From Photorhabdus khanii NC19 (GTDB lineage Bacteria; Pseudomonadota; Gammaproteobacteria; Enterobacterales; Enterobacteriaceae): a stretch of DNA of 64,000 bases. Below, piece by piece: positions 1 through 64,000 of this stretch. Numbering within the stretch: position 1 is the first letter of the stretch; each line of letters starts with the position of its first letter. The stretch covers positions 39,869-103,868 of the forward strand of contig NZ_AYSJ01000008.1 in NCBI RefSeq assembly GCF_000517265.1, in the 5' to 3' direction. A program made the position numbers and the translations under genes. A model generated the notes under the pieces. The model was not told the DNA's origin. It saw only the letters and a list, made by a program, of their open reading frames with translations, and made no database searches.

Positions 1-483
<483 letters not shown>

Positions 484-487
<4 letters not shown>

Positions 488-933
488 TTGTTCCCCATAC
501 TCTTGCGCAAAGCTTCGCGTTTCGCGGCAAACCTGGCTTCCACGACCTCATGCGGAATGTCAGGGCGCGGATCATCAATACTGGCCTGGATCTGTTCACG
601 GAACCAGGCATCATAGGCGGCAGCCTCATGCGCTCGTTTCAGGGCTTCGGCGCGATCGGGTCGCCGGGCGGTAGTAATGGTGTCGGGCGTATAGTTCGAC
701 GAATCCACATCGAAACGGGCAATGCCAATGTCCTTTAGGTACGACACCAGTGTTTCAAAACGGCGGAAGAGCCGCACATTGCGACTGCGCTGCGCGGCCA
801 GCGGGCGCTCCAGCATCCCGTACTGGACCATGACGGCCCATCCGCCAGGCTGGCCGACGATGTGTGCCCCCCGGACGGCACCGGCTTCAACCAGGCGGGA
901 CAGCGTAGTGTGATCGATGGTTTCTGTTGACAT
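484..933 (-). CDS. Antitoxin partner of the RelE/ParE toxin
   Basis: A 149-residue protein if started at MSTETIDHTT (ATG at 931-933, with AGAGG upstream). An in-frame ATG at 978 would add 15 residues but lacks a ribosome site. The N-terminal part (VGQPGGWAVMVQYGM) looks like a small beta domain. The C-terminal helix ends with RPDIPHEVVEARFAAKREAL, the kind of segment ParD/RelB-type antitoxins use to wrap the toxin. It precedes and overlaps the toxin gene. Its size is larger than classic ParD; similar proteins are known as passengers of Tn3-family elements. No DNA-binding motif is obvious by eye. Confidence 0.65.
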
Positions 934-1062
934 AAAAGTGGCCTCTGTAAGAAACGCGGTGCGTTTGATAGATATCATTATTGCAAATTACTATAAATCG
1001 CACAACAATCAACAGAAGCTGGCGGTTATTGTTTACCATAACGCCACACATTACGCGCCCTG

Positions 1063-1097
1063 ACTCGTCATTTTCGAGGGTTCTTCCACTGGACCCC
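1063..1097 (-). repeat. Right terminal inverted repeat
   Basis: Complement of the left repeat at 139-173 with one mismatch; the outer end reads CCCC at 1094-1097. Together they bound the toxin-antitoxin mini-element. Confidence 0.85.
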
Positions 1098-1214
1098 TAT
1101 TTGTTGATCTCGACATAAGACATAAAAATATTACCTTTTAAGACGTGAATCAAGGACAAAATATGAACGATCAAATGAGATCATTCGTTCGAAGATAAAA
1201 TTACCTTTTGCGTT

Positions 1215-1914
1215 CGGGGCGTGATTAGTCCGTTGCTTGCTAATCTGTTCCTGCATTATGCATTCGATATGTGGATGAAACGGGAATTCCCCGTCGTCCG
1301 GTTTGAGCGATACGCTGATGATATAGTCATCCACTGCAAGAGTCATGCGCAGGCAATGATGATGTGTGGCAGGCTCAGAAAGCGTCTGGCGGGGTGTAAG
1401 CTGGAGATGAGTCCGGGCAAGACGGAAGTTGTCTACTGCAAGGACAGGGAAAGAACGGAAGCATATCCTGAAATCAGCTTCGACTTTTTGGGTTACACGT
1501 TCAGGCCAAGAAAGTCGGTCTCGAAAGAAGGAGAGCTGTCGGTGAATTTCCTGCCAGCAATGAGCGCCAGAGCTGCGAAGGCAATCCGGCAGACAGTACG
1601 GGGCTGGGATCTGAGTCACAAAACTCCGCTGTCGCTGGAAGTAATGGCCCGTTGGCTCAATCCCATGTTACGGGGCTGGGTTAAGTACTATGGGCGCTTT
1701 TATCGTTCAGCAATGAACTGTATAGCCAGTCATGTAGACCTGCACCTTGCTAAATGGGTCGCCCGCAAATATAAGCGGGTACACGGTAGCCTGGCTCAGG
1801 CATATGAATGGTTAATATGAATGGTTAAGAAGGATACAAAGCGCTAAGCCCGGCCTGTTTGCACACTGGGAAATTTGTACGCGACGTGAACGGTCAACGA
1901 CAAGAGCCGGATGA
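1215..1914 (+). pseudogene. ltrA: Group II intron reverse transcriptase/maturase, 5'-truncated and frameshifted
   Basis: The frame begins inside the reverse transcriptase domain at GVISPLLANLFLHY. It keeps the catalytic YADDIV motif, LEMSPGKTEVVYC, the SFDFLGYTFRPR motif and the maturase-type MLRGWVKYYGRFY. The fingers half of the protein is missing, so the element cannot move by itself. Near the end a 13-base direct duplication (atatgaatggtta, twice, 1802-1827) shifts the frame to an early TGA at 1818-1820. Ignoring one copy, the reading continues to SAKPGLFAHWEICT and stops at 1912-1914. The intact form would be roughly 420-470 residues. Confidence 0.85.
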
Positions 1915-1980
1915 CGGGAGACTGTCACGTCCGGTTCCGTGGGAGCGCAGGGGGGAAGTTCCCTTGCGCGACCCGATAAC
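1904..1980 (+). ncRNA. Group II intron domains V and VI
   Basis: Positions 1904-1937 fold as a 34-nt hairpin, GAGCCGG paired with CCGGTTC plus an inner stem, the form of the catalytic domain V. A second stem (GCGCAGG to CTTGCGC) follows as domain VI, and the intron 3' end is probably near GATAAC at 1975-1980. It lies directly after the maturase frame, as expected. Confidence 0.75.
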
Positions 1981-2198
1981 CCTATTTTTGGAGATGTCCA
2001 TTTCATTATGACTTATAAAACTTTAATACTTCCTAATTAATTAGTGATTATAGTTACCATAAATATAATAAGAATTACAAAATTCAATACAAATAATCAT
2101 AATATAAACTTGCTTGTAAAATTTAAATATGCGAAATTATTCATAAATATGAATATGTTTCTTCTTGGTTTCATTATACTTATCTGTTTATAATAAAA
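1981..2198. other. AT-rich intergenic stretch before the peptide gene
   Basis: Very AT-rich, with a short palindrome ctaattaattag at about 2032-2043. Apart from the candidate promoter listed next, I see no gene or repeat. Confidence 0.5.
2165..2194 (+). promoter_or_regulatory. Candidate sigma-70 promoter of the Cys-rich peptide gene
   Basis: TTGGTT (2165-2170) and TATAAT (2189-2194) are 18 bases apart. The -10 box ends only four bases before the ATG at 2199, and no Shine-Dalgarno sequence is present. If this -10 is used the message is almost leaderless; TATACT at 2175-2180 is an alternative. Confidence 0.4.
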
Positions 2199-2405
2199 AT
2201 GAAAAACAATATAAAAAAAGTAATATACTCTTTTAATGCAAAATCAAGACTTATTAATAGTATTGGCGGTGGGGCCTGTTCATGCAGTGAAGGTGGTTCA
2301 TCATCATGTGGTGGAGGATGCTCTTCATCATGTGGTGAAGATGGGCTTTCGCCATGTTATAAAATAAATCATATATGGCATTATGATACGAAAAATATGT
2401 TATAA
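2199..2405 (+). CDS. Gly/Ser/Cys-rich small peptide, possible modified-peptide precursor
   Basis: A 68-residue protein. The N-terminus MKNNIKKVIYSFNAKS is basic and leader-like. It is followed by GGGACSC, GGSSSCGGGC and SSSCGEDGLSPC, giving six cysteines in about 30 residues rich in Gly and Ser, then a polar tail. This composition resembles precursors of thiazole/oxazole-type peptides such as microcin B17, but there is no sequence identity to claim. No modification enzyme, transporter or protease is visible nearby. A second gene copy with the same KKVIYS start lies at 2570. I do not recognise a named family. Confidence 0.5.
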   Translation: MKNNIKKVIYSFNAKSRLINSIGGGACSCSEGGSSSCGGGCSSSCGEDGLSPCYKINHIWHYDTKNML

Positions 2406-2569
2406 ATATCTTTATTTATAATTATAACATAATTTATTCGTATAACTATGAAGTTTTCTATTGGATTTTTATCTGGTTAATTTTGGTTAAGAAAATTCTT
2501 AATAAAGAATAGGATTTCATGAAAACATGGAACTTTGTAAGATTTTTATTAAATAAAGAGGGTGCTAAT

Positions 2570-2644
2570 ATGAAAAAAGTAATTTATTCAACTAATAGGG
2601 GTTGTAAGCGGGAAGCCGCCAAAATTTTGCCGCCTACTTTTTAG
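2570..2644 (+). pseudogene. Second copy of the peptide gene, cut by a transposon end
   Basis: ATG at 2570-2572 is preceded by AGAGGG and encodes MKKVIYSTNRGC, matching the start of the 2199 peptide at both protein (KKVIYS) and DNA level. At GGGG (2598-2601) the sequence passes into the Tn3-family remnant and the frame runs to an unrelated TAG at 2642-2644. The Cys-rich core is therefore lost. An in-frame ATG at 2519 would add 17 residues but lacks a better ribosome site. Confidence 0.45.
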
Positions 2645-2913
2645 TGATCTTTCGGAACCTCGATAACTCCATCAGCAATCCCCTGTGCCAGTAGTTCCAT
2701 CCATGTTGCAAAGCGAAAAAATCCTGGATATTGCAGGCAAATGTAATCCATCTGGACTTTTGATGAACTATCGAGCACTTGTTTGAAAGCCTCCATATAA
2801 TCATAGCAACCCTGTAATAACTGTGCATCTCCATCCTCTGTCGGAGGAAACCGGCAGGCATAATCATGGACTATTTTCGCCAGTTGCTGCTGCTCTGCGG
2901 TTAAGTCGATCAT
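2641..2913 (-). CDS. Hypothetical Tn3-associated protein
   Basis: A 90-residue acidic protein (MIDLTAEQQQLAKIVHDYAC) with no signal peptide or membrane segment. Its ATG overlaps the stop of the resolvase gene (ATGA at 2910-2913), so the two are co-translated. Position suggests a passenger or accessory gene of the transposon. I do not recognise a family. Start and stop are clear. Confidence 0.6.
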   Translation of the reverse strand: MIDLTAEQQQLAKIVHDYACRFPPTEDGDAQLLQGCYDYMEAFKQVLDSSSKVQMDYICLQYPGFFRFATWMELLAQGIADGVIEVPKDH

Positions 2914-3485
2914 TTTTGTCCTCGTGAAAGTGTTCGATAAACAGTTGGCCGTGAGACTGAAAATAAATCAGCCAGATCGCTGATCGAGTATTTGCCCGTT
3001 TCCCGCATGCGGCACAGCTCTTTTTGTTGTTTTTCAGACAGCTTTGGCTGTTTCCCCCTCAGTTTCCCCTTCGCCCGCGCAATGGCCATGCCTTCCCGAG
3101 TACGCAGGCGTATCAGATCACCCTCAAACTCAGCAAAGGTCGCCAGCACATTGAAGAACATTTTCCCCATCGGGTCTGCCGGATCGTAGAGACTGGTTCC
3201 CAGCGCTAGTTTCACGCCCCTGACCTGTAATGCATCAGCTATCTCACGTGCATCAGGTACCGAACTCGCCAGGCGGTCAAGCTTGGGAACAACCAGCGTG
3301 TCACCGCTGCGCACGGCGGCCAGCGCCTGATCCAGACCCGGTCTCTGCCGGTTTGAACCAGTCAGCCCTTTGTCGATATAAATCCGGTCCGGGGAGACGC
3401 CGAGTTTAATCAATGCTTCCTGCTGAACGGTCAAATCCTGCCGATCGGTGGAGCAACGGGCATAACCAATGCGTATTTCAGTCAT
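2910..3485 (-). CDS. tnpR: Serine resolvase/invertase (TnpR type)
   Basis: A 191-residue protein from MTEIRIGYARCSTDRQDL; the serine of YARCSTD is the catalytic nucleophile. PKLDRLASS and the arginine-rich segment GDLIRLRTREGMAIARAKGK match the resolvase domain, and the C-terminus (ISDLADLFSVSRPTVYRTL) is a Hin-like helix-turn-helix. I start it at 3483-3485 rather than the longer frame at 3563, because the family begins here. Its role would be resolving cointegrates formed by the neighbouring transposase. Confidence 0.85.
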   Translation of the reverse strand: MTEIRIGYARCSTDRQDLTVQQEALIKLGVSPDRIYIDKGLTGSNRQRPGLDQALAAVRSGDTLVVPKLDRLASSVPDAREIADALQVRGVKLALGTSLYDPADPMGKMFFNVLATFAEFEGDLIRLRTREGMAIARAKGKLRGKQPKLSEKQQKELCRMRETGKYSISDLADLFSVSRPTVYRTLSRGQK

Positions 3486-3634
3486 AAAGTGTACGTTTAA
3501 GGGGCCATGAAAGAGATTGATATCGTACCAGTTATATGAGACAACGTCAGCAGTGATTTTCACTGAAGCGCAAATGTCATTTTTTACTGTCCGCAGAGCG
3601 GTCCTCTTACGGACATATTCAGTGCGAGGTCAGG
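3486..3634. promoter_or_regulatory. Probable resolution site and divergent promoter
   Basis: This gap separates resolvase and transposase genes read in opposite directions, the usual place of a res site. It holds an inverted repeat TGTCCG ... CGGACA (about 3589-3615). Confidence 0.4.
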
Positions 3635-4669
3635 ATGACATCCCGTCGAAAAGATAAAGGTAAAAGACTCACCGTTTTAACGGATGCAGAAAAATTCGCA
3701 CTGTATGGCCTGCCTGACTTTGATGAAGGCCAGCAGTTGGAGTATTTGTCGCTTACGGCAGATGAGCTGGCGCTGGCAAACAGTCGCCCCGAAATACTGT
3801 CGCAGATTTATTGTATCCTTCAAACGGGTTATTTTAAGGCCAAACACGCCTTCTTTCATTTTTCACCGAAGGATGTGGAAAGTGATTTCGATTTTGTGGT
3901 TCAGCGTTACTTTCGTGGGGTATCCCTTACCGACAGAACTATTACCACCCATGAATATTACGCCCAGCGTAAGCTTATTACCGACTTCTTTGGGTACCGT
4001 CAGTGGTCAGGTTCCGTTGGCCCGCAGCTGGATGCCCGCGCAGCGCAGATTGTGCATCGTGATATTACCCCTGGATTTGTTGCTACCGAACTTATCTGCT
4101 GGCTGAATGAAAAGAAAATCGTTCGACCAGGATATTCCACACTCCAGAAAATAATCAGTAAAGCACTGTCAACTGAGCGGCAACGACTGGCGGGCATACT
4201 GTTGTCCTCCCTTGATACAGAAACACAGCGCGTGCTGAATTCACTTCTGAAGAAAGATGATGCGCTGTCGGGACTGGCTGTGTTGAAGCAGGAAGCAAAA
4301 GATTTTCGGTGGCGACAAATGTCGAGGGAAAGGGATAAACGAAACCAGTTGGCACCGATATATCAGAAGGCTCGACAATTGCTACCCGAACTCGGGATTT
4401 CACAACAAAATTTGCTGTACTTCGCCAGTCTGGTCAACTTTTATACCATCCACGATTTGCGTAACCTCAAAACCGAACAAACCTGGTTATATCTGATGTG
4501 CTATATCTGGCTTCGCTACCGTCAGCTGTCAGATAACCTCACCAGCGCCATGATGTGGCACATGAAGCAGACAGAAGAATGCTCTTCATGTAGTCTATCC
4601 AGTCAAACCTGTGGTGACCGACGGGTCTGCTCAACTCCCCCTAATCCCCACTTCTGGTGCAAAAATTAA
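3635..4669 (+). pseudogene. tnpA: Tn3-family transposase, N-terminal third
   Basis: About 315 residues read as the N-terminal region of a Tn3-type TnpA: the DUF4158 start (LTDAEKFALYGLPDFDEGQQ), then FFGYRQWSG and WLRYRQLSDNLTSAMMW. The usual protein is near 1,000 residues. After MKQTEEC (about 4577) the reading continues into a short unrelated tail (CSSCSLSSQTC) and stops at 4667-4669, four bases into the 3' end of abgR. The catalytic DDE part is absent, so it is not functional. Confidence 0.85.
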
Positions 4670-5565
4670 TCACGACAATGCATTCGAAAAAGTCTAGCCA
4701 AATGTTCTCCCGCAGGAGTCAGCTTTGTATCTCTTCGTTGAACAAGACAAAAAGTTGCAAACGGCAACCGTTCTTTAAGGTTTAAAACCACAAATTGCTG
4801 ATTAAACAGAGTCTCATTAACCACATCCACAGCCACAATAGTCACAAAGTCACTTTCGGCAACTAAACTCATGCAAGCCATCAAGGTTTCACACGTCACA
4901 CTAAAGACAGGTGGATTATCCAGCGATGAGAACATCTCAAATAACCTGCGATAGTAGGTGTCTTTCGGTGTTGGCATGGTCCAGTCACAATCAACTAATT
5001 CGCCTAAAGAGGTTGCATTCACTTTTGGATGCCCTTTTCGTACAATCACTTTGTACTCTTTTTCCATCAGTTTTTCGAAGCTAAATTCTGCATCCAAACT
5101 ACCGGGATAATAGGTGTTTACGGTAAAATTCAGTTCACCTTGTCTGAGCTGAGGTAACATAGCCAATAACTGTCCCTCAACAACTCTTAACTTCACGGTG
5201 GGATAATCGCGGTGAAATTGTGTAATCACCTTCGGCATAATCGTACGTGCAATACTGCCAGCCACACCAATATTGACGACACCACCGCTCAAGCCAACGC
5301 GTTGCTGAATATCTTCCTGTGCGATTCGAAGCTCCTCAAGTATCAAACTGGCGCGTTGTAAAAAACTTTTTCCACACTCTGTCAAATGAATACCCTGGTT
5401 ACTGCGTATAAATAATTTTGCACCGAGTGAATCTTCCAGTTCGCGAATCGATTTAGTTAAAGCCGGTTGCGAGAGTAACAGAAACCGACTGGCCGCTCTG
5501 ATACTGCCATGGTGGTAAATTTCAACAAAAGCGCGCAGTTGATTGAGTTTTATTGGTGTCGCCAT
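4666..5565 (-). CDS. abgR: LysR-type regulator of the abg operon
   Basis: A 299-residue LysR protein. The winged helix-turn-helix occupies residues 5-64 (LNQLRAFVEIYHHGSIRAA, SQPALTKSIRELEDSLGAKL), and the rest is an effector-binding domain with VNIGVAGS near residue 95. It is divergent from abgABT with a 253-bp gap, the arrangement known in E. coli, where AbgR is inferred to control the operon. Its effector is not known from the sequence. The 3' end abuts the truncated transposase, so a recombination joint lies immediately downstream of it. Confidence 0.85.
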   Translation of the reverse strand: MATPIKLNQLRAFVEIYHHGSIRAASRFLLLSQPALTKSIRELEDSLGAKLFIRSNQGIHLTECGKSFLQRASLILEELRIAQEDIQQRVGLSGGVVNIGVAGSIARTIMPKVITQFHRDYPTVKLRVVEGQLLAMLPQLRQGELNFTVNTYYPGSLDAEFSFEKLMEKEYKVIVRKGHPKVNATSLGELVDCDWTMPTPKDTYYRRLFEMFSSLDNPPVFSVTCETLMACMSLVAESDFVTIVAVDVVNETLFNQQFVVLNLKERLPFATFCLVQRRDTKLTPAGEHLARLFRMHCRD

Positions 5566-5818
5566 TTTTTTCTTGCGATAACTTTTAATTATATAGATAA
5601 AGATAATTGTATCTTACTTTAACAGAATTCATTGTATACATTAAAAATCAGTAATAAAAAAACCGGGCTGTATTTAAAGTTCAACAAAAATATTTTTTAA
5701 TTATTAAAATAATAAAGTTAAAAAATAAACCAATTTAATTAAAATCAAACAAAATCAATATTGGTAAAATAAACCAAATATATTCTATTCTCCGCGATAA
5801 CTAAAAGAGATAATTATT
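5566..5818. promoter_or_regulatory. abgR-abgA divergent control region
   Basis: A strongly AT-rich gap between divergent genes. Two direct copies of AATAAACCAA sit at 5724-5733 and 5768-5777, 44 bases apart start to start, which would place them on one DNA face and makes them candidates for LysR half-sites. AAAGAGAT just before the ATG at 5819 could serve abgA as a weak ribosome site. Confidence 0.4.
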
Positions 5819-7144
5819 ATGAACACTTCATTAAACGAATCTATTCAGCAAATTGCTGGACAATTACAAAACTGGCGTCGCGATTTCCACCATTTTGCTG
5901 AATCAGGCTGGTTCGAATTCAGAACAGCAACGATTGTGGCAGATGAACTGTACCGTTTGGGGTACAGCCTGAAAATAGGAAAAGACGTTATCAAGGCTGA
6001 TGCACGAATGGGCTTACCTTCAGAACAGGCATTACAGGCGCAAGAACAGCGTGCTATTAAACAAGGCGCTCTGACTGAATGGCTACCCCATTTTTCAGGC
6101 GGGTTTACCGGCATTGTCGCGACACTCGATACAGGAAAACCTGGACCAACATTGGCTTTTCGGGTTGATATGGATGCGCTTGACCTGAATGAGGAACAAA
6201 CTCACGTACACCGCCCTCACGCTGAAGGCTTTTCCTCTTGTAATACACATATGATGCATGCTTGTGGTCATGATGGTCACACAGCGATCGGATTAGGACT
6301 CGCTCGTATATTGAAAAAATATGAAAGCCAGCTAACCGGAAAAATCAAACTGATTTTTCAGCCTGCGGAAGAAGGAACTCGTGGCGCAAAATCAATGGTT
6401 GAAGCAGGCGTTGTCGATGATGTTGATTTCTTTATCGCTATCCATATCGGCACTGGTGTACCTCAAGGAGAATTGGTCTGTGGTAGTAATAATTTTCTTG
6501 CTACCACAAAAATCGATGTCACTTATCGGGGTGTTGCCTCCCATTCTGGTGCAAAACCAGAAGCGGGAAAAAATGCCCTGTTAGCCGCCGCTCAGGCAAC
6601 TTTAGGACTGTATGCTATTTCTCACCACAGCGAAGGTAGTTCACGCATTAACGTCGGCGTGCTACAGGCAGGCATTGGCCGTAACGTTATTCCTGACTAC
6701 GCATTAATGAAAGTGGAAACGCGTGGTGAAACTAATGAGATCAATGCATTTGTCTACCATCAAGCCCTCAATATTATTGAAGGTGCTGCAAAAATGCAGG
6801 GGGTTGAATATGAAATACAGTTAATGGGAGCCGCTCAAAGCAGCCAACCTAGCCCTGTATGGGTCGATTTCATTTATCAACAGACTCAACAATATATCCC
6901 AGAGCTTTCATCTGTTGTCAAAAGCCGCCAGCAAGCTGCGGGATCGGAGGACGCGACCTATTTTATGGAACGCGTCAAATCGAATGGTGGTCAAGCCACC
7001 TACCTTATTTTCGGTACAGCACTCAGTGCAGGTCATCATAATGAACGGTTTGACTTTGATGAAAACGTGATGACAACCGCAGTGAAAACATTAGCCACTA
7101 TCGCTTTTAACCTACCTGATTTCGGAGTTCATCACCATGAATAA
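5819..7144 (+). CDS. abgA: p-Aminobenzoyl-glutamate hydrolase subunit A
   Basis: A 441-residue M20 metallopeptidase (E. coli AbgA is 436). Metal-site motifs are visible: FRVDMDALDLNE, HACGHDGHTAIGLGL, FQPAEEGTRGAKSMVEAG, HIGTG and the C-terminal AGHHNERFDFDE. With AbgB it forms the enzyme that splits p-aminobenzoyl-glutamate, a folate breakdown product, into p-aminobenzoate and glutamate in the cytoplasm. Its stop overlaps the abgB start by 8 bases, which fits co-translation of two subunits. Another M20 substrate is possible, but the A-B-T-R gene set argues for this one. Confidence 0.9.
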   Translation: MNTSLNESIQQIAGQLQNWRRDFHHFAESGWFEFRTATIVADELYRLGYSLKIGKDVIKADARMGLPSEQALQAQEQRAIKQGALTEWLPHFSGGFTGIVATLDTGKPGPTLAFRVDMDALDLNEEQTHVHRPHAEGFSSCNTHMMHACGHDGHTAIGLGLARILKKYESQLTGKIKLIFQPAEEGTRGAKSMVEAGVVDDVDFFIAIHIGTGVPQGELVCGSNNFLATTKIDVTYRGVASHSGAKPEAGKNALLAAAQATLGLYAISHHSEGSSRINVGVLQAGIGRNVIPDYALMKVETRGETNEINAFVYHQALNIIEGAAKMQGVEYEIQLMGAAQSSQPSPVWVDFIYQQTQQYIPELSSVVKSRQQAAGSEDATYFMERVKSNGGQATYLIFGTALSAGHHNERFDFDENVMTTAVKTLATIAFNLPDFGVHHHE

Positions 7145-8585
7145 TTCGTTGACTGAATTCATCCATGAATATATTGATCAACACCAAAGTGATTTTATTC
7201 ACCTTAGCGATAATATTTGGGAACACCCAGAAACCCGCTTTGAAGAAACCTTTTCTGCGGAGCTACTTGCAAATGCGTTAGAGAATGAAGGGTTTATTGT
7301 TCAGCGTGGGGTAGGCAATATTGAGACCGCGTTTATCGCCAGTTACGGTAGTGGACACCCTGTGATTTCTTTACTTGGTGAGTATGATGCACTGGCTGGT
7401 TTAAGCCAAAAAGCAGGCTGTTGTGAATCTAATCCTGTGGTTAAAAATGGTAACGGCCACGGGTGTGGACATAATTTACTGGGGACGGCTGCACTCGCTG
7501 CGGCATTTGCAGTGAAAGCCTGGCTGCAAAAAAATCAACGGCCTGGAACTGTGCGGTTTTACGGTTGCCCCGGTGAAGAAGGGGGTTCCGGCAAAACATT
7601 TATGGTCCGGGAAGGTCTTTTTGATGATGTTGATGCAGCAATTACATGGCATCCTGAATCATTCAGTAGTGCATTTAATGTCCAGTCTCTGGCAAATATC
7701 CAAACAGCATTTCATTTTAAAGGGATTGCTTCACACGCAGCCAATTCCCCTCATCTAGGTAGAAGTGCTTTAGATGCCGTCAGTCTGATGAATGTGGGTG
7801 TTCAATTCCTTCGTGAACATATCATTCAGGAAGCCCGAATTCATTATGCAGTGACTAATACGGGTGGTGTGTCACCTAACGTTGTACAAGCTGATGCCGA
7901 AGTTTTATACCTTGTTCGCGCCCCACAACTGGATCAGGCTCAAGATATTTACCAACGAGTCATTGATATCGCTAAAGGTGCCGCCTTAATGACCGGCACG
8001 CAATTGAATATTCGCCTTGATAAGGCGTGTTCAAACTATATTCCTAACCGCACGATGGAAAGAGTGATGTATCAGTATATTCAAGCCTTTGGTATTCCTG
8101 AATATACTGATGAGGAACGCCAATTCGCCGAAAAAATCCATCAAACACTGACAAAAGATGATTTACGAAATGCCAAACTCAATGCAGCGCGAACAGCAGG
8201 CGAAGAGGGTAAACGCTGGAGTGAACGACAAGGGGAAAAAGCACTAACAGATGAAGTCTTACCCTATATAGAATCGCAAGAGTTGATGTATGGCTCTACC
8301 GATGTCGGTGATGTGAGTTGGGTAACACCCACAGCGCAATGCTTCAGCCCCTGCTTTGCCTTTGGCACACCACTGCATACTTGGCAATTAGTCGCACAAG
8401 GGCGTTCATCCATTGCTCACAAAGGGATGTGTCTTGCCGGGAAAATTATGGCCGCCACCGCACTTAAATTATTAATAGACCCTGCTCTGTTAGCAGAGAT
8501 TCAATCGGAGTTCAAACACCAACGGGATCAGCATCCCTATCGGTGTCCTATTCCGCCCGATATTAAACCATCACCTTTGAAATAA
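7137..8585 (+). CDS. abgB: p-Aminobenzoyl-glutamate hydrolase subunit B
   Basis: A 482-residue M20 family protein (E. coli AbgB is 481). Key motifs are LLGEYDALAGLSQKAGC, GHGCGHNLLGTAALAAA, GCPGEEGGSGKTFMVREG, ITWHPESFSS and the late STDVGDVSWVTPTAQCF. The ATG lies inside the end of abgA. It is full length without disruption. It should pair with AbgA; the two-subunit enzyme is established for E. coli, and the role here is by homology. Confidence 0.9.
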   Translation: MNNSLTEFIHEYIDQHQSDFIHLSDNIWEHPETRFEETFSAELLANALENEGFIVQRGVGNIETAFIASYGSGHPVISLLGEYDALAGLSQKAGCCESNPVVKNGNGHGCGHNLLGTAALAAAFAVKAWLQKNQRPGTVRFYGCPGEEGGSGKTFMVREGLFDDVDAAITWHPESFSSAFNVQSLANIQTAFHFKGIASHAANSPHLGRSALDAVSLMNVGVQFLREHIIQEARIHYAVTNTGGVSPNVVQADAEVLYLVRAPQLDQAQDIYQRVIDIAKGAALMTGTQLNIRLDKACSNYIPNRTMERVMYQYIQAFGIPEYTDEERQFAEKIHQTLTKDDLRNAKLNAARTAGEEGKRWSERQGEKALTDEVLPYIESQELMYGSTDVGDVSWVTPTAQCFSPCFAFGTPLHTWQLVAQGRSSIAHKGMCLAGKIMAATALKLLIDPALLAEIQSEFKHQRDQHPYRCPIPPDIKPSPLK

Positions 8586-8686
8586 CTTTGCTCCGATAAA
8601 TACTGACTTGCTTACAGCGGCAAGCCAGCACTCAGTCATTGACATAATCAAAAATAATAACGACAGCAAACACAAAGGAAAAAACC

Positions 8687-10213
8687 ATGAGTGAAACAAC
8701 TATCCCTGTAAATAAGAGCCCAGGACGTATTCTTGGCTGGATCGAAAAAGTTGGAAATAAAATTCCAAATCCTTTTATTTTATTTATCTATTTAATCGCT
8801 GTTTTAATGATAGCGACGGCTATTTTGTCTTGGTTTGATTTGGCCGTAAAAAACCCTACAAATGGAGAGCTCATCAGAGTTAAAAACTTACTTAGCGCTG
8901 AAGGATTACAGTGGATCCTGCCTAATATCGTTAAAAATTTCAGTAATTTCACACCACTTGGCGCAATATTAGCGCTGGTCATTGGTGCAGGGCTTGCAGA
9001 AAAAGTCGGTCTGTTACAAACCCTGATGTATAAAATGGCGTCTGGTATTAATAAACGTTACGCCAGCTATATGGTGCTATTTATCGCCTTTTTTAGCCAT
9101 ATCTCTTCGGATGCCGCACTCGTTGTCATGCCGCCATTAGGCGCACTAATTTTTATTGCAGTTGGTCGCCATCCCGTTGCTGGCCTACTGGCCGCTATTG
9201 CTGGCGTCGGTTCAGGATTTACGGCAAACCTATTGATTGTCACTACCGATGTTCTTTTATCTGGTATCAGTACTGAAGCGGCTAAAATACTTGATCCCAA
9301 CTTACACGTCAGTGTCATCGATAACTGGTATTTTATGGCAGCATCAGTGATTGTACTGACGATTGTAGGCGCTATCTTAACAGATAAGTTTGTTGAGCCA
9401 CGCCTTCCTGCATGGGAAGGAAGTCGCAATGAGAAGTTAGCAAAGCTCACGCCACAACAAAATCGCGGGCTGCTAATGAGCGGTCTATCTGCACTAATCT
9501 TCATCGGGATTGTTGCATTGCTCGTTGTTCCTGAAAATGCACTACTGCGTGATCCACAAACTGGCTCAATTATTCCATCGCCCTTCATAAAAGGGATCGT
9601 GCCAGTCATTATTTTGTTTTTCTTCGTGGTTTCGATTACGTATGGCGTTTCCACAAAACAGATAAAAAAATCTAATGATATTCCTGATTTGCTCGTTGAC
9701 CCCATGAAAAACATGGCAGGCTTCATTATAATGGTCTTCCCTCTGGCTCAATTTGTTGCCTTCTTTAACTGGAGCAACATGGGCAAATTTATGGCGATAG
9801 GGCTAACCGATATGCTAGAAGCCTTGGGTATGACAGGTGTTCCTGCCTTCATCGGATTAATGTTTTTATCTGCCTTTTTGTGTATGTTCATCGCAAGTGG
9901 CTCTGCCATCTGGTCGATTCTGGCCCCTATTTTTGTGCCAATGTTTGTCCTGCTTGGCTTTCACCCTGCCTTTGCACAAATCATCTTCCGTATTTCTGAT
10001 TCCGCAGTATTACCTTTGGCACCGATGTCCCCTTTTCTGCCGCTTTTCTTGGGGTTTCTTCAACGTTACTATAAGAGTGCTCAACTAGGCACCTATTACA
10101 CGTTAGTATTACCTTATCCGCTGGTGTTTTTTGCCGTCTGGATATTGCTGCTTATAGGTTGGTATTTTGCTGGATTGCCCATTGGGCCAGGTATTTACCC
10201 AACATTACTGTAA
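8687..10213 (+). CDS. abgT: AbgT-family p-aminobenzoyl-glutamate transporter
   Basis: A 508-residue multi-pass membrane protein, the same length as E. coli AbgT. Motifs include PNPFILFIYLIA, LGAILALVIGAGLAEKVGL, FFSHISSDAALVVMPPLGA, GVGSGFTANLLI and the C-terminal SDSAVLPLAPMSPFLPLF. The family imports p-aminobenzoyl-glutamate, and some homologues export sulfonamides. It follows abgB after 101 bases and has a good AAGGAAA ribosome site, so it probably belongs to the same transcript. It completes the uptake-and-hydrolysis set. Confidence 0.9.
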   Translation: MSETTIPVNKSPGRILGWIEKVGNKIPNPFILFIYLIAVLMIATAILSWFDLAVKNPTNGELIRVKNLLSAEGLQWILPNIVKNFSNFTPLGAILALVIGAGLAEKVGLLQTLMYKMASGINKRYASYMVLFIAFFSHISSDAALVVMPPLGALIFIAVGRHPVAGLLAAIAGVGSGFTANLLIVTTDVLLSGISTEAAKILDPNLHVSVIDNWYFMAASVIVLTIVGAILTDKFVEPRLPAWEGSRNEKLAKLTPQQNRGLLMSGLSALIFIGIVALLVVPENALLRDPQTGSIIPSPFIKGIVPVIILFFFVVSITYGVSTKQIKKSNDIPDLLVDPMKNMAGFIIMVFPLAQFVAFFNWSNMGKFMAIGLTDMLEALGMTGVPAFIGLMFLSAFLCMFIASGSAIWSILAPIFVPMFVLLGFHPAFAQIIFRISDSAVLPLAPMSPFLPLFLGFLQRYYKSAQLGTYYTLVLPYPLVFFAVWILLLIGWYFAGLPIGPGIYPTLL

Positions 10214-10470
10214 CCCCCAGACTGATAATCGAACGAAAGCGTTATTAAATGCGCTTTCTATACCTGAACCCAACAAGGCAGCAACGACTACTTGTGGAAT
10301 TTGAAATGTATGATTAAGAATAATCTTGATCTGAGACTACTTATACTGCGGAAACCATAGCAATATTATAGCTTCTGATTATGAGAGAATTCCCTATAGA
10401 ACAAATCGCTGTTCTTGCTGACTGCTGAAATATTTTTCTTTTTATATTCAATCATTATTGAAGGTCACAG

Positions 10471-11145
10471 ATGAGTCAAATTACCCCTCAGTTAACAAAT
10501 ATGTGGGCTAGAAGTCATGAATCATGGTTTGTAAAAGATAAGAGACTTCGTTTTATATATGCAAATAAAGCATTTATTAAACTAAGTAAGTTACCTGAAC
10601 ACTTTGATGTCACAGGATATACTGCTAAAGAATTACCTACACCGTTTAATCATCTTGTTCACTTTTTTGAAGAACATGACCGTAAGGTATTACAAACTAT
10701 GCAACGAGTATCATCTATTGGAGCTCATCTTCAAAACGACGGCCAACAACTTAATCCCTATTTTTGTGAAAAATACCCGTTAATGGATGAAAAGAATCAC
10801 TGTGTTGGCATAATTTGTCATATTAAAGAAATAAATCATTTTTCAGTCCATCATTATATTAAACACTATACGTTTATTCCTGTTAAGCTTAGCCCCCCTA
10901 ATAATATATTGACAAAAAAAGAATGGACAGTAATCTTTTTATTCTGCCGCGGCATCAGTAATCAATGTATTGCTCATGAAATGAAAGTTTCATGCCGTAC
11001 TGTGGAAAAGTACTTCCAAGATATCTATGAGAAATTATCAATCGGAACAATTATTGAATTGAAACTATTTTGCGAAAAAAATAATTATAATCTCTATATT
11101 CCACCAAAATACGTTAAATCTATGAACTATTTTTTTCTGGATTAA
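10471..11145 (+). CDS. PAS4-LuxR regulator 1
   Basis: A 224-residue regulator. Residues about 10-125 form a PAS4-like sensor (SWFVKDKRLRFIYANKAF, then PLMDEKNHCVGIICHIKE). Residues about 148-205 form a LuxR helix-turn-helix (LTKKEWTVIFLFCRGISN, CRTVEKYFQDIYEKL). It has no autoinducer-binding domain, so it is a LuxR solo; large families of PAS4-LuxR genes are known in Photorhabdus, with ligands mostly unknown. It is the only member of this cluster on the plus strand and lies closest to abgT. It is most like the 11833 gene. Confidence 0.85.
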   Translation: MSQITPQLTNMWARSHESWFVKDKRLRFIYANKAFIKLSKLPEHFDVTGYTAKELPTPFNHLVHFFEEHDRKVLQTMQRVSSIGAHLQNDGQQLNPYFCEKYPLMDEKNHCVGIICHIKEINHFSVHHYIKHYTFIPVKLSPPNNILTKKEWTVIFLFCRGISNQCIAHEMKVSCRTVEKYFQDIYEKLSIGTIIELKLFCEKNNYNLYIPPKYVKSMNYFFLD

Positions 11146-11832
11146 GAATGATCCCTGTGCTCTATTATCAGGAATAAACCTCAAATGTCCGCCCGGAAGA
11201 TCAGGCGAGTGGGACACCCGTCACCGCCACCTGACAACCTCAGCCGGTATGCAAGCCGCTGAAGCCACGGCGATTGTTACGCAGACACAGGCAAAAGGCA
11301 AGGGATTCGGGAATCTACAGGATATCCTTTACTAATACATTGCTCTGAATGTATTGAAACAGCAAAGTTCATCGGCGATGTCTGGGTTGTCGGAATTGCC
11401 GGGATAAATGGTTAGGAACATACGGAGATTAGACGTTCTAAAGATCGGGAAAAAGCAAAACAGGCTTTATGGAATGCTCGCTACAGTGCTGGAATATCCA
11501 TCTTATAGTAGTGAGGTGCAACATCAATTATCCCTGCCAGGCACGGGTACGTGAATACAGTACAATGAATTAGGAGGACATTACCATTTCCGCCCAAACA
11601 AAATAAGGTTTTTAAGTTTGAGAACATTTTCAATACGGATATCATGCAACCAGTTATCGAAAAAATTGTACTCATAGGTAAAACGATCACCTAAAGCTAA
11701 GGTCATTAAGAGTTACCCGATATGGATTATCGGAGAAACCAATATTAATAGGCGCACTGGTAAAACTGCTTACCAGTACTGGTTATGTTATCTGAATCAA
11801 TAAAAAAGGCTTTTTCTGATATTTCCACAAAA
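11146..11832. other. Degenerate intergenic stretch between LuxR genes
   Basis: About 690 bases without an intact gene. The part near 11,180-11,420 is more GC-rich than its neighbours and holds short broken frames, for example one ending GKGFGNLQDILY and one reading LNVLKQQSSSAMSGLSELPG. They look like the remains of a phage- or IS-related gene I cannot name. The rest is AT-rich with no clear signal. Confidence 0.4.
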
Positions 11833-12540
11833 TTATAGTGGTTGATTTAATAAAAAATAGCCAATAAGTTTATAATATCTTGGCGGAACATATAGGTCAT
11901 AAGCCTTTTCTTTACAAAGGCATCTTAACTCCATAGCTGATCCGACAGAGAGTTTCTCATAGATAATTTCAAAATGTTTTTCCACAGTACGGCATGACAT
12001 CTTCATTTCCACAGCAATATCTTTATTACTGATACCGCAGCAAAACAGGTAAATAATCATCCACTCTTTCTCTTTTAATATATCGTTCGGAGGGCTAAAC
12101 TTAACAGGAATAAACGTATGGTGTTTAATATAATGAGATATTGCAAAATACTCTATTTCTCTGACATGGGAAGCTACACCAATACATTGATTATTTTCAT
12201 CCATTAATGGGAATTTGTTATAAAAGTAAGATCTAAATTGTTTACCTTTCCCTACTCGGTAAATCCCTATGGCTGATATTCTCTGCATATGCTTAAATAC
12301 CTTACGGTCGTGCTCTTCAAACAAATGGGCAAAACGACAAAATGGTGTGAGTAATTCTTTTTCAGAATACCCAATAACATCAAAATCTTTAGGGAGTTTG
12401 TTAACTTTCATAAATACCCTGTTTGCATAAATTAAACGGAATTCTCTATCTTTGACAAACCACAGTTCAGAACTTCTATCCCACATATTTGTTAATTGAT
12501 GAGTAATCAAAGGTAAATTTTTGCATCTCGATTGATTCAT
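11833..12540 (-). CDS. PAS4-LuxR regulator 2
   Basis: A 235-residue PAS4 plus LuxR protein, closely similar to the 10471 gene (shared ELWFVKD / FRLIYANRVF, HYIKHHTFIPVKFSPPN, MSCRTVEKHFEIIYEKLSVG). The helix-turn-helix near residues 160-215 is intact. It is on the opposite strand and faces its homologue across the 11,146-11,832 gap. It has its own 250-base upstream gap, so it is probably a separate unit from the three genes further up. Function as a transcription factor is firm; signal and targets are unknown. Confidence 0.85.
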   Translation of the reverse strand: MNQSRCKNLPLITHQLTNMWDRSSELWFVKDREFRLIYANRVFMKVNKLPKDFDVIGYSEKELLTPFCRFAHLFEEHDRKVFKHMQRISAIGIYRVGKGKQFRSYFYNKFPLMDENNQCIGVASHVREIEYFAISHYIKHHTFIPVKFSPPNDILKEKEWMIIYLFCCGISNKDIAVEMKMSCRTVEKHFEIIYEKLSVGSAMELRCLCKEKAYDLYVPPRYYKLIGYFLLNQPL

Positions 12541-12790
12541 GTATAGGTAATCCTTAAAACATTATTTTTAATTAAATTATTTAGTATATAAGTGCATATC
12601 CTTGCAGGTAATAATGTTCCTAATTTCTCATAAATAACAAATAACGCAAAAGACAGTATATAGAAGGCAGAAAGATAAATAATCGATAATGATTACATAT
12701 TACATTCGTTCTACGCTAGTCAATTAAGCATTCAAGATAAGATTACTTCATATTAATACGATAAACAGAGTAACCAAAGAATACAGGGCG

Positions 12791-13456
12791 CTAAGATAAT
12801 AAAAATTTTTCGGGTATATAGCGATTAAAACTATTGACTCGACAGTATTCTTCTAATTGAAGATGGGAATTAATACCTATTTTATGATATATCCTGGTCA
12901 CATGGTTTTCAATAGCACTAGAGTTAAGAGCCAATATTGTTCCAATCTGCTTTCTTGTATATTTCTGTAAAAAAAAGAAAATAATATCCCACTCACGCTC
13001 AGTAAAAAGATCTGTTGGCGGTTGAAGTAAAATGGATGAGGGGAATTTATCATAGTACTGATGTAAATAGGTTAATGAATAGTCTTTAGCTTTCCAACAA
13101 TGAAATATAACACCTATACAATCCCCATCTTCATGATAAAAAGGGAACTTTTCACAAAAATAAGACAACAAAACTTGCTCTTTACCAAACACATGCGTCT
13201 CAAGTGAGCATATTCTTTTATTTTTTTCCATCACTTTTTTATCATGATCAACAAACTCTTGTACAAATTTAGCCCCCTCCCAAGGCAGTTCATCATCATA
13301 CAATCCCTCATAAGCAAATGATTTTTGAAAATCATGAAGCAAACTTAATGCTAAGTTACCATAAATAAAACATGAAGAACTATCTTTTATTCCCCACGGC
13401 TCATTACTTAATTCCATTGTATTAATAATCTGAGGCGATATTGTATAGTTCTTCAT
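12791..13456 (-). CDS. PAS4-LuxR regulator 3
   Basis: A 221-residue member of the same family, a tandem paralogue of the 13481 gene (shared PWGIKD, CFIYGNLAL, HDKKVMEKNKRICSLETHVF). The recognition helix has diverged: SAIENHVTRIYHKIG replaces the usual RTVE core, so its DNA target is likely different. The 24-base gap from the upstream gene suggests one transcript with 13481. The PAS part keeps the tryptophan and FIYGN motif typical of this group. Confidence 0.8.
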   Translation of the reverse strand: MKNYTISPQIINTMELSNEPWGIKDSSSCFIYGNLALSLLHDFQKSFAYEGLYDDELPWEGAKFVQEFVDHDKKVMEKNKRICSLETHVFGKEQVLLSYFCEKFPFYHEDGDCIGVIFHCWKAKDYSLTYLHQYYDKFPSSILLQPPTDLFTEREWDIIFFFLQKYTRKQIGTILALNSSAIENHVTRIYHKIGINSHLQLEEYCRVNSFNRYIPEKFLLS

Positions 13457-13480
13457 AAATACTCCGTGATAATTTGAAAT

Positions 13481-14167
13481 CTAAATAAACATTCTGCTTT
13501 CTGGGTGCACAAATTTTTCCGGCACATAGAGATCAAAATCATTAAGGCGACAATATTCTTCCAATTGATAACAGGAATTAACGCCGATCTTTTTATATAT
13601 CCGAAATATATGGGTTTCAACAGTGCGATAGGAGATATTCAATATCCGCCCGATTTGTTTACTCGTGTATTTATGCAAGGAGAGAAAAATAACATCCCAC
13701 TCCCGCTGCGTAAATAAATCAGTTGGCGGCTGAAACATAATGGATGCAGGAAGTTTTCCATGATACAAACGAGTCAGTGAGAAATCCTGGGCTTCCCATG
13801 CATGAAAAAGGATGCCAATGCACTCATTTTTATCATCATATATTGGAAATTTTTCCAAAAAATAAGATGACAGAATTTTTTCTTTCCCAAAGACATGAGT
13901 TTCAAGTGAACATATTCTTTTATTTTTTTCCATCACTTTTTTATCATGTTCAACAAATTCTTTTGCAAACTCAGCACCATCCCAGGGGAGTTCATCATCA
14001 TAAAGCCCCTCAAAATCAAATGAGTCTGAGAAATTCTTGAGAGATTTTAAGGCCAGATTACCATAAATGAAGCATGAATTTTTGTCTTTGACTCCCCATG
14101 GATCATTATTTATTCCCATGGTATTGACTATTTGCGATGAAATAGTTATCTGATTAGTGCTTTTCAT
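13481..14167 (-). CDS. PAS4-LuxR regulator 4
   Basis: A 228-residue PAS4-LuxR protein. The helix-turn-helix reads TSKQIGRILNISYRTVETHI and is canonical, unlike the neighbouring paralogue at 12791. The PAS domain (PWGVKDKNSCFIYGNLALKS) is nearly the same as in that gene, so the two arose by local duplication and then split in the DNA-binding half. It lies 37 bases after the 14205 gene and probably belongs to a 14205-13481-12791 operon. Confidence 0.85.
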   Translation of the reverse strand: MKSTNQITISSQIVNTMGINNDPWGVKDKNSCFIYGNLALKSLKNFSDSFDFEGLYDDELPWDGAEFAKEFVEHDKKVMEKNKRICSLETHVFGKEKILSSYFLEKFPIYDDKNECIGILFHAWEAQDFSLTRLYHGKLPASIMFQPPTDLFTQREWDVIFLSLHKYTSKQIGRILNISYRTVETHIFRIYKKIGVNSCYQLEEYCRLNDFDLYVPEKFVHPESRMFI

Positions 14168-14204
14168 AAAAAAATCCTATTGTACAGTTATGTTAATGAT
14201 AAAT

Positions 14205-14897
14205 TTATAACTCCCTACTACCAATAGTAATAAACTTTTCAGGAACATAACGATCTAATTTATTTTCTTTGCAGAAATCTTTCAATTCTATATGCAGCGG
14301 CAGATTAAATTTTTGATAAATTGATTGAATATGACTAACAACATCTTCTGTACTCATCATTAATGCTTCACTGATACTTTCTTCATCCAGTGAACGCAGG
14401 GTCAGAAAGAGCACTTCCCACTCAGTCTGTGTCAGTATGTCGTTAGGCGGCGTGAATTCCAGCGTTGCCGGAGATGTTCTTTCATAGTAGTAAGAAGTAG
14501 AAAAGTTTTGTATTTCGGATATCTGAAAAATGATCCCGATGCAATGACTATTCTCATCGCAGAGTGGATATTTATCACAACGATAGCTTTGCTTAACTTG
14601 CTGTTTTCCAACCGGATAAGTATTCAGTGAAGTCACTCTTTGCATTGTTTGAAGAACTTCCTGGTCCTGGCGGCGGAATTCTTCTGCATATTTTGCAATG
14701 GGTGAAGGTAATTCACCTATTGCAAGCCCGGTAATATCGAAATCTTCAGGCAAGTTGAGCAGTTGATAGAAAGCCGGATTAGCATAGATAAACCTTGATT
14801 GCAGATCTTTAGCTCCCCATGGCTGATGACTTTTTTCCCACATATGAATTAATTGCGGATCGATATTACTCGGTTGATTGGTTTTCTTATTTGACAT
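14205..14897 (-). CDS. PAS4-LuxR regulator 5, divergent helix-turn-helix
   Basis: A 230-residue protein with a clear PAS4 domain (PWGAKDLQSRFIYANPAF, PLCDENSHCIGIIFQISE). The C-terminal part aligns with the LuxR fold (LTQTEWEVLFLTLRSLDE), but the recognition region STEDVVSHIQSIYQKFN lacks the RTVE signature. It may have lost standard DNA binding or recognise a different site. It is the first gene of the probable three-gene operon, with GGAG just before its ATG. Confidence 0.75.
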   Translation of the reverse strand: MSNKKTNQPSNIDPQLIHMWEKSHQPWGAKDLQSRFIYANPAFYQLLNLPEDFDITGLAIGELPSPIAKYAEEFRRQDQEVLQTMQRVTSLNTYPVGKQQVKQSYRCDKYPLCDENSHCIGIIFQISEIQNFSTSYYYERTSPATLEFTPPNDILTQTEWEVLFLTLRSLDEESISEALMMSTEDVVSHIQSIYQKFNLPLHIELKDFCKENKLDRYVPEKFITIGSREL

Positions 14898-15322
14898 AGA
14901 AACTCCTTACCTATTTAATAATATACTCTGAAAGATAGGCCACAATAATTTATTCGTCAAAAAACACGATGATTTTATTCTATTTATAAAAGATAATATT
15001 ATATCATAATGAAATTATTCACTGCATTGACTTATAATCATAGTGATACTTTCATATGTAAACCAATTTCACTGTCCATCCGATTGTTCACAAATAATAT
15101 TTTTGCGCAAAATTTCATCGAACCTTTTTAATTATGCAGATATCTATGCAATACCAATCTTGCCTGCTCGCATGTATTATATGGGCATGATATGCTTATG
15201 TATTCTGGTAAGAGCCATGAATAACTATTTGTAGGTAAAATTTATAGGTAAACAATATTGAATAAAAAAGAAGATGTAAAGCCAAAACCGATTTTTTTCT
15301 CAAATTTGCGAGAAACGACTCA
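14898..15322. other. AT-rich intergenic region
   Basis: It holds the start regions of two divergent genes. Short open frames here have no family features. I see no repeat or RNA signal. Confidence 0.4.
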
Positions 15323-15904
15323 ATGACAAATTCGTACGAAGAAAAAACCACTAAAAAAGGTAAAAAAAGTAATAAGCCAGATCGCGTGATTATTGACGAT
15401 AGGATCACCCATTTCGGTCAGCGTTTACGTGAAGCTATGCAAGATGAACCCACCGCTAAATTTGCCCGACGTTGTGGTCTGTCCGATAAAGCAATCTGGA
15501 GCTATTTGGATAGTTTAACTTACCCTTCAATTGATAAAGTGGCTGTACTTGCCCACGCAAGCAACACTTCGATAGAATGGTTAATCTTAGGGATCCATGA
15601 CGATAGGGTCACTCATTTCGGTCAGCGTTTACGTGAAGCCATGCAAGATGAACCCATCGCTACATTTGCCCGGCGTTGTGGTCTGTCAGAAACAGCAATC
15701 TGGAGCTATTTGGGTGGTTTAACTTACCCTTCAATTGATAAAATGGCTGCACTTGCCCACGCAAGCAACACTTCGATAGAGTGGTTAATTCTAGGCTTAG
15801 ACACCGATGCTAATAAACACAAACAAAAATTAGATACGATGACACCGGAAGACGCGAAGTTGTTATTAAACAAAATTTTAGATGTGATATCAACATATAA
15901 GTAA
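15323..15904 (+). CDS. Helix-turn-helix protein with a tandem internal duplication
   Basis: A 193-residue protein with two almost equal units of 68 residues. Each holds THFGQRLREAMQDEP, a KFARRCGLS or TFARRCGLS helix-turn-helix and LAHASNTSIEWLILG, as in phage CI-type repressors. The DNA repeats with a 204-base period (copy 1 from about 15,398, copy 2 from 15,602). A Lys-rich head and a helical tail (LNKILDVISTYK) flank the units. Two linked DNA-binding domains on one chain would bind a direct repeat as a monomer. It is followed by a strong terminator. Confidence 0.8.
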   Translation: MTNSYEEKTTKKGKKSNKPDRVIIDDRITHFGQRLREAMQDEPTAKFARRCGLSDKAIWSYLDSLTYPSIDKVAVLAHASNTSIEWLILGIHDDRVTHFGQRLREAMQDEPIATFARRCGLSETAIWSYLGGLTYPSIDKMAALAHASNTSIEWLILGLDTDANKHKQKLDTMTPEDAKLLLNKILDVISTYK

Positions 15905-15926
15905 CATCAAACTTTCTCTGTATTCC

Positions 15927-15947
15927 CCCCTACTTAGGGGATTTTTA
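15927..15947 (+). terminator. Terminator of the tandem HTH gene
   Basis: Stem CCCCT-ACTT-AGGGG followed by ATTTTT, 22 bases after the stop codon. Confidence 0.75.
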
Positions 15948-15982
15948 AGCACTAATAAGCGTACCACTCTGCCAATCACATT

Positions 15983-16007
15983 AAAAAAGGGCTGTGATGT
16001 TCAGCCC
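15983..16007 (-). terminator. Terminator on the minus strand for the recombinase gene
   Basis: Read on the minus strand, GGGCTG-loop-CAGCCC is followed by TTTTTT. It lies just over 100 bases past the stop of the recombinase gene. Confidence 0.7.
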
Positions 16008-16113
16008 CGCCAAAAAATTATCCATCTAGAAAGTCCAATGCGATTCCAATAATAAAATCTGTCATGAAATGAATTTTTACTTTTTTGACTAACATAAGAT
16101 TAACACTGGCCTG

Positions 16114-16734
16114 TTAAACAGACATATCGTCAAAAACGGAGTATTTTGATCCGAAATGCAATACCCGGCGGCGATTTCGCTGATTATTCCAGACGCCATT
16201 AAAACGTTCAGCATTACTTGCGGTATACAGCACGGTGTGGCGAATATTACGATGCCCAAGATAATCTTGTATCAGCCGGGTATCTACTCCCCTGTCTGCA
16301 AGAGCAAAACCACAGGCATGGCGCAGCATGTGTGGATGTGAATTAACAGCAATATTAGCCAATCGCCCCAACTGGCTAATAATTTTGTAGATGCGCTGAC
16401 GGGTCAATGGTTGCCCATAACGTGACAGAAATAACCAGTTACTTTCGGCTCCCCGAAGGGTTTTACGTACTTTGAGCCACGCTTTTATTAACTGAATTTC
16501 ATAACCTAAGAGCGGATGATTCGTACACAATCCGCCTTTTAAGCGCTGAATGTACAGAGTTCCCCCCTCTAAATCTAGATCAGATAATCGTAGATATCGT
16601 GCTTCGCTCACACGTAAGCCATGAACAAAACTCATATAAATTAGACAATAGTCACGCGCACTATTTGTGCTCATTTTTGCCATTTCCAATAAGCTTTCTA
16701 CTTCCAATTGCGTCAGATGTTTTCGTTGTCCCAT
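16114..16734 (-). CDS. FimB/MrpI-type tyrosine recombinase
   Basis: A 206-residue stand-alone catalytic domain, the size of FimB, FimE and MrpI. Catalytic residues are visible: Arg in FVHGLRVSEARYL, the HMLRHACGFALAD box, GHRN and the Tyr in TVLYTASN. The family flips promoter segments of fimbrial operons. No fimbrial gene or matched inverted-repeat switch is visible here, so it may be an orphan or act elsewhere. Confidence 0.85.
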   Translation of the reverse strand: MGQRKHLTQLEVESLLEMAKMSTNSARDYCLIYMSFVHGLRVSEARYLRLSDLDLEGGTLYIQRLKGGLCTNHPLLGYEIQLIKAWLKVRKTLRGAESNWLFLSRYGQPLTRQRIYKIISQLGRLANIAVNSHPHMLRHACGFALADRGVDTRLIQDYLGHRNIRHTVLYTASNAERFNGVWNNQRNRRRVLHFGSKYSVFDDMSV

Positions 16735-17082
16735 TCGATATCCTTAACACCTCCCCGAAAACGGCAGGGAAAATAATTATTATATAGAAGAAAAAGCTGC
16801 GCTAAGTGTAGCGCTTAGCACAGCCAAATTAGGAAAATTAAGTGGTAATAATTATGATAGTATATCTAACTTAAGGTCACTTCTGATTATAATAAGATAA
16901 ATCGCCATTTTTAAACGTAAAAACTACTGAAATTGAATTTTTGCTTTTCCTACCAACAAAATAGAAAATGATTTCCAATTAATTGTATTGAACGGTAGAA
17001 TAACGTCCAAACATTTTTCATAATGATGGACAATCTTATCAGTAAGATTTAATATAAATTCGATAAAAGGAATCTATATTTT
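16735..17082. other. Intergenic region with an inverted repeat
   Basis: About 350 bases between the recombinase and the broken CRISPR-associated gene. It holds an imperfect inverted repeat at 16796-16824 (GCTGCGCTAAG and CTTAGCACAGC, 10 of 11 pairs) which could be an operator or recombination site. AAAGGAA precedes the ATG at 17083. Confidence 0.4.
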
Positions 17083-17988
17083 ATGACCTCTGCTCATCCA
17101 GTCGAGATAGTTTATAGCGAACTCACAAACATCATGGACCCGGCACTGGCACGAATGGATTTTACATTTACAGATAAGCTCTGTTCATGCTGCGGAAGAA
17201 TACCCGCAGAATTTAATGCGATGTCAGTCAGTGGACTGAATGGATACAAAATACCATTTAACCACTGTAGAGCTTGCCAAAGTTTTTTTGTATCGGATAT
17301 CGCAATAACAGGGATTGAGAATCCTCAAAAACCAAAGACCAGTCAAAAATTTGGCATGTGGTCAGGTGTCGGGGCAATTATTGAGCCCGGCATTCGAACC
17401 CGGTTTCTGGCCCCACCTGGCGTAGTCGCAAAACTTCCAATGTATTTCACTGACAGAATCCACGTCATGACAACCACGATGAATCATCATCTGTCATTAT
17501 TACAAACGCTTGATCTCGTTTTTCCTCTGCTCTATATATAAAATTTTGGCAAAAAAACGGATGAGCGTGTACGTTCACTTAAATTAAGCCCATCGCCTTC
17601 TGAACTAATTTATTACTCAGACACATTAATGACATCAACGCAGAGTGCAATAAAAACCATCGATCTCAAAAGGACGAAAGAAAAACAACTGGCCGTATTA
17701 GACGAAGAAATCCAGGCCCGTAAGAATAAGAAACAGGAAACCCGCGAAAATATCCGCCGCACACTTCATCCTTACGAAGGTTTTATTACCGGTGCTGAAT
17801 TGAAACACAGAAGGCATTTGAAAGGCGTCACACAGATAGAAGCGGTTTTTTTCCTGGCCGCCCTGATACGTTTCGCCGGTCATCCCCGTCTGGGTGGACA
17901 TCACCATCACAACTGCGGACTGGTTGAAACAGAATGGGATGTTGAAAAATGGAACAATGCTAAAATGCCAGATTTCACGGTATATTAA
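17083..17988 (+). pseudogene. Csf1-Csf2-like type IV CRISPR gene remnant
   Basis: One frame of 302 codons broken only by TAA at 17539-17541. The first part has a CSCCG ... CRACQ zinc-ribbon and QKFGMWSGVGAIIEPG, then after the stop NFGKKTDERVRSLKLSPSPS. From memory this is the layout of Csf1, the zinc-finger large-subunit protein of type IV systems. The later part (PYEGFITGAELKHRRHLKG, FLAALIRFAGHPRLGGHHH, NCGLVETEWDV) is like the Gly-rich end of Cas7/Csf2. A deletion seems to have joined the end of csf1 to the end of csf2. DinG, Csf3 and Csf5 are absent. Two CRISPR-like repeats follow at once. The assignment is by motif and context, not by search. Confidence 0.5.
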
Positions 17989-18033
17989 GATGGACTGCAA
18001 ACCCCATTAATCAAGCATTTTTTTTAAAAACAG

Positions 18034-18121
18034 GTGTTTCCCTTGCCTCAGAGGGTTCCTGATACGTCCCTAATAGAACAACAATGACCCCAATTGTTTC
18101 CCCTGCGTGCGGGGGTCCCCT
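18034..18121 (+). CRISPR. Degenerate two-repeat CRISPR remnant
   Basis: Two 28-base units at 18034-18061 and 18094-18121 are exactly 60 bases apart, leaving a 32-base spacer (18062-18093). The period equals that of type I-E and type IV-A arrays. The units share 19 of 28 bases. The stem CCCT/AGGG in the first is CCCC/GGGG in the second, a paired change that keeps the hairpin. No further unit is found on either side. It lies 45 bases after the csf-like remnant. Confidence 0.55.
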
Positions 18122-18138
18122 AAAGCACTTGGAACGGT

Positions 18139-19872
18139 TTAAATTCCCCGCCAAGCTTGCAACTGAAACTCATACCCGCAATCCTGGCAACGAATTTTCG
18201 GATTATCCGGGCAGACGACGATAAATCCCACGGCATCCACCTTCGAAGACTGACAGCGAAGACAGTGAACCCCTTGTCTTCCCAGGGTAAACCCCGCCAT
18301 ATACCGTGGGTATGGCGTAACAGGCTGATCCCCTAATTCATCAAACAGCGGTTGCAGCCGTTTACGGTAGTAATTGAATACCTCTATCTTTCTGAGCTTC
18401 CCGATCGCCGAAGCAGGCGTAGGCCGCCACTGTACCCACAATAAAACCAGCGTGGCATACAACCGATAATAATATCGTCTTTGCAAATTATAAAACAATG
18501 AGCCCACGCTGGCAGCGAACGTCTTATCACAGAACCGGCAGTAATATTCATCCCGATGAGAAGTTGTCACCTGCCGATTCCCGCACCGGGGACATTCATA
18601 CACCGCCCCCAAAGTCGGATTTTGTTCATCCAGACGATCAGCTAATGCCCGAAGTACCGGTTCTCTTTGCCATACATGTCTTAAATGCTGGTATTGCGCT
18701 TGCGTGGTATGCGCAAACAAGTGCCGGAACCAGTCCGGTTCCGGCACCTGGTCATTCGGTGTTTTCTCAGCAAACGGATCAACCCCCTTAGGTATATCCG
18801 GATACATCACAAACTGATGCTGGCACGCGTCACAGTGAACCATGGGGTTACCCGCTGGCATCTCCTCAACGTAATTCAGCCACGATGATTGACACGCCGG
18901 GCAGCTTATTCCCTGTTGACCCGGCGAAAATCCCAGCAGATAACGGGGATACGGCGTCACCGGACGGCCACTCGTCAACGCCAGAACCGGCGCCAATCGC
19001 TGGCGATAACGTTCCCACGTAGATTTTTTATGACAGTGACTTATTCGTATGGCGTTTTCAATACACCAACAGCCCCACAACGTGACCAGGACCGCATATA
19101 AACGGACATGCAGGTGATGATCAATCAAATGGAATGGCGTATCGAAATAGTCAGCATGGTCACATTGGCAGGAATGACAATAGTACGCCTGATGTGTATG
19201 TTTCGTCGGTTTTACGGCCTGTTTTTCCTGGCTGCCTCTGAGATGATACTTATCAAGTTCCGCGACCAGTTCACGCAATACCGGCTCACGTTGCCAGATT
19301 TGACACACCAGGGCATATTCCTCTACATCCAGGTGAGAAAAAGCTTGCGGATACCAATCAGGCAGCGACAAAGCGTCAACAAGGCTGTTTTCCATCCCAT
19401 CAAAGCGCAGCGACACGGCATAACGGGCCACTGCCATGGATTCACTGCGGTCACTGAATTCATCCTGTACCGGCACCCACTCCTGTCGGTAACGCACCGG
19501 GCGGTCAGCCTGTTCATCGGGTTTAAGGCAATTCCCCCCATTGGCATACATGTGCGGCAAGGCCAGCAAGACGGTAACCTGTTGCGTCTCTGCCGACAGC
19601 ACCGTCGCCAGTTCCAGCACCGGGGGTAAGCGATCCGCCTGATCGGTATCAATCAGCGATCCGTCAGCAAAGCGCACACACAGGTGATCGGCTTTCAACT
19701 GCCCCAACGCCAGCATCGCTTTGTCAAACACAGCGGTCAGCACGCCCCAGGGATGCAGTCCCCCAAGTCGGGCAACGCATTCATGGGTATACGCCTCCCA
19801 GCGGGCCTGTTGCTGAAATTGTTGGGGCGACAGGATAGTCCCCGTCACCCATAACGGACGATCAATTTTCAT
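18139..19872 (-). CDS. TssK N-terminal domain fused to tandem zinc-ribbon (DUF746-like) domains
   Basis: A 577-residue protein from MKIDRPLWVTGTILSPQQF, the typical start of the type VI baseplate protein TssK. TssK likeness holds for about 200 residues. Then come two similar units of roughly 180 residues. Each has WQREPVLR, a CxxC zinc-ribbon pair, RLYA-LV-LW, PVTPYPRY-GF-G-QG and a second CxxC pair (CPACQSS with CDACQHQF; CLRCQSS with CQDCGYEF). This resembles DUF746. The shell-forming C-terminal half of TssK is missing. The ATG at 19870-19872 has AAGGGG upstream and sits 4 bases after tssC; a longer upstream frame overlaps tssC and is less likely. Confidence 0.75.
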   Translation of the reverse strand: MKIDRPLWVTGTILSPQQFQQQARWEAYTHECVARLGGLHPWGVLTAVFDKAMLALGQLKADHLCVRFADGSLIDTDQADRLPPVLELATVLSAETQQVTVLLALPHMYANGGNCLKPDEQADRPVRYRQEWVPVQDEFSDRSESMAVARYAVSLRFDGMENSLVDALSLPDWYPQAFSHLDVEEYALVCQIWQREPVLRELVAELDKYHLRGSQEKQAVKPTKHTHQAYYCHSCQCDHADYFDTPFHLIDHHLHVRLYAVLVTLWGCWCIENAIRISHCHKKSTWERYRQRLAPVLALTSGRPVTPYPRYLLGFSPGQQGISCPACQSSWLNYVEEMPAGNPMVHCDACQHQFVMYPDIPKGVDPFAEKTPNDQVPEPDWFRHLFAHTTQAQYQHLRHVWQREPVLRALADRLDEQNPTLGAVYECPRCGNRQVTTSHRDEYYCRFCDKTFAASVGSLFYNLQRRYYYRLYATLVLLWVQWRPTPASAIGKLRKIEVFNYYRKRLQPLFDELGDQPVTPYPRYMAGFTLGRQGVHCLRCQSSKVDAVGFIVVCPDNPKIRCQDCGYEFQLQAWRGI

Positions 19873-19876
19873 GTTG

Positions 19877-21409
19877 TTACCCCTTGGCTTTCGGCATCTG
19901 GGAAACCAGGGACAGATTGACGTCCAGTCCTTCCACCTGAAAATGGGGCACTGCGTACAACCGGACCCGGAAGAAACCGGGGTTGTCGTCAATATCTTCA
20001 ACAATGACGCGCGCTTCGCGCAACGGGTAAGAGGCCTGTAAATCGTCAGAAGGATCGGTCATTTCGGTCACCAAGGTGTTGATCCAGTTGTTCAACTCAA
20101 TTTCGAGCAGACGCCTGTCCTTGGTGGTGCCGATGTTCTCCCGCTGGATTAACTTCAAATAGTGGGAAATCCGTGACAGCAGAAAAATATAGGGCAGACG
20201 CGCATTGATACGGCTGTTGGCTGTGGCTTCATGCGTGTCGTACAACGCCGGTTTTTGCGCAGAGTTGGCTGAAAAGAAGCAGGCGTAATCGCGGTTTTTG
20301 TAGTACGAGAGCGGCATAAAACCCAGATTGGCAAATTCAAATTCGCGGGTTTCTGGGATCATCACTTCTGACGGAATTTTGACCTGATTACCGGTCCCCA
20401 GATCGTAGAGATGGATCGGTAAATCCGTGACCGCGCCTCCCGCCTTCGGCCCGCGGATCTGCACACACCAGCCATTGCTGACAAAGCTTCTGACCAGGTT
20501 GGCGGCAAACGCAAACGCGGCATTGGCCCACAAATATTTATCGTGATCCGGCCCGCTGACCTCTTCGACATAGTTAAACGTGCGTACCGGTACGGTATCC
20601 GGGCCATAGGGCAGACGCCCCAACACACGCGGCATCGTCAGGCCGATATAGCGGGCATCGTCGCTGTCGCGGAACGCTTGCCACTTGATGTATTCAGCGC
20701 GGTCAAAGTAGCTGCCGATGTCTTTAATCGCCGCCACTTCTTCCATGGTTTTTTTACCAAAAAAGGCTGGTCCAACAGCGCCAATGAAAGGCATATGCGC
20801 CGCGGCTGATACTTTGGCGATATTACGCAACAAGGCAATATCCTGCGAGCCGGCATCAAATTCGTAATTGGCAACCACCGAGCCGATAGGTTCCCCACCC
20901 GGCGTATCGTATTCCTGAATGTAAGTGTGGTGATAGAAACCACTTTGGATAATTTCCGGCGCGTCATCAAAATCCTGCCGTAAATCTTCCTTGGTCACAT
21001 CCAGGACTTCGATTCTGACGTTTTGACGAAAATCCGTCCGGTCAACCAAAAATTTCAGGCCACGCCAGGCAGATTCGATTCGCTGGAATTCTGGATGATG
21101 CATCACCACATCCAACTGACGGCTGATTTGGCTGTCCAACTCACCGATATGGTGGTCCAACAAGGTTTTGTCCAGCCGCTCGACTTTTTGTGCTGAGGCT
21201 TTCAGCAGATTGAGAAAAACACGGACGGCGGCGGTCACCCGCTCATCCGCCGTGACATCAGCCAGCGCGTCACTATGTTGAAAGAATTCAATGTCGCTCA
21301 GCTGTTCGACTGGCTGTAAATGGATTTTCTCAAACAATGATTGATAGACACTACCCTCAGCGTAGGTCGTGGTGACCGCAGCAGCAGCGGCTTGTTCTTG
21401 CACAGTCAT
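19877..21409 (-). CDS. tssC: Type VI secretion sheath large subunit TssC/VipB
   Basis: A 510-residue full-length protein. Motifs include FLNLLKASAQKVERLDKTLL, HHPEFQRIESAWRGLKFLV, GSVVANYEFDAGSQDI, RFSD-like FRDSDDARYIGLTMPRVL and the C-terminal RVRLYAVPHFQVEGLDV. With TssB it builds the contractile sheath around the Hcp tube. It is 30 bases after tssB. No deletion or stop is seen, so the sheath pair could still be made even though the cluster seen here is incomplete. Confidence 0.9.
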   Translation of the reverse strand: MTVQEQAAAAAVTTTYAEGSVYQSLFEKIHLQPVEQLSDIEFFQHSDALADVTADERVTAAVRVFLNLLKASAQKVERLDKTLLDHHIGELDSQISRQLDVVMHHPEFQRIESAWRGLKFLVDRTDFRQNVRIEVLDVTKEDLRQDFDDAPEIIQSGFYHHTYIQEYDTPGGEPIGSVVANYEFDAGSQDIALLRNIAKVSAAAHMPFIGAVGPAFFGKKTMEEVAAIKDIGSYFDRAEYIKWQAFRDSDDARYIGLTMPRVLGRLPYGPDTVPVRTFNYVEEVSGPDHDKYLWANAAFAFAANLVRSFVSNGWCVQIRGPKAGGAVTDLPIHLYDLGTGNQVKIPSEVMIPETREFEFANLGFMPLSYYKNRDYACFFSANSAQKPALYDTHEATANSRINARLPYIFLLSRISHYLKLIQRENIGTTKDRRLLEIELNNWINTLVTEMTDPSDDLQASYPLREARVIVEDIDDNPGFFRVRLYAVPHFQVEGLDVNLSLVSQMPKAKG

Positions 21410-21439
21410 TCATTTCTCCTGACTTAAATACCGTTATCA

Positions 21440-21937
21440 TCAGATAGCTCTTGGCGCTAATGCAGCCAGTTCAGCACACAGTTCATCACTGAGGGCCTCG
21501 TCTTTGAGAATGCGCTCAAATTCACGGCGAAACGTGCTGTTGTCCAATAAATTGGATTTCAAATCACGCAGTAAATTACGCATCGAAAGCAGAGCCCGCA
21601 GTTGGGGAATTTGGCGGGCCACGTGCTCAGGATCGAAATCCTTTATTTGCTGGAAAGTGAGGGCGATATTTTCTTCGCTGCCATTTTCAGCCAGGGTATT
21701 TTGAACCGTCAGATTAAGTGCGGGGCTGAATTCAGCTATCACGCTGTCAAAATTGTTTTTGTTAATAGAAACTTTTTCTCTTTCCGAGAGTGGGCGCTGT
21801 TCCTGCCCATTACTGTAATCTCCCATCACCAATAATTTCAGCGGCAACTCAACTTTTTTTTGCGCACCGCCAGTGTGCAAATCTAATTTGATATTAATAC
21901 GCGCCTTAGGGATTTCGTTTTGAAAACTCTGGGCCAT
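21440..21937 (-). CDS. tssB: Type VI secretion sheath small subunit TssB/VipA
   Basis: A 165-residue protein from MAQSFQNEIPKARINI (ATG 21935-21937, preceded by GAGGAG); an ATG 9 codons upstream lacks a ribosome site. Motifs are INIKLDLHTGG, ELPLKLLVMGDYSNGQ and the C-terminal LLRDLKSNLLDNSTFRREF. It is first in the tssB-tssC-tssK-like order, the usual start of many T6SS clusters. Hcp, VgrG, ClpV and membrane-complex genes are not in the window. Confidence 0.9.
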   Translation of the reverse strand: MAQSFQNEIPKARINIKLDLHTGGAQKKVELPLKLLVMGDYSNGQEQRPLSEREKVSINKNNFDSVIAEFSPALNLTVQNTLAENGSEENIALTFQQIKDFDPEHVARQIPQLRALLSMRNLLRDLKSNLLDNSTFRREFERILKDEALSDELCAELAALAPRAI

Positions 21938-21964
21938 AATCGGCTCCTCTGCAATAAAAAACAA

Positions 21965-22720
21965 CGCCAGGCATGAGGGGCATGCCCTCTAAATTTCAGG
22001 AACAAAAAACGGATTCAGATATTTCAGAGCAGGCCATTAACCGGGCAGTAAATAAGAGAACACCGACAAGATCCGCCGCGATAAATAAACATATTCACCG
22101 GGCAGATCATTTCCTAACCAGGGCGATTTTCTAAACAGTTTTATCTAAAATCAAGACATTTTTTATCCTATGGCACTTTTTGCACAAGATAAATCAGTCA
22201 TAAAAACCGATCTGTAACATAAAAAACATACAATATATAAACCAAACCTAAACGGCGTTGTATTTTTTTCAAAAATAAGATTGCATTTATTTTAACAAAG
22301 TGATAGCAAATTATCTATTTGGTTATCATTAGGGTCATTCAGCACAATATAGAACTGTTATATTTTTTAAATTTATACTATGTTTTCAATTCACTAAATA
22401 ATCAATACATCGTGCCTGATGGGATGGGTGAAAAAGAGAATGGTTATCAATCATATTATGCGAATGAGAATACATTTAATTAAGCCGCGTCATATCGATT
22501 ATATTATGGGATAACTCGTTTATTCATTTTCGCTTTTATAGAACAGATAAGTATGGAGATGAAAAAGTCCTATCCTGTGAAGTAAAACCAAAATACTTTT
22601 TTGCTATTTTTGATGATGGATACGAGGATTTATTTTCGGGTACACAATCATAATAACGCTCATTTGAACAAGTCACGGGTAAACGAAATATTGTTATGTG
22701 GCGTATTACCAACTCAGTTG
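21965..22720. other. Long AT-rich leader region upstream of tssB
   Basis: About 750 bases with no supported gene. It presumably contains the tssB promoter; no clean -35/-10 pair stands out. Near 22,560-22,700 short broken frames resemble IS debris. Confidence 0.4.
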
Positions 22721-22909
22721 AGAGCATAAAAACTGCGGGGCAATCATTTAAATGCTCTCCTCGGACGGCCGTTCTGAATGGCGAGCTAAAGTCACAATTT
22801 GAGCGTTGGTATCCCGGCACCAGAATTAATGAGCTAGCCGGAGTACAGTTGATGGCTCTACAGCGGCATAAACGCCTATGTAGTGTGCCCCACACAATTT
22901 CATGCTCTC
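22721..22909. mobile_element. Mini insertion sequence with both ends, internally deleted
   Basis: Left end GAGAGCATAAAAACTGCGG (from 22721) and right end GCCCCACACAATTTCATGC plus TCTC (to 22909) are imperfect inverted repeats of about 24 bases. The inside encodes TAVLNGELKSQFERWYPG, like the transposase tail seen at 25,561-25,791 (RVAVLNEELESLFHRWYP). The same left end starts the repeats at 24,217 and 31,588. I take all of these as derivatives of one IS, possibly of the ISKra4 type. Confidence 0.5.
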
Positions 22910-22912
22910 GAT

Positions 22913-23140
22913 TTAGACTTCCAGATCTGATACTATCGTTTTAGCGTACACTTTTTCAGTTCTGAAATGCACCAGCCTTAAAATTTGATTTATTAGAGGA
23001 TATAAATCGTCATCTTTAGAAATTAAAGATGCTAAAATGTAGCATGCTCGCCCGATGTCTCTTGCTTCAATAATAAGATCTAGAAGATCTAGAAGATCTA
23101 TTTTAATAGTGTTATCATGTTTAGTTGCCATAATAAGCAT
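22913..23140 (-). CDS. Hypothetical small protein
   Basis: A 75-residue (or 72, from the ATG at 23129-23131) largely helical protein, MATKHDNTIKIDLLDLLDL then ARDIGRACYILASLISKDD. Gatctagaa repeats twice in the DNA around 23,080-23,097, giving the LLDLLDL stretch. No family recognised. It may pair with the 23226 gene in the same orientation. Confidence 0.4.
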   Translation of the reverse strand: MLIMATKHDNTIKIDLLDLLDLIIEARDIGRACYILASLISKDDDLYPLINQILRLVHFRTEKVYAKTIVSDLEV

Positions 23141-23225
23141 CCACGTTACGAGTTTGGTTTATGTGGTAGATAGGGGCATATGGTCAGACATATGCCCCTA
23201 TCGTATATCTACAACCTACTTCTCA

Positions 23226-23672
23226 TTATGAATCATTAAGTTGATTGGCATAAATTTTTGCTAAAACTGCGGATAGTCTAAGCCCATCAATTAGCTTATT
23301 ATCATTTGAATGATTTTCATATATTTTTATTTCTTCAAGTATATTTAATGCAAAATTATTAACAGCGTTAGATTGTATTTTATTATATATAAAACGTGTA
23401 TCAATGTCGCTTAGAATATAATCTTTTTTATTTGATTTTGTTGTTTTCTGAATGATAATGCCCCAGCATATATTTTCAACTCCACTATCCCAACCATCGT
23501 CTCTAGAGCAATCTCTATATAAATCTATTTCTTTATTCGTTACTAAAATTGCTTCTTCACTAAATTTATATCTATTAAATCCAATTTCTGGGCTATATGA
23601 AAAATAACCGGCACCGGTGGCAAGACTTAACGCAATTATTTTTTTTAAATTATGATCATTTCTGTCAGTCAT
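23226..23672 (-). CDS. Hypothetical protein
   Basis: A 148-residue protein with a weakly hydrophobic start (IIALSLATGAGYFSYSPEIGF), a tryptophan-containing middle (DDGWDSGVENICWGIIIQ) and a helical tail. There is no convincing signal peptide or membrane segment. AT-rich like its surroundings. No family recognised; it lies between IS remnants and could be a small effector or immunity-type gene, but nothing in the sequence proves that. Confidence 0.45.
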   Translation of the reverse strand: MTDRNDHNLKKIIALSLATGAGYFSYSPEIGFNRYKFSEEAILVTNKEIDLYRDCSRDDGWDSGVENICWGIIIQKTTKSNKKDYILSDIDTRFIYNKIQSNAVNNFALNILEEIKIYENHSNDNKLIDGLRLSAVLAKIYANQLNDS

Positions 23673-24216
23673 TTAAATTACCTATTTGTTTATTAAAAAC
23701 ATGTACAAGTATGGGAATGAAAGATTATTTTTAGATCGGACAGAGGATAAATTTGAATTGGTACATGATTGAAAACTCCATTCAGTTCTGTGATTTTCTT
23801 ACCACCTTAAGTTCTCACGCTCAAGGTGGCAACCCAAACGGGGGTGAGAAACCGGCCTGAATGGTACCGGCCAGCCCAAAGGCTGCCCCGCCTGAGTCAC
23901 CATAACTCTGATGTTGTCAGGCTGCGCAAAAAAAAACACGCGTTGGCGTGTGGTGTAGTTTGCGCCATTCAGGATAGTCGGATTCTCACGTCCGGTTACA
24001 GATTTTGCTGCAACAGAAGTACCCTACATTGAACGATGATTATCGTCAATAAAAAATTTAATTTCGAGAATGGGTAGTTATTTTTGCTCTTGCCTTAGAT
24101 ATGTTATATATCTAATTTTTCAGGTAGTGTCCCTGCCGCATTTAATTCACAATAACGAACTTGTGACTCAATCAGGTTTAACGCAGCAATCAAGCTTATC
24201 CTTGTTGGTAATATTT
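23673..24216. other. IS-debris region with a group II intron-like block
   Basis: At about 23,820-24,000 a GC-rich, highly structured block ends with TCACGTCCGGTT (23986-23997). The same 12 bases form the 3' arm of intron domain V at 1925-1936. It has no maturase frame. I read it as a possible scrap of a second group II intron. The flanks are AT-rich without genes. Confidence 0.35.
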
Positions 24217-24624
24217 CGAGAGCATAAAAAACTGTGGGGCACTTTAATTCAGTTTGCGATAGAATGGGTCACTAAATGTACGTATCAGGCAGCTCACCAT
24301 GAAATCCTATGTCGTTAGAGTGGCACTTCGGGGTGTCAGTTCTATCGTCTGGCGTCGTTTTAGGTTATCAAATGAAACGTCTTTAGCAACTTTTCACTAT
24401 CTCATTCAGATCGCTCAAGGATGGCATGATGATCACCTTCATCAATTTTGCTTCTGATATTTTCAGTTTAGTGAACTGTACTTGTCTGAAAAAATTAGGC
24501 TCTGACGAATGAGTTAACTCTGCCCGTATCCGGGGAATAATTTTGCCTAATACACTCATAAGCCACTCATATTTAATTAAAAAATAGTCGTTATGGTTTG
24601 AGGCGTCAACGGAACGAATACATC
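24217..24624 (+). repeat. Direct repeat A, copy 1 (408 bp)
   Basis: Near-identical to 31,588-31,995 with no indels, 7,371 bases apart in the same orientation. It starts with the IS end cgagagcataaaaaactgtg and ends at cgaatacatc. Confidence 0.9.
24299..24457 (+). pseudogene. pRiA4b ORF-3-like fragment (copy 1)
   Basis: 52 codons reading MKSYVVRVALRGVSSIVWRR, SLATFHYLIQIAQGWHDD and HLHQFCF, then TGA. This is the N-terminus of the plasmid pRiA4b ORF-3 family, found as an accessory gene in some insertion sequences. The remainder is deleted. Confidence 0.65.
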
Positions 24625-24644
24625 TACCTCCGCACAGACTTATC

Positions 24645-24968
24645 TTGAGTATACGCCTATGGGAGCTGAGTTTAAGTGATAATCAGGTTACCCTATGGGA
24701 GCAGCGACAGGCGTTGATAAAGCTTCGTCAACTCGGGCAAGAACAGGTGAATGAATCGATATTGTTCCGCATGATCAAGCAAATGCGTGAGATCGTCACT
24801 ACGGCACAGAAAGCGACACGCAAAACCCGTCGTGATGCAGAACGACGCCAGCACCTCAAGCTGTCGCTTCCACCAAATAAGTCCGTTCTGCCAAAAATAG
24901 AGATAACTGACCAACAGACAAAAAATCAGCCTTTGACCAAACCATTTGATCAAATAGAGGAGTGGTAG
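24645..24968 (+). pseudogene. tniA: TniA-type transposase C-terminus
   Basis: About 107 codons matching the end of the Tn5053/Tn402-type transposase TniA (LWEQRQALIKLRQLGQEQVN, ILFRMIKQMREIVTTAQKAT, then basic RKTRRDAERR). No start codon of its own other than TTG, and the catalytic core is missing. It joins repeat A directly, so the upstream part was replaced there. It runs into tniB in the usual order. Confidence 0.7.
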
Positions 24969-25560
24969 CTGTGGACGAATATCCTATCATTGATTTATCC
25001 CATCTGTTGCCAGCTGTACAAGGGCTGGCTCAGTTGCCAACAGCCGAGCGTATTCAGCGTATCCGCGCTGATCGCTGGATAGGCTATCCACGAGCGCTTG
25101 ATGCATTGAACCGGTTGAAAACCCTGTATACTTGGCCTAATAAGCAGCGCATGCCTAATCTGTTGCTGATTGGCCCAACCAACAATGGCAAGTCGATGGT
25201 CATAGAAAAGTTCCGGCGTACCCATCCGGCCAGCTATGACGACAACCAAGAGTACATTCCAGTATTGGTTGTGCAGAAGATGCCGTCTGAACCCTCAGTG
25301 ATCCGCTTCTACGTCGCGTTGCTCATCGCAATAGGCGCACCATTACGGCCCGCCCCCGACTACCAGAAATGGAACAATTGGCACTAACATTTGGCGTTCG
25401 CCTGTTAGTGATAGACGAGCTGCACAACATTCTAGCGGGTAACAGCATAAATCGGCGAGAATTTCTCAACTTATTGCGCTTTCTTGGCAACGAACTGAGT
25501 ATTCCCCTGATTGGTGTTGGTACACACGATGCTTATTTAGCGATAAACTGGACTCTATAA
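24962..25560 (+). pseudogene. tniB: TniB-type AAA+ transposition protein, frameshifted
   Basis: The N-terminal frame (from GTG 24962) has the Walker A motif LLLIGPTNNGKSMVIEKF and runs to WNNWH. The reading then shifts near 25,360 into a frame carrying the Walker B motif RLLVIDELHNILAG and LLRFLGNELSIPLIGVGTH, which stops at 25558-25560. A few residues expected around the shift and the C-terminal part are missing. The protein would have activated TniA; here it is dead. Confidence 0.75.
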
Positions 25561-25791
25561 AGGTATTGTTACGGAGAACCGATATCAACAGCATTTGTTG
25601 AATTAACCGTAAATGAAGTGATAGAAAAGCGGATGGCGAAAAAACAGCAAATGCAATGGAGTCAGCAAGGTGCTCATTATCTCTTACAAACACGGGTAGC
25701 GGTATTAAATGAAGAGCTTGAAAGTTTATTTCATCGTTGGTATCCCAAATTGAAGAATACAGAGATAGAGGCTCTAAATAACTTTCCATAA
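25561..25791 (+). pseudogene. Transposase C-terminal fragment
   Basis: The frame from about 25,590 reads ELTVNEVIEKRMAKKQQMQW, GAHYLLQTRVAVLNEELES and LFHRWYPKLKN before TAA at 25789-25791. The tail is like the one inside the 22,721 mini-element. It probably derives from the same IS family (ISKra4-like by memory). Confidence 0.5.
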
Positions 25792-25796
25792 TACCG

Positions 25797-26831
25797 CTAC
25801 ACTTTTACTGTTCCTGCTCGACTGCCCGGGAAGGGTGAAGCGGCGGCCATAAATCGATTTACTTTTCCCAGTAATTGCCACATATATTAGCAAGTATGAT
25901 TTCGTGTGACGGTCTCGTGTAAAGACTGCCAAAGTCGTTCTATTTTATTAAGCCAGGATGAATAGACAGGTAAAAACAGAAGATGAAATTTAGGGTTCTT
26001 TTTCAACCAATTTTGCACTTTACAACTTTTGTGGATCACATAATTATCCAGGATTAACGTCAGTTTTTTCGCTTGACGATAAGTGTGTTTCAGTTTTTCT
26101 AACAGACTGATAAACAAATCAGAATTCTTTCTTTGGCCGCCAACATAATCGACTTTTCCTGTCCGGGCATCAACACTCCCTGCCAGATAATATTTCTGAT
26201 TTTGGCCGGGGATGGGGATACGTTTTTGCTGACCTTTCAAACACCAGTCAGCACCGATTTTGGGATTGAACGCGATATCGACTTCATCTTCATAAAATAC
26301 AGGATATTCCGCAGAACTTGTTGATAACGCTTCTTTAATTGCGGCCATTTTTTCTTCGTATTCCGCATCCGGTATTTTGAGGGTCGGGGCTGCTCTGCGC
26401 CAGACGATATTGACCCGGGAGAAATACCGATAAAGTGTGCTAATGGGAAGCGTGATATTAAATAACGATTTGATATTTATAGCTAATAACTCAAGGCTCC
26501 AGCGTGAGCGTAGCCATCCAAATTGTTGGGGAGAGTACTGTAACAACAGAGAAAAAACAGGAAAAAGCGGATTTAAATTCCATCGGGATGGTCGTCCCGC
26601 AGGAAGACTTTTCAAACCGTCAATCCCGAACAAGGTAAACCAGTTTATTCATCGATTAACAGAAGAACGGGCAGCACAAAGCGTTTTAGCGACCTGAGTG
26701 ACAGAATCGCCACGATGTAACATGAACATCGCCATTAACCTTCTGGCGTGGTTTTTATCCTGCGTTTGATGAACAACTTTTTGCATCAGGCGACGTTCGT
26801 TTCGGGGTATAGGTGCTATGATTGGCATCAC
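25797..26831 (-). pseudogene. IS630-family transposase with two in-frame stops
   Basis: A single frame of 344 codons. It opens with a helix-turn-helix (MLHRGDSVTQVAKTLCAARS), then a TGA at 26649-26651 where a Trp or similar is expected (SVNR-stop-INWFTLFGIDGLKSL). The DDE core follows: YEDEVDIAF, LTLILDNYVIHKS and PVYSSWLNKIERLW. A second stop, TAA at 25887-25889, precedes MWQLLGKVNRFMAAASPF and the natural end. Apart from the stops it is nearly complete, so inactivation is recent. Confidence 0.85.
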
Positions 26832-26972
26832 TCAGTCCGGTTGGGTGGTTTTTTCTTTATTGGTGATTGATCAGATCGCTCAAACCGGATTGAGTTCCCT
26901 CAAAGTGATCTACTATTTTGAAAAGTTATTTAGCTGCGTAAAAATACCCCATAGATTTTTATGTTCTCGACA

Positions 26973-27335
26973 TTATAGGGTTCTTAAAGAATTTATAGTG
27001 CGTTTTATGTCCTTTAATACTTGTTCGTATTCCTGATTTTTTTCTTTTAGTGTAATAATCAGACTATTCTCAAACCCATCAGAAAAGTTATTTTTGTATA
27101 ACATTAAAACTTGTTCGGCGAAAAAATCATCATCAATATAGAAATAACACTCTGGTACATTCAATATTTTAGCTATCTGACATGCTACTTCGTATGTCGG
27201 AAATACAGATCCTTTTTCATATCTGCTGATTTTTTTTCGTGCTTGTTCTGAATCAATGATTCCTAATGCTTCTCCAACTGCTCGTTGAGATAGATTTTGT
27301 GCTTTTCGTGCCGCTATCAATCGCTGTGGCTTCAT
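26973..27335 (-). CDS. XRE-family regulator (copy 1)
   Basis: A 120-residue protein. Residues 3-58 are an XRE helix-turn-helix (RLIAARKAQNLSQRAVGEAL, KKISRYEKGSVFPTYEVA). The C-terminal half is acidic then helical (ECYFYIDDDFFAEQVL; KNQEYEQVLKDIKRTIN). A close copy at 31016 differs by a few residues. It may be a repressor of a former mobile element. A palindrome 83 bases upstream may be its operator. Confidence 0.8.
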   Translation of the reverse strand: MKPQRLIAARKAQNLSQRAVGEALGIIDSEQARKKISRYEKGSVFPTYEVACQIAKILNVPECYFYIDDDFFAEQVLMLYKNNFSDGFENSLIITLKEKNQEYEQVLKDIKRTINSLRTL

Positions 27336-27417
27336 ATGTAAAAAATATAAGTGGTTTCTATGGTTTCATCTTGACTATTTTTTACCACTGTTTCAGAATG
27401 CGTGGCAGGTGCACAAC

Positions 27418-27434
27418 ATGACCCCTAGGGTCAT
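27418..27434. promoter_or_regulatory. Palindrome upstream of the XRE gene
   Basis: ATGACCC-CTA-GGGTCAT, perfect arms of 7. The copy at 31461-31477 has one change (AGAGTCAT). Possible operator for the XRE protein. Confidence 0.4.
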
Positions 27435-27567
27435 ATTATGAACCTATTTAATGAACTATCATCATGTAGATGTATTTTCCTAAAACCATTTTATCACCAG
27501 GGAATAAATAATATTTACAAAAGTTATTATAACAATAAATAACCATTAAATAGAAGGAAGGATCGTT

Positions 27568-27804
27568 GTGAAAACTAATTTAAATCAAGACTGGCATCCT
27601 GCTGAGATCATTTGTGAGTTGAAAAAACGAGGAACAACTCTTTCAGCCGTTTCCCGTAAAGCCGGTTTAGCACCAAGTACATTAAGCAACGCATTACATC
27701 GTCCGTGGCCAAAAGGAGAAGCATTGATTGCTGTTGAATTAGGTTTGCATCCATCCGATATTTGGCCATCACGTCGTGAAAAAAATGGAAAGAGGTGGGT
27801 TTAA
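27568..27804 (+). CDS. Ner/Nlp-family winged-helix regulator
   Basis: A 78-residue protein with the compact Ner/Nlp pattern: WHPAEIICELKKRGTTLSAV, SRKAGLAPSTLSNALHRPWP and ELGLHPSDIWPSR. The family includes Mu Ner, the repressor of early phage genes, and the host protein Nlp/SfsB. It has GAAGGAAGG before its start. The gene is intact and stands alone; it could be a phage leftover kept as a host regulator. Confidence 0.85.
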   Translation: MKTNLNQDWHPAEIICELKKRGTTLSAVSRKAGLAPSTLSNALHRPWPKGEALIAVELGLHPSDIWPSRREKNGKRWV

Positions 27805-28118
27805 GCCAATGGTGCTAACAATATTCAAGCGTCATTATTAACCAAAAAACAAAATAATTGCCAGCTATTGTATTATACAATGCAATAGCTAATACCAATC
27901 TTTGAGTATCGCGTTGGTAATTCATCATAATCCTATAAAGAACTAAAATTAACGAAGAGGATATTTCACATCTTTTAATTCCTCTGATAGACGGACATAA
28001 AACATGCCAGGGAATTATTCAGGGCGCGAGCATACTTTTGGGCTCATCTATTGAATGAAACCTAATGACATGATCTAATCACGATGATTTCTTGCCGGCT
28101 GCCCTGCTCATGACCCTG
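27805..28118. other. Intergenic region
   Basis: Mostly AT-rich with no gene. The last 40 bases belong to the left part of the ISAs1 element. Confidence 0.35.
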
Positions 28119-28856
28119 ATGGAACATTTATCCGTTGTTAAAGAAACTCGCTCCGAGACCAATCGTAAGTATGATCTGATTGATGTTATTTTTCTTGTTA
28201 TCAGCGGAATACCTTGTCGGCATACCATTGCGAGGATACTCCGCACCATCGTGCTCGAATCCTTGCTGGAAGCGTTACTGAATTGGGTCAATGAGCAGCG
28301 TGAACAGGCGGGCAAACCCCTCATCGCCTTTGACGGTAAAGTCTTGCGCCGGGCCCACCGCCATGATGCAAAAAACTCCTTTCAGGTTGTCACCGCTTAT
28401 GACACAGAGAATGGCCTGGTCTTGTGTCAAAAAGCCACGGAGCACAAAAAAGGGGAAATCGCGATGGTGCGGCAAATGCTGGATATTCTGAAACTTAAAG
28501 GCCGCATTGTGACGCTTGATGCGTTGCATTGCCAGCGTGAAACGCTGGAAAAAATCAGCGAAAAGAAAACCCATGTTGTTCAGGTTAAGAAAAATCAACC
28601 CAAATTATGGGAAACCGTTCAATCACAATTTCAAGCGATATTTGATGCGGGTAAAGAGAAAATCGTCACTGAAATCAAGCAAACGGTTCATGGCCGTAAG
28701 GAAGAACGTGATGTATTCCAGCTAAAGGCAGTCTTTCCCCCGGAAATAGTGAAAAAATGGCCGACAATCCGCAGCATCATTGCCGTTGAGCGTCACCGGA
28801 CAAAGAATGGCAAAGGTACCGTTGATACTTCCTACTATGGGGGAAATCAGCCTTAA
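28119..28856 (+). pseudogene. ISAs1-family transposase with internal deletion, truncated
   Basis: Reads MEHLSVVKETRSETNRKYDL, IDVIFLVISGIPCRHTIARI, PLIAFDGKVLRR, GRIVTLDALHCQRETLEKI and VVQVKKNQPKLWETV, all typical of ISAs1 (H-repeat) transposases. About 30 residues usually found between LVIS and GIP are lacking, an in-frame deletion. The 3' end, after VDTSYYGG, is cut by the IS982 fragment; the usual length is about 370. Not functional. Confidence 0.8.
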
Positions 28857-29070
28857 GATACTGTTGCACATGCTCAATATAAAACGCTTTGAAATGACGA
28901 TAGTGGCTCATGTGAAATAAAATGAGGAGCGTCATGATTTCACTCAGTGACAGGGAAGCTGCGCGATGGCGTTTAAGCAGGTTATTTTCGATGAGCTGTT
29001 GTTCCCAAAGCGGAATAAATTGTTGGCAAAAATCATCGACGCAGCAGTAAAGTTCTTCTAAAGTCATCAT
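28846..29070 (-). pseudogene. IS982-family transposase N-terminal fragment
   Basis: Starts MTLEELYCCVDDFCQQFIPL (ATG near 29068) and keeps SLSEIMTLLILFHMSHYRHF and FKAFYIEHVQQYLKADFP. It is cut at about 28,850 where it meets the ISAs1 element. Roughly the first quarter of a transposase of about 290 residues. Confidence 0.75.
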
Positions 29071-29106
29071 AGCCTGAGGATCTCCACGATTTTGTTTTCT
29101 ATACAA

Positions 29107-29381
29107 AAACTTTGATCGGGCCTTAGGCTCTTAGTTCCTTTTTTCTTTCCTTTCTTAAGCAGAGTTCAGGTTAATTAAGAATAGTCTCCCTATATCAGTA
29201 CATTTCTTCATAATTGGGAAGCATGCTACAACAATATGTTCCTGTGTAACGTAAAATTACCATGCAAAATATAACCAATGGAAACCATTTGGATGATTTC
29301 TTCACGCTTTTTTATGTTGTCCTTATATAAGGACAGACTTTAGAACAAAAATAAAGATAAAATGAAGAATAGTCTCCATTT
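29107..29381. other. Intergenic region downstream of the AbiE-type locus
   Basis: No gene seen. It contains the outer end of the IS982 fragment and a direct echo (aagaatagtctcc near 29178 and 29365). Confidence 0.3.
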
Positions 29382-30353
29382 TTATCCATTGAAACTGACT
29401 TTATCTAATATTTCAGTTGAAACTTTCTCAAAAGTAGTAAAACAGGTTCCAAAATCGTGAGGCTGTTCATTATAAACCATAGGGTCTACATATAGTTCGA
29501 AACGTTGAGCATACTTTTCATGATTTTTTATCAGTGACAGCGCATATCTCATTTCACCAAATGGATTGTTAGTAAATTCCGGCTGCTTATTACCATACCT
29601 TGCGACATCTTCATATATAACTCGATTAAATATTGAATACACAATACCTAAATCTAGCTCATAATTGGATTTAATTAAATGCACATCGTAAATATGCCTT
29701 ACTAACGTTTCATCTTCCCATTCTTCAGGGTTACGCTCAACTAATGCTGTACGCCTAAGCATAGATACAATTTTTTCAACAAAAGTGGATTCAATGTTAA
29801 CGCATAAGAATTTTTTCACCTCCGAATTACGCCTATATTGTTCAGCCACCAGAGAAGCAATAGAACGAGAATCTGGTTTTTCAAACAGAGTCGTTTCCAT
29901 TAGCTCAAGTTTTATGATTGGTCTTAAACATGGTGCTATCTGATATTGTTGAGGGTATTTAATTTCAATCTCTATATATCTGTATTCATCACGTTTAATA
30001 ACCTTACTAGCAATACTAAAAGCTCCATCAGCAACAATAAGAGAAAGAAGTTGTTCATGAAAGCATTTTCGTATTCTTTTTCGTTCCGAACGGCTAATAG
30101 ATTGCCAGTCAAGGTCATTATAAGGTATGATTTTAAGATCAACATCTTCAGACATTCGCATGATTTTAACGTGTGATTTGGCTAATGCTGAACCTCCACC
30201 AAAAACGATTGCAAACACGTCAGATTCAGCATTTGCAATCAGAGTTAATAGATGGACTACCCAATAATCTTTTTCAATGATTGCCGGGTTATTTATTCCT
30301 AACGCAAATGCAACCTCAGTAAACTCTTTTTTCAGTTGATCTAACTTTTCCAT
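29382..30353 (-). CDS. abiEii: AbiEii/AbiGii-type nucleotidyltransferase toxin
   Basis: A 323-residue protein. The nucleotidyltransferase signature is present: VFGGGSALAKSHVKIMRMSE followed by DVDLKII (Gly-Gly ... Asp-x-Asp). In AbiE systems this protein stops growth of phage-infected cells, and relatives modify tRNA ends. Its start overlaps the 3' end of the upstream antitoxin gene by 38 bases. Full length with no damage, so it may be one of the few working defence genes in this debris field. Confidence 0.85.
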   Translation of the reverse strand: MEKLDQLKKEFTEVAFALGINNPAIIEKDYWVVHLLTLIANAESDVFAIVFGGGSALAKSHVKIMRMSEDVDLKIIPYNDLDWQSISRSERKRIRKCFHEQLLSLIVADGAFSIASKVIKRDEYRYIEIEIKYPQQYQIAPCLRPIIKLELMETTLFEKPDSRSIASLVAEQYRRNSEVKKFLCVNIESTFVEKIVSMLRRTALVERNPEEWEDETLVRHIYDVHLIKSNYELDLGIVYSIFNRVIYEDVARYGNKQPEFTNNPFGEMRYALSLIKNHEKYAQRFELYVDPMVYNEQPHDFGTCFTTFEKVSTEILDKVSFNG

Positions 30354-30744
30354 TTATTATTTTTCTGCCAATTTGTAAACGAGTGCTAAATCTCCGGGAA
30401 TCAAATTTAAATCTAATTGATGCCGGGATTTGGGTAATTTCACCCTTCATAAATTTGAGAGTCAAATCATCAAAAGTAAAATCAACTTTTTTAAGTTTTA
30501 ATACTTCAGAAACAATTGAATCTACACCGCCAGGTTTTGCCGGAATAGGCTCACCTGTTAATGTACTCATCCTAGCTTTGGTGTATAAACCATGACCAAT
30601 TTTTATGAGTAAACCATTCTTTATCAACCGATTAAACCCTCGACCAACTTGATCATAACTGGCTATATCGGAAAAATCTTTACGTTCAAAAACATAGCGT
30701 CTCGATTTAAATAATCTCTGCTTTATCTTTTCATAAGAAGTCAT
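30316..30744 (-). CDS. DUF6088-type antitoxin/regulator of the AbiE-type locus
   Basis: A 142-residue protein from MTSYEKIKQRLFKSRRYV (ATG 30742-30744, with GGAGGGG before it; a frame from 30813 is less likely). It has a winged-helix part (YDQVGRGFNRLIKNGLLIKI, GHGLYTKAR) and a basic C-terminus. Proteins of this kind precede AbiEii toxins and repress their own promoter. It overlaps the toxin gene, so the two are translated together. Confidence 0.8.
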   Translation of the reverse strand: MTSYEKIKQRLFKSRRYVFERKDFSDIASYDQVGRGFNRLIKNGLLIKIGHGLYTKARMSTLTGEPIPAKPGGVDSIVSEVLKLKKVDFTFDDLTLKFMKGEITQIPASIRFKFDSRRFSTRLQIGRKIINGKVRSTEKRVY

Positions 30745-31010
30745 AACCCCTCCTTCGATATGTAGAATTGCTGCATACAACAATAGCATAATACGGCATA
30801 AACTGACATTCAACTAAAATAAAAATTGTTATAAATCATTTAATTAACGAATATTTTTTTCTAAAAAACCATTCTGACTATAGAACCAACATCCAGTAAT
30901 GTACAAGCAAATACGAGAATTTAGTCAAACACGAAGTGATCGAGATGGAAATGGTTCATATGGAAAAAAATGAGGCGAGGAAGACCGGTAAGCCGTAGTA
31001 AAACTGTTTG

Positions 31011-31483
31011 TGACATTATAGAGTTTTTAGAGAATTTATAGTGCGTTTTATGTCCTTTAATGCTTGTTCGTATTCCTGATTTTTTTCTTTTAGTGTAATA
31101 ATCAAACTATTCTCAAACCCATCAGAAAAGTTATTTTTATATAACACTAAAACTTGTTCGGCGAAAAAATCATCATCAATATAGAAATAACACTCTGGTA
31201 CATTCAATATTTTAGCTATCTGACATGCTACTTCGTATGTCGGAAATACAGATCCTTTTTCATATCTGCTGATTTTTTTTCGTGCTTGTTCTGAATCAAT
31301 GATTCCTAATGCTTCTCCAACTGCTCGTTGAGATAGACTTTGTGCTTTTCGTGCCGCTATCAATCGCTGTGGCTTCATATGTAAAAAATATAAGTGGTTT
31401 CTATGGTTTCATCTTGACTACTTTTTACCACTGTTTCAGAATGCGTGGCAGGCGCACAATATGACCCCTAGAGTCATTTTATG
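31011..31483. repeat. Direct repeat B, copy 2
   Basis: Second copy of 26,968-27,440, same orientation. Together the copies flank the Ner, ISAs1, IS982 and AbiE segment. Confidence 0.85.
31016..31378 (-). CDS. XRE-family regulator (copy 2)
   Basis: A 120-residue protein nearly identical to the 26973 gene. Differences include SLSQ for NLSQ in the first helix, LVLYK for LMLYK, EQALKD for EQVLKD and the end NSLKTL for NSLRTL. The DNA-binding part is otherwise unchanged, so both copies should recognise the same operator. The upstream palindrome at 31461-31477 carries one substitution. Confidence 0.8.
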   Translation of the reverse strand: MKPQRLIAARKAQSLSQRAVGEALGIIDSEQARKKISRYEKGSVFPTYEVACQIAKILNVPECYFYIDDDFFAEQVLVLYKNNFSDGFENSLIITLKEKNQEYEQALKDIKRTINSLKTL

Positions 31484-31587
31484 GGTAATTATCAGTACCA
31501 TGTCAGATTCATTGAAAGCGTAGAAACAGATCAGGTAAGTATCTTTAGCACCAACCGGTCATTTTAGATAAAAAAAAGCTTTATTTA

Positions 31588-31995
31588 CGAGAGCATAAAA
31601 AACTGTGGGGCACTTTAATTCAGTTTGCGATAGAATGAGTCACTAAATGTACGTATCAGGCAGCTCACCATGAAATCCTATGTCGTTAGAGTGACACTTC
31701 GGGGTGTCAGTTCTATAATCTGGCGTCGCTTTAGGTTATCAAATGAAACGTCTTTAGCAACTTTTCACTATATCATTCAGATCGCTCAAGGATGGCATGA
31801 TGATCACCTTCATCAATTTTGCTTCTGATATTTTCAGTTTAGTGAACTGTACTTGTCTGAAAGAATTAGGCTCTGACGAATGAGTTAACTCTGCCCGTAT
31901 CCGGGGAATAATTTTGCCTAATACGCTCATAAGCCACTCATATTTAATTAAAAAATAGTCGTTATGGTTTGAGGCGTCAACGGAACGAATACATC
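31588..31995 (+). repeat. Direct repeat A, copy 2 (408 bp)
   Basis: Second copy of 24,217-24,624, about 98% identical by eye. It lies 104 bases past repeat B copy 2. Confidence 0.9.
31670..31828 (+). pseudogene. pRiA4b ORF-3-like fragment (copy 2)
   Basis: The same 52-codon fragment as at 24299, with small changes (VTLRGVSSIIWRR, FHYIIQIAQGW). Stop TGA at the same place. Not functional. Confidence 0.65.
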
Positions 31996-32180
31996 ATTAC
32001 TCTATAGTTAAAATACTAGGTAGATTCACATAATAAGAGTAAAACAAATAGCCCCTGCCATTTCGATTACGAGAATTTCGGAGGTTCCCGCTTATTGTGG
32101 ACAGACAAAATAATCACTAAGGTTAAATTGTTAACTATGGCAAAATATTAGTTAACAAATTATCGCTTCCTCCTACAAGA
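31996..32180. other. Junction between IS debris and the IncA/C-like block
   Basis: It contains an inverted repeat TTGTTAACTA ... TAGTTAACAA at 32128-32158 (10 perfect pairs, 11-base centre), which could be an operator, a hairpin or a recombination site. No gene. Confidence 0.45.
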
Positions 32181-33302
32181 TCAATCTGTTTTTGCCGCTT
32201 TGATAATTTCAGCTAGGCTTTCTATAATTTCTTTTCTTGTTTCGTAGTCAACATCATCTAAAGCCCACTCAGGTGCGTTTGGGTCATCGTAGAGATAGCT
32301 GCGGCTCGTATTGTCCTGGTAGATCACTTCCGCCAGCTTTCCAGCGCTGTTGTACTGGTACTGAATAGTGCGACCAGCAGGATCGGTGATACTGACCATC
32401 CGGCCATCTTGATACTGGAACTGGAGGGTGCGGCCAAAGCCGTCAGTGATCAACGACAGTTCTCCGCTCAGATAGCTCAGCGTGATGTGATTGCCGTTGG
32501 GCTTCTCGATGCCGGTCAGTCGCCCGGCCTCATCATAGGCCTCGACTACTCCGTCAGATTGGGTGTAGCGCCAGCCGGTATCCTCCTTGACCAAGGTGTC
32601 ATCGGTTTTCCAAGTTGCCACCCAGACAGAGGACGAGTTGTAGAAGGCGAGCTCCTGCCCTTCTGGCCGGTGCAGGACAACCATGTTCTCACCATACTTT
32701 GAAGCGTTGACCTCGACGCTCCGTGAGTAGGTATGCCGCCAGCCGCCGATCTCTTCATCAGGAAGGTGGCTATTGTAGTATCTGGTGAATGTGAGCGGGT
32801 CGGAGCCTCCACTTTGATAATCCAGCTCAGCCTGGAACTTGTTGCCGGTGCCGAGATGGATAGGGTTCCCCACACACATGGTTGTTGATGGTAAGCCGAG
32901 GTCCCTGTCCAGGAAAGGCGTTTTATCCATCTCACCCGGCAGAACGTAGGTTGAACGCCAGTAGACCGTAGCTGGGCCGCCAGTGCAGGTAGTGGGATCA
33001 TAATCGCCAGTAGCGCCTAGATACTTAAAACAGATCCTGGAGACATAACGGCCATCCCCATAACTGGCAACCGGATAAAGCGTATCCCCAACGGGTATTC
33101 CCTTCCCTTGCTCCTCCCCAGAGCGATAATTCTTCATGAAGGAATGCGCGTCCATGATGGTGTTGAAGCGCATTTTGTCTACTTCGGTGCTCACGGCCAC
33201 AACCCGCCATTGTGCAAAAGCTAAGCACGGCAAGGTTGCGAGCACCACCACGGCCAATGACCGCAGGTTTCGCATCAGTGAAAGGGAAGGTCTCGATCTC
33301 AT
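32181..33302 (-). CDS. rhs: Rhs/YD-repeat protein, short, with a non-canonical end
   Basis: A 373-residue protein with a signal peptide (MRNLRSLAVVVLATLPCLAFA from residue 10, cleavage near AFA-QW). The Rhs pieces are NPIHLGTGNKFQAELDYQS, LTFTRYYNSHLPDEEIGGWR, then YD-like repeats (YDEAGRLTGIEKPNG, DPAGRTIQYQYNSAGKL). Full Rhs proteins exceed 1,000 residues. This one changes after LYDDPNAPEWALDD into an acidic helix and stops, so it is probably truncated with a replaced tail. An rhs gene is a known IncA/C backbone feature. GGAG lies 8 bases before the start and sits in a hairpin. Confidence 0.75.
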   Translation of the reverse strand: MRSRPSLSLMRNLRSLAVVVLATLPCLAFAQWRVVAVSTEVDKMRFNTIMDAHSFMKNYRSGEEQGKGIPVGDTLYPVASYGDGRYVSRICFKYLGATGDYDPTTCTGGPATVYWRSTYVLPGEMDKTPFLDRDLGLPSTTMCVGNPIHLGTGNKFQAELDYQSGGSDPLTFTRYYNSHLPDEEIGGWRHTYSRSVEVNASKYGENMVVLHRPEGQELAFYNSSSVWVATWKTDDTLVKEDTGWRYTQSDGVVEAYDEAGRLTGIEKPNGNHITLSYLSGELSLITDGFGRTLQFQYQDGRMVSITDPAGRTIQYQYNSAGKLAEVIYQDNTSRSYLYDDPNAPEWALDDVDYETRKEIIESLAEIIKAAKTD

Positions 33303-33307
33303 TTACA

Positions 33308-33329
33308 GCTCCAGTTTTTACGCTGGAGC
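33308..33329 (-). promoter_or_regulatory. Shine-Dalgarno hairpin before rhs
   Basis: GCTCCAG and CTGGAGC pair across 8 bases. The 3' arm holds the GGAG used by rhs, so translation can be masked. Confidence 0.5.
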
Positions 33330-33370
33330 CATTTTCAGGTAGGAGAGTCGTTATCAACGACTGCGTTTTT

Positions 33371-33383
33371 GCCCTTTTAGGGT
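33371..33383. promoter_or_regulatory. AcaCD-like box upstream of rhs
   Basis: GCCCTTTTAGGGT: G/C arms around an A/T centre, as at 40,786, 43,027, 50,728 and 58,610. From memory this resembles the FlhDC-type activator box of IncC plasmids. Confidence 0.4.
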
Positions 33384-33453
33384 ATGAATACGTGATTTGG
33401 AGAGCTTGTGTATTCAGAACAGATGAGAAGCAGGTTCAGACTCATCAGCCGGG

Positions 33454-34179
33454 TCACTCATTTCGCTCAAACACCGTGACAAGAACACGTTTTTGGTTGT
33501 CATCGTTGATCACCATCAGGTACTTGAACTTGGAATCTCTATGGCCCCAGACTTCCACGTTATCAACGCGGCCATACTTTCTGGCTTTATGGCGAGCCAC
33601 CTTTTCGTCAAAGGGCTGAACCTGTAGCTCTGGATGCTGGAGTCGGCCAACGAGTGAGGCCCACGGTTTTTTGGGGTCTCCAGAGGTTATCCGTGCCTGA
33701 TACTGATCGATGGCATGTTGAGTAACTAGGACGGGGCCAATGGCCGGAGTCAATATTTCGTCATGGGTTTGGGTATAAGTTTGCTTGTCCACATCGAGGA
33801 GCTCAACGTTGCCTTCACCCGGCTCATCCATAAACTCCATGCTCTGCGAAACTTCAATAGTAGCGCCCCTTAAACGTCCAGTGAGGCAAGCCGCAAACTT
33901 GGATGCAAACGCCTTGGTGGATTTTCCCAGTGCCAGCTTCTTGATCGCACCTTTGGATACCACCAGCTTGTAACCAGCACCAGCACCTGGCTCTCTGCAA
34001 AAAACCTGTTTGTCCAGCGCCAGATAGCGAATGGCTACGAGCTCAGCCAAAAGATCCGCCTCTTCGTGGTCAAAATCAATACGGACATCAAGGATGCCTT
34101 TCCGTTTTGTACCAACGCGCCAGAATACAAGGGCTGAATTATTTGATGTTTTCTTCGAGACGGTAGTCAATGTCATCAT
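33454..34179 (-). CDS. Conserved IncA/C-type backbone protein of unknown function
   Basis: A 241-residue protein with no signal peptide or membrane segment. Its C-terminal part (QHAIDQYQARITSGDPKKPW, KYGRVDNVEVWGHRDSKFKY, VLVTVFERNE) looks like a beta-rich domain. It starts at ATGATGACA with GGAG upstream. It follows the 34293 gene in the same direction. I believe it belongs to the IncA/C core, but cannot assign a role. Confidence 0.6.
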   Translation of the reverse strand: MMTLTTVSKKTSNNSALVFWRVGTKRKGILDVRIDFDHEEADLLAELVAIRYLALDKQVFCREPGAGAGYKLVVSKGAIKKLALGKSTKAFASKFAACLTGRLRGATIEVSQSMEFMDEPGEGNVELLDVDKQTYTQTHDEILTPAIGPVLVTQHAIDQYQARITSGDPKKPWASLVGRLQHPELQVQPFDEKVARHKARKYGRVDNVEVWGHRDSKFKYLMVINDDNQKRVLVTVFERNE

Positions 34180-34292
34180 GGTCTATTTCTCCATTGTCGG
34201 GATAATGGTCGGCATCGCCGCCAGCACCCCTATTCGTTAGGGTTCATTTAGATGCTATCACGGGTTTTAAAAATGCAACCCCTGGCGTCACT

Positions 34293-34703
34293 CTATTTAT
34301 GGTCCCATGTATTTTTATAAGCTCGGGCTAGGCGTTTCTCGATCACTTCTGACAAACTGCAACCATCGACTTCTGACAACCGCTTCAAAATCCTGTGGGC
34401 GTTATCGCTTATAGTTATGCTTTTACCAACACCATATCCCCTTCTGCGACGTTGCCTAATAGATGTCCCGAGCTTATTAATTTGCTCTGCTGTCAGATAT
34501 TTATTAATCCATTCGGTGAGTTCTGAGGGTGAGCGTCCTATGCTATTCAGAATATTCACTGCTTCAAGTTTCTTATCGAATGGAACGTCACGCCAAAACG
34601 CTGGACGTGAAGCGGCTCTAAGGAGATAGATTGACGTCGAATGAGCGTCTTCATTGGATACTTTCAAAAAAACACCTCTTACGTTACATGTCACACAAAC
34701 CAT
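34293..34703 (-). CDS. Ribbon-helix-helix-like regulator
   Basis: The C-terminal third (GVGKSITISDNAHRILKRLS, CSLSEVIEKRLARA) has the pattern of a ribbon-helix-helix DNA-binding protein; the middle is basic (IRQRRRRGYG). The ATG at 34701-34703 lies between the arms of a strong inverted repeat. A TTG at 34665-34667 with AGAGGTG upstream is a likely alternative start, giving 124 residues and leaving the repeat in the promoter. Probable autorepressor. Confidence 0.6.
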   Translation of the reverse strand: MVCVTCNVRGVFLKVSNEDAHSTSIYLLRAASRPAFWRDVPFDKKLEAVNILNSIGRSPSELTEWINKYLTAEQINKLGTSIRQRRRRGYGVGKSITISDNAHRILKRLSEVDGCSLSEVIEKRLARAYKNTWDHK

Positions 34704-34718
34704 ATCGTGACATGTAAC
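34683..34718. promoter_or_regulatory. Inverted-repeat operator of the RHH gene
   Basis: GTTACATGTCAC (34683-34694) and GTGACATGTAAC (34707-34718) are exact complements with a 12-base centre. Each arm is itself near-palindromic (TTACATGTCA / TGACATGTAA), suiting two dimers of a ribbon-helix-helix protein. Confidence 0.65.
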
Positions 34719-34736
34719 ACACTAAACCGCAAGTAT

Positions 34737-34763
34737 AAAAAAAGGCCAGCTATTGCTGGCCTT
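34737..34763 (-). terminator. Terminator after the 34788-35,153 genes
   Basis: Minus strand: AAGGCCAGC-AATA-GCTGGCCTT followed by a run of T. It separates the genes above from the RHH gene. Confidence 0.8.
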
Positions 34764-34787
34764 TTCGTTCATTTTCGCAGTTATTCT

Positions 34788-34904
34788 TTAGGCGTTGTGA
34801 TGCTTTTTTTCTTTCTGTTTCTCATGGTAGAGATACAGACTGCCGCCAGTGACGACAGTGAAAAATATAAGCAACCCTAACATACCTAATGTGAAAGCGT
34901 CCAT
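34788..34904 (-). CDS. Small single-pass membrane protein
   Basis: A 38-residue peptide: MDAFTLGMLGLLIFFTVVTG then GSLYLYHEKQKEKKHHNA. One hydrophobic helix followed by a basic tail, so an inner-membrane peptide with the tail inside. It is 9 bases past the stop of the 34914 gene and is probably co-transcribed with it, just before the terminator. Confidence 0.55.
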   Translation of the reverse strand: MDAFTLGMLGLLIFFTVVTGGSLYLYHEKQKEKKHHNA

Positions 34905-34913
34905 TTGACCCCC

Positions 34914-35153
34914 TTAGGAATTGCTGACCTTGGTTAAGATTATACCATAGATCCACAGGATAACCCCAACAAACAACACTAAACCGGCTTCTTTGACGGT
35001 AATAGTGTCCCCAGATACAGCCAATCCTACAATACCAACACCGATGGCTGTTACGGCGACCTTACGCAGGTCTTCACCGATAGCTCCCAGAGTCTTCTTG
35101 TCAGGAGAGAAAAGACGCACAAACCACGTCTTAATACGCAAAAACTTTTTCAT
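34914..35153 (-). CDS. Small membrane protein
   Basis: A 79-residue protein from MKKFLRIKTWFVRLFSPDKK with two hydrophobic segments (VAVTAIGVGIVGLAVSG and AGLVLFVGVILWIYGIILT). Its ribosome site GGAGG is the 3' arm of the 35159-35179 hairpin. Unknown function; a member of the minus-strand small-gene array. Confidence 0.6.
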   Translation of the reverse strand: MKKFLRIKTWFVRLFSPDKKTLGAIGEDLRKVAVTAIGVGIVGLAVSGDTITVKEAGLVLFVGVILWIYGIILTKVSNS

Positions 35154-35158
35154 AATTA

Positions 35159-35179
35159 CCTCCATAGTTGAAAAGGAGG
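35159..35179 (-). promoter_or_regulatory. Shine-Dalgarno hairpin before the 35153 gene
   Basis: CCTCC pairs with the GGAGG that precedes the ATG at 35151-35153. Confidence 0.5.
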
Positions 35180-35225
35180 CGAATCATGCCCGAGAGGGCA
35201 TGAACACCCCCTCAGGGTTAAAGTT

Positions 35226-35513
35226 TTAAGCAGACAAAGCCGATGGCGGCTTTGCCTTATTCATTTTCATTGAGTTAATGATCTTCATCGCTTCGTCAGC
35301 AAAAGGACCAGTAACTTGGATAGACTCCCTTCTTGCAAAAGAAGCCGTCACCATCATTCTCTGGCAGTGCATCAGATTACGATACCGAGACCGCATAAGC
35401 TCAATGTAAGCCGCAGAGTCACCCTCCCACCCCTCAGGGGGTGAGAAGGAGCACACCTCGTCGTTACCAGGCGTGGTATCGACCTTTGAGACATCAATGA
35501 CGGGCATACTCAT
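35226..35513 (-). CDS. Hypothetical protein overlapping the primase gene
   Basis: A 95-residue protein from MSMPVIDVSKVDTTPGNDEV (ATG 35511-35513, with GGAGAG before it); the frame is open 17 codons upstream but without a ribosome site. It contains WEGDSAAYIELMRSRYRNLM and a polar tail. The start lies inside the last codons of the primase gene, so the two are coupled. No family recognised. Confidence 0.55.
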   Translation of the reverse strand: MSMPVIDVSKVDTTPGNDEVCSFSPPEGWEGDSAAYIELMRSRYRNLMHCQRMMVTASFARRESIQVTGPFADEAMKIINSMKMNKAKPPSALSA

Positions 35514-37221
35514 CTCTCCTTCTCGCAATAAAATCGCGCAGGTAGCGAGCATTCGGGAAACCAAGGCTTCCCTGACTCATCAGGACATCGTTCCAGTCAA
35601 TCCCTTTCGCTCTGGGCGGGATCGGGAGTTTAGGCAACAGGACGTACACACGAATGCCGCGCTTCTCCAGCTTGGCTTTCAGCACGTTCGCTGACTTCTC
35701 ACCAGTCACAGACTTATCTTTGTCAGCCCAGATCAGTACGGTATGAACACCTTCTGGAACCTCGAAGGACTCCATCAGGGTCGCATTGACCGTTGACCAA
35801 ACCGGGATTTGAGTGACTCGATAAGCGGAAAGAGCCGTTTCCAGCCCTTCTGCAACACCCAGGATACCCTCAGTCGGTTCACCGAGGTGGATGGCCGCGC
35901 CATTGACATCCAAACCGTCCGGAATGGGCATCATCTTCTTGGCGTTGCCGACCTTGGCTTTCTTACCGTTTTGGGTGAGATAGGTGCGGTGGAGCGTTAC
36001 CAGGTTGCCTTCCACATCTCGGATAGCGCAGACGATAGCCGGGAACTTCCCAACTTCATTGCCATCTTCGTCGTAGTAGGCCATAGCCGGATTGAACCGC
36101 AGGCAGTCTGTTTTTTCTACTTCATCGACCTTGAACAGAAGCTCGCGGTTTTTGAAGTACAGACGCATTGGCTCAGTCACATGACTGGAGAACGGCAAAC
36201 ACTCGTTCCATACCTTCTCGATTTTCTCACGGAGACGAGCACTGTAAGCGCGTTCGCGCTCCATTCTCTTCTCCATTTCTTCTTGGAGCTCAAGCAGCCA
36301 AGGCTTAGATTGTTCACGAAACATAGGAACAACTTTCGGCTTGTTTTCGCTGCTTTGCTCTTCCGGTTGTATGGCCGCAGCTTGTGCTTGCGGTACCGGA
36401 GCTTCTACCGTACGGTTGACCACAGGGGCCGACTCAACATGGTGACTCACCGGCTCAACACCACCGTTCGAGCGAGCGCGGAACTGCGTTACCGTAGCGC
36501 CACGACGTTCCACCAACCAGGTGTTGCGATGCGTTTGCATGGGTTGTTCTCTCACAACATTCCCCTGCTCGTCTTTAACTTCAACGACGACAGTTACAGG
36601 CTCGCGCCCGAGGTTTGTCATGACGATCTCATCCCCATACTTGGCTTCGCTTTCACCAATAGCTCTTTCAAGATCCACACCCCAAATGGTGCGTTCCAAG
36701 CCGCTCTTGTCACGGATGAAGGCAAAGTAGCTGAGCTCATTGTCTTCGTTATACTCGTAGGGAGCTTTACCGTGGGCAATCAGAGTACCGGCAATGGTTT
36801 TTTTGCGATTCTTGGAATCGAGAACCTTGTTATTCACCTTCATAGGCTCTTGCTGAACAGGCGCTTTGGCCTGGGCAGGAGCTCGTGTCGGTGCAGCGGA
36901 TTGTTGATACTGGGGTTGCTCTTTCTCAACTCCCAGATAATCACCAACCTCACTCAGGCACTGCTTAAAATCCCAATTATTGAGCCACATCAGCAGCTCA
37001 AAACCGTCATGATTGGCACCGCATGTATTGCATACGCCGCCACCAGTCAGGTGAGCATCTTTGAACAGTCGGAAGCCATCTTTCCCGCCGTGGATAGGGC
37101 AAGAAACATGACGACCAGGTTTACGGAGAGCTGGTTCAAGATGGGGCGCTAGGGCCGCCAGGATGAATAGCCAGTTTCCGTTTGCAGCTTCACGAACGGT
37201 GTCAGCTTTGTAGTAAGACAT
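35494..37221 (-). CDS. Plasmid DNA primase, zinc finger plus TOPRIM
   Basis: A 575-residue protein from MSYYKADTVREAANGNWLFI (ATG 37219-37221). Near residue 40 is a CHC2-type zinc finger (HVSCPIHGGKDGFRLF ... CNTCGANHDGF). The middle is Pro/Gln/Ala-rich linker. The C-terminal third has a TOPRIM-like domain (GILGVAEGLETALSAYRV, VLIWADKDKSVTGEKSANVL). Such primases start lagging-strand synthesis or prime the strand transferred in conjugation. It matches the IncA/C backbone as I remember it. Intact. Confidence 0.8.
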   Translation of the reverse strand: MSYYKADTVREAANGNWLFILAALAPHLEPALRKPGRHVSCPIHGGKDGFRLFKDAHLTGGGVCNTCGANHDGFELLMWLNNWDFKQCLSEVGDYLGVEKEQPQYQQSAAPTRAPAQAKAPVQQEPMKVNNKVLDSKNRKKTIAGTLIAHGKAPYEYNEDNELSYFAFIRDKSGLERTIWGVDLERAIGESEAKYGDEIVMTNLGREPVTVVVEVKDEQGNVVREQPMQTHRNTWLVERRGATVTQFRARSNGGVEPVSHHVESAPVVNRTVEAPVPQAQAAAIQPEEQSSENKPKVVPMFREQSKPWLLELQEEMEKRMERERAYSARLREKIEKVWNECLPFSSHVTEPMRLYFKNRELLFKVDEVEKTDCLRFNPAMAYYDEDGNEVGKFPAIVCAIRDVEGNLVTLHRTYLTQNGKKAKVGNAKKMMPIPDGLDVNGAAIHLGEPTEGILGVAEGLETALSAYRVTQIPVWSTVNATLMESFEVPEGVHTVLIWADKDKSVTGEKSANVLKAKLEKRGIRVYVLLPKLPIPPRAKGIDWNDVLMSQGSLGFPNARYLRDFIARRRDEYARH

Positions 37222-37359
37222 AGGTTTTCTCCTTAGCGTGAACCCCAGCATCGAGGCTTCCTTAAACCCCCCGTCGCCAGGGTTTTAAGGAAACCCCGAC
37301 ACCGGGAGGATGTGCCAAGGAGGCTCCCCAGCCGGGGAGTTCTCCCCGGCAAGGGGTTT

Positions 37360-37392
37360 AAAAAACTCGCCCCCGAAACGGAGGCGATTTTT
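37360..37392 (-). terminator. Terminator/attenuator after the 37400 gene
   Basis: Minus strand: ATCGCCTCCG and CGGGGGCGA pair around TTT, followed by GTTTTTT. The region from here to 37,250 has more GC-rich hairpins before the primase gene. Confidence 0.6.
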
Positions 37393-37399
37393 GTGAATA

Positions 37400-37786
37400 T
37401 CACAAGCACAAATGAGTGCCCTCTTCCGAGGCCATCATGACTGTGACATCTGCGGTTACAGGATCTGACTTAATCACAACCTCAGTTGGTTTGAAAAAGC
37501 CATCTACAGTAGGCATGGGGTAGTAAAGACGAATCTTTCCCCAGTTCTTGTTGTCGGTAAAAGCCACCTTTGTTTGAGCAACACAAAGCTGCAAAAACAT
37601 AAAGAGGAAGTCATCTACCGAGTGCTTACCATCTGCACCAAATACTCCATCGACAATTGCCGGGGTTACTGCCACATTCGTCAGGAAACCAGCTTGTTTA
37701 CCGAGGGAAGATTGGTCCACCAGCAGTCCATCATTGATGGCTTGTTGACGGATTTTGGCGAGGTCCAATTTAGCTACTTGGTTCAT
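37400..37786 (-). CDS. Conserved small-array protein
   Basis: A 128-residue protein from MNQVAKLDLAKIRQQAINDG (ATG 37784-37786, GGAG in a hairpin loop upstream); an upstream extension to 37897 is unlikely because it runs through the leader hairpins. It contains VTPAIVDGVFGADGKHSVDD and RLYYPMPTVDGFFKPTEVVI. No transmembrane segment. No family recognised. Confidence 0.6.
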   Translation of the reverse strand: MNQVAKLDLAKIRQQAINDGLLVDQSSLGKQAGFLTNVAVTPAIVDGVFGADGKHSVDDFLFMFLQLCVAQTKVAFTDNKNWGKIRLYYPMPTVDGFFKPTEVVIKSDPVTADVTVMMASEEGTHLCL

Positions 37787-37787
37787 A

Positions 37788-37817
37788 AGGTGTACTCCAA
37801 AGTTAATGGGTACACCT
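37788..37817 (-). promoter_or_regulatory. Leader hairpin before the 37786 gene
   Basis: AGGTGTAC and GTACACCT pair perfectly with TTGGAG in the loop region next to the start codon. A second hairpin (TACCCCATGCGGG with CCCGCACGGGGTA) lies just upstream. Confidence 0.5.
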
Positions 37818-37875
37818 ACCCCGTGCGGGAAAGTGTACCCGCATGGGGTATTGAAAAGCTTTAAGGTTCCGAGTT

Positions 37876-38022
37876 TTACTCTGGCAGGATGCGCCAAAGA
37901 ACGGTCGGAGGAAACGAGTCAGCGACACGCTTCACATTCACGTAAAGAGTGTCCGTAAAGACACGCTCCAAGCGACGACCACTTTGACGATAAACCAACT
38001 TAAAATCTTGGAATTTGTTCAT
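37876..38022 (-). CDS. Small basic protein
   Basis: A 48-residue protein: MNKFQDFKLVYRQSGRRLER, VFTDTLYVNVKRVADSF, PPTVLWRILPE. Basic, beta-like, no membrane segment. The ribosome site GGAGG is the 3' arm of the 38025-38050 hairpin. Unknown function. Confidence 0.6.
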   Translation of the reverse strand: MNKFQDFKLVYRQSGRRLERVFTDTLYVNVKRVADSFPPTVLWRILPE

Positions 38023-38024
38023 GG

Positions 38025-38050
38025 ATACCTCCAGAAATAACGGGAGGTAT
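38025..38050 (-). promoter_or_regulatory. Shine-Dalgarno hairpin before the 38022 gene
   Basis: ATACCTCC and GGAGGTAT pair over 8 bases with a 10-base loop. Directly upstream TATCTCC-TGCT-GGAGATA forms a second perfect hairpin. Confidence 0.6.
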
Positions 38051-38084
38051 CTCCAGCAGGAGATAGACTCCCGCAGGGATTAAT

Positions 38085-38100
38085 AAATTAACGTTAATTT
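38085..38100. promoter_or_regulatory. 16-bp palindrome
   Basis: AAATTAACGTTAATTT, perfect. It lies in the 200-base gap before the 38022 gene and could bind a repressor. Confidence 0.4.
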
Positions 38101-38226
38101 GCTGTTTGTTTTTGGCGACCAGCTATCGCACGTTTTCGCCCTCAGGGAGGACAAAATCTGCTTACTGATGGCTTTACCATGAGTAAGAAGACTTGGGAAG
38201 TAAAGCAGGGGTTTCCCCCTGCCTTG

Positions 38227-39078
38227 TTATGCCGCTTTGAGGTGGCGAGAGAAAAAGTCCCTAGTTTGCTGGATAGCTCCCCGGAGAAGTTCTCGTCTGT
38301 AACCAGCGTAGCTCTTGTCATCACTGGCAACGGTCAAACCGTGCAGACTCTCTTCACCTAGGACAATCTCGTTTTCACGAGAGAGTACCTCAACACGTAG
38401 GCCAAGCACTCGCTCTTTCCCTTCTAGGATAGAACAAATTGTTTGGTCTCTTACTTCGTCATCCCAGTGGCCCATATCGAAATCCCGCTCAGGGAGTTCG
38501 GTAACACGCACCAGGTAGCTTTCAGTGGTCCGTTCCCAAACCACTTCATCTTCGCATGGAGAGGCCTCGATCAGCGAGTACCCGTCCGATTCGAGCTTCT
38601 TGGAAAGACTTTTCACATCATCCGCCAGCTCCAACACAAAGCGCTCCCAGAGGTCTTGCCAACGCTCGACCATATCCTGGTTGATCCCTTCAATGCCGGT
38701 GCCCAGCATGGAATCATCATCAGGGAAGATCCCTGTGAAGTCCACGTTGTCGTCGATGTTCATGCAGTTCCAATGGCTGTAGTGATGCCCGTGACTATTC
38801 CGAGTAATGGACAGGTCACAGGAACCATACTCACGGAGGACAGAAAGCATATTTTCAATGTCTTTCTGCGCCATCAGGTTCTTCACGCGGCTGACAGCAT
38901 CCACTTGGCCGGGCTCAGTGCTGAATAGGCGATTCATGAGAGCTTTGACGTCATCAACGCTCAAATCCCCATAGAAGGCCATTCCATCACCCTGGCAGTA
39001 CCCGAGACTGTACTCAATCGTCAGATCATCCGGGTATCCGCATTTAACCAGTTCGTTTTGAAAATGCTGTTTAATCAT
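38227..39078 (-). CDS. Conserved IncA/C-type protein of unknown function
   Basis: A 283-residue acidic protein from MIKQHFQNELVKCGYPDDLT (ATG 39076-39078). It contains GYCQGDGMAFYGDLSVDD, SITRNSHGHHYSHWNCMNID and a C-terminal helix QTRDFFSRHLKAA. The YCQGDGMAFYG segment resembles antitoxin- or antirestriction-like plasmid proteins of unknown role. Soluble. Part of the minus-strand array. Confidence 0.6.
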   Translation of the reverse strand: MIKQHFQNELVKCGYPDDLTIEYSLGYCQGDGMAFYGDLSVDDVKALMNRLFSTEPGQVDAVSRVKNLMAQKDIENMLSVLREYGSCDLSITRNSHGHHYSHWNCMNIDDNVDFTGIFPDDDSMLGTGIEGINQDMVERWQDLWERFVLELADDVKSLSKKLESDGYSLIEASPCEDEVVWERTTESYLVRVTELPERDFDMGHWDDEVRDQTICSILEGKERVLGLRVEVLSRENEIVLGEESLHGLTVASDDKSYAGYRRELLRGAIQQTRDFFSRHLKAA

Positions 39079-39083
39079 TGGTA

Positions 39084-39105
39084 TCTCCTTAGTTTCAGAG
39101 GGAGA
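39084..39105 (-). promoter_or_regulatory. Shine-Dalgarno hairpin before the 39078 gene
   Basis: TCTCC (downstream arm complement) pairs with GGAGA at the ribosome site. Confidence 0.45.
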
Positions 39106-39147
39106 CACCATCCCCTCAGGGACTGATGTCCCCCGTGGGGTTCGTAT

Positions 39148-39309
39148 TTACAGAGCTTCGTTAAGAGGCTCGTCTAAATCATTAATGCCTGATTCGCAAG
39201 CGGGGCAATAAACAGCAGTCATGTACTCTGGCGTATTCGGTGCCGCGCTTTCATTTTCCAGAAGTGCTTCATGGTAAAAGCAAACTGGACATCTAATCGT
39301 CTTGGACAT
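39148..39309 (-). CDS. Small zinc-ribbon protein
   Basis: A 53-residue protein: MSKTIRCPVCFYHEALLENE, then VYCPACESGINDLDEP. Two CPxC pairs 31 residues apart form a likely zinc ribbon. Unknown function; in the array between the 39367 and 38227 genes, with GGAGA in a hairpin before the start. Confidence 0.6.
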   Translation of the reverse strand: MSKTIRCPVCFYHEALLENESAAPNTPEYMTAVYCPACESGINDLDEPLNEAL

Positions 39310-39314
39310 CTATA

Positions 39315-39330
39315 TCTCCTTAACGGGAGA
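39315..39330 (-). promoter_or_regulatory. Shine-Dalgarno hairpin before the 39309 gene
   Basis: TCTCC-CGTTAA-GGAGA on the minus strand; the 3' arm is the ribosome site. Confidence 0.45.
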
Positions 39331-39366
39331 CTCCTCCCATCAGGGGAAAGCGAGTCCCTGGTGGGT

Positions 39367-39777
39367 TTAATATTCTGACGTACCGACCCACTCCTTACCA
39401 ATATAAGCATTCCACACTTGGAAATCTTTATGGTCAAAAGTGAATTTATCTATATCGTCTATCAATATTTCAAAAGACTTAATCTCAATCCCCAAATGAG
39501 GCTGAATTTCATCTAGCGAACGTACTTTATTGACAATATCAATATGCTCATCAGCATCGACTAATTGGTTATAAATCGTTACAAGAGTTCCTTTTTTATG
39601 AGCCCCAAAAAACTTCCAAGGCTCAATAAATTCGGATTCTATAGTGAAATGTAAGCGCATATTTGAAGGGACGAGCCAAACACTCGACCTCATATATGAC
39701 TCACTATCCGAATCACCCTCTCTTTGACGAACAACTACACCGTCTTTGTCGATAAGCTGCCAAAATCCCTTAGTCAT
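39367..39777 (-). CDS. Hypothetical array protein
   Basis: A 136-residue protein (MTKGFWQLIDKDGVVVRQRE, HFTIESEFIEPWKFFGAHKK, FTFDHKDFQVWNAYIG). More AT-rich than its neighbours, which may mean separate acquisition. Its start overlaps the end of the HD-domain gene by 8 bases, so it is coupled to it. No family recognised. Confidence 0.55.
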   Translation of the reverse strand: MTKGFWQLIDKDGVVVRQREGDSDSESYMRSSVWLVPSNMRLHFTIESEFIEPWKFFGAHKKGTLVTIYNQLVDADEHIDIVNKVRSLDEIQPHLGIEIKSFEILIDDIDKFTFDHKDFQVWNAYIGKEWVGTSEY

Positions 39778-40375
39778 CGTTACCTCCTGCCAGTAGTTTA
39801 TCTACTGAATGGCCGAGTCCGTCACCAAACCATTTGTCCAGAGCGTCGATTTCCGGGAAGTCAGATTTCACCTGAGCAACAACACGTTCCATTTTGCTGA
39901 GAGCATCCTGGAACTCAATACCATTACCTGTGGCCACCTCAAGTTTGCACTTGATGTAGGCGGAGTAGGTATCACAGGCCTTAACCAGTGATTGTTCATA
40001 GCCACCGGGAGCGAAGGCTATGGCAACTGCATCCTGGAGTTCTGCGGGAAGAGTCTGGATGAGCTTGTCCTCTGCGGCCTTTTCCAGTCGTTCAAACTCA
40101 CGCTGCAAAACAGCATTTGCTTTCTTGACTGGCGTTACGACATCCGAACAGAGAACCTCGGCCGCATCATGCAAACAAGCATGAGCAAGCATGGTTGCCA
40201 GATCCACCGACTTCCCTTGCTGAATAGCGATATTGCCAGCCAGGTAGGAAAGTAAGGTAACAACAGCGCTGTGCTCCAACACAGACTCCGGTTGAACAGA
40301 GTGCATCAGTGACCAGCGTTTAATCAGGCGTTGGCGCAAGGCCAGAGCTAAAAAGCCGAAATTTGAATTAGACAT
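39770..40375 (-). CDS. YfbR-like HD-domain phosphohydrolase
   Basis: A 201-residue HD-family protein. Metal ligands are visible: His-Ser in SLMHSVQPESVLEHSAVV, then the HD pair with Glu in AHACLHDAAEVLCSDVVTP, and a later Asp in VKACDTYSAYIK. Residues match the dNMP 5'-nucleotidase YfbR, which removes phosphate from deoxynucleoside monophosphates. A plasmid-borne copy may adjust nucleotide pools. Two hairpins precede its start. Confidence 0.8.
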   Translation of the reverse strand: MSNSNFGFLALALRQRLIKRWSLMHSVQPESVLEHSAVVTLLSYLAGNIAIQQGKSVDLATMLAHACLHDAAEVLCSDVVTPVKKANAVLQREFERLEKAAEDKLIQTLPAELQDAVAIAFAPGGYEQSLVKACDTYSAYIKCKLEVATGNGIEFQDALSKMERVVAQVKSDFPEIDALDKWFGDGLGHSVDKLLAGGNDD

Positions 40376-40379
40376 AGTG

Positions 40380-40399
40380 CCTCCAAAATTGGTTGGAGG
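40380..40399 (-). promoter_or_regulatory. Shine-Dalgarno hairpin before the HD gene
   Basis: CCTCCAA and TTGGAGG pair across 6 bases; the 3' arm ends 4 bases before the ATG. The adjacent hairpin at 40399-40430 (GGTACACCAA with TTGGTGTACC) is also perfect. Confidence 0.6.
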
Positions 40400-40446
40400 T
40401 ACACCAAAGCCGACCGGGCCTTGGTGTACCCGGTTGGGTTACTTAG

Positions 40447-40632
40447 TTATCTCGGGTCAAGCTGCTTAGCTATAACGAGTAAAAACGGATGGAATGGATG
40501 ATCTTGCGGGACACACCCAACAAACTCACGGGCTAAACCGACTGAGTTGGTAGCCAACACCTCTTTGACGGCCAGAATGATTTCATCGTTGATTTCACTC
40601 TGGGTCTTTCGTTGTTGGTCCACTAGGCTCAT
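40447..40632 (-). CDS. Small hypothetical protein, first gene of the array
   Basis: A 61-residue protein (MSLVDQQRKTQSEINDEIIL, then FVGCVPQDHPFHPFLLVIAK). Soluble, helical N-terminus. GGAGAG precedes its start and is the 3' arm of the 40637-40658 hairpin. No family recognised. As the first gene after the paired boxes at 40,761-40,800 it likely opens the operon that runs toward 33 kb. Confidence 0.6.
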   Translation of the reverse strand: MSLVDQQRKTQSEINDEIILAVKEVLATNSVGLAREFVGCVPQDHPFHPFLLVIAKQLDPR

Positions 40633-40636
40633 GCTT

Positions 40637-40658
40637 CTCTCCTTTGGTTATGGGAGAG
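40637..40658 (-). promoter_or_regulatory. Shine-Dalgarno hairpin before the 40632 gene
   Basis: CTCTCC and GGAGAG pair across 10 bases; the 3' arm is the ribosome site. Confidence 0.5.
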
Positions 40659-40760
40659 AACCCAGGAGGGGTTGCCTCCCGAGGGGTTAGGTTATTGCTG
40701 TTTTGGGCCAGCTACCGTTATAGCCAGCAAGCGCTGACAATGAGCAAAGAGTATGACAGC

Positions 40761-40800
40761 TACCTAAAAGGGTAAACGCTGTAATTGCCCTTTTGGGGTG
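40761..40800 (-). promoter_or_regulatory. Two AcaCD-like boxes upstream of the small-gene operon
   Basis: TACCTAAAAGGGTA (40761-40774) and TGCCCTTTTGGGGTG (40786-40800) lie 25 bases apart. Both have short G/C arms around a TTTT/AAAA centre, as in the other boxes of this block. Confidence 0.4.
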
Positions 40801-40806
40801 CAAAAG

Positions 40807-40829
40807 AAAAAGCCCTCCCGAAGGAGGGC
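40807..40829 (-). terminator. Minus-strand terminator next to the IS1182 element
   Basis: Minus strand: GCCCTCC-TTCG-GGAGGGC followed by TTTTT. It would stop transcripts from the tra side before the array promoter. Confidence 0.75.
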
Positions 40830-40838
40830 CCAGAGTAT

Positions 40839-42386
40839 TGACAAAGTGCTGGTTTTTTATCCGGCACTTTGCTTTAATCAAATTCCGTTTACCCGACGGA
40901 GCTTGCCGCCATGTTAAGAATCCCCCCTCCCCAGACGTTTCCCCCCGAAACGCTCTCACTCGATGACCTCGTGCCTCAAAATCACCTAGTTCGCAAAGTC
41001 GATGCCGCCGTTGATTTCGAATTTATCCGGGACTTAGTTGCCCCTTTGTATTGCCACAATAATGGCCGCCCGGCGATAGACCCGGTTATGCTGATTAAGA
41101 TGATGTTACTGATGTCCTTATTTGGCATCCCCAGCGAACGCCGGCTGGTGCAGGAAATTCAGGTCAATATGGCCTACCGCTGGTTTTTGCGGCTCGGGCT
41201 GACAGAGAAAGTCCCGGATGCCTCCACGCTCAGCCAGAATCGGCGGCGCCGATTCAACCATTCCGATGTGTTCCAGCACATTTTCGACAACATTGTCGAA
41301 CAGGCTATCGGTAGAGGTTTTGTCGGCGGCCGGGAACTTTATACAAACAGCACTCATCTGAAAGCCAGTGCCAATCCCCATCAATCCGACAGTATTCTGC
41401 GTCCCGTTCCTTCGGGCGCTTATCTGGACGAGTTGGAAAAAGCAGTGAATGAAGACCGGGCTAAGTCCGGAAAAAAAGCCTGAGCAGGCATAAGGACGGC
41501 AAGACAGACCAAAGTCAGTACGACTGACCCGGAAAGCGGGTTTATGCACCGGACGAACAAACCCAAAGGATTCTTCTATCTCGACCACCGTACCGTGGAT
41601 GGAAAAGCCAATATTATTCTGGATACCTATGCCACAGCGGGCAATGTCCACGACAGCCAGCCCTTGATAGGGCGTCTGACGCGTCAGTTGGATCGATTTC
41701 CGCTTAATCCGGTCGCCATCGTACTGGATGCAGGCTATTTTACGGCCCCAGTTTGCCACCTGACCCTGGAGCTGGGTCTGACACCGGTCATCAGTTATCG
41801 GCGCCCAAACTAAGGGCCGAATCTCTTTCAAAAGAAACAATTTATTTATGATCCGCAACAGGATTGCTATGTTTGCCCGCAGGGCGAAAAGCTGATTTAT
41901 ACCACCACAAGTCGTCAGGGATACCGTTATTACCGGACGGCGGCGGGTATTTGCCAGAATTGCGCTGGGGCGGCCTGTACCCGGGCGAAAAAGGGAAAAA
42001 CCATCACACGGCATTCTGGGAAACGGGCAAAGAAAAGGCCAGAGAAATCCAAAAACCTCCGGGGGGCCAAAAGGACCACAATTTCCGAAAACAACCGATA
42101 GTACGGAGGGATGCCGAATAAAAGCATCATCAACATCATCGTTATCCCCTTTTTCGGGGTTGCGCCGGTTCAGATACAGTGTGGCAAGGAAAGGCAGCAC
42201 AAAATATCAAGAAAATAGCTTTACTGGTGGCGGCACTTTATTGGTTTTATGGGTGGTTTACCCGTGAATGTCATGGGGCAGAAAGCCAATCCTGGCAGGA
42301 AAAGGGAGTATCGGGTATCTATAAGGAAAAATCGGAAGATAATGAGTGATAACGACAAACCCCGTTACTTTCAACGAGGTTTGTCA
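40839..42386 (+). mobile_element. IS1182-family element, frameshifted
   Basis: The outer limits are suggested by inverted TGACAAA motifs at 40839-40845 and 42380-42386. Each is followed inward by a hairpin (CAAAGTGC ... GCACTTTG; ACAAACC ... GGTTTGT). No target duplication is clear, and the element lies between the tra block and the small-gene array, where a deletion may have happened. Confidence 0.55.
40911..42340 (+). pseudogene. IS1182-family transposase, several frameshifts
   Basis: First segment (to 41483): FPPETLSLDDLVPQNHLVRK, LFGIPSERRLVQEIQVNMAY, WFLRLGLTEKVPDASTLSQN and a Thr/Asn-His region LYTNSTHLKASANPHQSD. A shift near 41,480 leads to DHRTVDGKANIILDTYATAG and VAIVLDAGYFTAPVC, with a stop at 41811-41813. 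Later pieces read CYVCPQGEKLIYTTTSRQGY and CAGAACTRAKKGK. At least two shifts and one stop are needed to read it through, so it is inactive. Confidence 0.8.
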
Positions 42387-42433
42387 GCAGTTTGAGGCGG
42401 CCTGAGCCCCCCCTTTTGCGTTTACCGGATCGG

Positions 42434-42796
42434 TTATTGATTTGAGGAACCGTCCCGAGTATCCGTCCGAAGCAGCACGCCAACTTCATTAGCCGGACGG
42501 ATAGCTCCCTGCGCTTCCTTTTCCTTGTTGGCATTGGCTTTAAACTTGAACATGAGACTGTACGCCGCCAGCAGGAAGAAACTGAAAATGCCCCAGTAGG
42601 TCTGAACAGTGCCCAGAGCCTTGGCCGGGTCACTTGCTGCTCTGTTGGCCGCCTCGACAGCCAGCTTAACCCACTGATTCCAGTCGAACCCTGCCGCAAA
42701 AGCAGACAACCAAAACGCGACCGCCACTGGAACGATGAAGATGCACATCAGCACCGCGTTCATCAGGAACCAAAAAAACTGTTTATTTGCGTTCAC
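42434..42796 (-). CDS. Membrane protein near the tra block
   Basis: A 120-residue protein if started at GTG 42794-42796 (VNANKQFFWFLMNAVLMCIF) with a long G-rich ribosome site; the frame continues upstream to 42856. It has two hydrophobic segments (FIVPVAVAFWLSAFAAGF and YWGIFSFFLLAAYSLMF) and a polar tail. No family recognised. It follows the 42807 gene by 10 bases. Confidence 0.55.
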   Translation of the reverse strand: MNANKQFFWFLMNAVLMCIFIVPVAVAFWLSAFAAGFDWNQWVKLAVEAANRAASDPAKALGTVQTYWGIFSFFLLAAYSLMFKFKANANKEKEAQGAIRPANEVGVLLRTDTRDGSSNQ

Positions 42797-42806
42797 GCCC
42801 CCCCCC

Positions 42807-42950
42807 TTAACCAAGAAAATTGAAGGCGTGTTCCAAGTTAACCCCTGCAACAACACCGATAGCGAACATCACCTGCCAGACGAGAAACTGCCAGGAGATG
42901 AATGAGCCAGAAGAGCTTTCGCTTTCTCTGACGTGAGTTTGAGTGGACAT
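42807..42950 (-). CDS. Small single-pass membrane protein
   Basis: A 47-residue peptide: MSTQTHVRESESSSGSF then ISWQFLVWQVMFAIGVVAG and VNLEHAFNFLG. Polar head, one membrane helix. GGAGGG precedes the ATG; the upstream leader shares ACAAGTTATTTGGAGG with 58,628-58,643. Confidence 0.55.
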   Translation of the reverse strand: MSTQTHVRESESSSGSFISWQFLVWQVMFAIGVVAGVNLEHAFNFLG

Positions 42951-43026
42951 AGACCCTCCAAATAACTTGTCGTCATCCCGGAGTAATCGTCTCTTAATTG
43001 AACAATGTCGGCACAGTGCTGTTACG

Positions 43027-43039
43027 GCCCATTTTGGGC
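43027..43039. promoter_or_regulatory. AcaCD-like box
   Basis: GCCCATTTTGGGC, about 77 bases upstream of the 42950 gene on the minus strand. The same box is at 58610-58622. Confidence 0.45.
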
Positions 43040-43087
43040 ACCTTGAGGATGTTTATTCGATAGGGGAAGAAAAGATGGGGAGAAAAA

Positions 43088-43103
43088 CTTTCACATGTGA
43101 AAG
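43088..43103. promoter_or_regulatory. 16-bp palindrome, copy 1
   Basis: CTTTCACATGTGAAAG, perfect; copies at 58676-58691 and 62267-62282. The half-site TTTCAC/GTGAAA recalls ParB-type and repressor sites. Confidence 0.6.
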
Positions 43104-43106
43104 TTC

Positions 43107-43125
43107 AAAAGCGGCCAATGGCCGC
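43107..43125 (-). terminator. Terminator after the 43131 gene
   Basis: Minus strand: GCGGCCATTGGCCGC followed by TTTT, next to the palindrome. Confidence 0.6.
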
Positions 43126-43130
43126 CTGTT

Positions 43131-43763
43131 TCACATTGTTCTGTTGTGCCGGAGTTCTCGATAAGCATCCCATGCTTGCTCTGATGAGACACCGCGACGG
43201 CCAACGTCCGTGGCGCACTCAAGGTCCATCTTGTACTGCTTAACCTTCTGGTCTGCTGTATCGCCCCAGCTCATGGCTGATGGGTACTTGGAAACCAGAA
43301 ACACATTTTCAAGTTCAGCCTGATAGTAGTCGTTTTGTAGCAGAGGTTCAGTTTCACCATCATCCCAGCGGATGTAAGCCTTATCCTGGAGAGCTTTCAA
43401 ATGCAAAGGCACCAGTAATGTGGAGATTACTTCGTCAGCCCGGATGTCCTTGTAAGCACACCAGTGTGGCTTAACGGTGATCACACCATTAACCAAAACG
43501 ATGTCACACGCCAACGTGGCTTCCACATTATCGTTGACATCTTGACGCGCATAGATTTCCACAAAACCAACCTGTTTGGTATCAACCTTGTCGATGAAAC
43601 TCCAAAAGCTGGGGTACGACGTTCCATCGCTAATCGTCAACCAACCGTCATGCTCTTTCAACATTCGATTCAGTTGTGCGGTGAAGAACTCTGCTGACAC
43701 TTTTCTTGCCAGGGACTCCATATCACTCAGTCGTAAAGTGGCTCCTCCACTCCCTTCATACAC
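43131..43763 (-). CDS. Hypothetical protein of the tra-linked block
   Basis: A 210-residue soluble protein with GTG start (43761-43763) and GGAG close before it. Reads SLARKVSAEFFTAQLNRMLK, PSFWSFIDKVDTKQVGFVEI, CAYKDIRADEVISTLLVPLH. It follows a gene with a signal peptide, and a terminator follows it. I considered an accessory mobilisation protein such as MobI, but cannot support that from the sequence. Confidence 0.55.
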   Translation of the reverse strand: MYEGSGGATLRLSDMESLARKVSAEFFTAQLNRMLKEHDGWLTISDGTSYPSFWSFIDKVDTKQVGFVEIYARQDVNDNVEATLACDIVLVNGVITVKPHWCAYKDIRADEVISTLLVPLHLKALQDKAYIRWDDGETEPLLQNDYYQAELENVFLVSKYPSAMSWGDTADQKVKQYKMDLECATDVGRRGVSSEQAWDAYRELRHNRTM

Positions 43764-43792
43764 ATCTCCAAAAAAGAAATCTCTTTTACGTA

Positions 43793-44170
43793 TTAGGTTT
43801 TGCCTCCTTTAATTGCTTGCTGGGTCAGCTTGATCCAGTTCAACGGGTTTTCACAGTCAACATGGTTGGCAGCGGCACCAACCACTGTTTTGTATGCCTC
43901 AGTGCCAGCCGCTGTGTGTACCGCCAGCATAAACGAAAACATAGGATCATTTTGCATAGTGCCTATCATCATTGTACTGGAGGTGTCTCTTAGCTGGCAG
44001 TTTTGAACCCTAAGGTTGAGCACATTTTTTGCCACCATTTCACAGTCAGGACACACCTTCTCAAGGTTCTTGAGCTTTGCGTCGTCATTGAGCACATCAA
44101 GTGCTGCGATGGTAGTACCGGTCATAAACAATCCCAGCACCAGCAGATGAATTTTCTTGGTTACGTTCAT
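43793..44170 (-). CDS. Secreted or periplasmic small protein
   Basis: A 125-residue protein with a signal peptide (MNVTKKIHLLVLGLFMTGTT, cleavage near IAA-LD). Four cysteines (EKVCPDCEMV, RVQNCQLRD, VDCENP) could form disulfides in the periplasm. It starts 9 bases after the 44180 gene. Conserved in this type of tra block as I recall; role unknown. Confidence 0.6.
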   Translation of the reverse strand: MNVTKKIHLLVLGLFMTGTTIAALDVLNDDAKLKNLEKVCPDCEMVAKNVLNLRVQNCQLRDTSSTMMIGTMQNDPMFSFMLAVHTAAGTEAYKTVVGAAANHVDCENPLNWIKLTQQAIKGGKT

Positions 44171-44179
44171 GGTTCCTCT

Positions 44180-44629
44180 CTATATCATTCCAATTTCGTT
44201 TCGGTAGAAGAACAGTGGCCCAGTGACTGTTCTGAGTTCCGGCGTTACTTGCTTTACTCTTGAGCAGATATGCTGCTTGAAGAAGTTGTGGTATCCGTAC
44301 ATAGCCGGTCCTGTAAATACGGAGTAAATAACGATAGTGATGGCCGCACCAGCGGCCCACCCAATTGTGTTTGGAGAGAAAAGGTCTGACACATCAGCGA
44401 TACGTTCAGGTTCAATCAAGCGGCATACCACCAGCACCCAAAACCACGCTATTGGCATAACAAAGACCATTTTCCCCATGCAAGCAATTAACATTTTCAC
44501 CAAGTTCATGCTCTGCGCCCAGTAAAGCCACAATGATGACAAAGACTGGCGCCGCAACACCTGATAAACGTTCAACGGGATGTCACACAAATGCACCCCA
44601 TCTTGGTTAAAAACGGCATAACTCATCAC
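44180..44629 (-). CDS. Membrane protein of the tra block
   Basis: A 149-residue protein with two clear membrane segments (MVFVMPIAWFWVLVVCRL and IGWAAGAAITIVIYSVF) and a cytoplasmic head. It begins 6 bases after traJ and probably shares its transcript. No family recognised. Confidence 0.6.
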   Translation of the reverse strand: MMSYAVFNQDGVHLCDIPLNVYQVLRRQSLSSLWLYWAQSMNLVKMLIACMGKMVFVMPIAWFWVLVVCRLIEPERIADVSDLFSPNTIGWAAGAAITIVIYSVFTGPAMYGYHNFFKQHICSRVKQVTPELRTVTGPLFFYRNEIGMI

Positions 44630-44635
44630 CCCCTC

Positions 44636-45265
44636 CTATACACGTTTCTGCAAGTTGCCAAACGTCAGGCCGACAAGAACACAACAAGTCATCATCGTCA
44701 GCGGAATAACAACCGGGTCAAGAGCTATAGGGATGAAAAAAGCGATAAACAAACCAGCCATCAGGTACATTGTTCCGCGAACGCTATAACGATGTAGAAC
44801 CGGGCTTGCATAATCGAAATTGGTTCGCTTGATACGCCAGGTCATCATCCCGTCATACACAGCAGGCGCAAACAGGATGAGCATATAGGGAGTCCACGCA
44901 GTCAACAGAGCCAGTCTCGTGTAAAATTGATAAATGACGTTGACTAACGCCTCCATGCGCCCTTTGACCCACGCAAACCAACCCTTACCCATGTCTTGCA
45001 TCCCCTTGGACTTCTGACGCTCCTCTTCCGATGGGATCAGAGTTTGGTACATACCTTCGTAGAATCCTGAATCAATAATGCCCGACCGGAACCAAGTAGA
45101 TGCTTTGTCCTGTATCCAGTCTCTGGCTTCGGTGCCAAGGCTCTGTTCCACCAGCACAGATTCCCGTTTAATTGCTTTGTCTGTCCAATCACCTGGGATT
45201 AACAGCAATATTGCCAGCATTTCAATAACCAGCAGCCATGCGACCAGTAACCACGGCTTCTTCAT
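44636..45265 (-). CDS. traJ: TraJ-like membrane protein (DUF4400)
   Basis: A 209-residue protein from MKKPWLLVAWLLVIEMLAIL with AAGGAGGA upstream. Hydrophobic segments at the N-terminus, near LLTAWTPYMLILFAPAVYDG, MYLMAGLFIAFFIPIALDPV and VVIPLTMMTCCVLVGL give about four membrane helices; the motif YDGMMTWRIKRTNFDYASP is typical of the DUF4400 family. In IncA/C and SXT-type elements it follows traI and traD. The exact role in transfer is not settled. Confidence 0.75.
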   Translation of the reverse strand: MKKPWLLVAWLLVIEMLAILLLIPGDWTDKAIKRESVLVEQSLGTEARDWIQDKASTWFRSGIIDSGFYEGMYQTLIPSEEERQKSKGMQDMGKGWFAWVKGRMEALVNVIYQFYTRLALLTAWTPYMLILFAPAVYDGMMTWRIKRTNFDYASPVLHRYSVRGTMYLMAGLFIAFFIPIALDPVVIPLTMMTCCVLVGLTFGNLQKRV

Positions 45266-45806
45266 AGTCAGTCCTCCTTAAAACAGTTTTCACGCTCTCA
45301 CAGGTGATGAGCTCATACAGCAAGCCACGCAAAGAGGTCTCATCTTCATGGGGCTGCGAGTTAATGGATAATTCTCCTGGATGAGAAGAAAGCCACAGGG
45401 AGAATGACTCTCCTGAATCTACGGACCATGAATTACCGCCACTATCGACAATTTGCACTTCCAGCGCACGACAGGTTTCAGTGATCAGGGTTTCCAAAAA
45501 TGCCCCAATCCTGGCAGGGTCTTCGTATTTCTCTCTCTGCTCATGAAACACGAGCTGGCTGTAGCGATGCAGAGCTTCTTCGATGATCGGGTAAATCACT
45601 GGCTCCTGATTCGCCTTAATCCCGTCTGTGATGTAGCAGCTTAGCTTCTCGATGATGACCTCTGATGCAGGCCAGTCGAATTGAAGGATGCTCAAGATAT
45701 GAGCGTTCTTGCGGCCACGACTTTTCAATTCATTCATAACCCTGTCAAAAGGGTTTACATCGACCATGATGGCTACCTCGTAATCTCTATACTTCTTGTC
45801 ACACAT
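45222..45806 (-). CDS. Conserved protein between traD and traJ
   Basis: A 194-residue protein (or 181, from the ATG at 45765-45767, which has GAGG 8 bases upstream). Reads FDRVMNELKSRGRKNAHILS, EHQREKYEDP-like VFHEQREKYEDPARIGAF, VDSGESFSLWLSSHPGEL. Soluble. Its 3' end overlaps traJ by 44 bases. An unnamed gene in this position is normal for IncA/C-like elements. Confidence 0.6.
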   Translation of the reverse strand: MCDKKYRDYEVAIMVDVNPFDRVMNELKSRGRKNAHILSILQFDWPASEVIIEKLSCYITDGIKANQEPVIYPIIEEALHRYSQLVFHEQREKYEDPARIGAFLETLITETCRALEVQIVDSGGNSWSVDSGESFSLWLSSHPGELSINSQPHEDETSLRGLLYELITCESVKTVLRRTDYEEAVVTGRMAAGY

Positions 45807-45816
45807 AGCTCTACTC

Positions 45817-47682
45817 TTATTGGGTCAATATGGGCAGACGGCCTTTAACAATGGTTCCGCCTGAAATCTTGGCTATGTATTCCAGGTTAGGAAGCATCCC
45901 AAGTAGCTGGGCTGGGAATAGATCCGCTTCCTCTTCCATCAAACGCTCGCCTTGGTTGCCTCCGTGCATAATGGGTTCCTTACCATCGGAGTTCTGGCCT
46001 TGGGTTCGCATGACATACTTGAGCCTGGTCTTCGGCAGGTTATCCGCGATGTATTCCTGGGTTTCTCCATCAACAATACGAAGAGCAAAAGTGTTGTTGA
46101 TGTTCCCCAGCACCTGGAGTGCTTTGTCTTTGCTACCCAGTCGAGCAGCGAAGTCAGCAAAAGTCTGGGTTGCAACGAAGAGACGAAGTTTCGCGCCGCG
46201 CCCCTTGTTCAGAAGCTGGATGAATGGGTCGTTGATCACCTCAGCAGCCTCGTCCACAAATATGTTTACGGGTCTGTTGTTGACCCCATAGTTGTATCTG
46301 TCACCCGCAACTGCTGTCAGGTCAGACAGGAAAATGGACCCCATAGCACTACCAACCATGTTATCGGTCAGAGAGTCGAGTCCCAGATAAGCTACTTGGG
46401 AGTTATTGATAATCTTGGCGGAGTCGGTGATTTGACGTTCATCGCTAAGATCAGAAGAGTCTGGCGACAGGAGCGGCCCAAGCTCTCCAGAAGTAAGCAT
46501 ATTCATGATTGGCAGAAGGTTCGCCACCATTTTGGAGAAGTGAGTTTGGTCGTGTTGGAACATCGACAGCAGACCTTCAAGATCTGAGTTTGGATGTTCA
46601 GGCTGGATGACGTCGTAATAAAACTTCATCAAAGCGAAAGCGATCTTCTCACGAGAACCATTTTTGGCTTTCTCCAAGTAAGCCGCAGCTTCTGCTTCCC
46701 AATCAGGCATCACTCGTTCGGAGTAGGCTTGAACGGATTTGATAACCAGACCAGCAGCTCCACCTTCAAGGAAGCGACGGAGCTTTGTCAGATTAGGACG
46801 GTCATGAGTGATTACCAAACCCTGAGCGATATTGTTCAGTGCTTGCCAACCAAATGATTTGAACGGGTCAGCTCCTGCTTCTGACGGGATCAACGCGGCC
46901 AAACGACTTGCTATCTCTGTCACACGGGTGAAGTTCCGTAGAGGGTCAATACGCACAGATTCTTCTGGGAATGCTGGATGGAATGAGACGAACCTTTCCG
47001 GTTGTCCCATAGCCTCACAGGCACGTCGGGCATTATCCCGCATCTCCTTATCCCCTTTCGGGTCAATGATGATCACGGCCTCCCCACGCAGAATAGCCTG
47101 TGAGATCAGGATGTCGAACATACGGGTCTTGCCCGAGCCGGTGGTCCCTACAATTAGAGTGTGCCCCTCTGTATGCTTGAGAGGCTGCATCAATTTTTCT
47201 TCTTTTGGCTCAACCCCGTGAATCCAAGGCTGACCGATTGGCAACTCTTTTCTCTTACCCTGTATTTTTCGGACAACCTTTTTAACCGTCGATTCTTTTC
47301 CGACGATAGAGGTCCAATCTCGTTTAAGGATCTCAAACACGCGCTGGGCATGACGGTTTTCCCACAGGAATCCACTACCAAGCCACATATCTTCCGGCGT
47401 GTCCTTGATGTACTTCTGGAGCTCCGTAATAGAGATAAACTCTAAGTCTCGGCCCTTCAAATGCTTTTGGAGCAAGTGGAGCTTGATAGCCTTAGGCAAA
47501 CGAGCCATTGCCATCACTCCACAGATCCCCGTCATCCAATAAAAGGGCTCTGGAGGCATAGTGCTGACCTGCTCCACGGCCAAAGCAGCACCGGACGCAG
47601 CAAGCCAGCCTGCTACAGCATTTTTTTCATAGTTAGGCCGCCACGGCATCTCGTAGGCGAGCGGGTCATAACTCATTGTCAT
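45817..47682 (-). CDS. traD: Type IV coupling protein TraD (VirD4 type)
   Basis: A 621-residue ATPase. N-terminal hydrophobic stretch (NAVAGWLAASGAALAVEQVS) anchors it; Walker A is TLIVGTTGSGKTRMFDIL (about residue 175); EAVIIIDPKGDKEMRDNA and NIFVDEAAEVINDPF are further ATPase motifs. It brings the relaxase-DNA complex to the secretion channel. Its ATG overlaps the traI stop (ATGA), so relaxase and coupling protein are translated together. Full length. Confidence 0.9.
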   Translation of the reverse strand: MTMSYDPLAYEMPWRPNYEKNAVAGWLAASGAALAVEQVSTMPPEPFYWMTGICGVMAMARLPKAIKLHLLQKHLKGRDLEFISITELQKYIKDTPEDMWLGSGFLWENRHAQRVFEILKRDWTSIVGKESTVKKVVRKIQGKRKELPIGQPWIHGVEPKEEKLMQPLKHTEGHTLIVGTTGSGKTRMFDILISQAILRGEAVIIIDPKGDKEMRDNARRACEAMGQPERFVSFHPAFPEESVRIDPLRNFTRVTEIASRLAALIPSEAGADPFKSFGWQALNNIAQGLVITHDRPNLTKLRRFLEGGAAGLVIKSVQAYSERVMPDWEAEAAAYLEKAKNGSREKIAFALMKFYYDVIQPEHPNSDLEGLLSMFQHDQTHFSKMVANLLPIMNMLTSGELGPLLSPDSSDLSDERQITDSAKIINNSQVAYLGLDSLTDNMVGSAMGSIFLSDLTAVAGDRYNYGVNNRPVNIFVDEAAEVINDPFIQLLNKGRGAKLRLFVATQTFADFAARLGSKDKALQVLGNINNTFALRIVDGETQEYIADNLPKTRLKYVMRTQGQNSDGKEPIMHGGNQGERLMEEEADLFPAQLLGMLPNLEYIAKISGGTIVKGRLPILTQ

Positions 47683-50648
47683 GTTTCATCTACCTCTAAA
47701 TACAATTTTCCTTGACGTTTTTTGAGCAAAGGGCGTTTCTGTGCCCGGCTCAACATCCCGCAGAGGATGTGTTTGTTGATGCCGATGTTTTCCCCGGCAA
47801 TCATGTCGAACGCTTTATCACTCGTTACTAAGCAGCCGTCTTCTTCCAAGACAGGTGTAACTAGCCATCTCCCCGAGCGTTTCAGGATCATGTCCTTGAG
47901 GATAAGAATCGCTTTCTCAGGGGTAACACCTGGCGGCAAGAAGTCTTCGTCTTTGATGTCTTTCGGGTTTGTTTTAGCCTTTGGCGGTTCAAACTCCCTC
48001 ACCTCTTGCTCCTCCCTTTCTCGCACCTCGATGTGACCCAGTTCCTTTTCACGCTCAACTTTGGTAACTACAACAGCTTCGGGTTGAGCTTCTCTCTTAG
48101 GAAGGCGAGCCACGTTCTGTTTTTCTTCAATCGGCTTGTGTTCATGCCCCTCAACCACAGAGGAGGTGTCACCTTTTTTCTCCTTTTGAGGTTTCTGAGC
48201 AGTTTTTCCTTTCGTGTCTTTTGCCAGTGCAGCTTGCCCTGATTCAGCATCATGCTTCTGTTGTTGTGGTTTTTTCTGTGCCGGTTTGCTTTGTTGCTTC
48301 GGAGCAGACTTGCTCTTTCTGACATCAGAATCAGGAGGGGACACAAGTTCAAAGACGTCCTGGTATCCACCCATTGACGCTTCTACCTCCTTGATGGCCG
48401 CTACGACTGCATCTGAAAGTTGTTGCGCCAGCACAATAGCTTTCACACCGCTGAAATCTCGGACTTTACGACCAGGCATAATCGGGTCTGGAACAATCGC
48501 ATTAGCATGGGATAGTTTTGAGAGGACTTCTGACGGCGCACCTAATGACCGAGCACCTTCTGGGTACAAGATGACGGCCTGGCCCTTCATCAGACATAGA
48601 ACCTCTCCCAACGTCTTTTTCCCTTCCAGAACAGGCATAATCGCCTGTTCAAGCAGAGCAGATGCTTCGCCATAGCCAGCAAGCATCTCAGACAGTAATG
48701 TCTTAGCGTCCTTTTCCTGCTGGTTAGGTTTGTCCGTTTGTGACAGTTCTGTTGTGGCAGAAGTATCTTCTGGCTCAACAGCCAACATAGGTAATGGTTC
48801 AATCACCCATGACGGAGGTTCATCTGAACCACTAAACATGGGGAAGTCATCGCCTTGTAGGGAGTTTTGTTCTTGCGGAACGAAGTCAGGTTTAGGCTGT
48901 TCGAGCTCTGCCTCGTTGGTGTTTTTAAGGCTCTCTGCGTCAGCGCTGCCTGTTTCAGGCGATGCGTTGAATGCGTCAAATGGGAAGTCGATGTCACCCA
49001 GCCCACCCCCAACATCCTTGAGGGCTTGCAGTGGGTTATCGTTCGCCAACGGTGGCGCGTTTTTGGCGATGTCCTGAGGGGACAACTCTTCTTTTGTCTC
49101 AGGTTTCTCTGTTTGTTCTTCCGTATCTTTTTTGGGTTTAGCTTTAACCTGTTTTCCCTTGCTTGGTGTTGTGGCTGGTGCTGCTTTAGGCGAGTCCTTT
49201 GTTTCAGCCGCGCCTTGGACCGGTGTACCTTCGGGTTCCGTTGAAGTGCTTTTCAGCATTTCCATCGCATCACCGAAACCGAGACCGGCTAGAGCTTTCT
49301 CAGCTTCCTGTTCTGCGGCCAACATGTCATCGTTCAGAGCCGCTCCGTCTTCATCTTGATCGTCATCACTCTCATCAGGGTCAACGAACTCAATCTCAGC
49401 GTCCTCAACGTCTCCAACAACTTCTGCTGCAACTGCTGATGGTGGCTCATTGGTAAACACCAAGTCGTTTGATTCGAGACGGAGCATCAGGATCTTCACG
49501 GAACCAGCCGCTTCCTGGAGCATCTCAGGCAAAACTTCCCAGTAGCGGTAGTACGCACGTTCGCCTTTTTCCTGCACCGTGTTTGGCACAGCAAAACCGC
49601 GCTCGATGAGAATGTCGGCCAACGTATCTGGATCTCTTGGAATGCCGGGGATTTTGTCTTGACTGATCAAATCATAGAGATCTCCAAGTTGTTTCCATGC
49701 GATGAAAACACCTTGGTTTAGATGCCAAACTTTCGCGCCAGGCTCATTGACCTTCCATTTCCCAGTTTTCACCAGACGACGGATAGCATCAAACACATAC
49801 CTCTCTACAGGAACACCATAAGAGAACTCATCAACATCGAGACGGCTTTGGCGAAGGTCCCTTGAAACACTCTCTTGGTCAGCACGAAGCATTAACCTTG
49901 TAACAGGCTGATTGACAGTTGTTCCTGAAATAGCTTCAAGCATCGCCTCGATGATGGAAGGGCCTGACTTAGAAAGAAACTCCTGCGTCTCAGCCGGAAT
50001 AATTCGATGCCAAGCCAGCAGCGAGAATTGCTCATGCCTTTTATGTCTCTTATCGCGCCACCGGATAAAGTAACGATCTATTTCGTGACGGTGCGCCCAG
50101 TCATGAAGAGACTCTGAATAAGGATTCCATGTAATCGATCCGTCTTTGTCCGTAATGGACACATCTGACAACGGTTTGCCAACATCATGCAGGAGTCCGG
50201 AGAAGCAACTAGCCAGTCGCCAACGAGGTTCATTGTCGCGGCGTTCCCGAGGCGTCCCCTCGATTGAAAAAATAACCGACTCAGATGCCTGAGTTGCCCA
50301 AAAGGCTACTTCAAGCCCATGCCGGAACAACCCACCAGCTCCACGGTGATGGTGAGATTCGGAAGCTGGCAGCAAGTGAACAAACGCGGCATACCGTTGG
50401 ATCACCGGCAAAACAAGCCGGTTGAAGTCGTCCACAGTGAAACCGAGAGAGTTCCTCACTTTCTCAATTAGTTCAGCTTGGGTTGCCAGTATCTTGTCTA
50501 GTGGGGCCACTGGCAGACCCTTGGCAAAAGGCGGGTATCGAGGGATTTCTTCATCTTCCACGTCTTTAAGCGGCAACACTCTGGCGCTTGGCGCGGTCTC
50601 GATCACTCCACCTCGCCCACCAAATAACTTGTTCAGGGCTTTCAGCAT
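47679..50648 (-). CDS. traI: MobH-family conjugative relaxase TraI
   Basis: A 989-residue protein. The N-terminal TraI_2 domain carries the HD-type metal site of MobH relaxases: HHHRGAGGLFRHGLEVAFWA and FSGLLHDVGKPLSDVSI. The middle is a long acidic and Pro/Lys-rich linker; the C-terminal TraI_2_C domain includes DFLPPGVTPEKAILILKDM and RSGRWLVTPVLEEDGCLV. Wording and length agree closely with IncA/C TraI as I remember it. It nicks oriT and leads the strand into the recipient. The oriT itself is not identified here. Confidence 0.9.
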   Translation of the reverse strand: MLKALNKLFGGRGGVIETAPSARVLPLKDVEDEEIPRYPPFAKGLPVAPLDKILATQAELIEKVRNSLGFTVDDFNRLVLPVIQRYAAFVHLLPASESHHHRGAGGLFRHGLEVAFWATQASESVIFSIEGTPRERRDNEPRWRLASCFSGLLHDVGKPLSDVSITDKDGSITWNPYSESLHDWAHRHEIDRYFIRWRDKRHKRHEQFSLLAWHRIIPAETQEFLSKSGPSIIEAMLEAISGTTVNQPVTRLMLRADQESVSRDLRQSRLDVDEFSYGVPVERYVFDAIRRLVKTGKWKVNEPGAKVWHLNQGVFIAWKQLGDLYDLISQDKIPGIPRDPDTLADILIERGFAVPNTVQEKGERAYYRYWEVLPEMLQEAAGSVKILMLRLESNDLVFTNEPPSAVAAEVVGDVEDAEIEFVDPDESDDDQDEDGAALNDDMLAAEQEAEKALAGLGFGDAMEMLKSTSTEPEGTPVQGAAETKDSPKAAPATTPSKGKQVKAKPKKDTEEQTEKPETKEELSPQDIAKNAPPLANDNPLQALKDVGGGLGDIDFPFDAFNASPETGSADAESLKNTNEAELEQPKPDFVPQEQNSLQGDDFPMFSGSDEPPSWVIEPLPMLAVEPEDTSATTELSQTDKPNQQEKDAKTLLSEMLAGYGEASALLEQAIMPVLEGKKTLGEVLCLMKGQAVILYPEGARSLGAPSEVLSKLSHANAIVPDPIMPGRKVRDFSGVKAIVLAQQLSDAVVAAIKEVEASMGGYQDVFELVSPPDSDVRKSKSAPKQQSKPAQKKPQQQKHDAESGQAALAKDTKGKTAQKPQKEKKGDTSSVVEGHEHKPIEEKQNVARLPKREAQPEAVVVTKVEREKELGHIEVREREEQEVREFEPPKAKTNPKDIKDEDFLPPGVTPEKAILILKDMILKRSGRWLVTPVLEEDGCLVTSDKAFDMIAGENIGINKHILCGMLSRAQKRPLLKKRQGKLYLEVDET

Positions 50649-50727
50649 GTAGGTTGACCATATTCCTATCGTATTTTTCGTCAGTACATGCTCTCAAAAC
50701 ACGTTTAGATCGCACACACGCCTATCT

Positions 50728-50740
50728 GTCCAATTTGGGC
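50728..50740. promoter_or_regulatory. AcaCD-like box between traI and the lipoprotein gene
   Basis: GTCCAATTTGGGC in the divergent gap, 80-90 bases from the traI start and also upstream of the plus-strand operon. Confidence 0.45.
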
Positions 50741-50815
50741 AGTTTGAGAAACCAGCTTTCCATCTCCCCCCTTTTAGAATGGGTTCATCGACAATTTTTA
50801 ATGAGGAACGACACG

Positions 50816-51433
50816 ATGAGACAACTGTTAGCAATTCTGGGAGTGGCAATTCTGGCCGGGTGTGCCTCTAACGCCCCTGAACAAAAACCCCAATCCCAGG
50901 TATCCCCTGCGGAGAATGACAAACCTGCCCGAGTTAACCGGGAACTTTCTATCGCATGGGACAACATGGGGCGCGGTGGTGCGGCATTACGCCAACCGGG
51001 TTATATCCATGTATTGGGCGACGGTAATGTCAGCGCAACGATCAACAAGGCCAAAGATGATTCCAATGATGCAGTTAAAACACCGGTTGGAATAAAGCAA
51101 CAGGGGGATGTAGGCGAAGCCATCAATACCTTCAAGTCCATGAACAAAGGTAAAGGCTACTCGCTGTATGAGCTGTCACGCTGGGAACGCTATTGCGATA
51201 GCGGCAAGGGCATGGATGAGCACGATTGGCGCTTTATTGAGGGTGAAGGTGCCACGAACATCCCCCAAGACGTTGTGACTGGCTGCATACCGCCCACTCA
51301 TAACTACCAAGATTACCTGAATGCCTGGACGCACTTTTGCTCCAGTCAGGCCGTAACAGACGCAGATCGCCGTATTGTGCGCGATTCAGTCCGTCCCTAT
51401 TCTGTGGTGAACCCATGCAAAGCTCTGAAATAA
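50816..51433 (+). CDS. Outer-membrane lipoprotein
   Basis: A 205-residue protein from MRQLLAILGVAILAGCASNA; LAGC is a lipobox, so Cys16 is lipidated. The mature part has SMNKGKGYSLYELSRWERYC and four more cysteines. I chose the ATG at 50816 because it gives a clean signal peptide with GAGG upstream. It is divergent from traI and precedes topB. An IncA/C backbone gene by position; role unknown, perhaps envelope-linked. Confidence 0.7.
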   Translation: MRQLLAILGVAILAGCASNAPEQKPQSQVSPAENDKPARVNRELSIAWDNMGRGGAALRQPGYIHVLGDGNVSATINKAKDDSNDAVKTPVGIKQQGDVGEAINTFKSMNKGKGYSLYELSRWERYCDSGKGMDEHDWRFIEGEGATNIPQDVVTGCIPPTHNYQDYLNAWTHFCSSQAVTDADRRIVRDSVRPYSVVNPCKALK

Positions 51434-51648
51434 GAAATCACACAGAGCCTGGCCGAAAGGCTGAGCTCTTCGACGCTTTATTAATCATGCTCCAGGAGGC
51501 TGGTTCGAGGGGTAATACCCACGAAGCGGCCTATGTCATTTCTGGAGTCCTCGAAAACCTTTCCAGAGACTATCCCGAGATAAAAGTTCTTGCCCAAAAC
51601 TGGACCGAGCTGGCGAATCTGGAATCAAAGATGAAGGGAGCTGCGTAA
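51415..51648 (+). CDS. Small protein between the lipoprotein and topB
   Basis: A 77-residue helical protein (MQSSEIRNHTEPGRKAELFD, YVISGVLENLSRDYPEIKVL). It starts inside the end of the lipoprotein gene (19-base overlap) and its TAA overlaps the topB ATG (TAATG), so all three are coupled. No family recognised. Confidence 0.6.
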   Translation: MQSSEIRNHTEPGRKAELFDALLIMLQEAGSRGNTHEAAYVISGVLENLSRDYPEIKVLAQNWTELANLESKMKGAA

Positions 51649-53837
51649 TGGACCTTTATATCTGCGAAAAGCCTTCTCAGGCCAAAGACTTGGCAGGAGT
51701 AATGAAAGCCTCCCAAAGGGGGGATGGGTTTATCCACGATGGAGGAAACAGGGTTATTACTTGGGCCTTCGGCCACCTTCTGGAATTGTATATGCCAGAC
51801 GACTATGACGAACGATACAAGTCATGGTCACTGGAGACTCTTCCCATTGCTCCTGAATCCTGGCGGTACAACGTTCGCAAGAGTGCGCTAAAGCAGTACA
51901 AAATCGTTGAAGGCCTAGTAAAAAAGGCCAACACCATCTACATCTCTACCGACTACGACCGTGAAGGCGAAGCTATCGCCCGTTCGCTTTTGGATCGATT
52001 CCGCTACTCTGGTCCTATCCGTCGGGTTTGCTTGACTGCACTCGATGAGTCGAGCATCAAGAAAGCGCTGAATAACGTCAAGGACGGCAAAGAAACAGTT
52101 TCGCTCTACTACGCTGCACTGGCAAGGCAACGTGCTGACTGGCTGGTGGGAATGAACGTAAGCCGACTCTATACCGTGCTGGCACGAGACGTAGGTTTCA
52201 ACCATACCCTTCACGTAGGTAGGGTCATCACACCTACTGTCGCTCTCGTGTGTCAACGAGATCGAGAGATCGCGGGTTTCACACCCTCCCCATACTGGAC
52301 TCTGGGCGTGAACGTATCCGTGCAAAATGGTCAGTTTGCCGCTCAGTGGATACCGCCAGAGGAGTGTAGTGACGAACAAGGCCGATGTATCAATAAGGCC
52401 TATGCCGAGCAGGTAGCCTCTCAGGTTAACGGTGCCAATGCCGTTATCAGCAAGGCAGAGACAAAACCTGGAAAAGAGTCTGCTCCCCTTCCCTTCGATC
52501 TGACTTCATTGCAGCAATACGCAAGTAAACGATGGGGATATACAGCCCAGCAGGTGCTTGATGCAGCCCAAGCTCTGTACGAAACACACAAAGCAACAAC
52601 CTACCCTCGTACCGACAGTCGTTACCTGCCAGAGAGCCAAAAGGAAGACATTCCTGACATCCTACAGGCGCTAATTTTGTCCGATCAAAACGTCTCGGGG
52701 CTGGTGGCTGGCGCAGACCCTCACCGCAAGGCCAGAGTATTCAATGACTCTAAAGTGACCGCGCACCACGCGATCATTCCAACACCAGCAAGAACAGACA
52801 TCAGTGCCATGTCTGAGATCGAGTTAAATCTCTACGACGCCATCCGTCGTTTCTACATCGCGCAGTTCTACAGCGAGTTCGAGTTCACCAAAACCTCCAT
52901 CGAGGTGCAGTGTGGACGTCACCTCTTTGCCGCTTCTGGTAAGACTCCGACCAAACAAGGCTGGAAGGTTTTGTTTGCTTCTGACAGCGAAAGTAGCCCC
53001 AAGGATGAAGGAGAAGATACGGACGCGCCGGTTGAACAGGAGAAGCTCCCCAGGGTTAGTCAGGGCGAACCTGCCTTGCTCAATGGTACTGAGCTGATGA
53101 ACAAAATGACGCGGCCAGCACCACACTTCACAGAAGCCACATTACTTGCCGCGATGGAGAACATTGCCCGGTTTGTGACTGAGGAGAAGTTCAAGCAGAT
53201 CCTCAAAGACACAGCCGGTTTGGGCACTCCAGCAACACGCGCCAGCATCATCCAGGGAGCTGTAGATAAAGGCTATTTCAAGCGTCAGAAAAAGGTTCTG
53301 CTTGCAACAGATAAGGCTCATGCACTTATCGCTGTGCTTCCACCAGCAATCAAGTCACCTGGCATGACTGCGGCCTGGGAACAAGAGCTTGAAAAAGTCG
53401 CCAGTGGCTCCGGAAACATGTCTGTCTTCATGAAACAGATTTCCACTTGGATTTGCCAGATGGTCGATCAGCTCAAAGTGGCCTCGCCAGTTCTGACAAA
53501 AGAAGGTGGCGCGATGGCTAAAGCATTTGAAGGCGCGAAACCTCCCTCACACGAATGCTTTAACTGTGGTGGAGAGATGCACCGAATCAGAGGTAAAAAT
53601 GGCTTCTTCTGGGGTTGTCAGAACGAGGCTTGTAAAAAAACATTCCCTGATAATAGAGGTAAACCCGAGAAGCGCATCGCTGCGGAGGATTGCCCAGACT
53701 GCCCGGATTGCGGTAGCCCTATGCGCCTTAGAAAAGGGAAAGCACCAGGTAAAAAACGAGCCTCTAAGTTTTGGGGTTGCACAGCTTATCCAGACTGCAA
53801 AGGCACAATGCCTTTCAAAAAATCAGACTTAGAATGA
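51648..53837 (+). CDS. topB: DNA topoisomerase III
   Basis: A 729-residue type IA topoisomerase. The TOPRIM motif is STDYDREGEAIARSLLDRF (about residue 102), the active-site Tyr is in TTYPRTDSRYLPES, and DSKVTAHHAIIPTPARTD is also typical. Zinc-ribbon units end the protein (CFNCGGEMH, CQNEACKKTF, CPDCGSPMRL, CTAYPDCKGTM). It removes single-strand crossings and can unlink replicated or transferred DNA. Plasmid copies are known in conjugative elements. Intact. Confidence 0.9.
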   Translation: MDLYICEKPSQAKDLAGVMKASQRGDGFIHDGGNRVITWAFGHLLELYMPDDYDERYKSWSLETLPIAPESWRYNVRKSALKQYKIVEGLVKKANTIYISTDYDREGEAIARSLLDRFRYSGPIRRVCLTALDESSIKKALNNVKDGKETVSLYYAALARQRADWLVGMNVSRLYTVLARDVGFNHTLHVGRVITPTVALVCQRDREIAGFTPSPYWTLGVNVSVQNGQFAAQWIPPEECSDEQGRCINKAYAEQVASQVNGANAVISKAETKPGKESAPLPFDLTSLQQYASKRWGYTAQQVLDAAQALYETHKATTYPRTDSRYLPESQKEDIPDILQALILSDQNVSGLVAGADPHRKARVFNDSKVTAHHAIIPTPARTDISAMSEIELNLYDAIRRFYIAQFYSEFEFTKTSIEVQCGRHLFAASGKTPTKQGWKVLFASDSESSPKDEGEDTDAPVEQEKLPRVSQGEPALLNGTELMNKMTRPAPHFTEATLLAAMENIARFVTEEKFKQILKDTAGLGTPATRASIIQGAVDKGYFKRQKKVLLATDKAHALIAVLPPAIKSPGMTAAWEQELEKVASGSGNMSVFMKQISTWICQMVDQLKVASPVLTKEGGAMAKAFEGAKPPSHECFNCGGEMHRIRGKNGFFWGCQNEACKKTFPDNRGKPEKRIAAEDCPDCPDCGSPMRLRKGKAPGKKRASKFWGCTAYPDCKGTMPFKKSDLE

Positions 53838-53847
53838 GGAATTAACT

Positions 53848-54252
53848 ATGTTCGGATCAATCATCTTAGCTACCATACTAACCACAAGTTCAGCCATTAC
53901 CGAAGATACAGGTAAAAGTATTTCATCTGGATTAATGGCTGCGTCAGCAAGTTATTTGGCGCAAACCATAATGCCGCTTACTTCTGGACTGAAAAGTAAT
54001 CATAGCTATCAGACCACGGAAGCAGTTGATATGGCAAAGGCTTTGGGAAGTCTAAAAGATCTTCCTGAATTTATTTACGTCATTACTGATGTAAATGCCC
54101 ACATGGCCGATATGTGTAACCGTGTCTGGGAGCCACAATCTTTGGCCCTAACCCCATTCATTGTAGAGATGGTAGAACTGCGAAAAGCAAATGAAAATAG
54201 CGCCTACGAAAAGGTGCTATCCGAACTCAACTGCTCGCTTTTAGAAGATTAA
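53848..54252 (+). CDS. Hypothetical protein after topB
   Basis: A 134-residue protein with a hydrophobic N-terminus (MFGSIILATILTTSSAITED) that may be a signal peptide, and two cysteines (DMCNRV, ELNCSLL). It follows topB by 10 bases with GAGGA upstream, so it is the last gene of the plus-strand operon. No family recognised. Confidence 0.55.
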   Translation: MFGSIILATILTTSSAITEDTGKSISSGLMAASASYLAQTIMPLTSGLKSNHSYQTTEAVDMAKALGSLKDLPEFIYVITDVNAHMADMCNRVWEPQSLALTPFIVEMVELRKANENSAYEKVLSELNCSLLED

Positions 54253-54277
54253 AAAAAGGGGCCTGATGACCGGCCCC
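54251..54277 (-). terminator. Terminator of the nine-gene minus-strand operon
   Basis: Minus strand: GGGGCC-loop-GGCCCC followed by seven T. On the plus strand the hairpin lacks a T run but may still help end the topB operon. Confidence 0.75.
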
Positions 54278-54315
54278 TAATTTCAATTGACTAAATTTCT
54301 TTGTTGCAACTCACT

Positions 54316-54594
54316 CTAATTCACATGAATGGCGAATACTTCAACCGGGTCCGACCCAAAGTGAGGATGCGTAATAATAATCTGAGAAAAACCACGCCAA
54401 GGCCTAACTTCTATCCTGGACATGTCGCCAGCCTTTGGATAGCCACACTTAACATAGACTTCATCATAATCACGGCCTTCAAGCCTCTTTTTCCAATACT
54501 CGGTAACGAGGCGATATTCATCTGATTTTTCTCCAGACTTAATTTGATCGAAGTAAATCTTTTTTACTGGCAGATGAAGTATTCGTTTTTTCAT
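54316..54594 (-). CDS. ASCH-domain protein
   Basis: A 92-residue protein from MKKRILHLPVKKIYFDQIKS. ILHLPVK, the GEKSDEYRLVTEYWKKRL segment and the late VEVFAIHVN match ASCH (PUA-like) domains, which bind RNA or modified nucleosides. Last gene of the minus-strand operon. Starting at ATG 54592-54594, not further upstream, fits the domain limits. Confidence 0.75.
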   Translation of the reverse strand: MKKRILHLPVKKIYFDQIKSGEKSDEYRLVTEYWKKRLEGRDYDEVYVKCGYPKAGDMSRIEVRPWRGFSQIIITHPHFGSDPVEVFAIHVN

Positions 54595-54602
54595 AATCAC
54601 AC

Positions 54603-54827
54603 TTAGGGAGTAAATTTGGGGCATCGAGGCATCCGGCAAAAAACTCCTTTTTCAATTTCCGTCTCTCTTGTTTCATGAGCCAGTATAATATCCGCAATAA
54701 CACGAATATTTCCCTCGTAGTTGCAAATGGCCGCGTCCCTCATAGTATTTAAGGTATCTTGACACTTCGCTCGCCTGAATTTAACAAGCCAACTTTGCCG
54801 ATCTATCTTGTCCACACCAAATCCCAT
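54603..54827 (-). CDS. Small hypothetical protein
   Basis: A 74-residue protein (MGFGVDKIDRQSWLVKFRRA, CQDTLNTMRDAAICNYEGNI). Its ATG follows the stop of the 54828 gene with no gap (TAAATG), which suggests translational coupling. Three cysteines, no membrane segment. No family recognised. Confidence 0.5.
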   Translation of the reverse strand: MGFGVDKIDRQSWLVKFRRAKCQDTLNTMRDAAICNYEGNIRVIADIILAHETRETEIEKGVFCRMPRCPKFTP

Positions 54828-55445
54828 TTAACGAACCATGTATCCAGCTTTTTTGGCAGCAACATCAAGTTCGGCGGAAAAACTGACGTCGGACTTATCT
54901 GCCGCATTATAAAGAGCTCCACACGTAGGCCATGAGCGGCCCACCAGTTTCATAGCCAACGCATCCGCCAGCATTTCTCTGATCTGTGTTTCAGCCTCAC
55001 CAAACTCGGCCAGAGTTTCATCTATGCCAGACTCTTCCATCAGCTCGATGAGCTGCGGCTGTTTGAGCCAGATGCCTGTTTGCATTTCCAACTGGTCCCT
55101 GGCATCGGCCACCAATTGGCGTTCAAGGGTAACTCCATTCGCGGTTGTAACAACTTGCTTTGGCTGACACTTTACTTTTTTAGGCCTGGACACATCAGAG
55201 ATAACCGTCACCGGCTTTCCACGCAGTTCACGCGGCAACGGTCCACTTAGCCCCAGAACTATGCGACGAGCGTACTCATGCTCGTATGGTTTCAACCCTC
55301 GACCTTCACGGTACATCTCAGTATCCACCAGCAGATCATCGCGCTGCCTCGCATTTTTCCTGGCTTGTTCGGAAAAGACTGATTTACCTTTTCCACTTGT
55401 TCCCATAACGAACGTATGATCCCCTGCGTTGTTATCAAAAAACAT
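54828..55445 (-). CDS. Conserved protein with an N-terminal P-loop
   Basis: A 205-residue protein with a Walker A-like GTSGKGKSV at residues 15-23, right after MFFDNNAGDHTFV. The rest (RREGLKPYEHEYARRIVLG, WLKQPQLIELMEESGIDETL) shows no Walker B by eye. The P-loop is close to VirB4/TraG-type spelling, but the protein is too short for such an ATPase. GGAG before the start. IncA/C operon member; function unknown. Confidence 0.6.
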   Translation of the reverse strand: MFFDNNAGDHTFVMGTSGKGKSVFSEQARKNARQRDDLLVDTEMYREGRGLKPYEHEYARRIVLGLSGPLPRELRGKPVTVISDVSRPKKVKCQPKQVVTTANGVTLERQLVADARDQLEMQTGIWLKQPQLIELMEESGIDETLAEFGEAETQIREMLADALAMKLVGRSWPTCGALYNAADKSDVSFSAELDVAAKKAGYMVR

Positions 55446-55505
55446 AGTGTCTCCTACTTGTATAAATTTATGATCTTCTCGTTCAAATAGCTGGTGGCTT
55501 GATTG

Positions 55506-56159
55506 TTACGCCCACCGATACTCTGGGCCACGAATTCTGTTCGGGCCGCTTTCCCCTTTGCCATTGGCGATGCCCCCTTCATTTTCCACTGAACCCAACT
55601 TACTCAGTATTTCTGCTTTTGTAGCGCGATGGCCGCGCATTAGAAGAGCATCCAGCAGGTAGCCAGTGAACACCTCTTTACTTGGCATACGGTCAAGCAA
55701 TTCAACATACTGCTCGTCTGTAAGGTTGTGGATCTCACAATACTTTTCCACCGCCTTTTCATAGGCTTCATTGTAGCCATGAGTAGAAACCCGGAAAGCA
55801 ATATCCCCATTGCCGTAACCTGGCTTTGTGACGAGAAAGCAAGGTGTAAAGTAGGTTGTCTTCCCCCCCATCCGACTCCTGTTCTCGATACCGATATAAG
55901 CTCTCAACCCCTCTGCAATGATGTTTGGCCCGGAGTTACGCCGCCGCTTACAAGTCTTATTCTGGCGCTTAACCTTTTCTGCCTCATCTTCCCACTTTCG
56001 GTCTAAGCTGTAGGCCAGCCGATGAGCCGTTGCGTAGGAATACTCTCTCAAGGAGAAGTATTCCTGCCTGTAATCATCCGCGACCCCAATTGTTCGAGCG
56101 ACACGGAAACCGACAAAACCGGCGTCATGGGTTCCCTCGCCATAGTAAATGACTGCCAT
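55506..56159 (-). CDS. Conserved operon protein
   Basis: A 217-residue protein (MAVIYYGEGTHDAGFVGFRV, then basic VKRQNKTCKRRRNSGPNI, FLVTKPGYGNGDIAFRVSTH). The basic central segment hints at nucleic-acid contact. Its ATG shares bases with the stop of the 56159 gene (TAATG). No family recognised. Confidence 0.55.
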   Translation of the reverse strand: MAVIYYGEGTHDAGFVGFRVARTIGVADDYRQEYFSLREYSYATAHRLAYSLDRKWEDEAEKVKRQNKTCKRRRNSGPNIIAEGLRAYIGIENRSRMGGKTTYFTPCFLVTKPGYGNGDIAFRVSTHGYNEAYEKAVEKYCEIHNLTDEQYVELLDRMPSKEVFTGYLLDALLMRGHRATKAEILSKLGSVENEGGIANGKGESGPNRIRGPEYRWA

Positions 56160-56734
56160 TATCTACCTTCCTTACTTCTGATACCGTGCTGTACCACGGT
56201 ATGGCGACCGCAATTAACATTCAGGTGGTCCCTAACTGCGGCCATAACCGCCGAATGCAATCTGTAATCCACACTTTGCCCAAGCGTTTCTGTTGCTTGT
56301 TCTTTTGCCATCCACGACACATCAAAGCTCTCAGGAATCGACATCAGCTCTTGAACCAAATCGACCGATGGCTTGTAAATGCGTCCGCCGTCTTGGATGT
56401 ACACAGCGTCTTTTACCCCACGGTCCTGAGACTTGAGAATGGTCGGGCAACTGACACTTTCTCTCGTCAAGAATGCTGGCATCCTACGAGATGTTGACTC
56501 TCTGGCCTTAATTGACTTTAACCCTGTCACGTCAGTGCAATCTCCGAGGTGCTTCTCGATCACCGGCCACAGCCGTCCACCAGCTCTCTTCTGATGTTTC
56601 GGTGGAACGAATCCGGGGAATACCGACGCCACCATGTAATAGCGCTCTCGTCCCTGGTAAGCCCCGAAATCAAGACCGTTCAAAACCATCTCAGTAAGGA
56701 AGTACCCCATACGCCGCAGAGTGACGCCCATCAT
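56159..56734 (-). pseudogene. C-terminal half of a cytosine-C5 methyltransferase-like gene
   Basis: A 191-residue frame. LRRMGYFLTEMVLNGLDFGA then YQGRERYYMVASVFPGF matches motif VIII (Q-x-R-x-R) and its lead-in. GQSVDYRLHSAVMAAVRDHL resembles motif X. Motifs IV (Pro-Cys) and VI (Glu-Asn-Val), which carry catalysis, are absent. The ATGATG start overlaps the stop of the 56731 gene, in a different frame. I read the pair as one gene split by a deletion plus frameshift, although a coupled two-gene arrangement is not excluded. Confidence 0.5.
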
Positions 56735-57357
56735 CGCCCCAGCTCCAAATGATGAATGTCTTCATTAAGCAAGATACGCGGGGAGCTGTTCACCAGCGTG
56801 TTGAGCGCATGTACTTCACTCAAATTCCGACCAGAGGCCTTGTCTCTGGCTTCGACTGGGCGGTGCTCCAGCACAATCTCAGCTTTCCAGCCAAGCGCCT
56901 CCATTACATGAATATCGACCCCACCAGTCAATGCCACAAAAGCACGGAAAGGGCTGGTTTTTCTGAATCGATCAGCAATAGCAAAAGCTCTGTTTGCTAC
57001 AGGAGTGAAAATAACCCGGCCTTTCCGCATTTCGACGTGGAAACGCTCTGTATAACGAGGGAAGCTCTTATCTATGAGCCCTTGCCCTGAAAACTCAATG
57101 ACGGTTTCCAGCGGGTTATTGGAGCGACTCTTTGGCTGATACCGACGCTGATAAACTAGGTGTGTCTGTAGCTCATCAGACGCTGGTATCACCGAAAAAC
57201 CGCCCATACTCTCCCCAGTTTCAACGGCGATGCCCATACCTGGCTTGAACCCCATAACATCCAAAAAGTTGGACGAAACCCTAACCTTGCGTTTATCGCC
57301 TACTCGATTGAACGCAAGTTGTTTGGTTACTACGGAAGGGGAGACGATCGGTAACAT
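56731..57357 (-). pseudogene. N-terminal half of a cytosine-C5 methyltransferase-like gene
   Basis: A 208-residue frame. An N-terminal basic domain (KRKVRVSSNFLDVMGF, VYQRRYQPKSRSNNP) is followed by a SAM-binding region: FRAFVALTGGVDIHVMEALG (motif I-like) and AEIVLEHRPVEARD (motif II-like), ending LLNEDIHHLELGR just where the Pro-Cys motif should follow. Its TGA overlaps the start of the 56159 frame. The order fits the front of one methyltransferase with the next frame as its back. Confidence 0.5.
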
Positions 57358-57360
57358 TGG

Positions 57361-57864
57361 TCAACCTCTTTTCTTTTTGTTTTGTTCGCGCTTCACCATT
57401 GAGCCAGCAGCTTTCAGAAGTCTCTGGTTCTCCGTCAGCTCCTCTTGAAGTTGTTGAGTATCCTCTTCTGTCTGTGGCTTTTTCAGCTCGCTCTCGCAAT
57501 ATTGGACTTCTTCCTGCAAGCTGGCTTTCGCAAATTTGAGTGCCGCCAACCGTGTCGTGTAGACACCAAACGGCAATTCGCCACCTTCCCTGAATTGCTT
57601 CAAACACCAACTCGGTATAGATGGCAACCAACCAAAATCCCCGTTCATTCTGGATCTCTTTCCCCAGGTAACACCATCTACCTTTTGGGCCAGATTGACG
57701 TAGCGCTGATCGCTGGTTGAGTTACGTTTTTTCTGAATGGACCGAACTATCCACTGAGTAACTTCGACCTTTGCTTTATCGTCATCAGAAATGTAATAAA
57801 TGGCTGCATACAAAACAGCGTCTTTCCGAATTACTGATGGTGGGTATGCCTGCGCTTTCATCAT
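57361..57864 (-). CDS. Hypothetical coiled-coil protein
   Basis: A 167-residue protein. The N-terminal part (DAVLYAAIYYISDDDKAKVE, WGKRSRMNGDFGWLPSIPSW) is globular. The last 60 residues are a charged coiled coil (LQEEVQYCESELKKPQTEED, QLQEELTENQRLLKAAG) ending KKKRG. It abuts the 56731 gene by 3 bases and overlaps the gene upstream of it by 4 (ATGA). Operon member of unknown role. Confidence 0.6.
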   Translation of the reverse strand: MMKAQAYPPSVIRKDAVLYAAIYYISDDDKAKVEVTQWIVRSIQKKRNSTSDQRYVNLAQKVDGVTWGKRSRMNGDFGWLPSIPSWCLKQFREGGELPFGVYTTRLAALKFAKASLQEEVQYCESELKKPQTEEDTQQLQEELTENQRLLKAAGSMVKREQNKKKRG

Positions 57865-58139
57865 TGAGCTTGTTTTCGTTCATTTTCGTCCTCGGTGATC
57901 AGTTCGATAAATTCAATGGAGTCCATGCTTACATGACTGATAGTAGCTTTCAGGCCACAGCAGTCGCATGGTTCTAAGGTCAGCCCTGAGCCCTTGGGAG
58001 ACTGATGCGTGACCGTTGCCACAGCCCCTAGAGGAATCAATCCCCAGCCGTTTTTCAGTACCCGAGTAGTTCTGACCAGCCGACCTTTGTACTCTCGTTT
58101 CAGTTTCGGATGCGGCACTACCGCATATCGCTTACTCAT
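57861..58139 (-). CDS. Small conserved operon protein
   Basis: A 92-residue protein from MSKRYAVVPHPKLKREYKGR (ATG 58137-58139), with a KOW-like small beta domain (GRLVRTTRVLKNGWGLIPLG, VATVTHQSPKG) and a CDCC pair. Start and stop overlap both neighbours, so it is translationally coupled. Function unknown; the fold suggests RNA or protein binding. Confidence 0.6.
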   Translation of the reverse strand: MSKRYAVVPHPKLKREYKGRLVRTTRVLKNGWGLIPLGAVATVTHQSPKGSGLTLEPCDCCGLKATISHVSMDSIEFIELITEDENERKQAQ

Positions 58140-58509
58140 TTCCGTCCCCTTGTACCATAGGCTCGACAACCAGCGCTTGAGCTTCGTCCCAGTCGGACAC
58201 CTTTGCATCACCAAACGCAAAGGCAATTCGCATAGCCACTGTCGGCCTGCCTATTTTCATCAAGTAAGCCGCAGCACCGGCACACATCGACTCTTGTCCC
58301 GATGGCGCATAGTTACCATCTTCATCCCATTCACCACCTGACTTTGAATGCACGGTCTTGTGGCAATGAAACGTCGTCATGTCGTTTTCAACAATGTCGT
58401 TGATGATGCCTTCTAATCGTCCAGGGGTAAGCTCGATAGCCCCCTCCTTCCGGAATGGACAGTTGGCGCAAGGTTTCTTCAAACGGAGATGATTTGCTTG
58501 CTTTGGCAT
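58132..58509 (-). CDS. DUF6283-like cysteine-rich protein, first gene of the operon
   Basis: A 125-residue protein from MPKQANHLRLKKPCANCPFR. CANCPFRKEGAIELTPGRLE, TTFHCHKTVH and ESMCAGAAAYLMK give a four-Cys/His set that may bind zinc or an iron-sulfur cluster, typical of DUF6283 plasmid and phage proteins. Preceded by a good sigma-70 promoter at 58,544-58,571. It opens the nine-gene operon reading to 54,316. Confidence 0.7.
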   Translation of the reverse strand: MPKQANHLRLKKPCANCPFRKEGAIELTPGRLEGIINDIVENDMTTFHCHKTVHSKSGGEWDEDGNYAPSGQESMCAGAAAYLMKIGRPTVAMRIAFAFGDAKVSDWDEAQALVVEPMVQGDGNE

Positions 58510-58543
58510 ACACACCACTTTCACAGGATCATTTTATGATTCT

Positions 58544-58571
58544 ATGATATAGCCATATTCCGTGTAGTCAA
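58544..58571 (-). promoter_or_regulatory. Sigma-70 promoter of the nine-gene operon
   Basis: Minus strand: TTGACT (58566-58571) and TATCAT (58544-58549) with a 16-base spacer, 35 bases before the ATG. Confidence 0.6.
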
Positions 58572-58609
58572 TATCTCACTAACAATTACTTTCAATAGGA
58601 CGCCGACAC

Positions 58610-58622
58610 GCCCATTTTGGGA
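58610..58622. promoter_or_regulatory. AcaCD-like box
   Basis: GCCCATTTTGGGA, about 40 bases upstream of the minus-strand promoter. Same core as 43027-43039, and in both places a CTTTCACATGTGAAAG palindrome lies some 50 bases further. Confidence 0.45.
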
Positions 58623-58675
58623 AGAAGAACAAGTTATTTGGAGGTAGGGCTCACGCTAGATTGGGGATGTGAATA

Positions 58676-58691
58676 CTTTCACATGTGAAAG
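58676..58691. promoter_or_regulatory. 16-bp palindrome, copy 2
   Basis: CTTTCACATGTGAAAG, between divergent promoters. Confidence 0.6.
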
Positions 58692-58732
58692 CTCATCATT
58701 CTTAGTATCGTTTTATTGTCTATTGATATTAT

Positions 58733-58757
58733 TTTATGATGCTATAATAATCATAAA
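58733..58757 (+). promoter_or_regulatory. Promoter -10 inside an inverted repeat
   Basis: TTTATGAT and ATCATAAA (8 perfect pairs) enclose TATAAT at 58743-58748. A repressor bound here would block the promoter of the 58829 gene. Confidence 0.55.
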
Positions 58758-58828
58758 TAAGGGCCGCATCGCTCTTCGACCTTCGTTGCAGCCCTTACAA
58801 CACAATCAAGCAAATAAGGAGCTTTGTT

Positions 58829-58972
58829 ATGCTGCAAGGCAATTTTAACACGAATAAGCGCATCCCGCTCGTGGCGTTCATGAAATGGCCGTTGGCGAAA
58901 CGTCAGGACTTCATAGACCGGGAAATGTCCGGGTGTCCTGACTTTATCAAGACGTCTTTACTTCGGCACTAA
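58829..58972 (+). CDS. Small basic protein
   Basis: A 47-residue peptide: MLQGNFNTNKRIPLVAFMKW, PLAKRQDFIDREMSGCPDF, IKTSLLRH. It has a strong AAGGAG ribosome site, its own promoter with an operator-like repeat, and a terminator just after. Basic and soluble. Unknown function, but the signals argue that it is a real, regulated gene. Confidence 0.6.
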   Translation: MLQGNFNTNKRIPLVAFMKWPLAKRQDFIDREMSGCPDFIKTSLLRH

Positions 58973-58988
58973 GGCGATCAGGAAAGCA

Positions 58989-59014
58989 AAGAACCTCGCT
59001 TCGGCGGGGTTCTT
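58989..59014 (+). terminator. Terminator after the 58829 gene
   Basis: AAGAACCTCGC-TTCG-GCGGGGTTCTT (one bulge/mismatch), then CGTTT. Confidence 0.65.
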
Positions 59015-59059
59015 CGTTTCTACCTATTGAATGTTTCGTCAGAACAAACTGGAGCGCTT

Positions 59060-59695
59060 ATGTCACCAGAAACACAGCAACTTACATCCAAGGCTTTATC
59101 TCTCATTGAGCAGTCCCGTTACCGAATGGGCACTTCTCGGTTTGTTGAGGCCTTTATCGACCAATGGGCTTATTTGCAGACTGGCCTATATCCAGCCAAG
59201 GAGGAGATCCCGGAGGAACTACAGACGGTCGCCTTCGAGCTTTCCCATGTCCTGTCTACGGCAATGAAGCGTGATCCCACCAGCGATGTTCTTGGCTACG
59301 TCCTGAGCATGTCTGGCTTCCACAAGAAAGGCACCAACTACTTCCCCACCCCTCCAGAGATTGGCCGCTTGCTGTCACTCATTGTTGGCTCACAGTCTTC
59401 GGCAGACTTCTATGAGCCTTGCTGTGGCTCTGGCGTCAACGCCATTCACTGGATGGAAAACCTGATCGAGAACAAAGGCCCAGAGGCCTTGGCCGAAACC
59501 TCAATCTACCTGGAAGACATTGATCCATTAATGGTGAAGTGCTGTATGCTCCAGCTCTTCCATTATTTCGAGTCCCGTGATGCCACGCCAAAAACGCTGA
59601 GTATCGTCGGCATCGACACCCTAAGCAGACGAACCAAGAATATCGCCTACTTCGCTGAGAAAACTCCAGCATCCGCCTCCACCGTGGCCGCATAA
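59060..59695 (+). CDS. N6-adenine methyltransferase-like protein lacking the catalytic motif
   Basis: A 211-residue protein from MSPETQQLTSKALSLIEQSR. The SAM-binding loop is clear (SADFYEPCCGSGVNAIHWME), with an acidic motif after it (TSIYLEDIDPLMVKCCMLQL) as in type I-like M subunits. The NPPY/F catalytic motif is not found, and the protein stops soon after TLSIVGIDTLSRRTKN, where it should appear. It may be a truncated or repurposed methyltransferase. A start at 59027 is possible; 59060 is preferred for its GGAG site. Confidence 0.6.
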   Translation: MSPETQQLTSKALSLIEQSRYRMGTSRFVEAFIDQWAYLQTGLYPAKEEIPEELQTVAFELSHVLSTAMKRDPTSDVLGYVLSMSGFHKKGTNYFPTPPEIGRLLSLIVGSQSSADFYEPCCGSGVNAIHWMENLIENKGPEALAETSIYLEDIDPLMVKCCMLQLFHYFESRDATPKTLSIVGIDTLSRRTKNIAYFAEKTPASASTVAA

Positions 59696-59701
59696 AAATC
59701 T

Positions 59702-59877
59702 ATGGTCACCCCCGTTTTTGCAAACACAAATTTTGATGTATGATGGGCTTGCTTAAATCTATTCGGCATCTAATGCTTGCCTAAATCAATACCAATAAGG
59801 GTTATATTATTCATGATGGCCTCTTCCCAAAGAAAAACACCCTGTCAGCATACCGCTCACAGGGTGGGGGTGACCAT
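59702..59877 (-). mobile_element. Internally deleted IS110-like mini-element
   Basis: ATGGTCACCCCC (59702-59713) and GGGGGTGACCAT (59866-59877) are perfect 12-base inverted ends. From the ATG at 59812-59814 the minus strand reads MNNITLIGIDLGKH, the classic start of an IS110-family transposase, then a stop. Everything else of the roughly 1 kb gene is gone. Confidence 0.6.
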
Positions 59878-59884
59878 CTCATTA

Positions 59885-59906
59885 ACCCGCCATCAGGCGG
59901 GTTTTC
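59885..59906 (+). terminator. Hairpin terminator
   Basis: ACCCGCC-ATCA-GGCGGGT followed by TTT; it lies between the methyltransferase-like gene and the converging parA operon. Confidence 0.6.
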
Positions 59907-59932
59907 CATTCAATGCTCTGCTCTATGGCACC

Positions 59933-60205
59933 TTACAGCTTTCCGTACCGGTTCAAAAACGAAGACCTGTCTAAGATCCCCCAATCTGTCAGCATGTAGT
60001 AGCCGGTGGCACCCCGTTCGCCGGTTGACTCCCTGACGAATAAAATGTTCATTCCGAACTCATCACGCAAAGCAGCCAACTGCCTCTTGATTGTTGATTC
60101 AGGAATATTTGTCGCCTTGTGAAGGTCCTGGAGACTTGGTTTCTCCGTTTTAGACAGGGCATTCACCAAAGCAAATTTTCTCTTCATGTCCTGTGAGATC
60201 TTCAT
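59933..60205 (-). CDS. Winged-helix protein, third gene of the parA operon
   Basis: A 90-residue protein from MKISQDMKRKFALVNALSKT. The helix-turn-helix is KPSLQDLHKATNIPESTIKR and a wing follows (FVRESTGERGATGYYMLTDW). IncC plasmids have a third gene after parA-parB (often called 053) needed for stable maintenance, and this gene sits in that place. A link to 053 is by position and size. Confidence 0.65.
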   Translation of the reverse strand: MKISQDMKRKFALVNALSKTEKPSLQDLHKATNIPESTIKRQLAALRDEFGMNILFVRESTGERGATGYYMLTDWGILDRSSFLNRYGKL

Positions 60206-60253
60206 ATTCACCTGTTCTTGACAGGCCCACCCTTTTTGGCTGGGCCTCCTTTG

Positions 60254-61429
60254 TTAGCCTTCGACACTAAGGAGTTCAATGTCTGACACAGGCACATGAA
60301 CATGCTTTTCCTTTCCTTCACTATCGAGCGTTTTGACCCAGACAGTAGATGGAACCAGAGCAACACGGTCTGTCATGATGACTCCGCGTTTAGTTTCACC
60401 GTCCAGGTTAACGTTGACAGCAATAACCAAACTGTCGGCTCGGACATTCTTCCACTCTTTGTCCTTCGGCAGAGGAGGAAGAGCATCACCCCCTTCATCA
60501 TCTTTGTTCTTTCCGCTGTTAATAGGCTGCTGGACTGGCTCTTTGTCCTCTTCATCGCGCAAAGGGTCCAAATCATCGTCATTCAGTCCATCATGGTCTG
60601 AACCATCTTCCAACCCCTTCTGGTTATGGTTCTGCTCGGCATTACCCAGTTGTTCCTCCGTACCATTCCCGTTTGAGTTTAGGGTTTGGTCATCGGTATT
60701 TCCATCACCAGGCTCGTCATTGTTGCCGGAGCCAGTCAGAGGGCCTTTTTCCATTTCTTCTTTGATGCGCTTGGCATCATTCAGAAGCTCACGACTTTGT
60801 TTCCGGGTGATCCCGTCAGACATAGCCACAGCACAGACGGCCCGGCAGCGTTCTTCGTTCATGTCGAACAAAAGACGAAGATTATTCAGGGTTTCTGTGT
60901 CAGAACATATTTCATTATCGTACAACTCGCGCACACAGTCAGGTAGCTTTAGCAATGACAAATGCGTAGATACGAAAGTGATGTTTTTCCCGAGGCGATC
61001 AGCAATGTCTTTTTGCTTCCAACCGTCTTCGATAAACAGATTCAATGCCTCGGCTATTTCTACCGGCGTTAGGTCATCTCTTTGGATGTTTTCGATCAAC
61101 TCACCAGCAGTTTCGTCCAGATTATTCTGGACCTTATCATTGACAACTAGGTCGATAGTATCAATACCAGCATGTTTACATGCTCTCCAACGACGCTCCC
61201 CCTTCTGGATGACGAACTTTCCTTCCTCATTCTTCGGGAACACGATGATAGGAGACTGCTGCCCCTCGGTCAGCATAGTCGCTGCCAACTCTTCAATGTT
61301 ACGGAAGCGCTTACGCACCTGAACTTTGGAAACAACGTCGTCAACTGGCACTGTAAGAACTTCTTTACCTTTCTTGCCTTTGGCGGCTTTAGCAAGATCC
61401 GACAGGCCTCTCAAATTATTTAATGCCAT
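60254..61429 (-). CDS. parB: Partition protein ParB
   Basis: A 391-residue ParB-family protein. Motifs: QVRKRFRNIEELAATMLTEG, SPIIVFPKNEEGKFVIQKGE and RRWRACKHAGI (ParB CTPase box), LIENIQRDDLTPVEIAEAL, and a helix-turn-helix QKDIADRLGKNITFVSTHLS. A long acidic Asn/Asp-rich linker precedes the C-terminal domain. It binds parS and works with ParA. The start lies 3 bases after parA. Intact. Confidence 0.9.
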   Translation of the reverse strand: MALNNLRGLSDLAKAAKGKKGKEVLTVPVDDVVSKVQVRKRFRNIEELAATMLTEGQQSPIIVFPKNEEGKFVIQKGERRWRACKHAGIDTIDLVVNDKVQNNLDETAGELIENIQRDDLTPVEIAEALNLFIEDGWKQKDIADRLGKNITFVSTHLSLLKLPDCVRELYDNEICSDTETLNNLRLLFDMNEERCRAVCAVAMSDGITRKQSRELLNDAKRIKEEMEKGPLTGSGNNDEPGDGNTDDQTLNSNGNGTEEQLGNAEQNHNQKGLEDGSDHDGLNDDDLDPLRDEEDKEPVQQPINSGKNKDDEGGDALPPLPKDKEWKNVRADSLVIAVNVNLDGETKRGVIMTDRVALVPSTVWVKTLDSEGKEKHVHVPVSDIELLSVEG

Positions 61430-61432
61430 CGT

Positions 61433-62218
61433 TTAGCCCACCTTCTCTAAAATTTCTTCTAACACCGCCTCAACCTCTCTGGCCGCGACATGTCCGTAAC
61501 GCAAATCCCAAACAGGTATCCCATCCGTGGTTGCTGTATCTAATGGTGGACGGTGCATAATTTTGTTTTTAAATAAAAAATCTGGTATTTCTTTTTCCAA
61601 CTTATGCAAAGACTTAGCGTGATTAACTGATCCATCCATATCATTTATAATAATTCCAAGAATGTTCAAATCAGAGTTATACGCTTCTCGAACACCAATT
61701 ATTGTATTTAAAAGACCTTCAACACCGTCAACAGCGAAACCTGATAGCTTCACTGGACATGCCACATGGGTGGACATGACCAACGCAGCCACCAGCTTTC
61801 TGCCGAGGCTAGGCGGACAATCAATCAGCACGTAGTCGTAGTTCTCAAAAAGAGCAGCCAAATGGCGAGCCGGGTTCATTGCTTGATCGAGAGGCACTGC
61901 CTCCATTTCAAACAAATCCGGATCGTTCTTCGGTGTATGAATAAGGTCAGCACCACAAGGGCAGTGCATAACATCAATGCCGTCCAGCTCGTAAGCGAAC
62001 AGCTCAGCGGTTTTTGTTCCAGTGAGGATAGGCTCATAGTCTCCATCCTCCAGCTCTCGTCTGGGGGCCAGTCGAGAGGATGTGTTCCCCTGACCATCCA
62101 TATCCAAGACCAGCACTTTCTTTTTCTTCTGTAACGCCAGATAAAAGGCCTGTTGGATACAGAGGGTACTCTTCCCCACCCCGCCTTTCTGGTTGGCGAA
62201 GCTGATTACTTTTGCCAT
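61433..62218 (-). CDS. parA: Partition ATPase ParA
   Basis: A 261-residue protein from MAKVISFANQKGGVGKSTLC (ATG 62216-62218; an ATG two codons upstream is possible). The deviant Walker A KGGVGKST, the DMDGQGNTSS switch and YVLIDCPPSLGRKLV are typical of small type Ib-like ParA proteins without an N-terminal DNA-binding domain. It moves plasmid copies apart using ATP on the nucleoid. First gene of the parA-parB-HTH operon; a palindrome overlaps its start site. Confidence 0.9.
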   Translation of the reverse strand: MAKVISFANQKGGVGKSTLCIQQAFYLALQKKKKVLVLDMDGQGNTSSRLAPRRELEDGDYEPILTGTKTAELFAYELDGIDVMHCPCGADLIHTPKNDPDLFEMEAVPLDQAMNPARHLAALFENYDYVLIDCPPSLGRKLVAALVMSTHVACPVKLSGFAVDGVEGLLNTIIGVREAYNSDLNILGIIINDMDGSVNHAKSLHKLEKEIPDFLFKNKIMHRPPLDTATTDGIPVWDLRYGHVAAREVEAVLEEILEKVG

Positions 62219-62266
62219 ACCCACCTCAATTTTGGTTTCTTGTAGGTGATTTATACCACCCCCAAA

Positions 62267-62282
62267 CTTTCACATGTGAAAG
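62267..62282. promoter_or_regulatory. 16-bp palindrome, copy 3, on the parA start site
   Basis: CTTTCACATGTGAAAG lies directly downstream of the parA -10 box, where bound protein would block initiation. Confidence 0.65.
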
Positions 62283-62311
62283 ATTGTACATACCATAAAA
62301 TGATACTGCAA
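62283..62311 (-). promoter_or_regulatory. Sigma-70 promoter of parA
   Basis: Minus strand: TTGCAG (62306-62311) and TACAAT (62283-62288) with a 17-base spacer. Confidence 0.65.
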
Positions 62312-62347
62312 TATCTAATTATGGTTCTGTTAAAACAAACTTGAAAC

Positions 62348-62375
62348 AAAAAACGGCCATAAAGGCCGCGTTTTT
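62348..62375. terminator. Bidirectional terminator at the end of the IncA/C-like block
   Basis: CGGCC-ATAAA-GGCCG with A run before and T run after, able to act on both strands. Confidence 0.65.
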
Positions 62376-62498
62376 ACAAGGTTTGTACTGTCAGCGCAGT
62401 TTCTGGGCTGCCCCAAGCCCATTCGCCAATAACTGCTTGGCAGTGCAGAGCCTCGTTCCGGCGTGAACCATTAACCATTACGCATGGCAGCGTTTCTG
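62376..62498. other. Junction between the parA region and the CDI end
   Basis: About 120 bases with no gene. No direct repeat with the left border near 32.1 kb is visible by eye. Confidence 0.35.
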
Positions 62499-62851
62499 TC
62501 AGCCAGTGGACTCTATGCCATTTTCAAAAACATTGAGTTCCAAACCACGGAGCTGCTCACCGGCTTCGCCAGTAGTAGAATCAGTAGTTAAGAGCGCATC
62601 AATAACATTTTTAACACCGTGCAGGGCAGCAAGTGCTTTTAGATAGTTTTGTCCTGGATATTTTGCACCATAGGTCTCATTAAGTGGAATATATGAATAC
62701 CATGTATGCCAATTTGGCTCACTGCTGTTCTCTATGACATGCGAGTCATGAACTGCCTGTGCAGTAGTTGGTTCAATCGAAATCGCCCACTCCCAACCAT
62801 CAGTACTTAAATTAATTTCCGATACTTTTAAAAAAACCCTAGCTAAAATCG
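62499..62851 (-). pseudogene. Orphan fragment downstream of the immunity gene
   Basis: An open minus frame without a good start. It reads STDGWEWAISIEPTTAQAVH, SSEPNWHTWYSYIPLNETYG and ALHGVKNVIDALLTTDSTTG, then TGA at 62499-62501. Its beginning overlaps the terminator of the immunity gene. It is probably the 3' end of another immunity or effector-associated gene, as is usual in arrays behind cdiA. No family recognised. Confidence 0.45.
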
Positions 62852-62860
62852 ACCAGGGTT
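62830..62860 (-). terminator. Terminator after the immunity gene
   Basis: Minus strand: AACCCT ... AGGGTT followed by TTTTT, 17 bases past the stop codon. Confidence 0.6.
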
Positions 62861-62877
62861 ATTTATATTATTGATAC

Positions 62878-63138
62878 TCAATGAAATCCTTTTTCTGGAT
62901 CTATATATGTATATCTATTATCTATTTTTAGGCCAAGTTCATGAGCCAAGGTAATTATTTGAACATATTCTTCTTCTTCAATAGCGACATCATAATCAGC
63001 AATATGATCACATAATGTCTCGAATGCCAATATATTTTCAGAGTAGCTAATATACTCTAGAGCAAAGTCTATTAGTGAAGGATCTAATCGATCCTTTAAC
63101 CTTTCCCCCAATGCTCTAATTTTATCGTTAATCTCCAT
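62878..63138 (-). CDS. MafI-family immunity protein
   Basis: An 86-residue acidic protein (MEINDKIRALGERLKDRLDP, ILAFETLCDHIADYDVAIEE, IITLAHELGLKIDNRY). The LCDHIAD and late LA-ELGL helices match MafI immunity proteins. It starts 9 bases after the EndoU toxin end, the fixed toxin-immunity order. It should bind and block that nuclease. In Neisseria, MafI protects against MafB toxins, some of which carry an EndoU domain. Confidence 0.75.
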   Translation of the reverse strand: MEINDKIRALGERLKDRLDPSLIDFALEYISYSENILAFETLCDHIADYDVAIEEEEYVQIITLAHELGLKIDNRYTYIDPEKGFH

Positions 63139-63147
63139 AATTACCTC

Positions 63148-63999
63148 TTATTTCTTAATTGGCTTCAATGCAGACGATGCAGGATTATTATCAGGGAATG
63201 CTGTGACTATTTTTCCACTAGCGGGTTCATACACCACCCGAACTCTAACATTATCTCGAACTTCCCAAGCAACCCATCTGGCTGGCTTTCCTGCATTTGT
63301 ATATACTCCTCCAGTTCCTGTTTGAGCGTACCATTGAGTCTTTGGTGATGTGGCTATATCACCAATTTCATGAACAACCTTATCTGCCGTCCAATTCTGA
63401 GGGAAAACCGTTTTACCAGGATTTCCAGGGTATAAGTGGCCGCCCTGTGTTGGGCTATCGCCATATAAAATATGTTGTTTTGCCTCTGGTGAAAGAATAT
63501 CAACATACTTCTGATTTGCTGGGCTTATCGTCCCTTTTATAGCAGTATACTCAGACAGTTTACCACCTGTTTCTGCAACAGGGAGTTTATTAACCGGTAA
63601 AAGCACACCAGTAATAACACTACTCAATTGCTCCAGTGCGTTTTGATCTCCCTGATAGGCTTTATTAGCGGTCTCTTTTATTCCGTCCCATGCCTGACCG
63701 TTAACCAGCGACTGGAGGGCGTTAGCCGCACCCTGATTTTTCTTCTTCAGATCATTAATGGCTGTATCGCAATAGGCTGCTCCCATCGTACAACTGCCTA
63801 ATGCTAACGTGGAATCCAGTGCTAGATCGCCTGTAGCAAGAGCGAGATCACCTGCGTCACCTGTTGCCGTTAACACACCATTAACAATCTGGCTGACAGT
63901 ATTCTCCCCTAATTTCTCCCGGACTTTATTTTTCCAGTACTCCGTACTTTCTTTGACGGATTCTCTCGCCTTATCTCCCGCTAATGAATTATTCTCCAC
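63148..63999 (-). CDS. CdiA-type toxin C-terminus with an EndoU nuclease domain (partial)
   Basis: The frame is open at the window edge and begins GTG-GAG-AAT-AAT, that is VENN, the border motif of CDI toxin ends. A pretoxin region with a Cys-containing hydrophobic patch (LALGSCTMGAAYCDTAIN) follows. Then comes the bacterial EndoU domain: HILYGDSPTQGGHLYPGN, FPQNWTADKVVHEIGDIATS, and RVRVVYEPASGKIVTAFP. His in GGHLYPG and the second conserved His are candidate catalytic residues. Known EndoU CDI toxins cleave tRNA in target cells. Either the end of a full cdiA outside the window or an orphan cassette. Confidence 0.8.
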   Translation of the reverse strand: MENNSLAGDKARESVKESTEYWKNKVREKLGENTVSQIVNGVLTATGDAGDLALATGDLALDSTLALGSCTMGAAYCDTAINDLKKKNQGAANALQSLVNGQAWDGIKETANKAYQGDQNALEQLSSVITGVLLPVNKLPVAETGGKLSEYTAIKGTISPANQKYVDILSPEAKQHILYGDSPTQGGHLYPGNPGKTVFPQNWTADKVVHEIGDIATSPKTQWYAQTGTGGVYTNAGKPARWVAWEVRDNVRVRVVYEPASGKIVTAFPDNNPASSALKPIKK

Positions 64000-64000
64000 T

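Follow-up and report, generated by a model that had tools for sequence, protein, structure and literature searches.

Positions 17083–18122 of the window (the whole 64,000-nucleotide stretch of the Photorhabdus khanii NC19 genome analysed here) very probably represent what is left of a type IV-A CRISPR-Cas locus in which both ends are present and the middle is missing, and which is predicted to be non-functional. The locus is closest to IV-A3; the surviving protein pieces share only about 50% identity with any intact relative, and the exact subtype is therefore uncertain. The parts of the relic, together with broken loci found in other genomes, are listed in Table 1.

Table 1. Parts of the relic in the window, and broken csf loci of other genomes
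Feature	Position	Strand	Genome	Details
csf1 (cas8-like), 5′ part	17083..17541	+	window	codons 1-152; ends at in-frame TAA 17539-17541
csf1 beyond stop codon	17542..17680	+	window	about residues 150-197; PDLC01723 positions 154-229, E 4.2e-8; pairwise alignment
csf1/csf2 junction	17623..17690	+	window	Csf1 and Csf2 tblastn matches overlap at 17623-17679; position approximate
csf2 (cas7), C-terminal part	17690..17949	+	window	about residues 205-297; PDLC01725 (Csf2_1_IVA3), E 2.2e-38
csf2 last codons and apparent natural stop	17950..17988	+	window	92% over 39 bp to G011, L046:12102-12140
Leader remnant between csf2 and array	17989..18033	+	window	45 bases; position, partial alignment with G011
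CRISPR repeat unit 1, decayed	18034..18062	+	window	10/29 mismatches to L003 repeat; in phase with unit 2
Fossil spacer, 31 nt	18063..18093	+	window	same spacer in G011, with 5/31 changes
CRISPR repeat unit 2	18094..18122	+	window	fits L003 repeat up to 18116; last 6 bases mismatch
Truncated T6SS TssK fused in frame to double zinc-ribbon protein	18139..20004	-	window	outside relic, 16 bp from array
Relic L074	8624-9232		G193, Superficieibacter sp. HKU1	Csf1 1-64 joined to Csf2 36-189
Relic L085	9314-9606		G193, Superficieibacter sp. HKU1	Csf1 1-99 in two frames, with stop codon
Relic L086 (= L052)	4646-5570		G338, S. electus	Csf1 1-249 in two frames, plus dinG 291-362
Relic L084	9109-9378	-	G020	Csf1 1-90

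Read as open reading frames, the sequence from the ATG at 17083 is interrupted once, by the TAA at 17539–17541, and then stays open to the TAA at 17986–17988. The first-pass annotation had described this single stop in a frame joining a zinc-ribbon protein to a Cas7-like end, and had proposed a profile search of the restored frame. That search matched both Csf1 and Csf2 profiles of PADLOC, and so put names to the two ends: the product of 17083–17541 gave E values of 1.9e-41 with PDLC01112 and 7.6e-39 with PDLC01723 (Csf1_2_IVA3), and the downstream part matched PDLC01725. Searches of the PDB gave the Csf1 chain 8rc2_G (E 5.6e-41) and the Csf2 chain 8rc2_A (E 1.2e-33); at E <= 0.01 the only PDB relatives by sequence were the Csf1 and Csf2 chains of 8rc2 and three further entries, all four being among the structure codes of a paper on IV-A1 and IV-A3 complexes (PMC11519345). 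No Csf1 match was obtained with NCBIfam and Pfam, and the NCBIfam Csf2 model TIGR03115 scored far under its cut-off (E 2e-4); the identification of both pieces therefore rests on PADLOC, the PDB and alignment.

Csf1 residues 4–197 were aligned by tblastn to 17095–17679, and the window thus holds the N-terminal two-thirds of Csf1; the Csf2 match covered about residues 183–308. All five cysteines that are invariant in the Csf1 alignment are retained in the 17083–17541 piece, which is up to 49.7% identical to plasmid Csf1. The window retains 51 of the 61 Csf1 residues, and 34 of the 43 Csf2 residues, that are invariant among all other rows, whereas intact rows, left out singly, keep 95–100% and 90–100% respectively. 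At variable sites the window residue occurs in another row at 45 of 87 positions (Csf1) and 48 of 76 (Csf2). The loss of otherwise invariant sites is as expected once constraint is lost, and these sequence comparisons suggest that most of the divergence arose under constraint and some afterwards.

Two plasmid loci, L002 of Klebsiella pneumoniae and L003 of Citrobacter youngae, share the order csf1-cas6-dinG-csf3-csf2-array; PADLOC named cas6, dinG and csf3 in both, and also Csf1 and Csf2 in L003. The expectation that Csf1 and Csf2 are encoded in this order in type IV-A loci holds in that csf1 comes first and csf2 last, but the two are not adjacent in L002 and L003. The frame in the window is joined because the middle of the locus is absent: by L003 coordinates about 3.9 kb is missing, comprising the end of csf1, cas6, dinG, csf3 and the start of csf2. 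No cas6, dinG (csf4) or csf3 (Cas5) was detected in the 64-kb window with the L003 proteins (tblastn, E <= 0.01), and the locus is therefore classed as a relic and not as a working member of IV-A3. Since 17950–17988 resembles the csf2 end of G011, a sister species of the same genus, the TAA at 17986 is apparently the natural stop of csf2, with about 25–28 codons missing before it. A second small deletion of that size would have joined these last codons to the preceding part of csf2, and similar short motifs at its two edges suggest that it arose by a slip between direct repeats.

Two repeats were found 45 bases past this stop, as the first-pass annotation had stated. Their sizes, given there as 28 bases with a 32-base spacer, become 29-nt units with a 31-nt spacer when the boundaries are set in register with the 29-nt repeat of L003, and the units lie 60 bp apart from start to start. 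The paired change that it had noted in the stem, from CCCT/AGGG in unit 1 to CCCC/GGGG in unit 2, is present; both units fold to a small hairpin with a stability no better than that of shuffles (z -0.29 and -0.73). Its view of the array as type IV-like was borne out by the agreement of the repeats with the intact IV-A3 array of L003 in both sequence and spacing. Unit 2 differs from the L003 repeat at 7 of 29 positions overall and at 2 of the first 23. When a 23-base pattern derived from L003 was allowed up to 3 mismatches, unit 2 was the one match in the 64-kb window, and none was obtained in 100 shuffles. At 57–64 bp spacing, a pair of units of such quality was seen a single time in the window and never in 300 order-1 Markov windows. 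Taken by itself unit 1 is weak, as one unrelated place in the window reaches its score. A general repeat search of the window did not report the pair, and three Rfam matches in 15000–20000 were all far under the family cut-offs.

The sister species G011 carries an orthologous, differently decayed relic in a single contig of 5,147,098 bases. This copy was missed by searches with the protein pieces and was found by a DNA search. It contains csf2 codons 304–340 at L046:12018–12128, followed by the stop, both repeats and the spacer; no csf1 match was found in it. Between the window and G011 there are 2 differences of 29 in unit 1, 5 of 31 in the spacer and none in unit 2, of which 18 bases are left in G011; with 2 changes in 47 repeat bases against 5 in the 31 of the spacer, the differences are too few to conclude that the repeats were under selection. 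Unit 2 of G011 is cut short by an element whose transposase resembles the IS1182 family (E 8.9e-76, just under the model cut-off). Part of the window relic is shared by G001, namely about 11 bases of unit 2 together with the flank on the right; there, a partial fragment matching IS4-family transposases (E 7.9e-10) abuts the second half of unit 2. The same G001 contig starts with a long tandem run of cttaatag (L047:1-200).

G011 keeps csf2 codons that are partly lost from the window, together with the same stop, repeats and spacer, which indicates two ruins of one ancestor. The ortholog in G011 places the relic before the split of that species from the species of the window and, together with the short stretch and flank in G001, makes it probably old and vertically inherited. 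The spacer is itself old, to judge from its presence at the orthologous place. Our assignment of the relic to the chromosome is likewise probable and rests on the G011 ortholog, the window's own contig being 103,868 bases long. The description of the locus as a decayed type IV system is supported by the stop codon, the loss of about 3.9 kb by comparison with L003 and of a few codons near the end of csf2, and the orthologous ruin in G011. The possible fossil spacer of the first-pass annotation is upheld in the same way, although the search of plasmids and phages that it had suggested gave no target: the window spacer matched 0 plasmid records and 4 phage records (E = 5), the G011 version matched 5 plasmid and 8 phage records (E = 1 to 6), none accepted as a target, and both versions combined as a single degenerate pattern had 0 matches in viral contigs.

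We propose that a whole csf1-cas6-dinG-csf3-csf2-array locus was at one time inserted into the chromosome of a shared ancestor, that a deletion of about 3.9 kb then ran from inside csf1 to inside csf2, and that the array shrank to two repeats. The stop codon, small deletions and insertion sequences would have come later and separately in each species. Type IV-A systems use Cas6 to process the array transcript into guides; the guide complex is built from Csf1, Csf2 and Csf3, and recruitment of the DinG helicase leads to silencing of target DNA, which belongs mostly to rival plasmids (described in PMC11519345 and PMC8175902). The intact ancestral locus would have worked as these systems do; without Cas6, Csf3 and DinG, the relic would be capable of none of these steps. 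Entry by way of a mobile element is plausible. The carriage by such an element that had been put forward from the sequence was not substantiated, as no plasmid backbone was seen bordering the relic, which is common to G011 and in part to G001.

It is also conceivable, though unlikely, that the locus was already a fragment when a piece of plasmid brought it in, and that it was never functional in this host. This account overlaps with the one just given and differs from it on when the middle was lost. Partial loci do occur, an IV-A3 locus with array and csf2 only being described on plasmid KY913897.1 (PMC7434947). The ancestor of the window and G011 copies, on the other hand, held csf1, the csf2 C-terminus, the leader and the array, which points to an internal deletion, and such a deletion could still have preceded arrival.

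Because a single stop is all that interrupts the fused frame, an expressed product is possible. It is very improbable, however, that the remnant is partly alive, with the 152-residue Csf1 piece acting as a DNA-binding protein or as a dominant-negative one against incoming type IV systems. Such a role would agree with the ATG-to-stop frame of 152 codons and its five alignment-invariant cysteines, with the part taken by the N-terminal zinc-finger domain of Cas8 in IV-A PAM recognition (as given in PMC11519345), and with the retention of the csf1 start in 5/5 chromosomal relic loci, a count that the Csf1-profile search is biased toward finding. Against it, G011 shares the relic yet has no csf1 match, 10 of the 61 otherwise invariant sites of Csf1 are lost in the window, and L085 and L086 are broken within csf1.

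In its general form the repeat is similar to those of type I-E. That the repeats are a separate feature lying beside the csf relic by chance, such as an I-E array of the host or an intergenic palindrome of a repeated kind, is hardly credible even with so poor a match in unit 1, because unit 2 has 7 of 29 mismatches to the L003 IV-A3 repeat and 12 of 29 to the E. coli I-E repeat, the repeats directly follow the csf2 end in the place of an IV-A3 array, and the one Cas1 detected in this genome belongs to type I-F. A search with the array stretch 17940–18125 gave some match at E <= 0.1 in 55 of 198 family genomes; among the matches listed outside the window's own place, in which G011 did not figure, the best (E 2.7e-4) was 26 bases, mostly of the A/T-rich leader. 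With Cas1 as the only gene tested, no Cas1e was found in the genome; a host array as the source of the repeats was rejected, and the locus is not assigned to type I-E.

Searches with the Csf1 and Csf2 pieces against 12 genomes of the genus matched only the window's genome, and none of the intact versions that might have been expected in related strains was found among the 12. In the family, the independent model PDLC01725 matched two genomes out of 295, that of the window and G193, while profiles built from our alignments, which include the window's own Csf1 and Csf2 rows, matched Csf2 in 2 of 392 genomes and Csf1 in 4. Apart from the window's genome, the Csf1 profile gave relics in 3 of 391, amounting to four loci that are all broken (Table 1); PADLOC confirmed L074, L084 and L086, and relics are present in 2 of 4 genomes of the genus of G193. 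The L074 relic had 17 matching places in 5,426 E. coli genomes, all on plasmids and none chromosomal. A single functional csf1-csf2 fusion common to the window and L074 was considered and rejected: the junctions differ, and the Csf2 parts (183–308 and 36–189) hardly overlap. Two strict peptide patterns run over 84,980 species genomes gave 2 loci, that of S. electus (L052) and an intact csf1-to-csf2 locus (L051) in an 80,579-base contig of Klebsiella grimontii. A Csf1 pattern had 122 matches in viral contigs, none of them a relative.

No plasmid record covered 80% of the relic stretch, and the matches consisted of short csf pieces at 67–84% identity. Within 60 rows drawn from 555 ranked plasmid records, those at 80–84% were csf1 stretches of 56–66 bases; one match of 96% was set aside as chance (27 bases, E 0.3). 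Csf1 proteins of 245–265 residues were 46–54% identical to the window piece. A Csf1 tree of 17 rows contained a supported group of five (95/99), formed by L002, L003, P0006, P0008 and L051. The window fell outside this group on a very long branch and in an unsure place, 10 of the 14 inner branches of the tree being open, three rows less than 35% filled and the bootstrap not settled. Six Csf1 proteins from Salmonella and unnamed contigs (P0002, P0004, P0005, P0007, P0009 and P0010) also lay outside the supported group, at forks left open, and five of the six were the rows nearest to the window by tree path.

The relic in the window is neighboured by TssC and by the truncated TssK–zinc-ribbon fusion. 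TssK is cut at about 19383, and in G001 the zinc-ribbon part is a separate gene of 417 codons beside T6SS genes, followed by a VasL/ImpA_N T6SS gene; the T6SS cluster of the window was probably ruined by deletion. Among the other relics, L074 is neighboured by Rhs genes, the csf1 piece of L084 lies among Rhs frames, and L086 is neighboured by a DUF4123 gene and a Tle1-like gene that ends 388 bp before csf1. A haemagglutinin-repeat gene is located 5.4 kb from L085, with phosphatase and transposase genes between. All five loci thus adjoin T6SS, Rhs or haemagglutinin genes or have them no more than 5.5 kb away, a raw co-occurrence in which one genome contributes two loci and its genus a third; it is suggestive of a shared weapon-gene neighbourhood. 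A broader reading, which we hold to be possible but doubtful, is that type IV-A once lived and repeatedly died in enterobacterial chromosomes within weapon islands (T6SS, Rhs and contact-dependent toxins) as a lineage apart from plasmid IV-A3, so that the window's relic and the four other broken loci would be its remains, and its survivors would be the proteins of Salmonella, Citrobacter and Dickeya.

Several other features were observed in the window. Just upstream of the relic is a tyrosine DNA invertase of the fimbrial-switch type (16114–16734, minus strand; NCBIfam NF007370), and invertase-like stretches occur elsewhere in the same genome and in 12/12 genomes of the genus. Five PAS-LuxR-type regulator genes are arranged in tandem at 10471–14897 (one recognised by Pfam, the rest by eye), and a helix-turn-helix protein at 15323–15904 (plus strand) consists of two nearly identical halves, with a DNA repeat of about 93%. 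A strong match to LuxC was obtained in 12 of 12 genomes of the genus, which together with the PAS-LuxR genes suggests Photorhabdus, although LuxC-like matches were also seen in 9 of 14 control genomes. The region from about 31000 to 64000 looks like an integrative conjugative element, with a TraG/TraD-like coupling protein (45817–47682), a MobH relaxase (47679–50648), topoisomerase III (51648–53837) and ParB and ParA (60254–62224); plasmids L002 and L003 type as MOBH, as does the relaxase of this putative element. A likely polymorphic toxin with an EndoU-nuclease C-terminal domain is located at the right edge (63148–63999, minus strand).

Current accounts regard type IV-A as a plasmid-against-plasmid system, and two surveys of enterobacterial IV-A loci describe no chromosomal case (PMC7434947, PMC6965323). 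In a literature search with most subscription papers outside its coverage, we found no report of this relic or of type IV CRISPR in Photorhabdus, nor a paper linking type IV-A csf genes with type VI secretion. A vertically inherited and probably chromosomal fossil that retains a spacer would mean that IV-A loci can enter chromosomes and be lost there. It raises the questions of how long chromosomal IV-A loci persist and at what cost or benefit; the weapon-island neighbourhood, if it held against a proper background, would suggest an entry route.

The known systems closest at hand are the IV-A3 loci of plasmids (Klebsiella L002 and Citrobacter L003; PDB 8rc2), whose Csf1 and Csf2 are homologous to the window pieces at about 50% identity. 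The window has recognisable Csf1, though truncated by the stop and the deletion, and the C-terminal part only of Csf2; csf1 comes first and csf2 last before the array, and the 29-nt repeat, its stem and the period of about 60 bp are shared. I-E-like repeats of 28–29 nt with spacers of about 32 nt, as in IV-A3, are represented by the two units, the first of them weak. Unlike the plasmid loci, the window lacks cas6, dinG, csf3 and most of the array, its csf1 carries a stop, and it is probably chromosomal, plasmid carriage being usual for IV-A3 and not strictly defining. The six Csf1 proteins from Salmonella and unnamed contigs are 47–54% identical to the window piece, and Csf2 relatives were found in Salmonella (P0019), Citrobacter sedlakii (P0016) and Dickeya (P0025); these proteins are longer than the window pieces and mostly full length. 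For the Salmonella Csf2, no plasmid record reached 80% identity, the best-ranked being at 67.7%. L074, L085, L086 and L084 resemble the window in a broken csf1 with its 5′ end kept, and L074 also in a csf1-csf2 fusion, but their junctions are different and the stretches fetched contain no repeat within 9 mismatches of those of L002 and L003. An orphan CRISPR of Pseudomonas aeruginosa PAO1 has been proposed as a type IV remnant, likewise in a genome that lacks a complete type IV locus (PMC11687729). As set out there, that claim rests on a DinG protein, whereas the present one rests on Csf1 and Csf2 sequence, the array and an ortholog.
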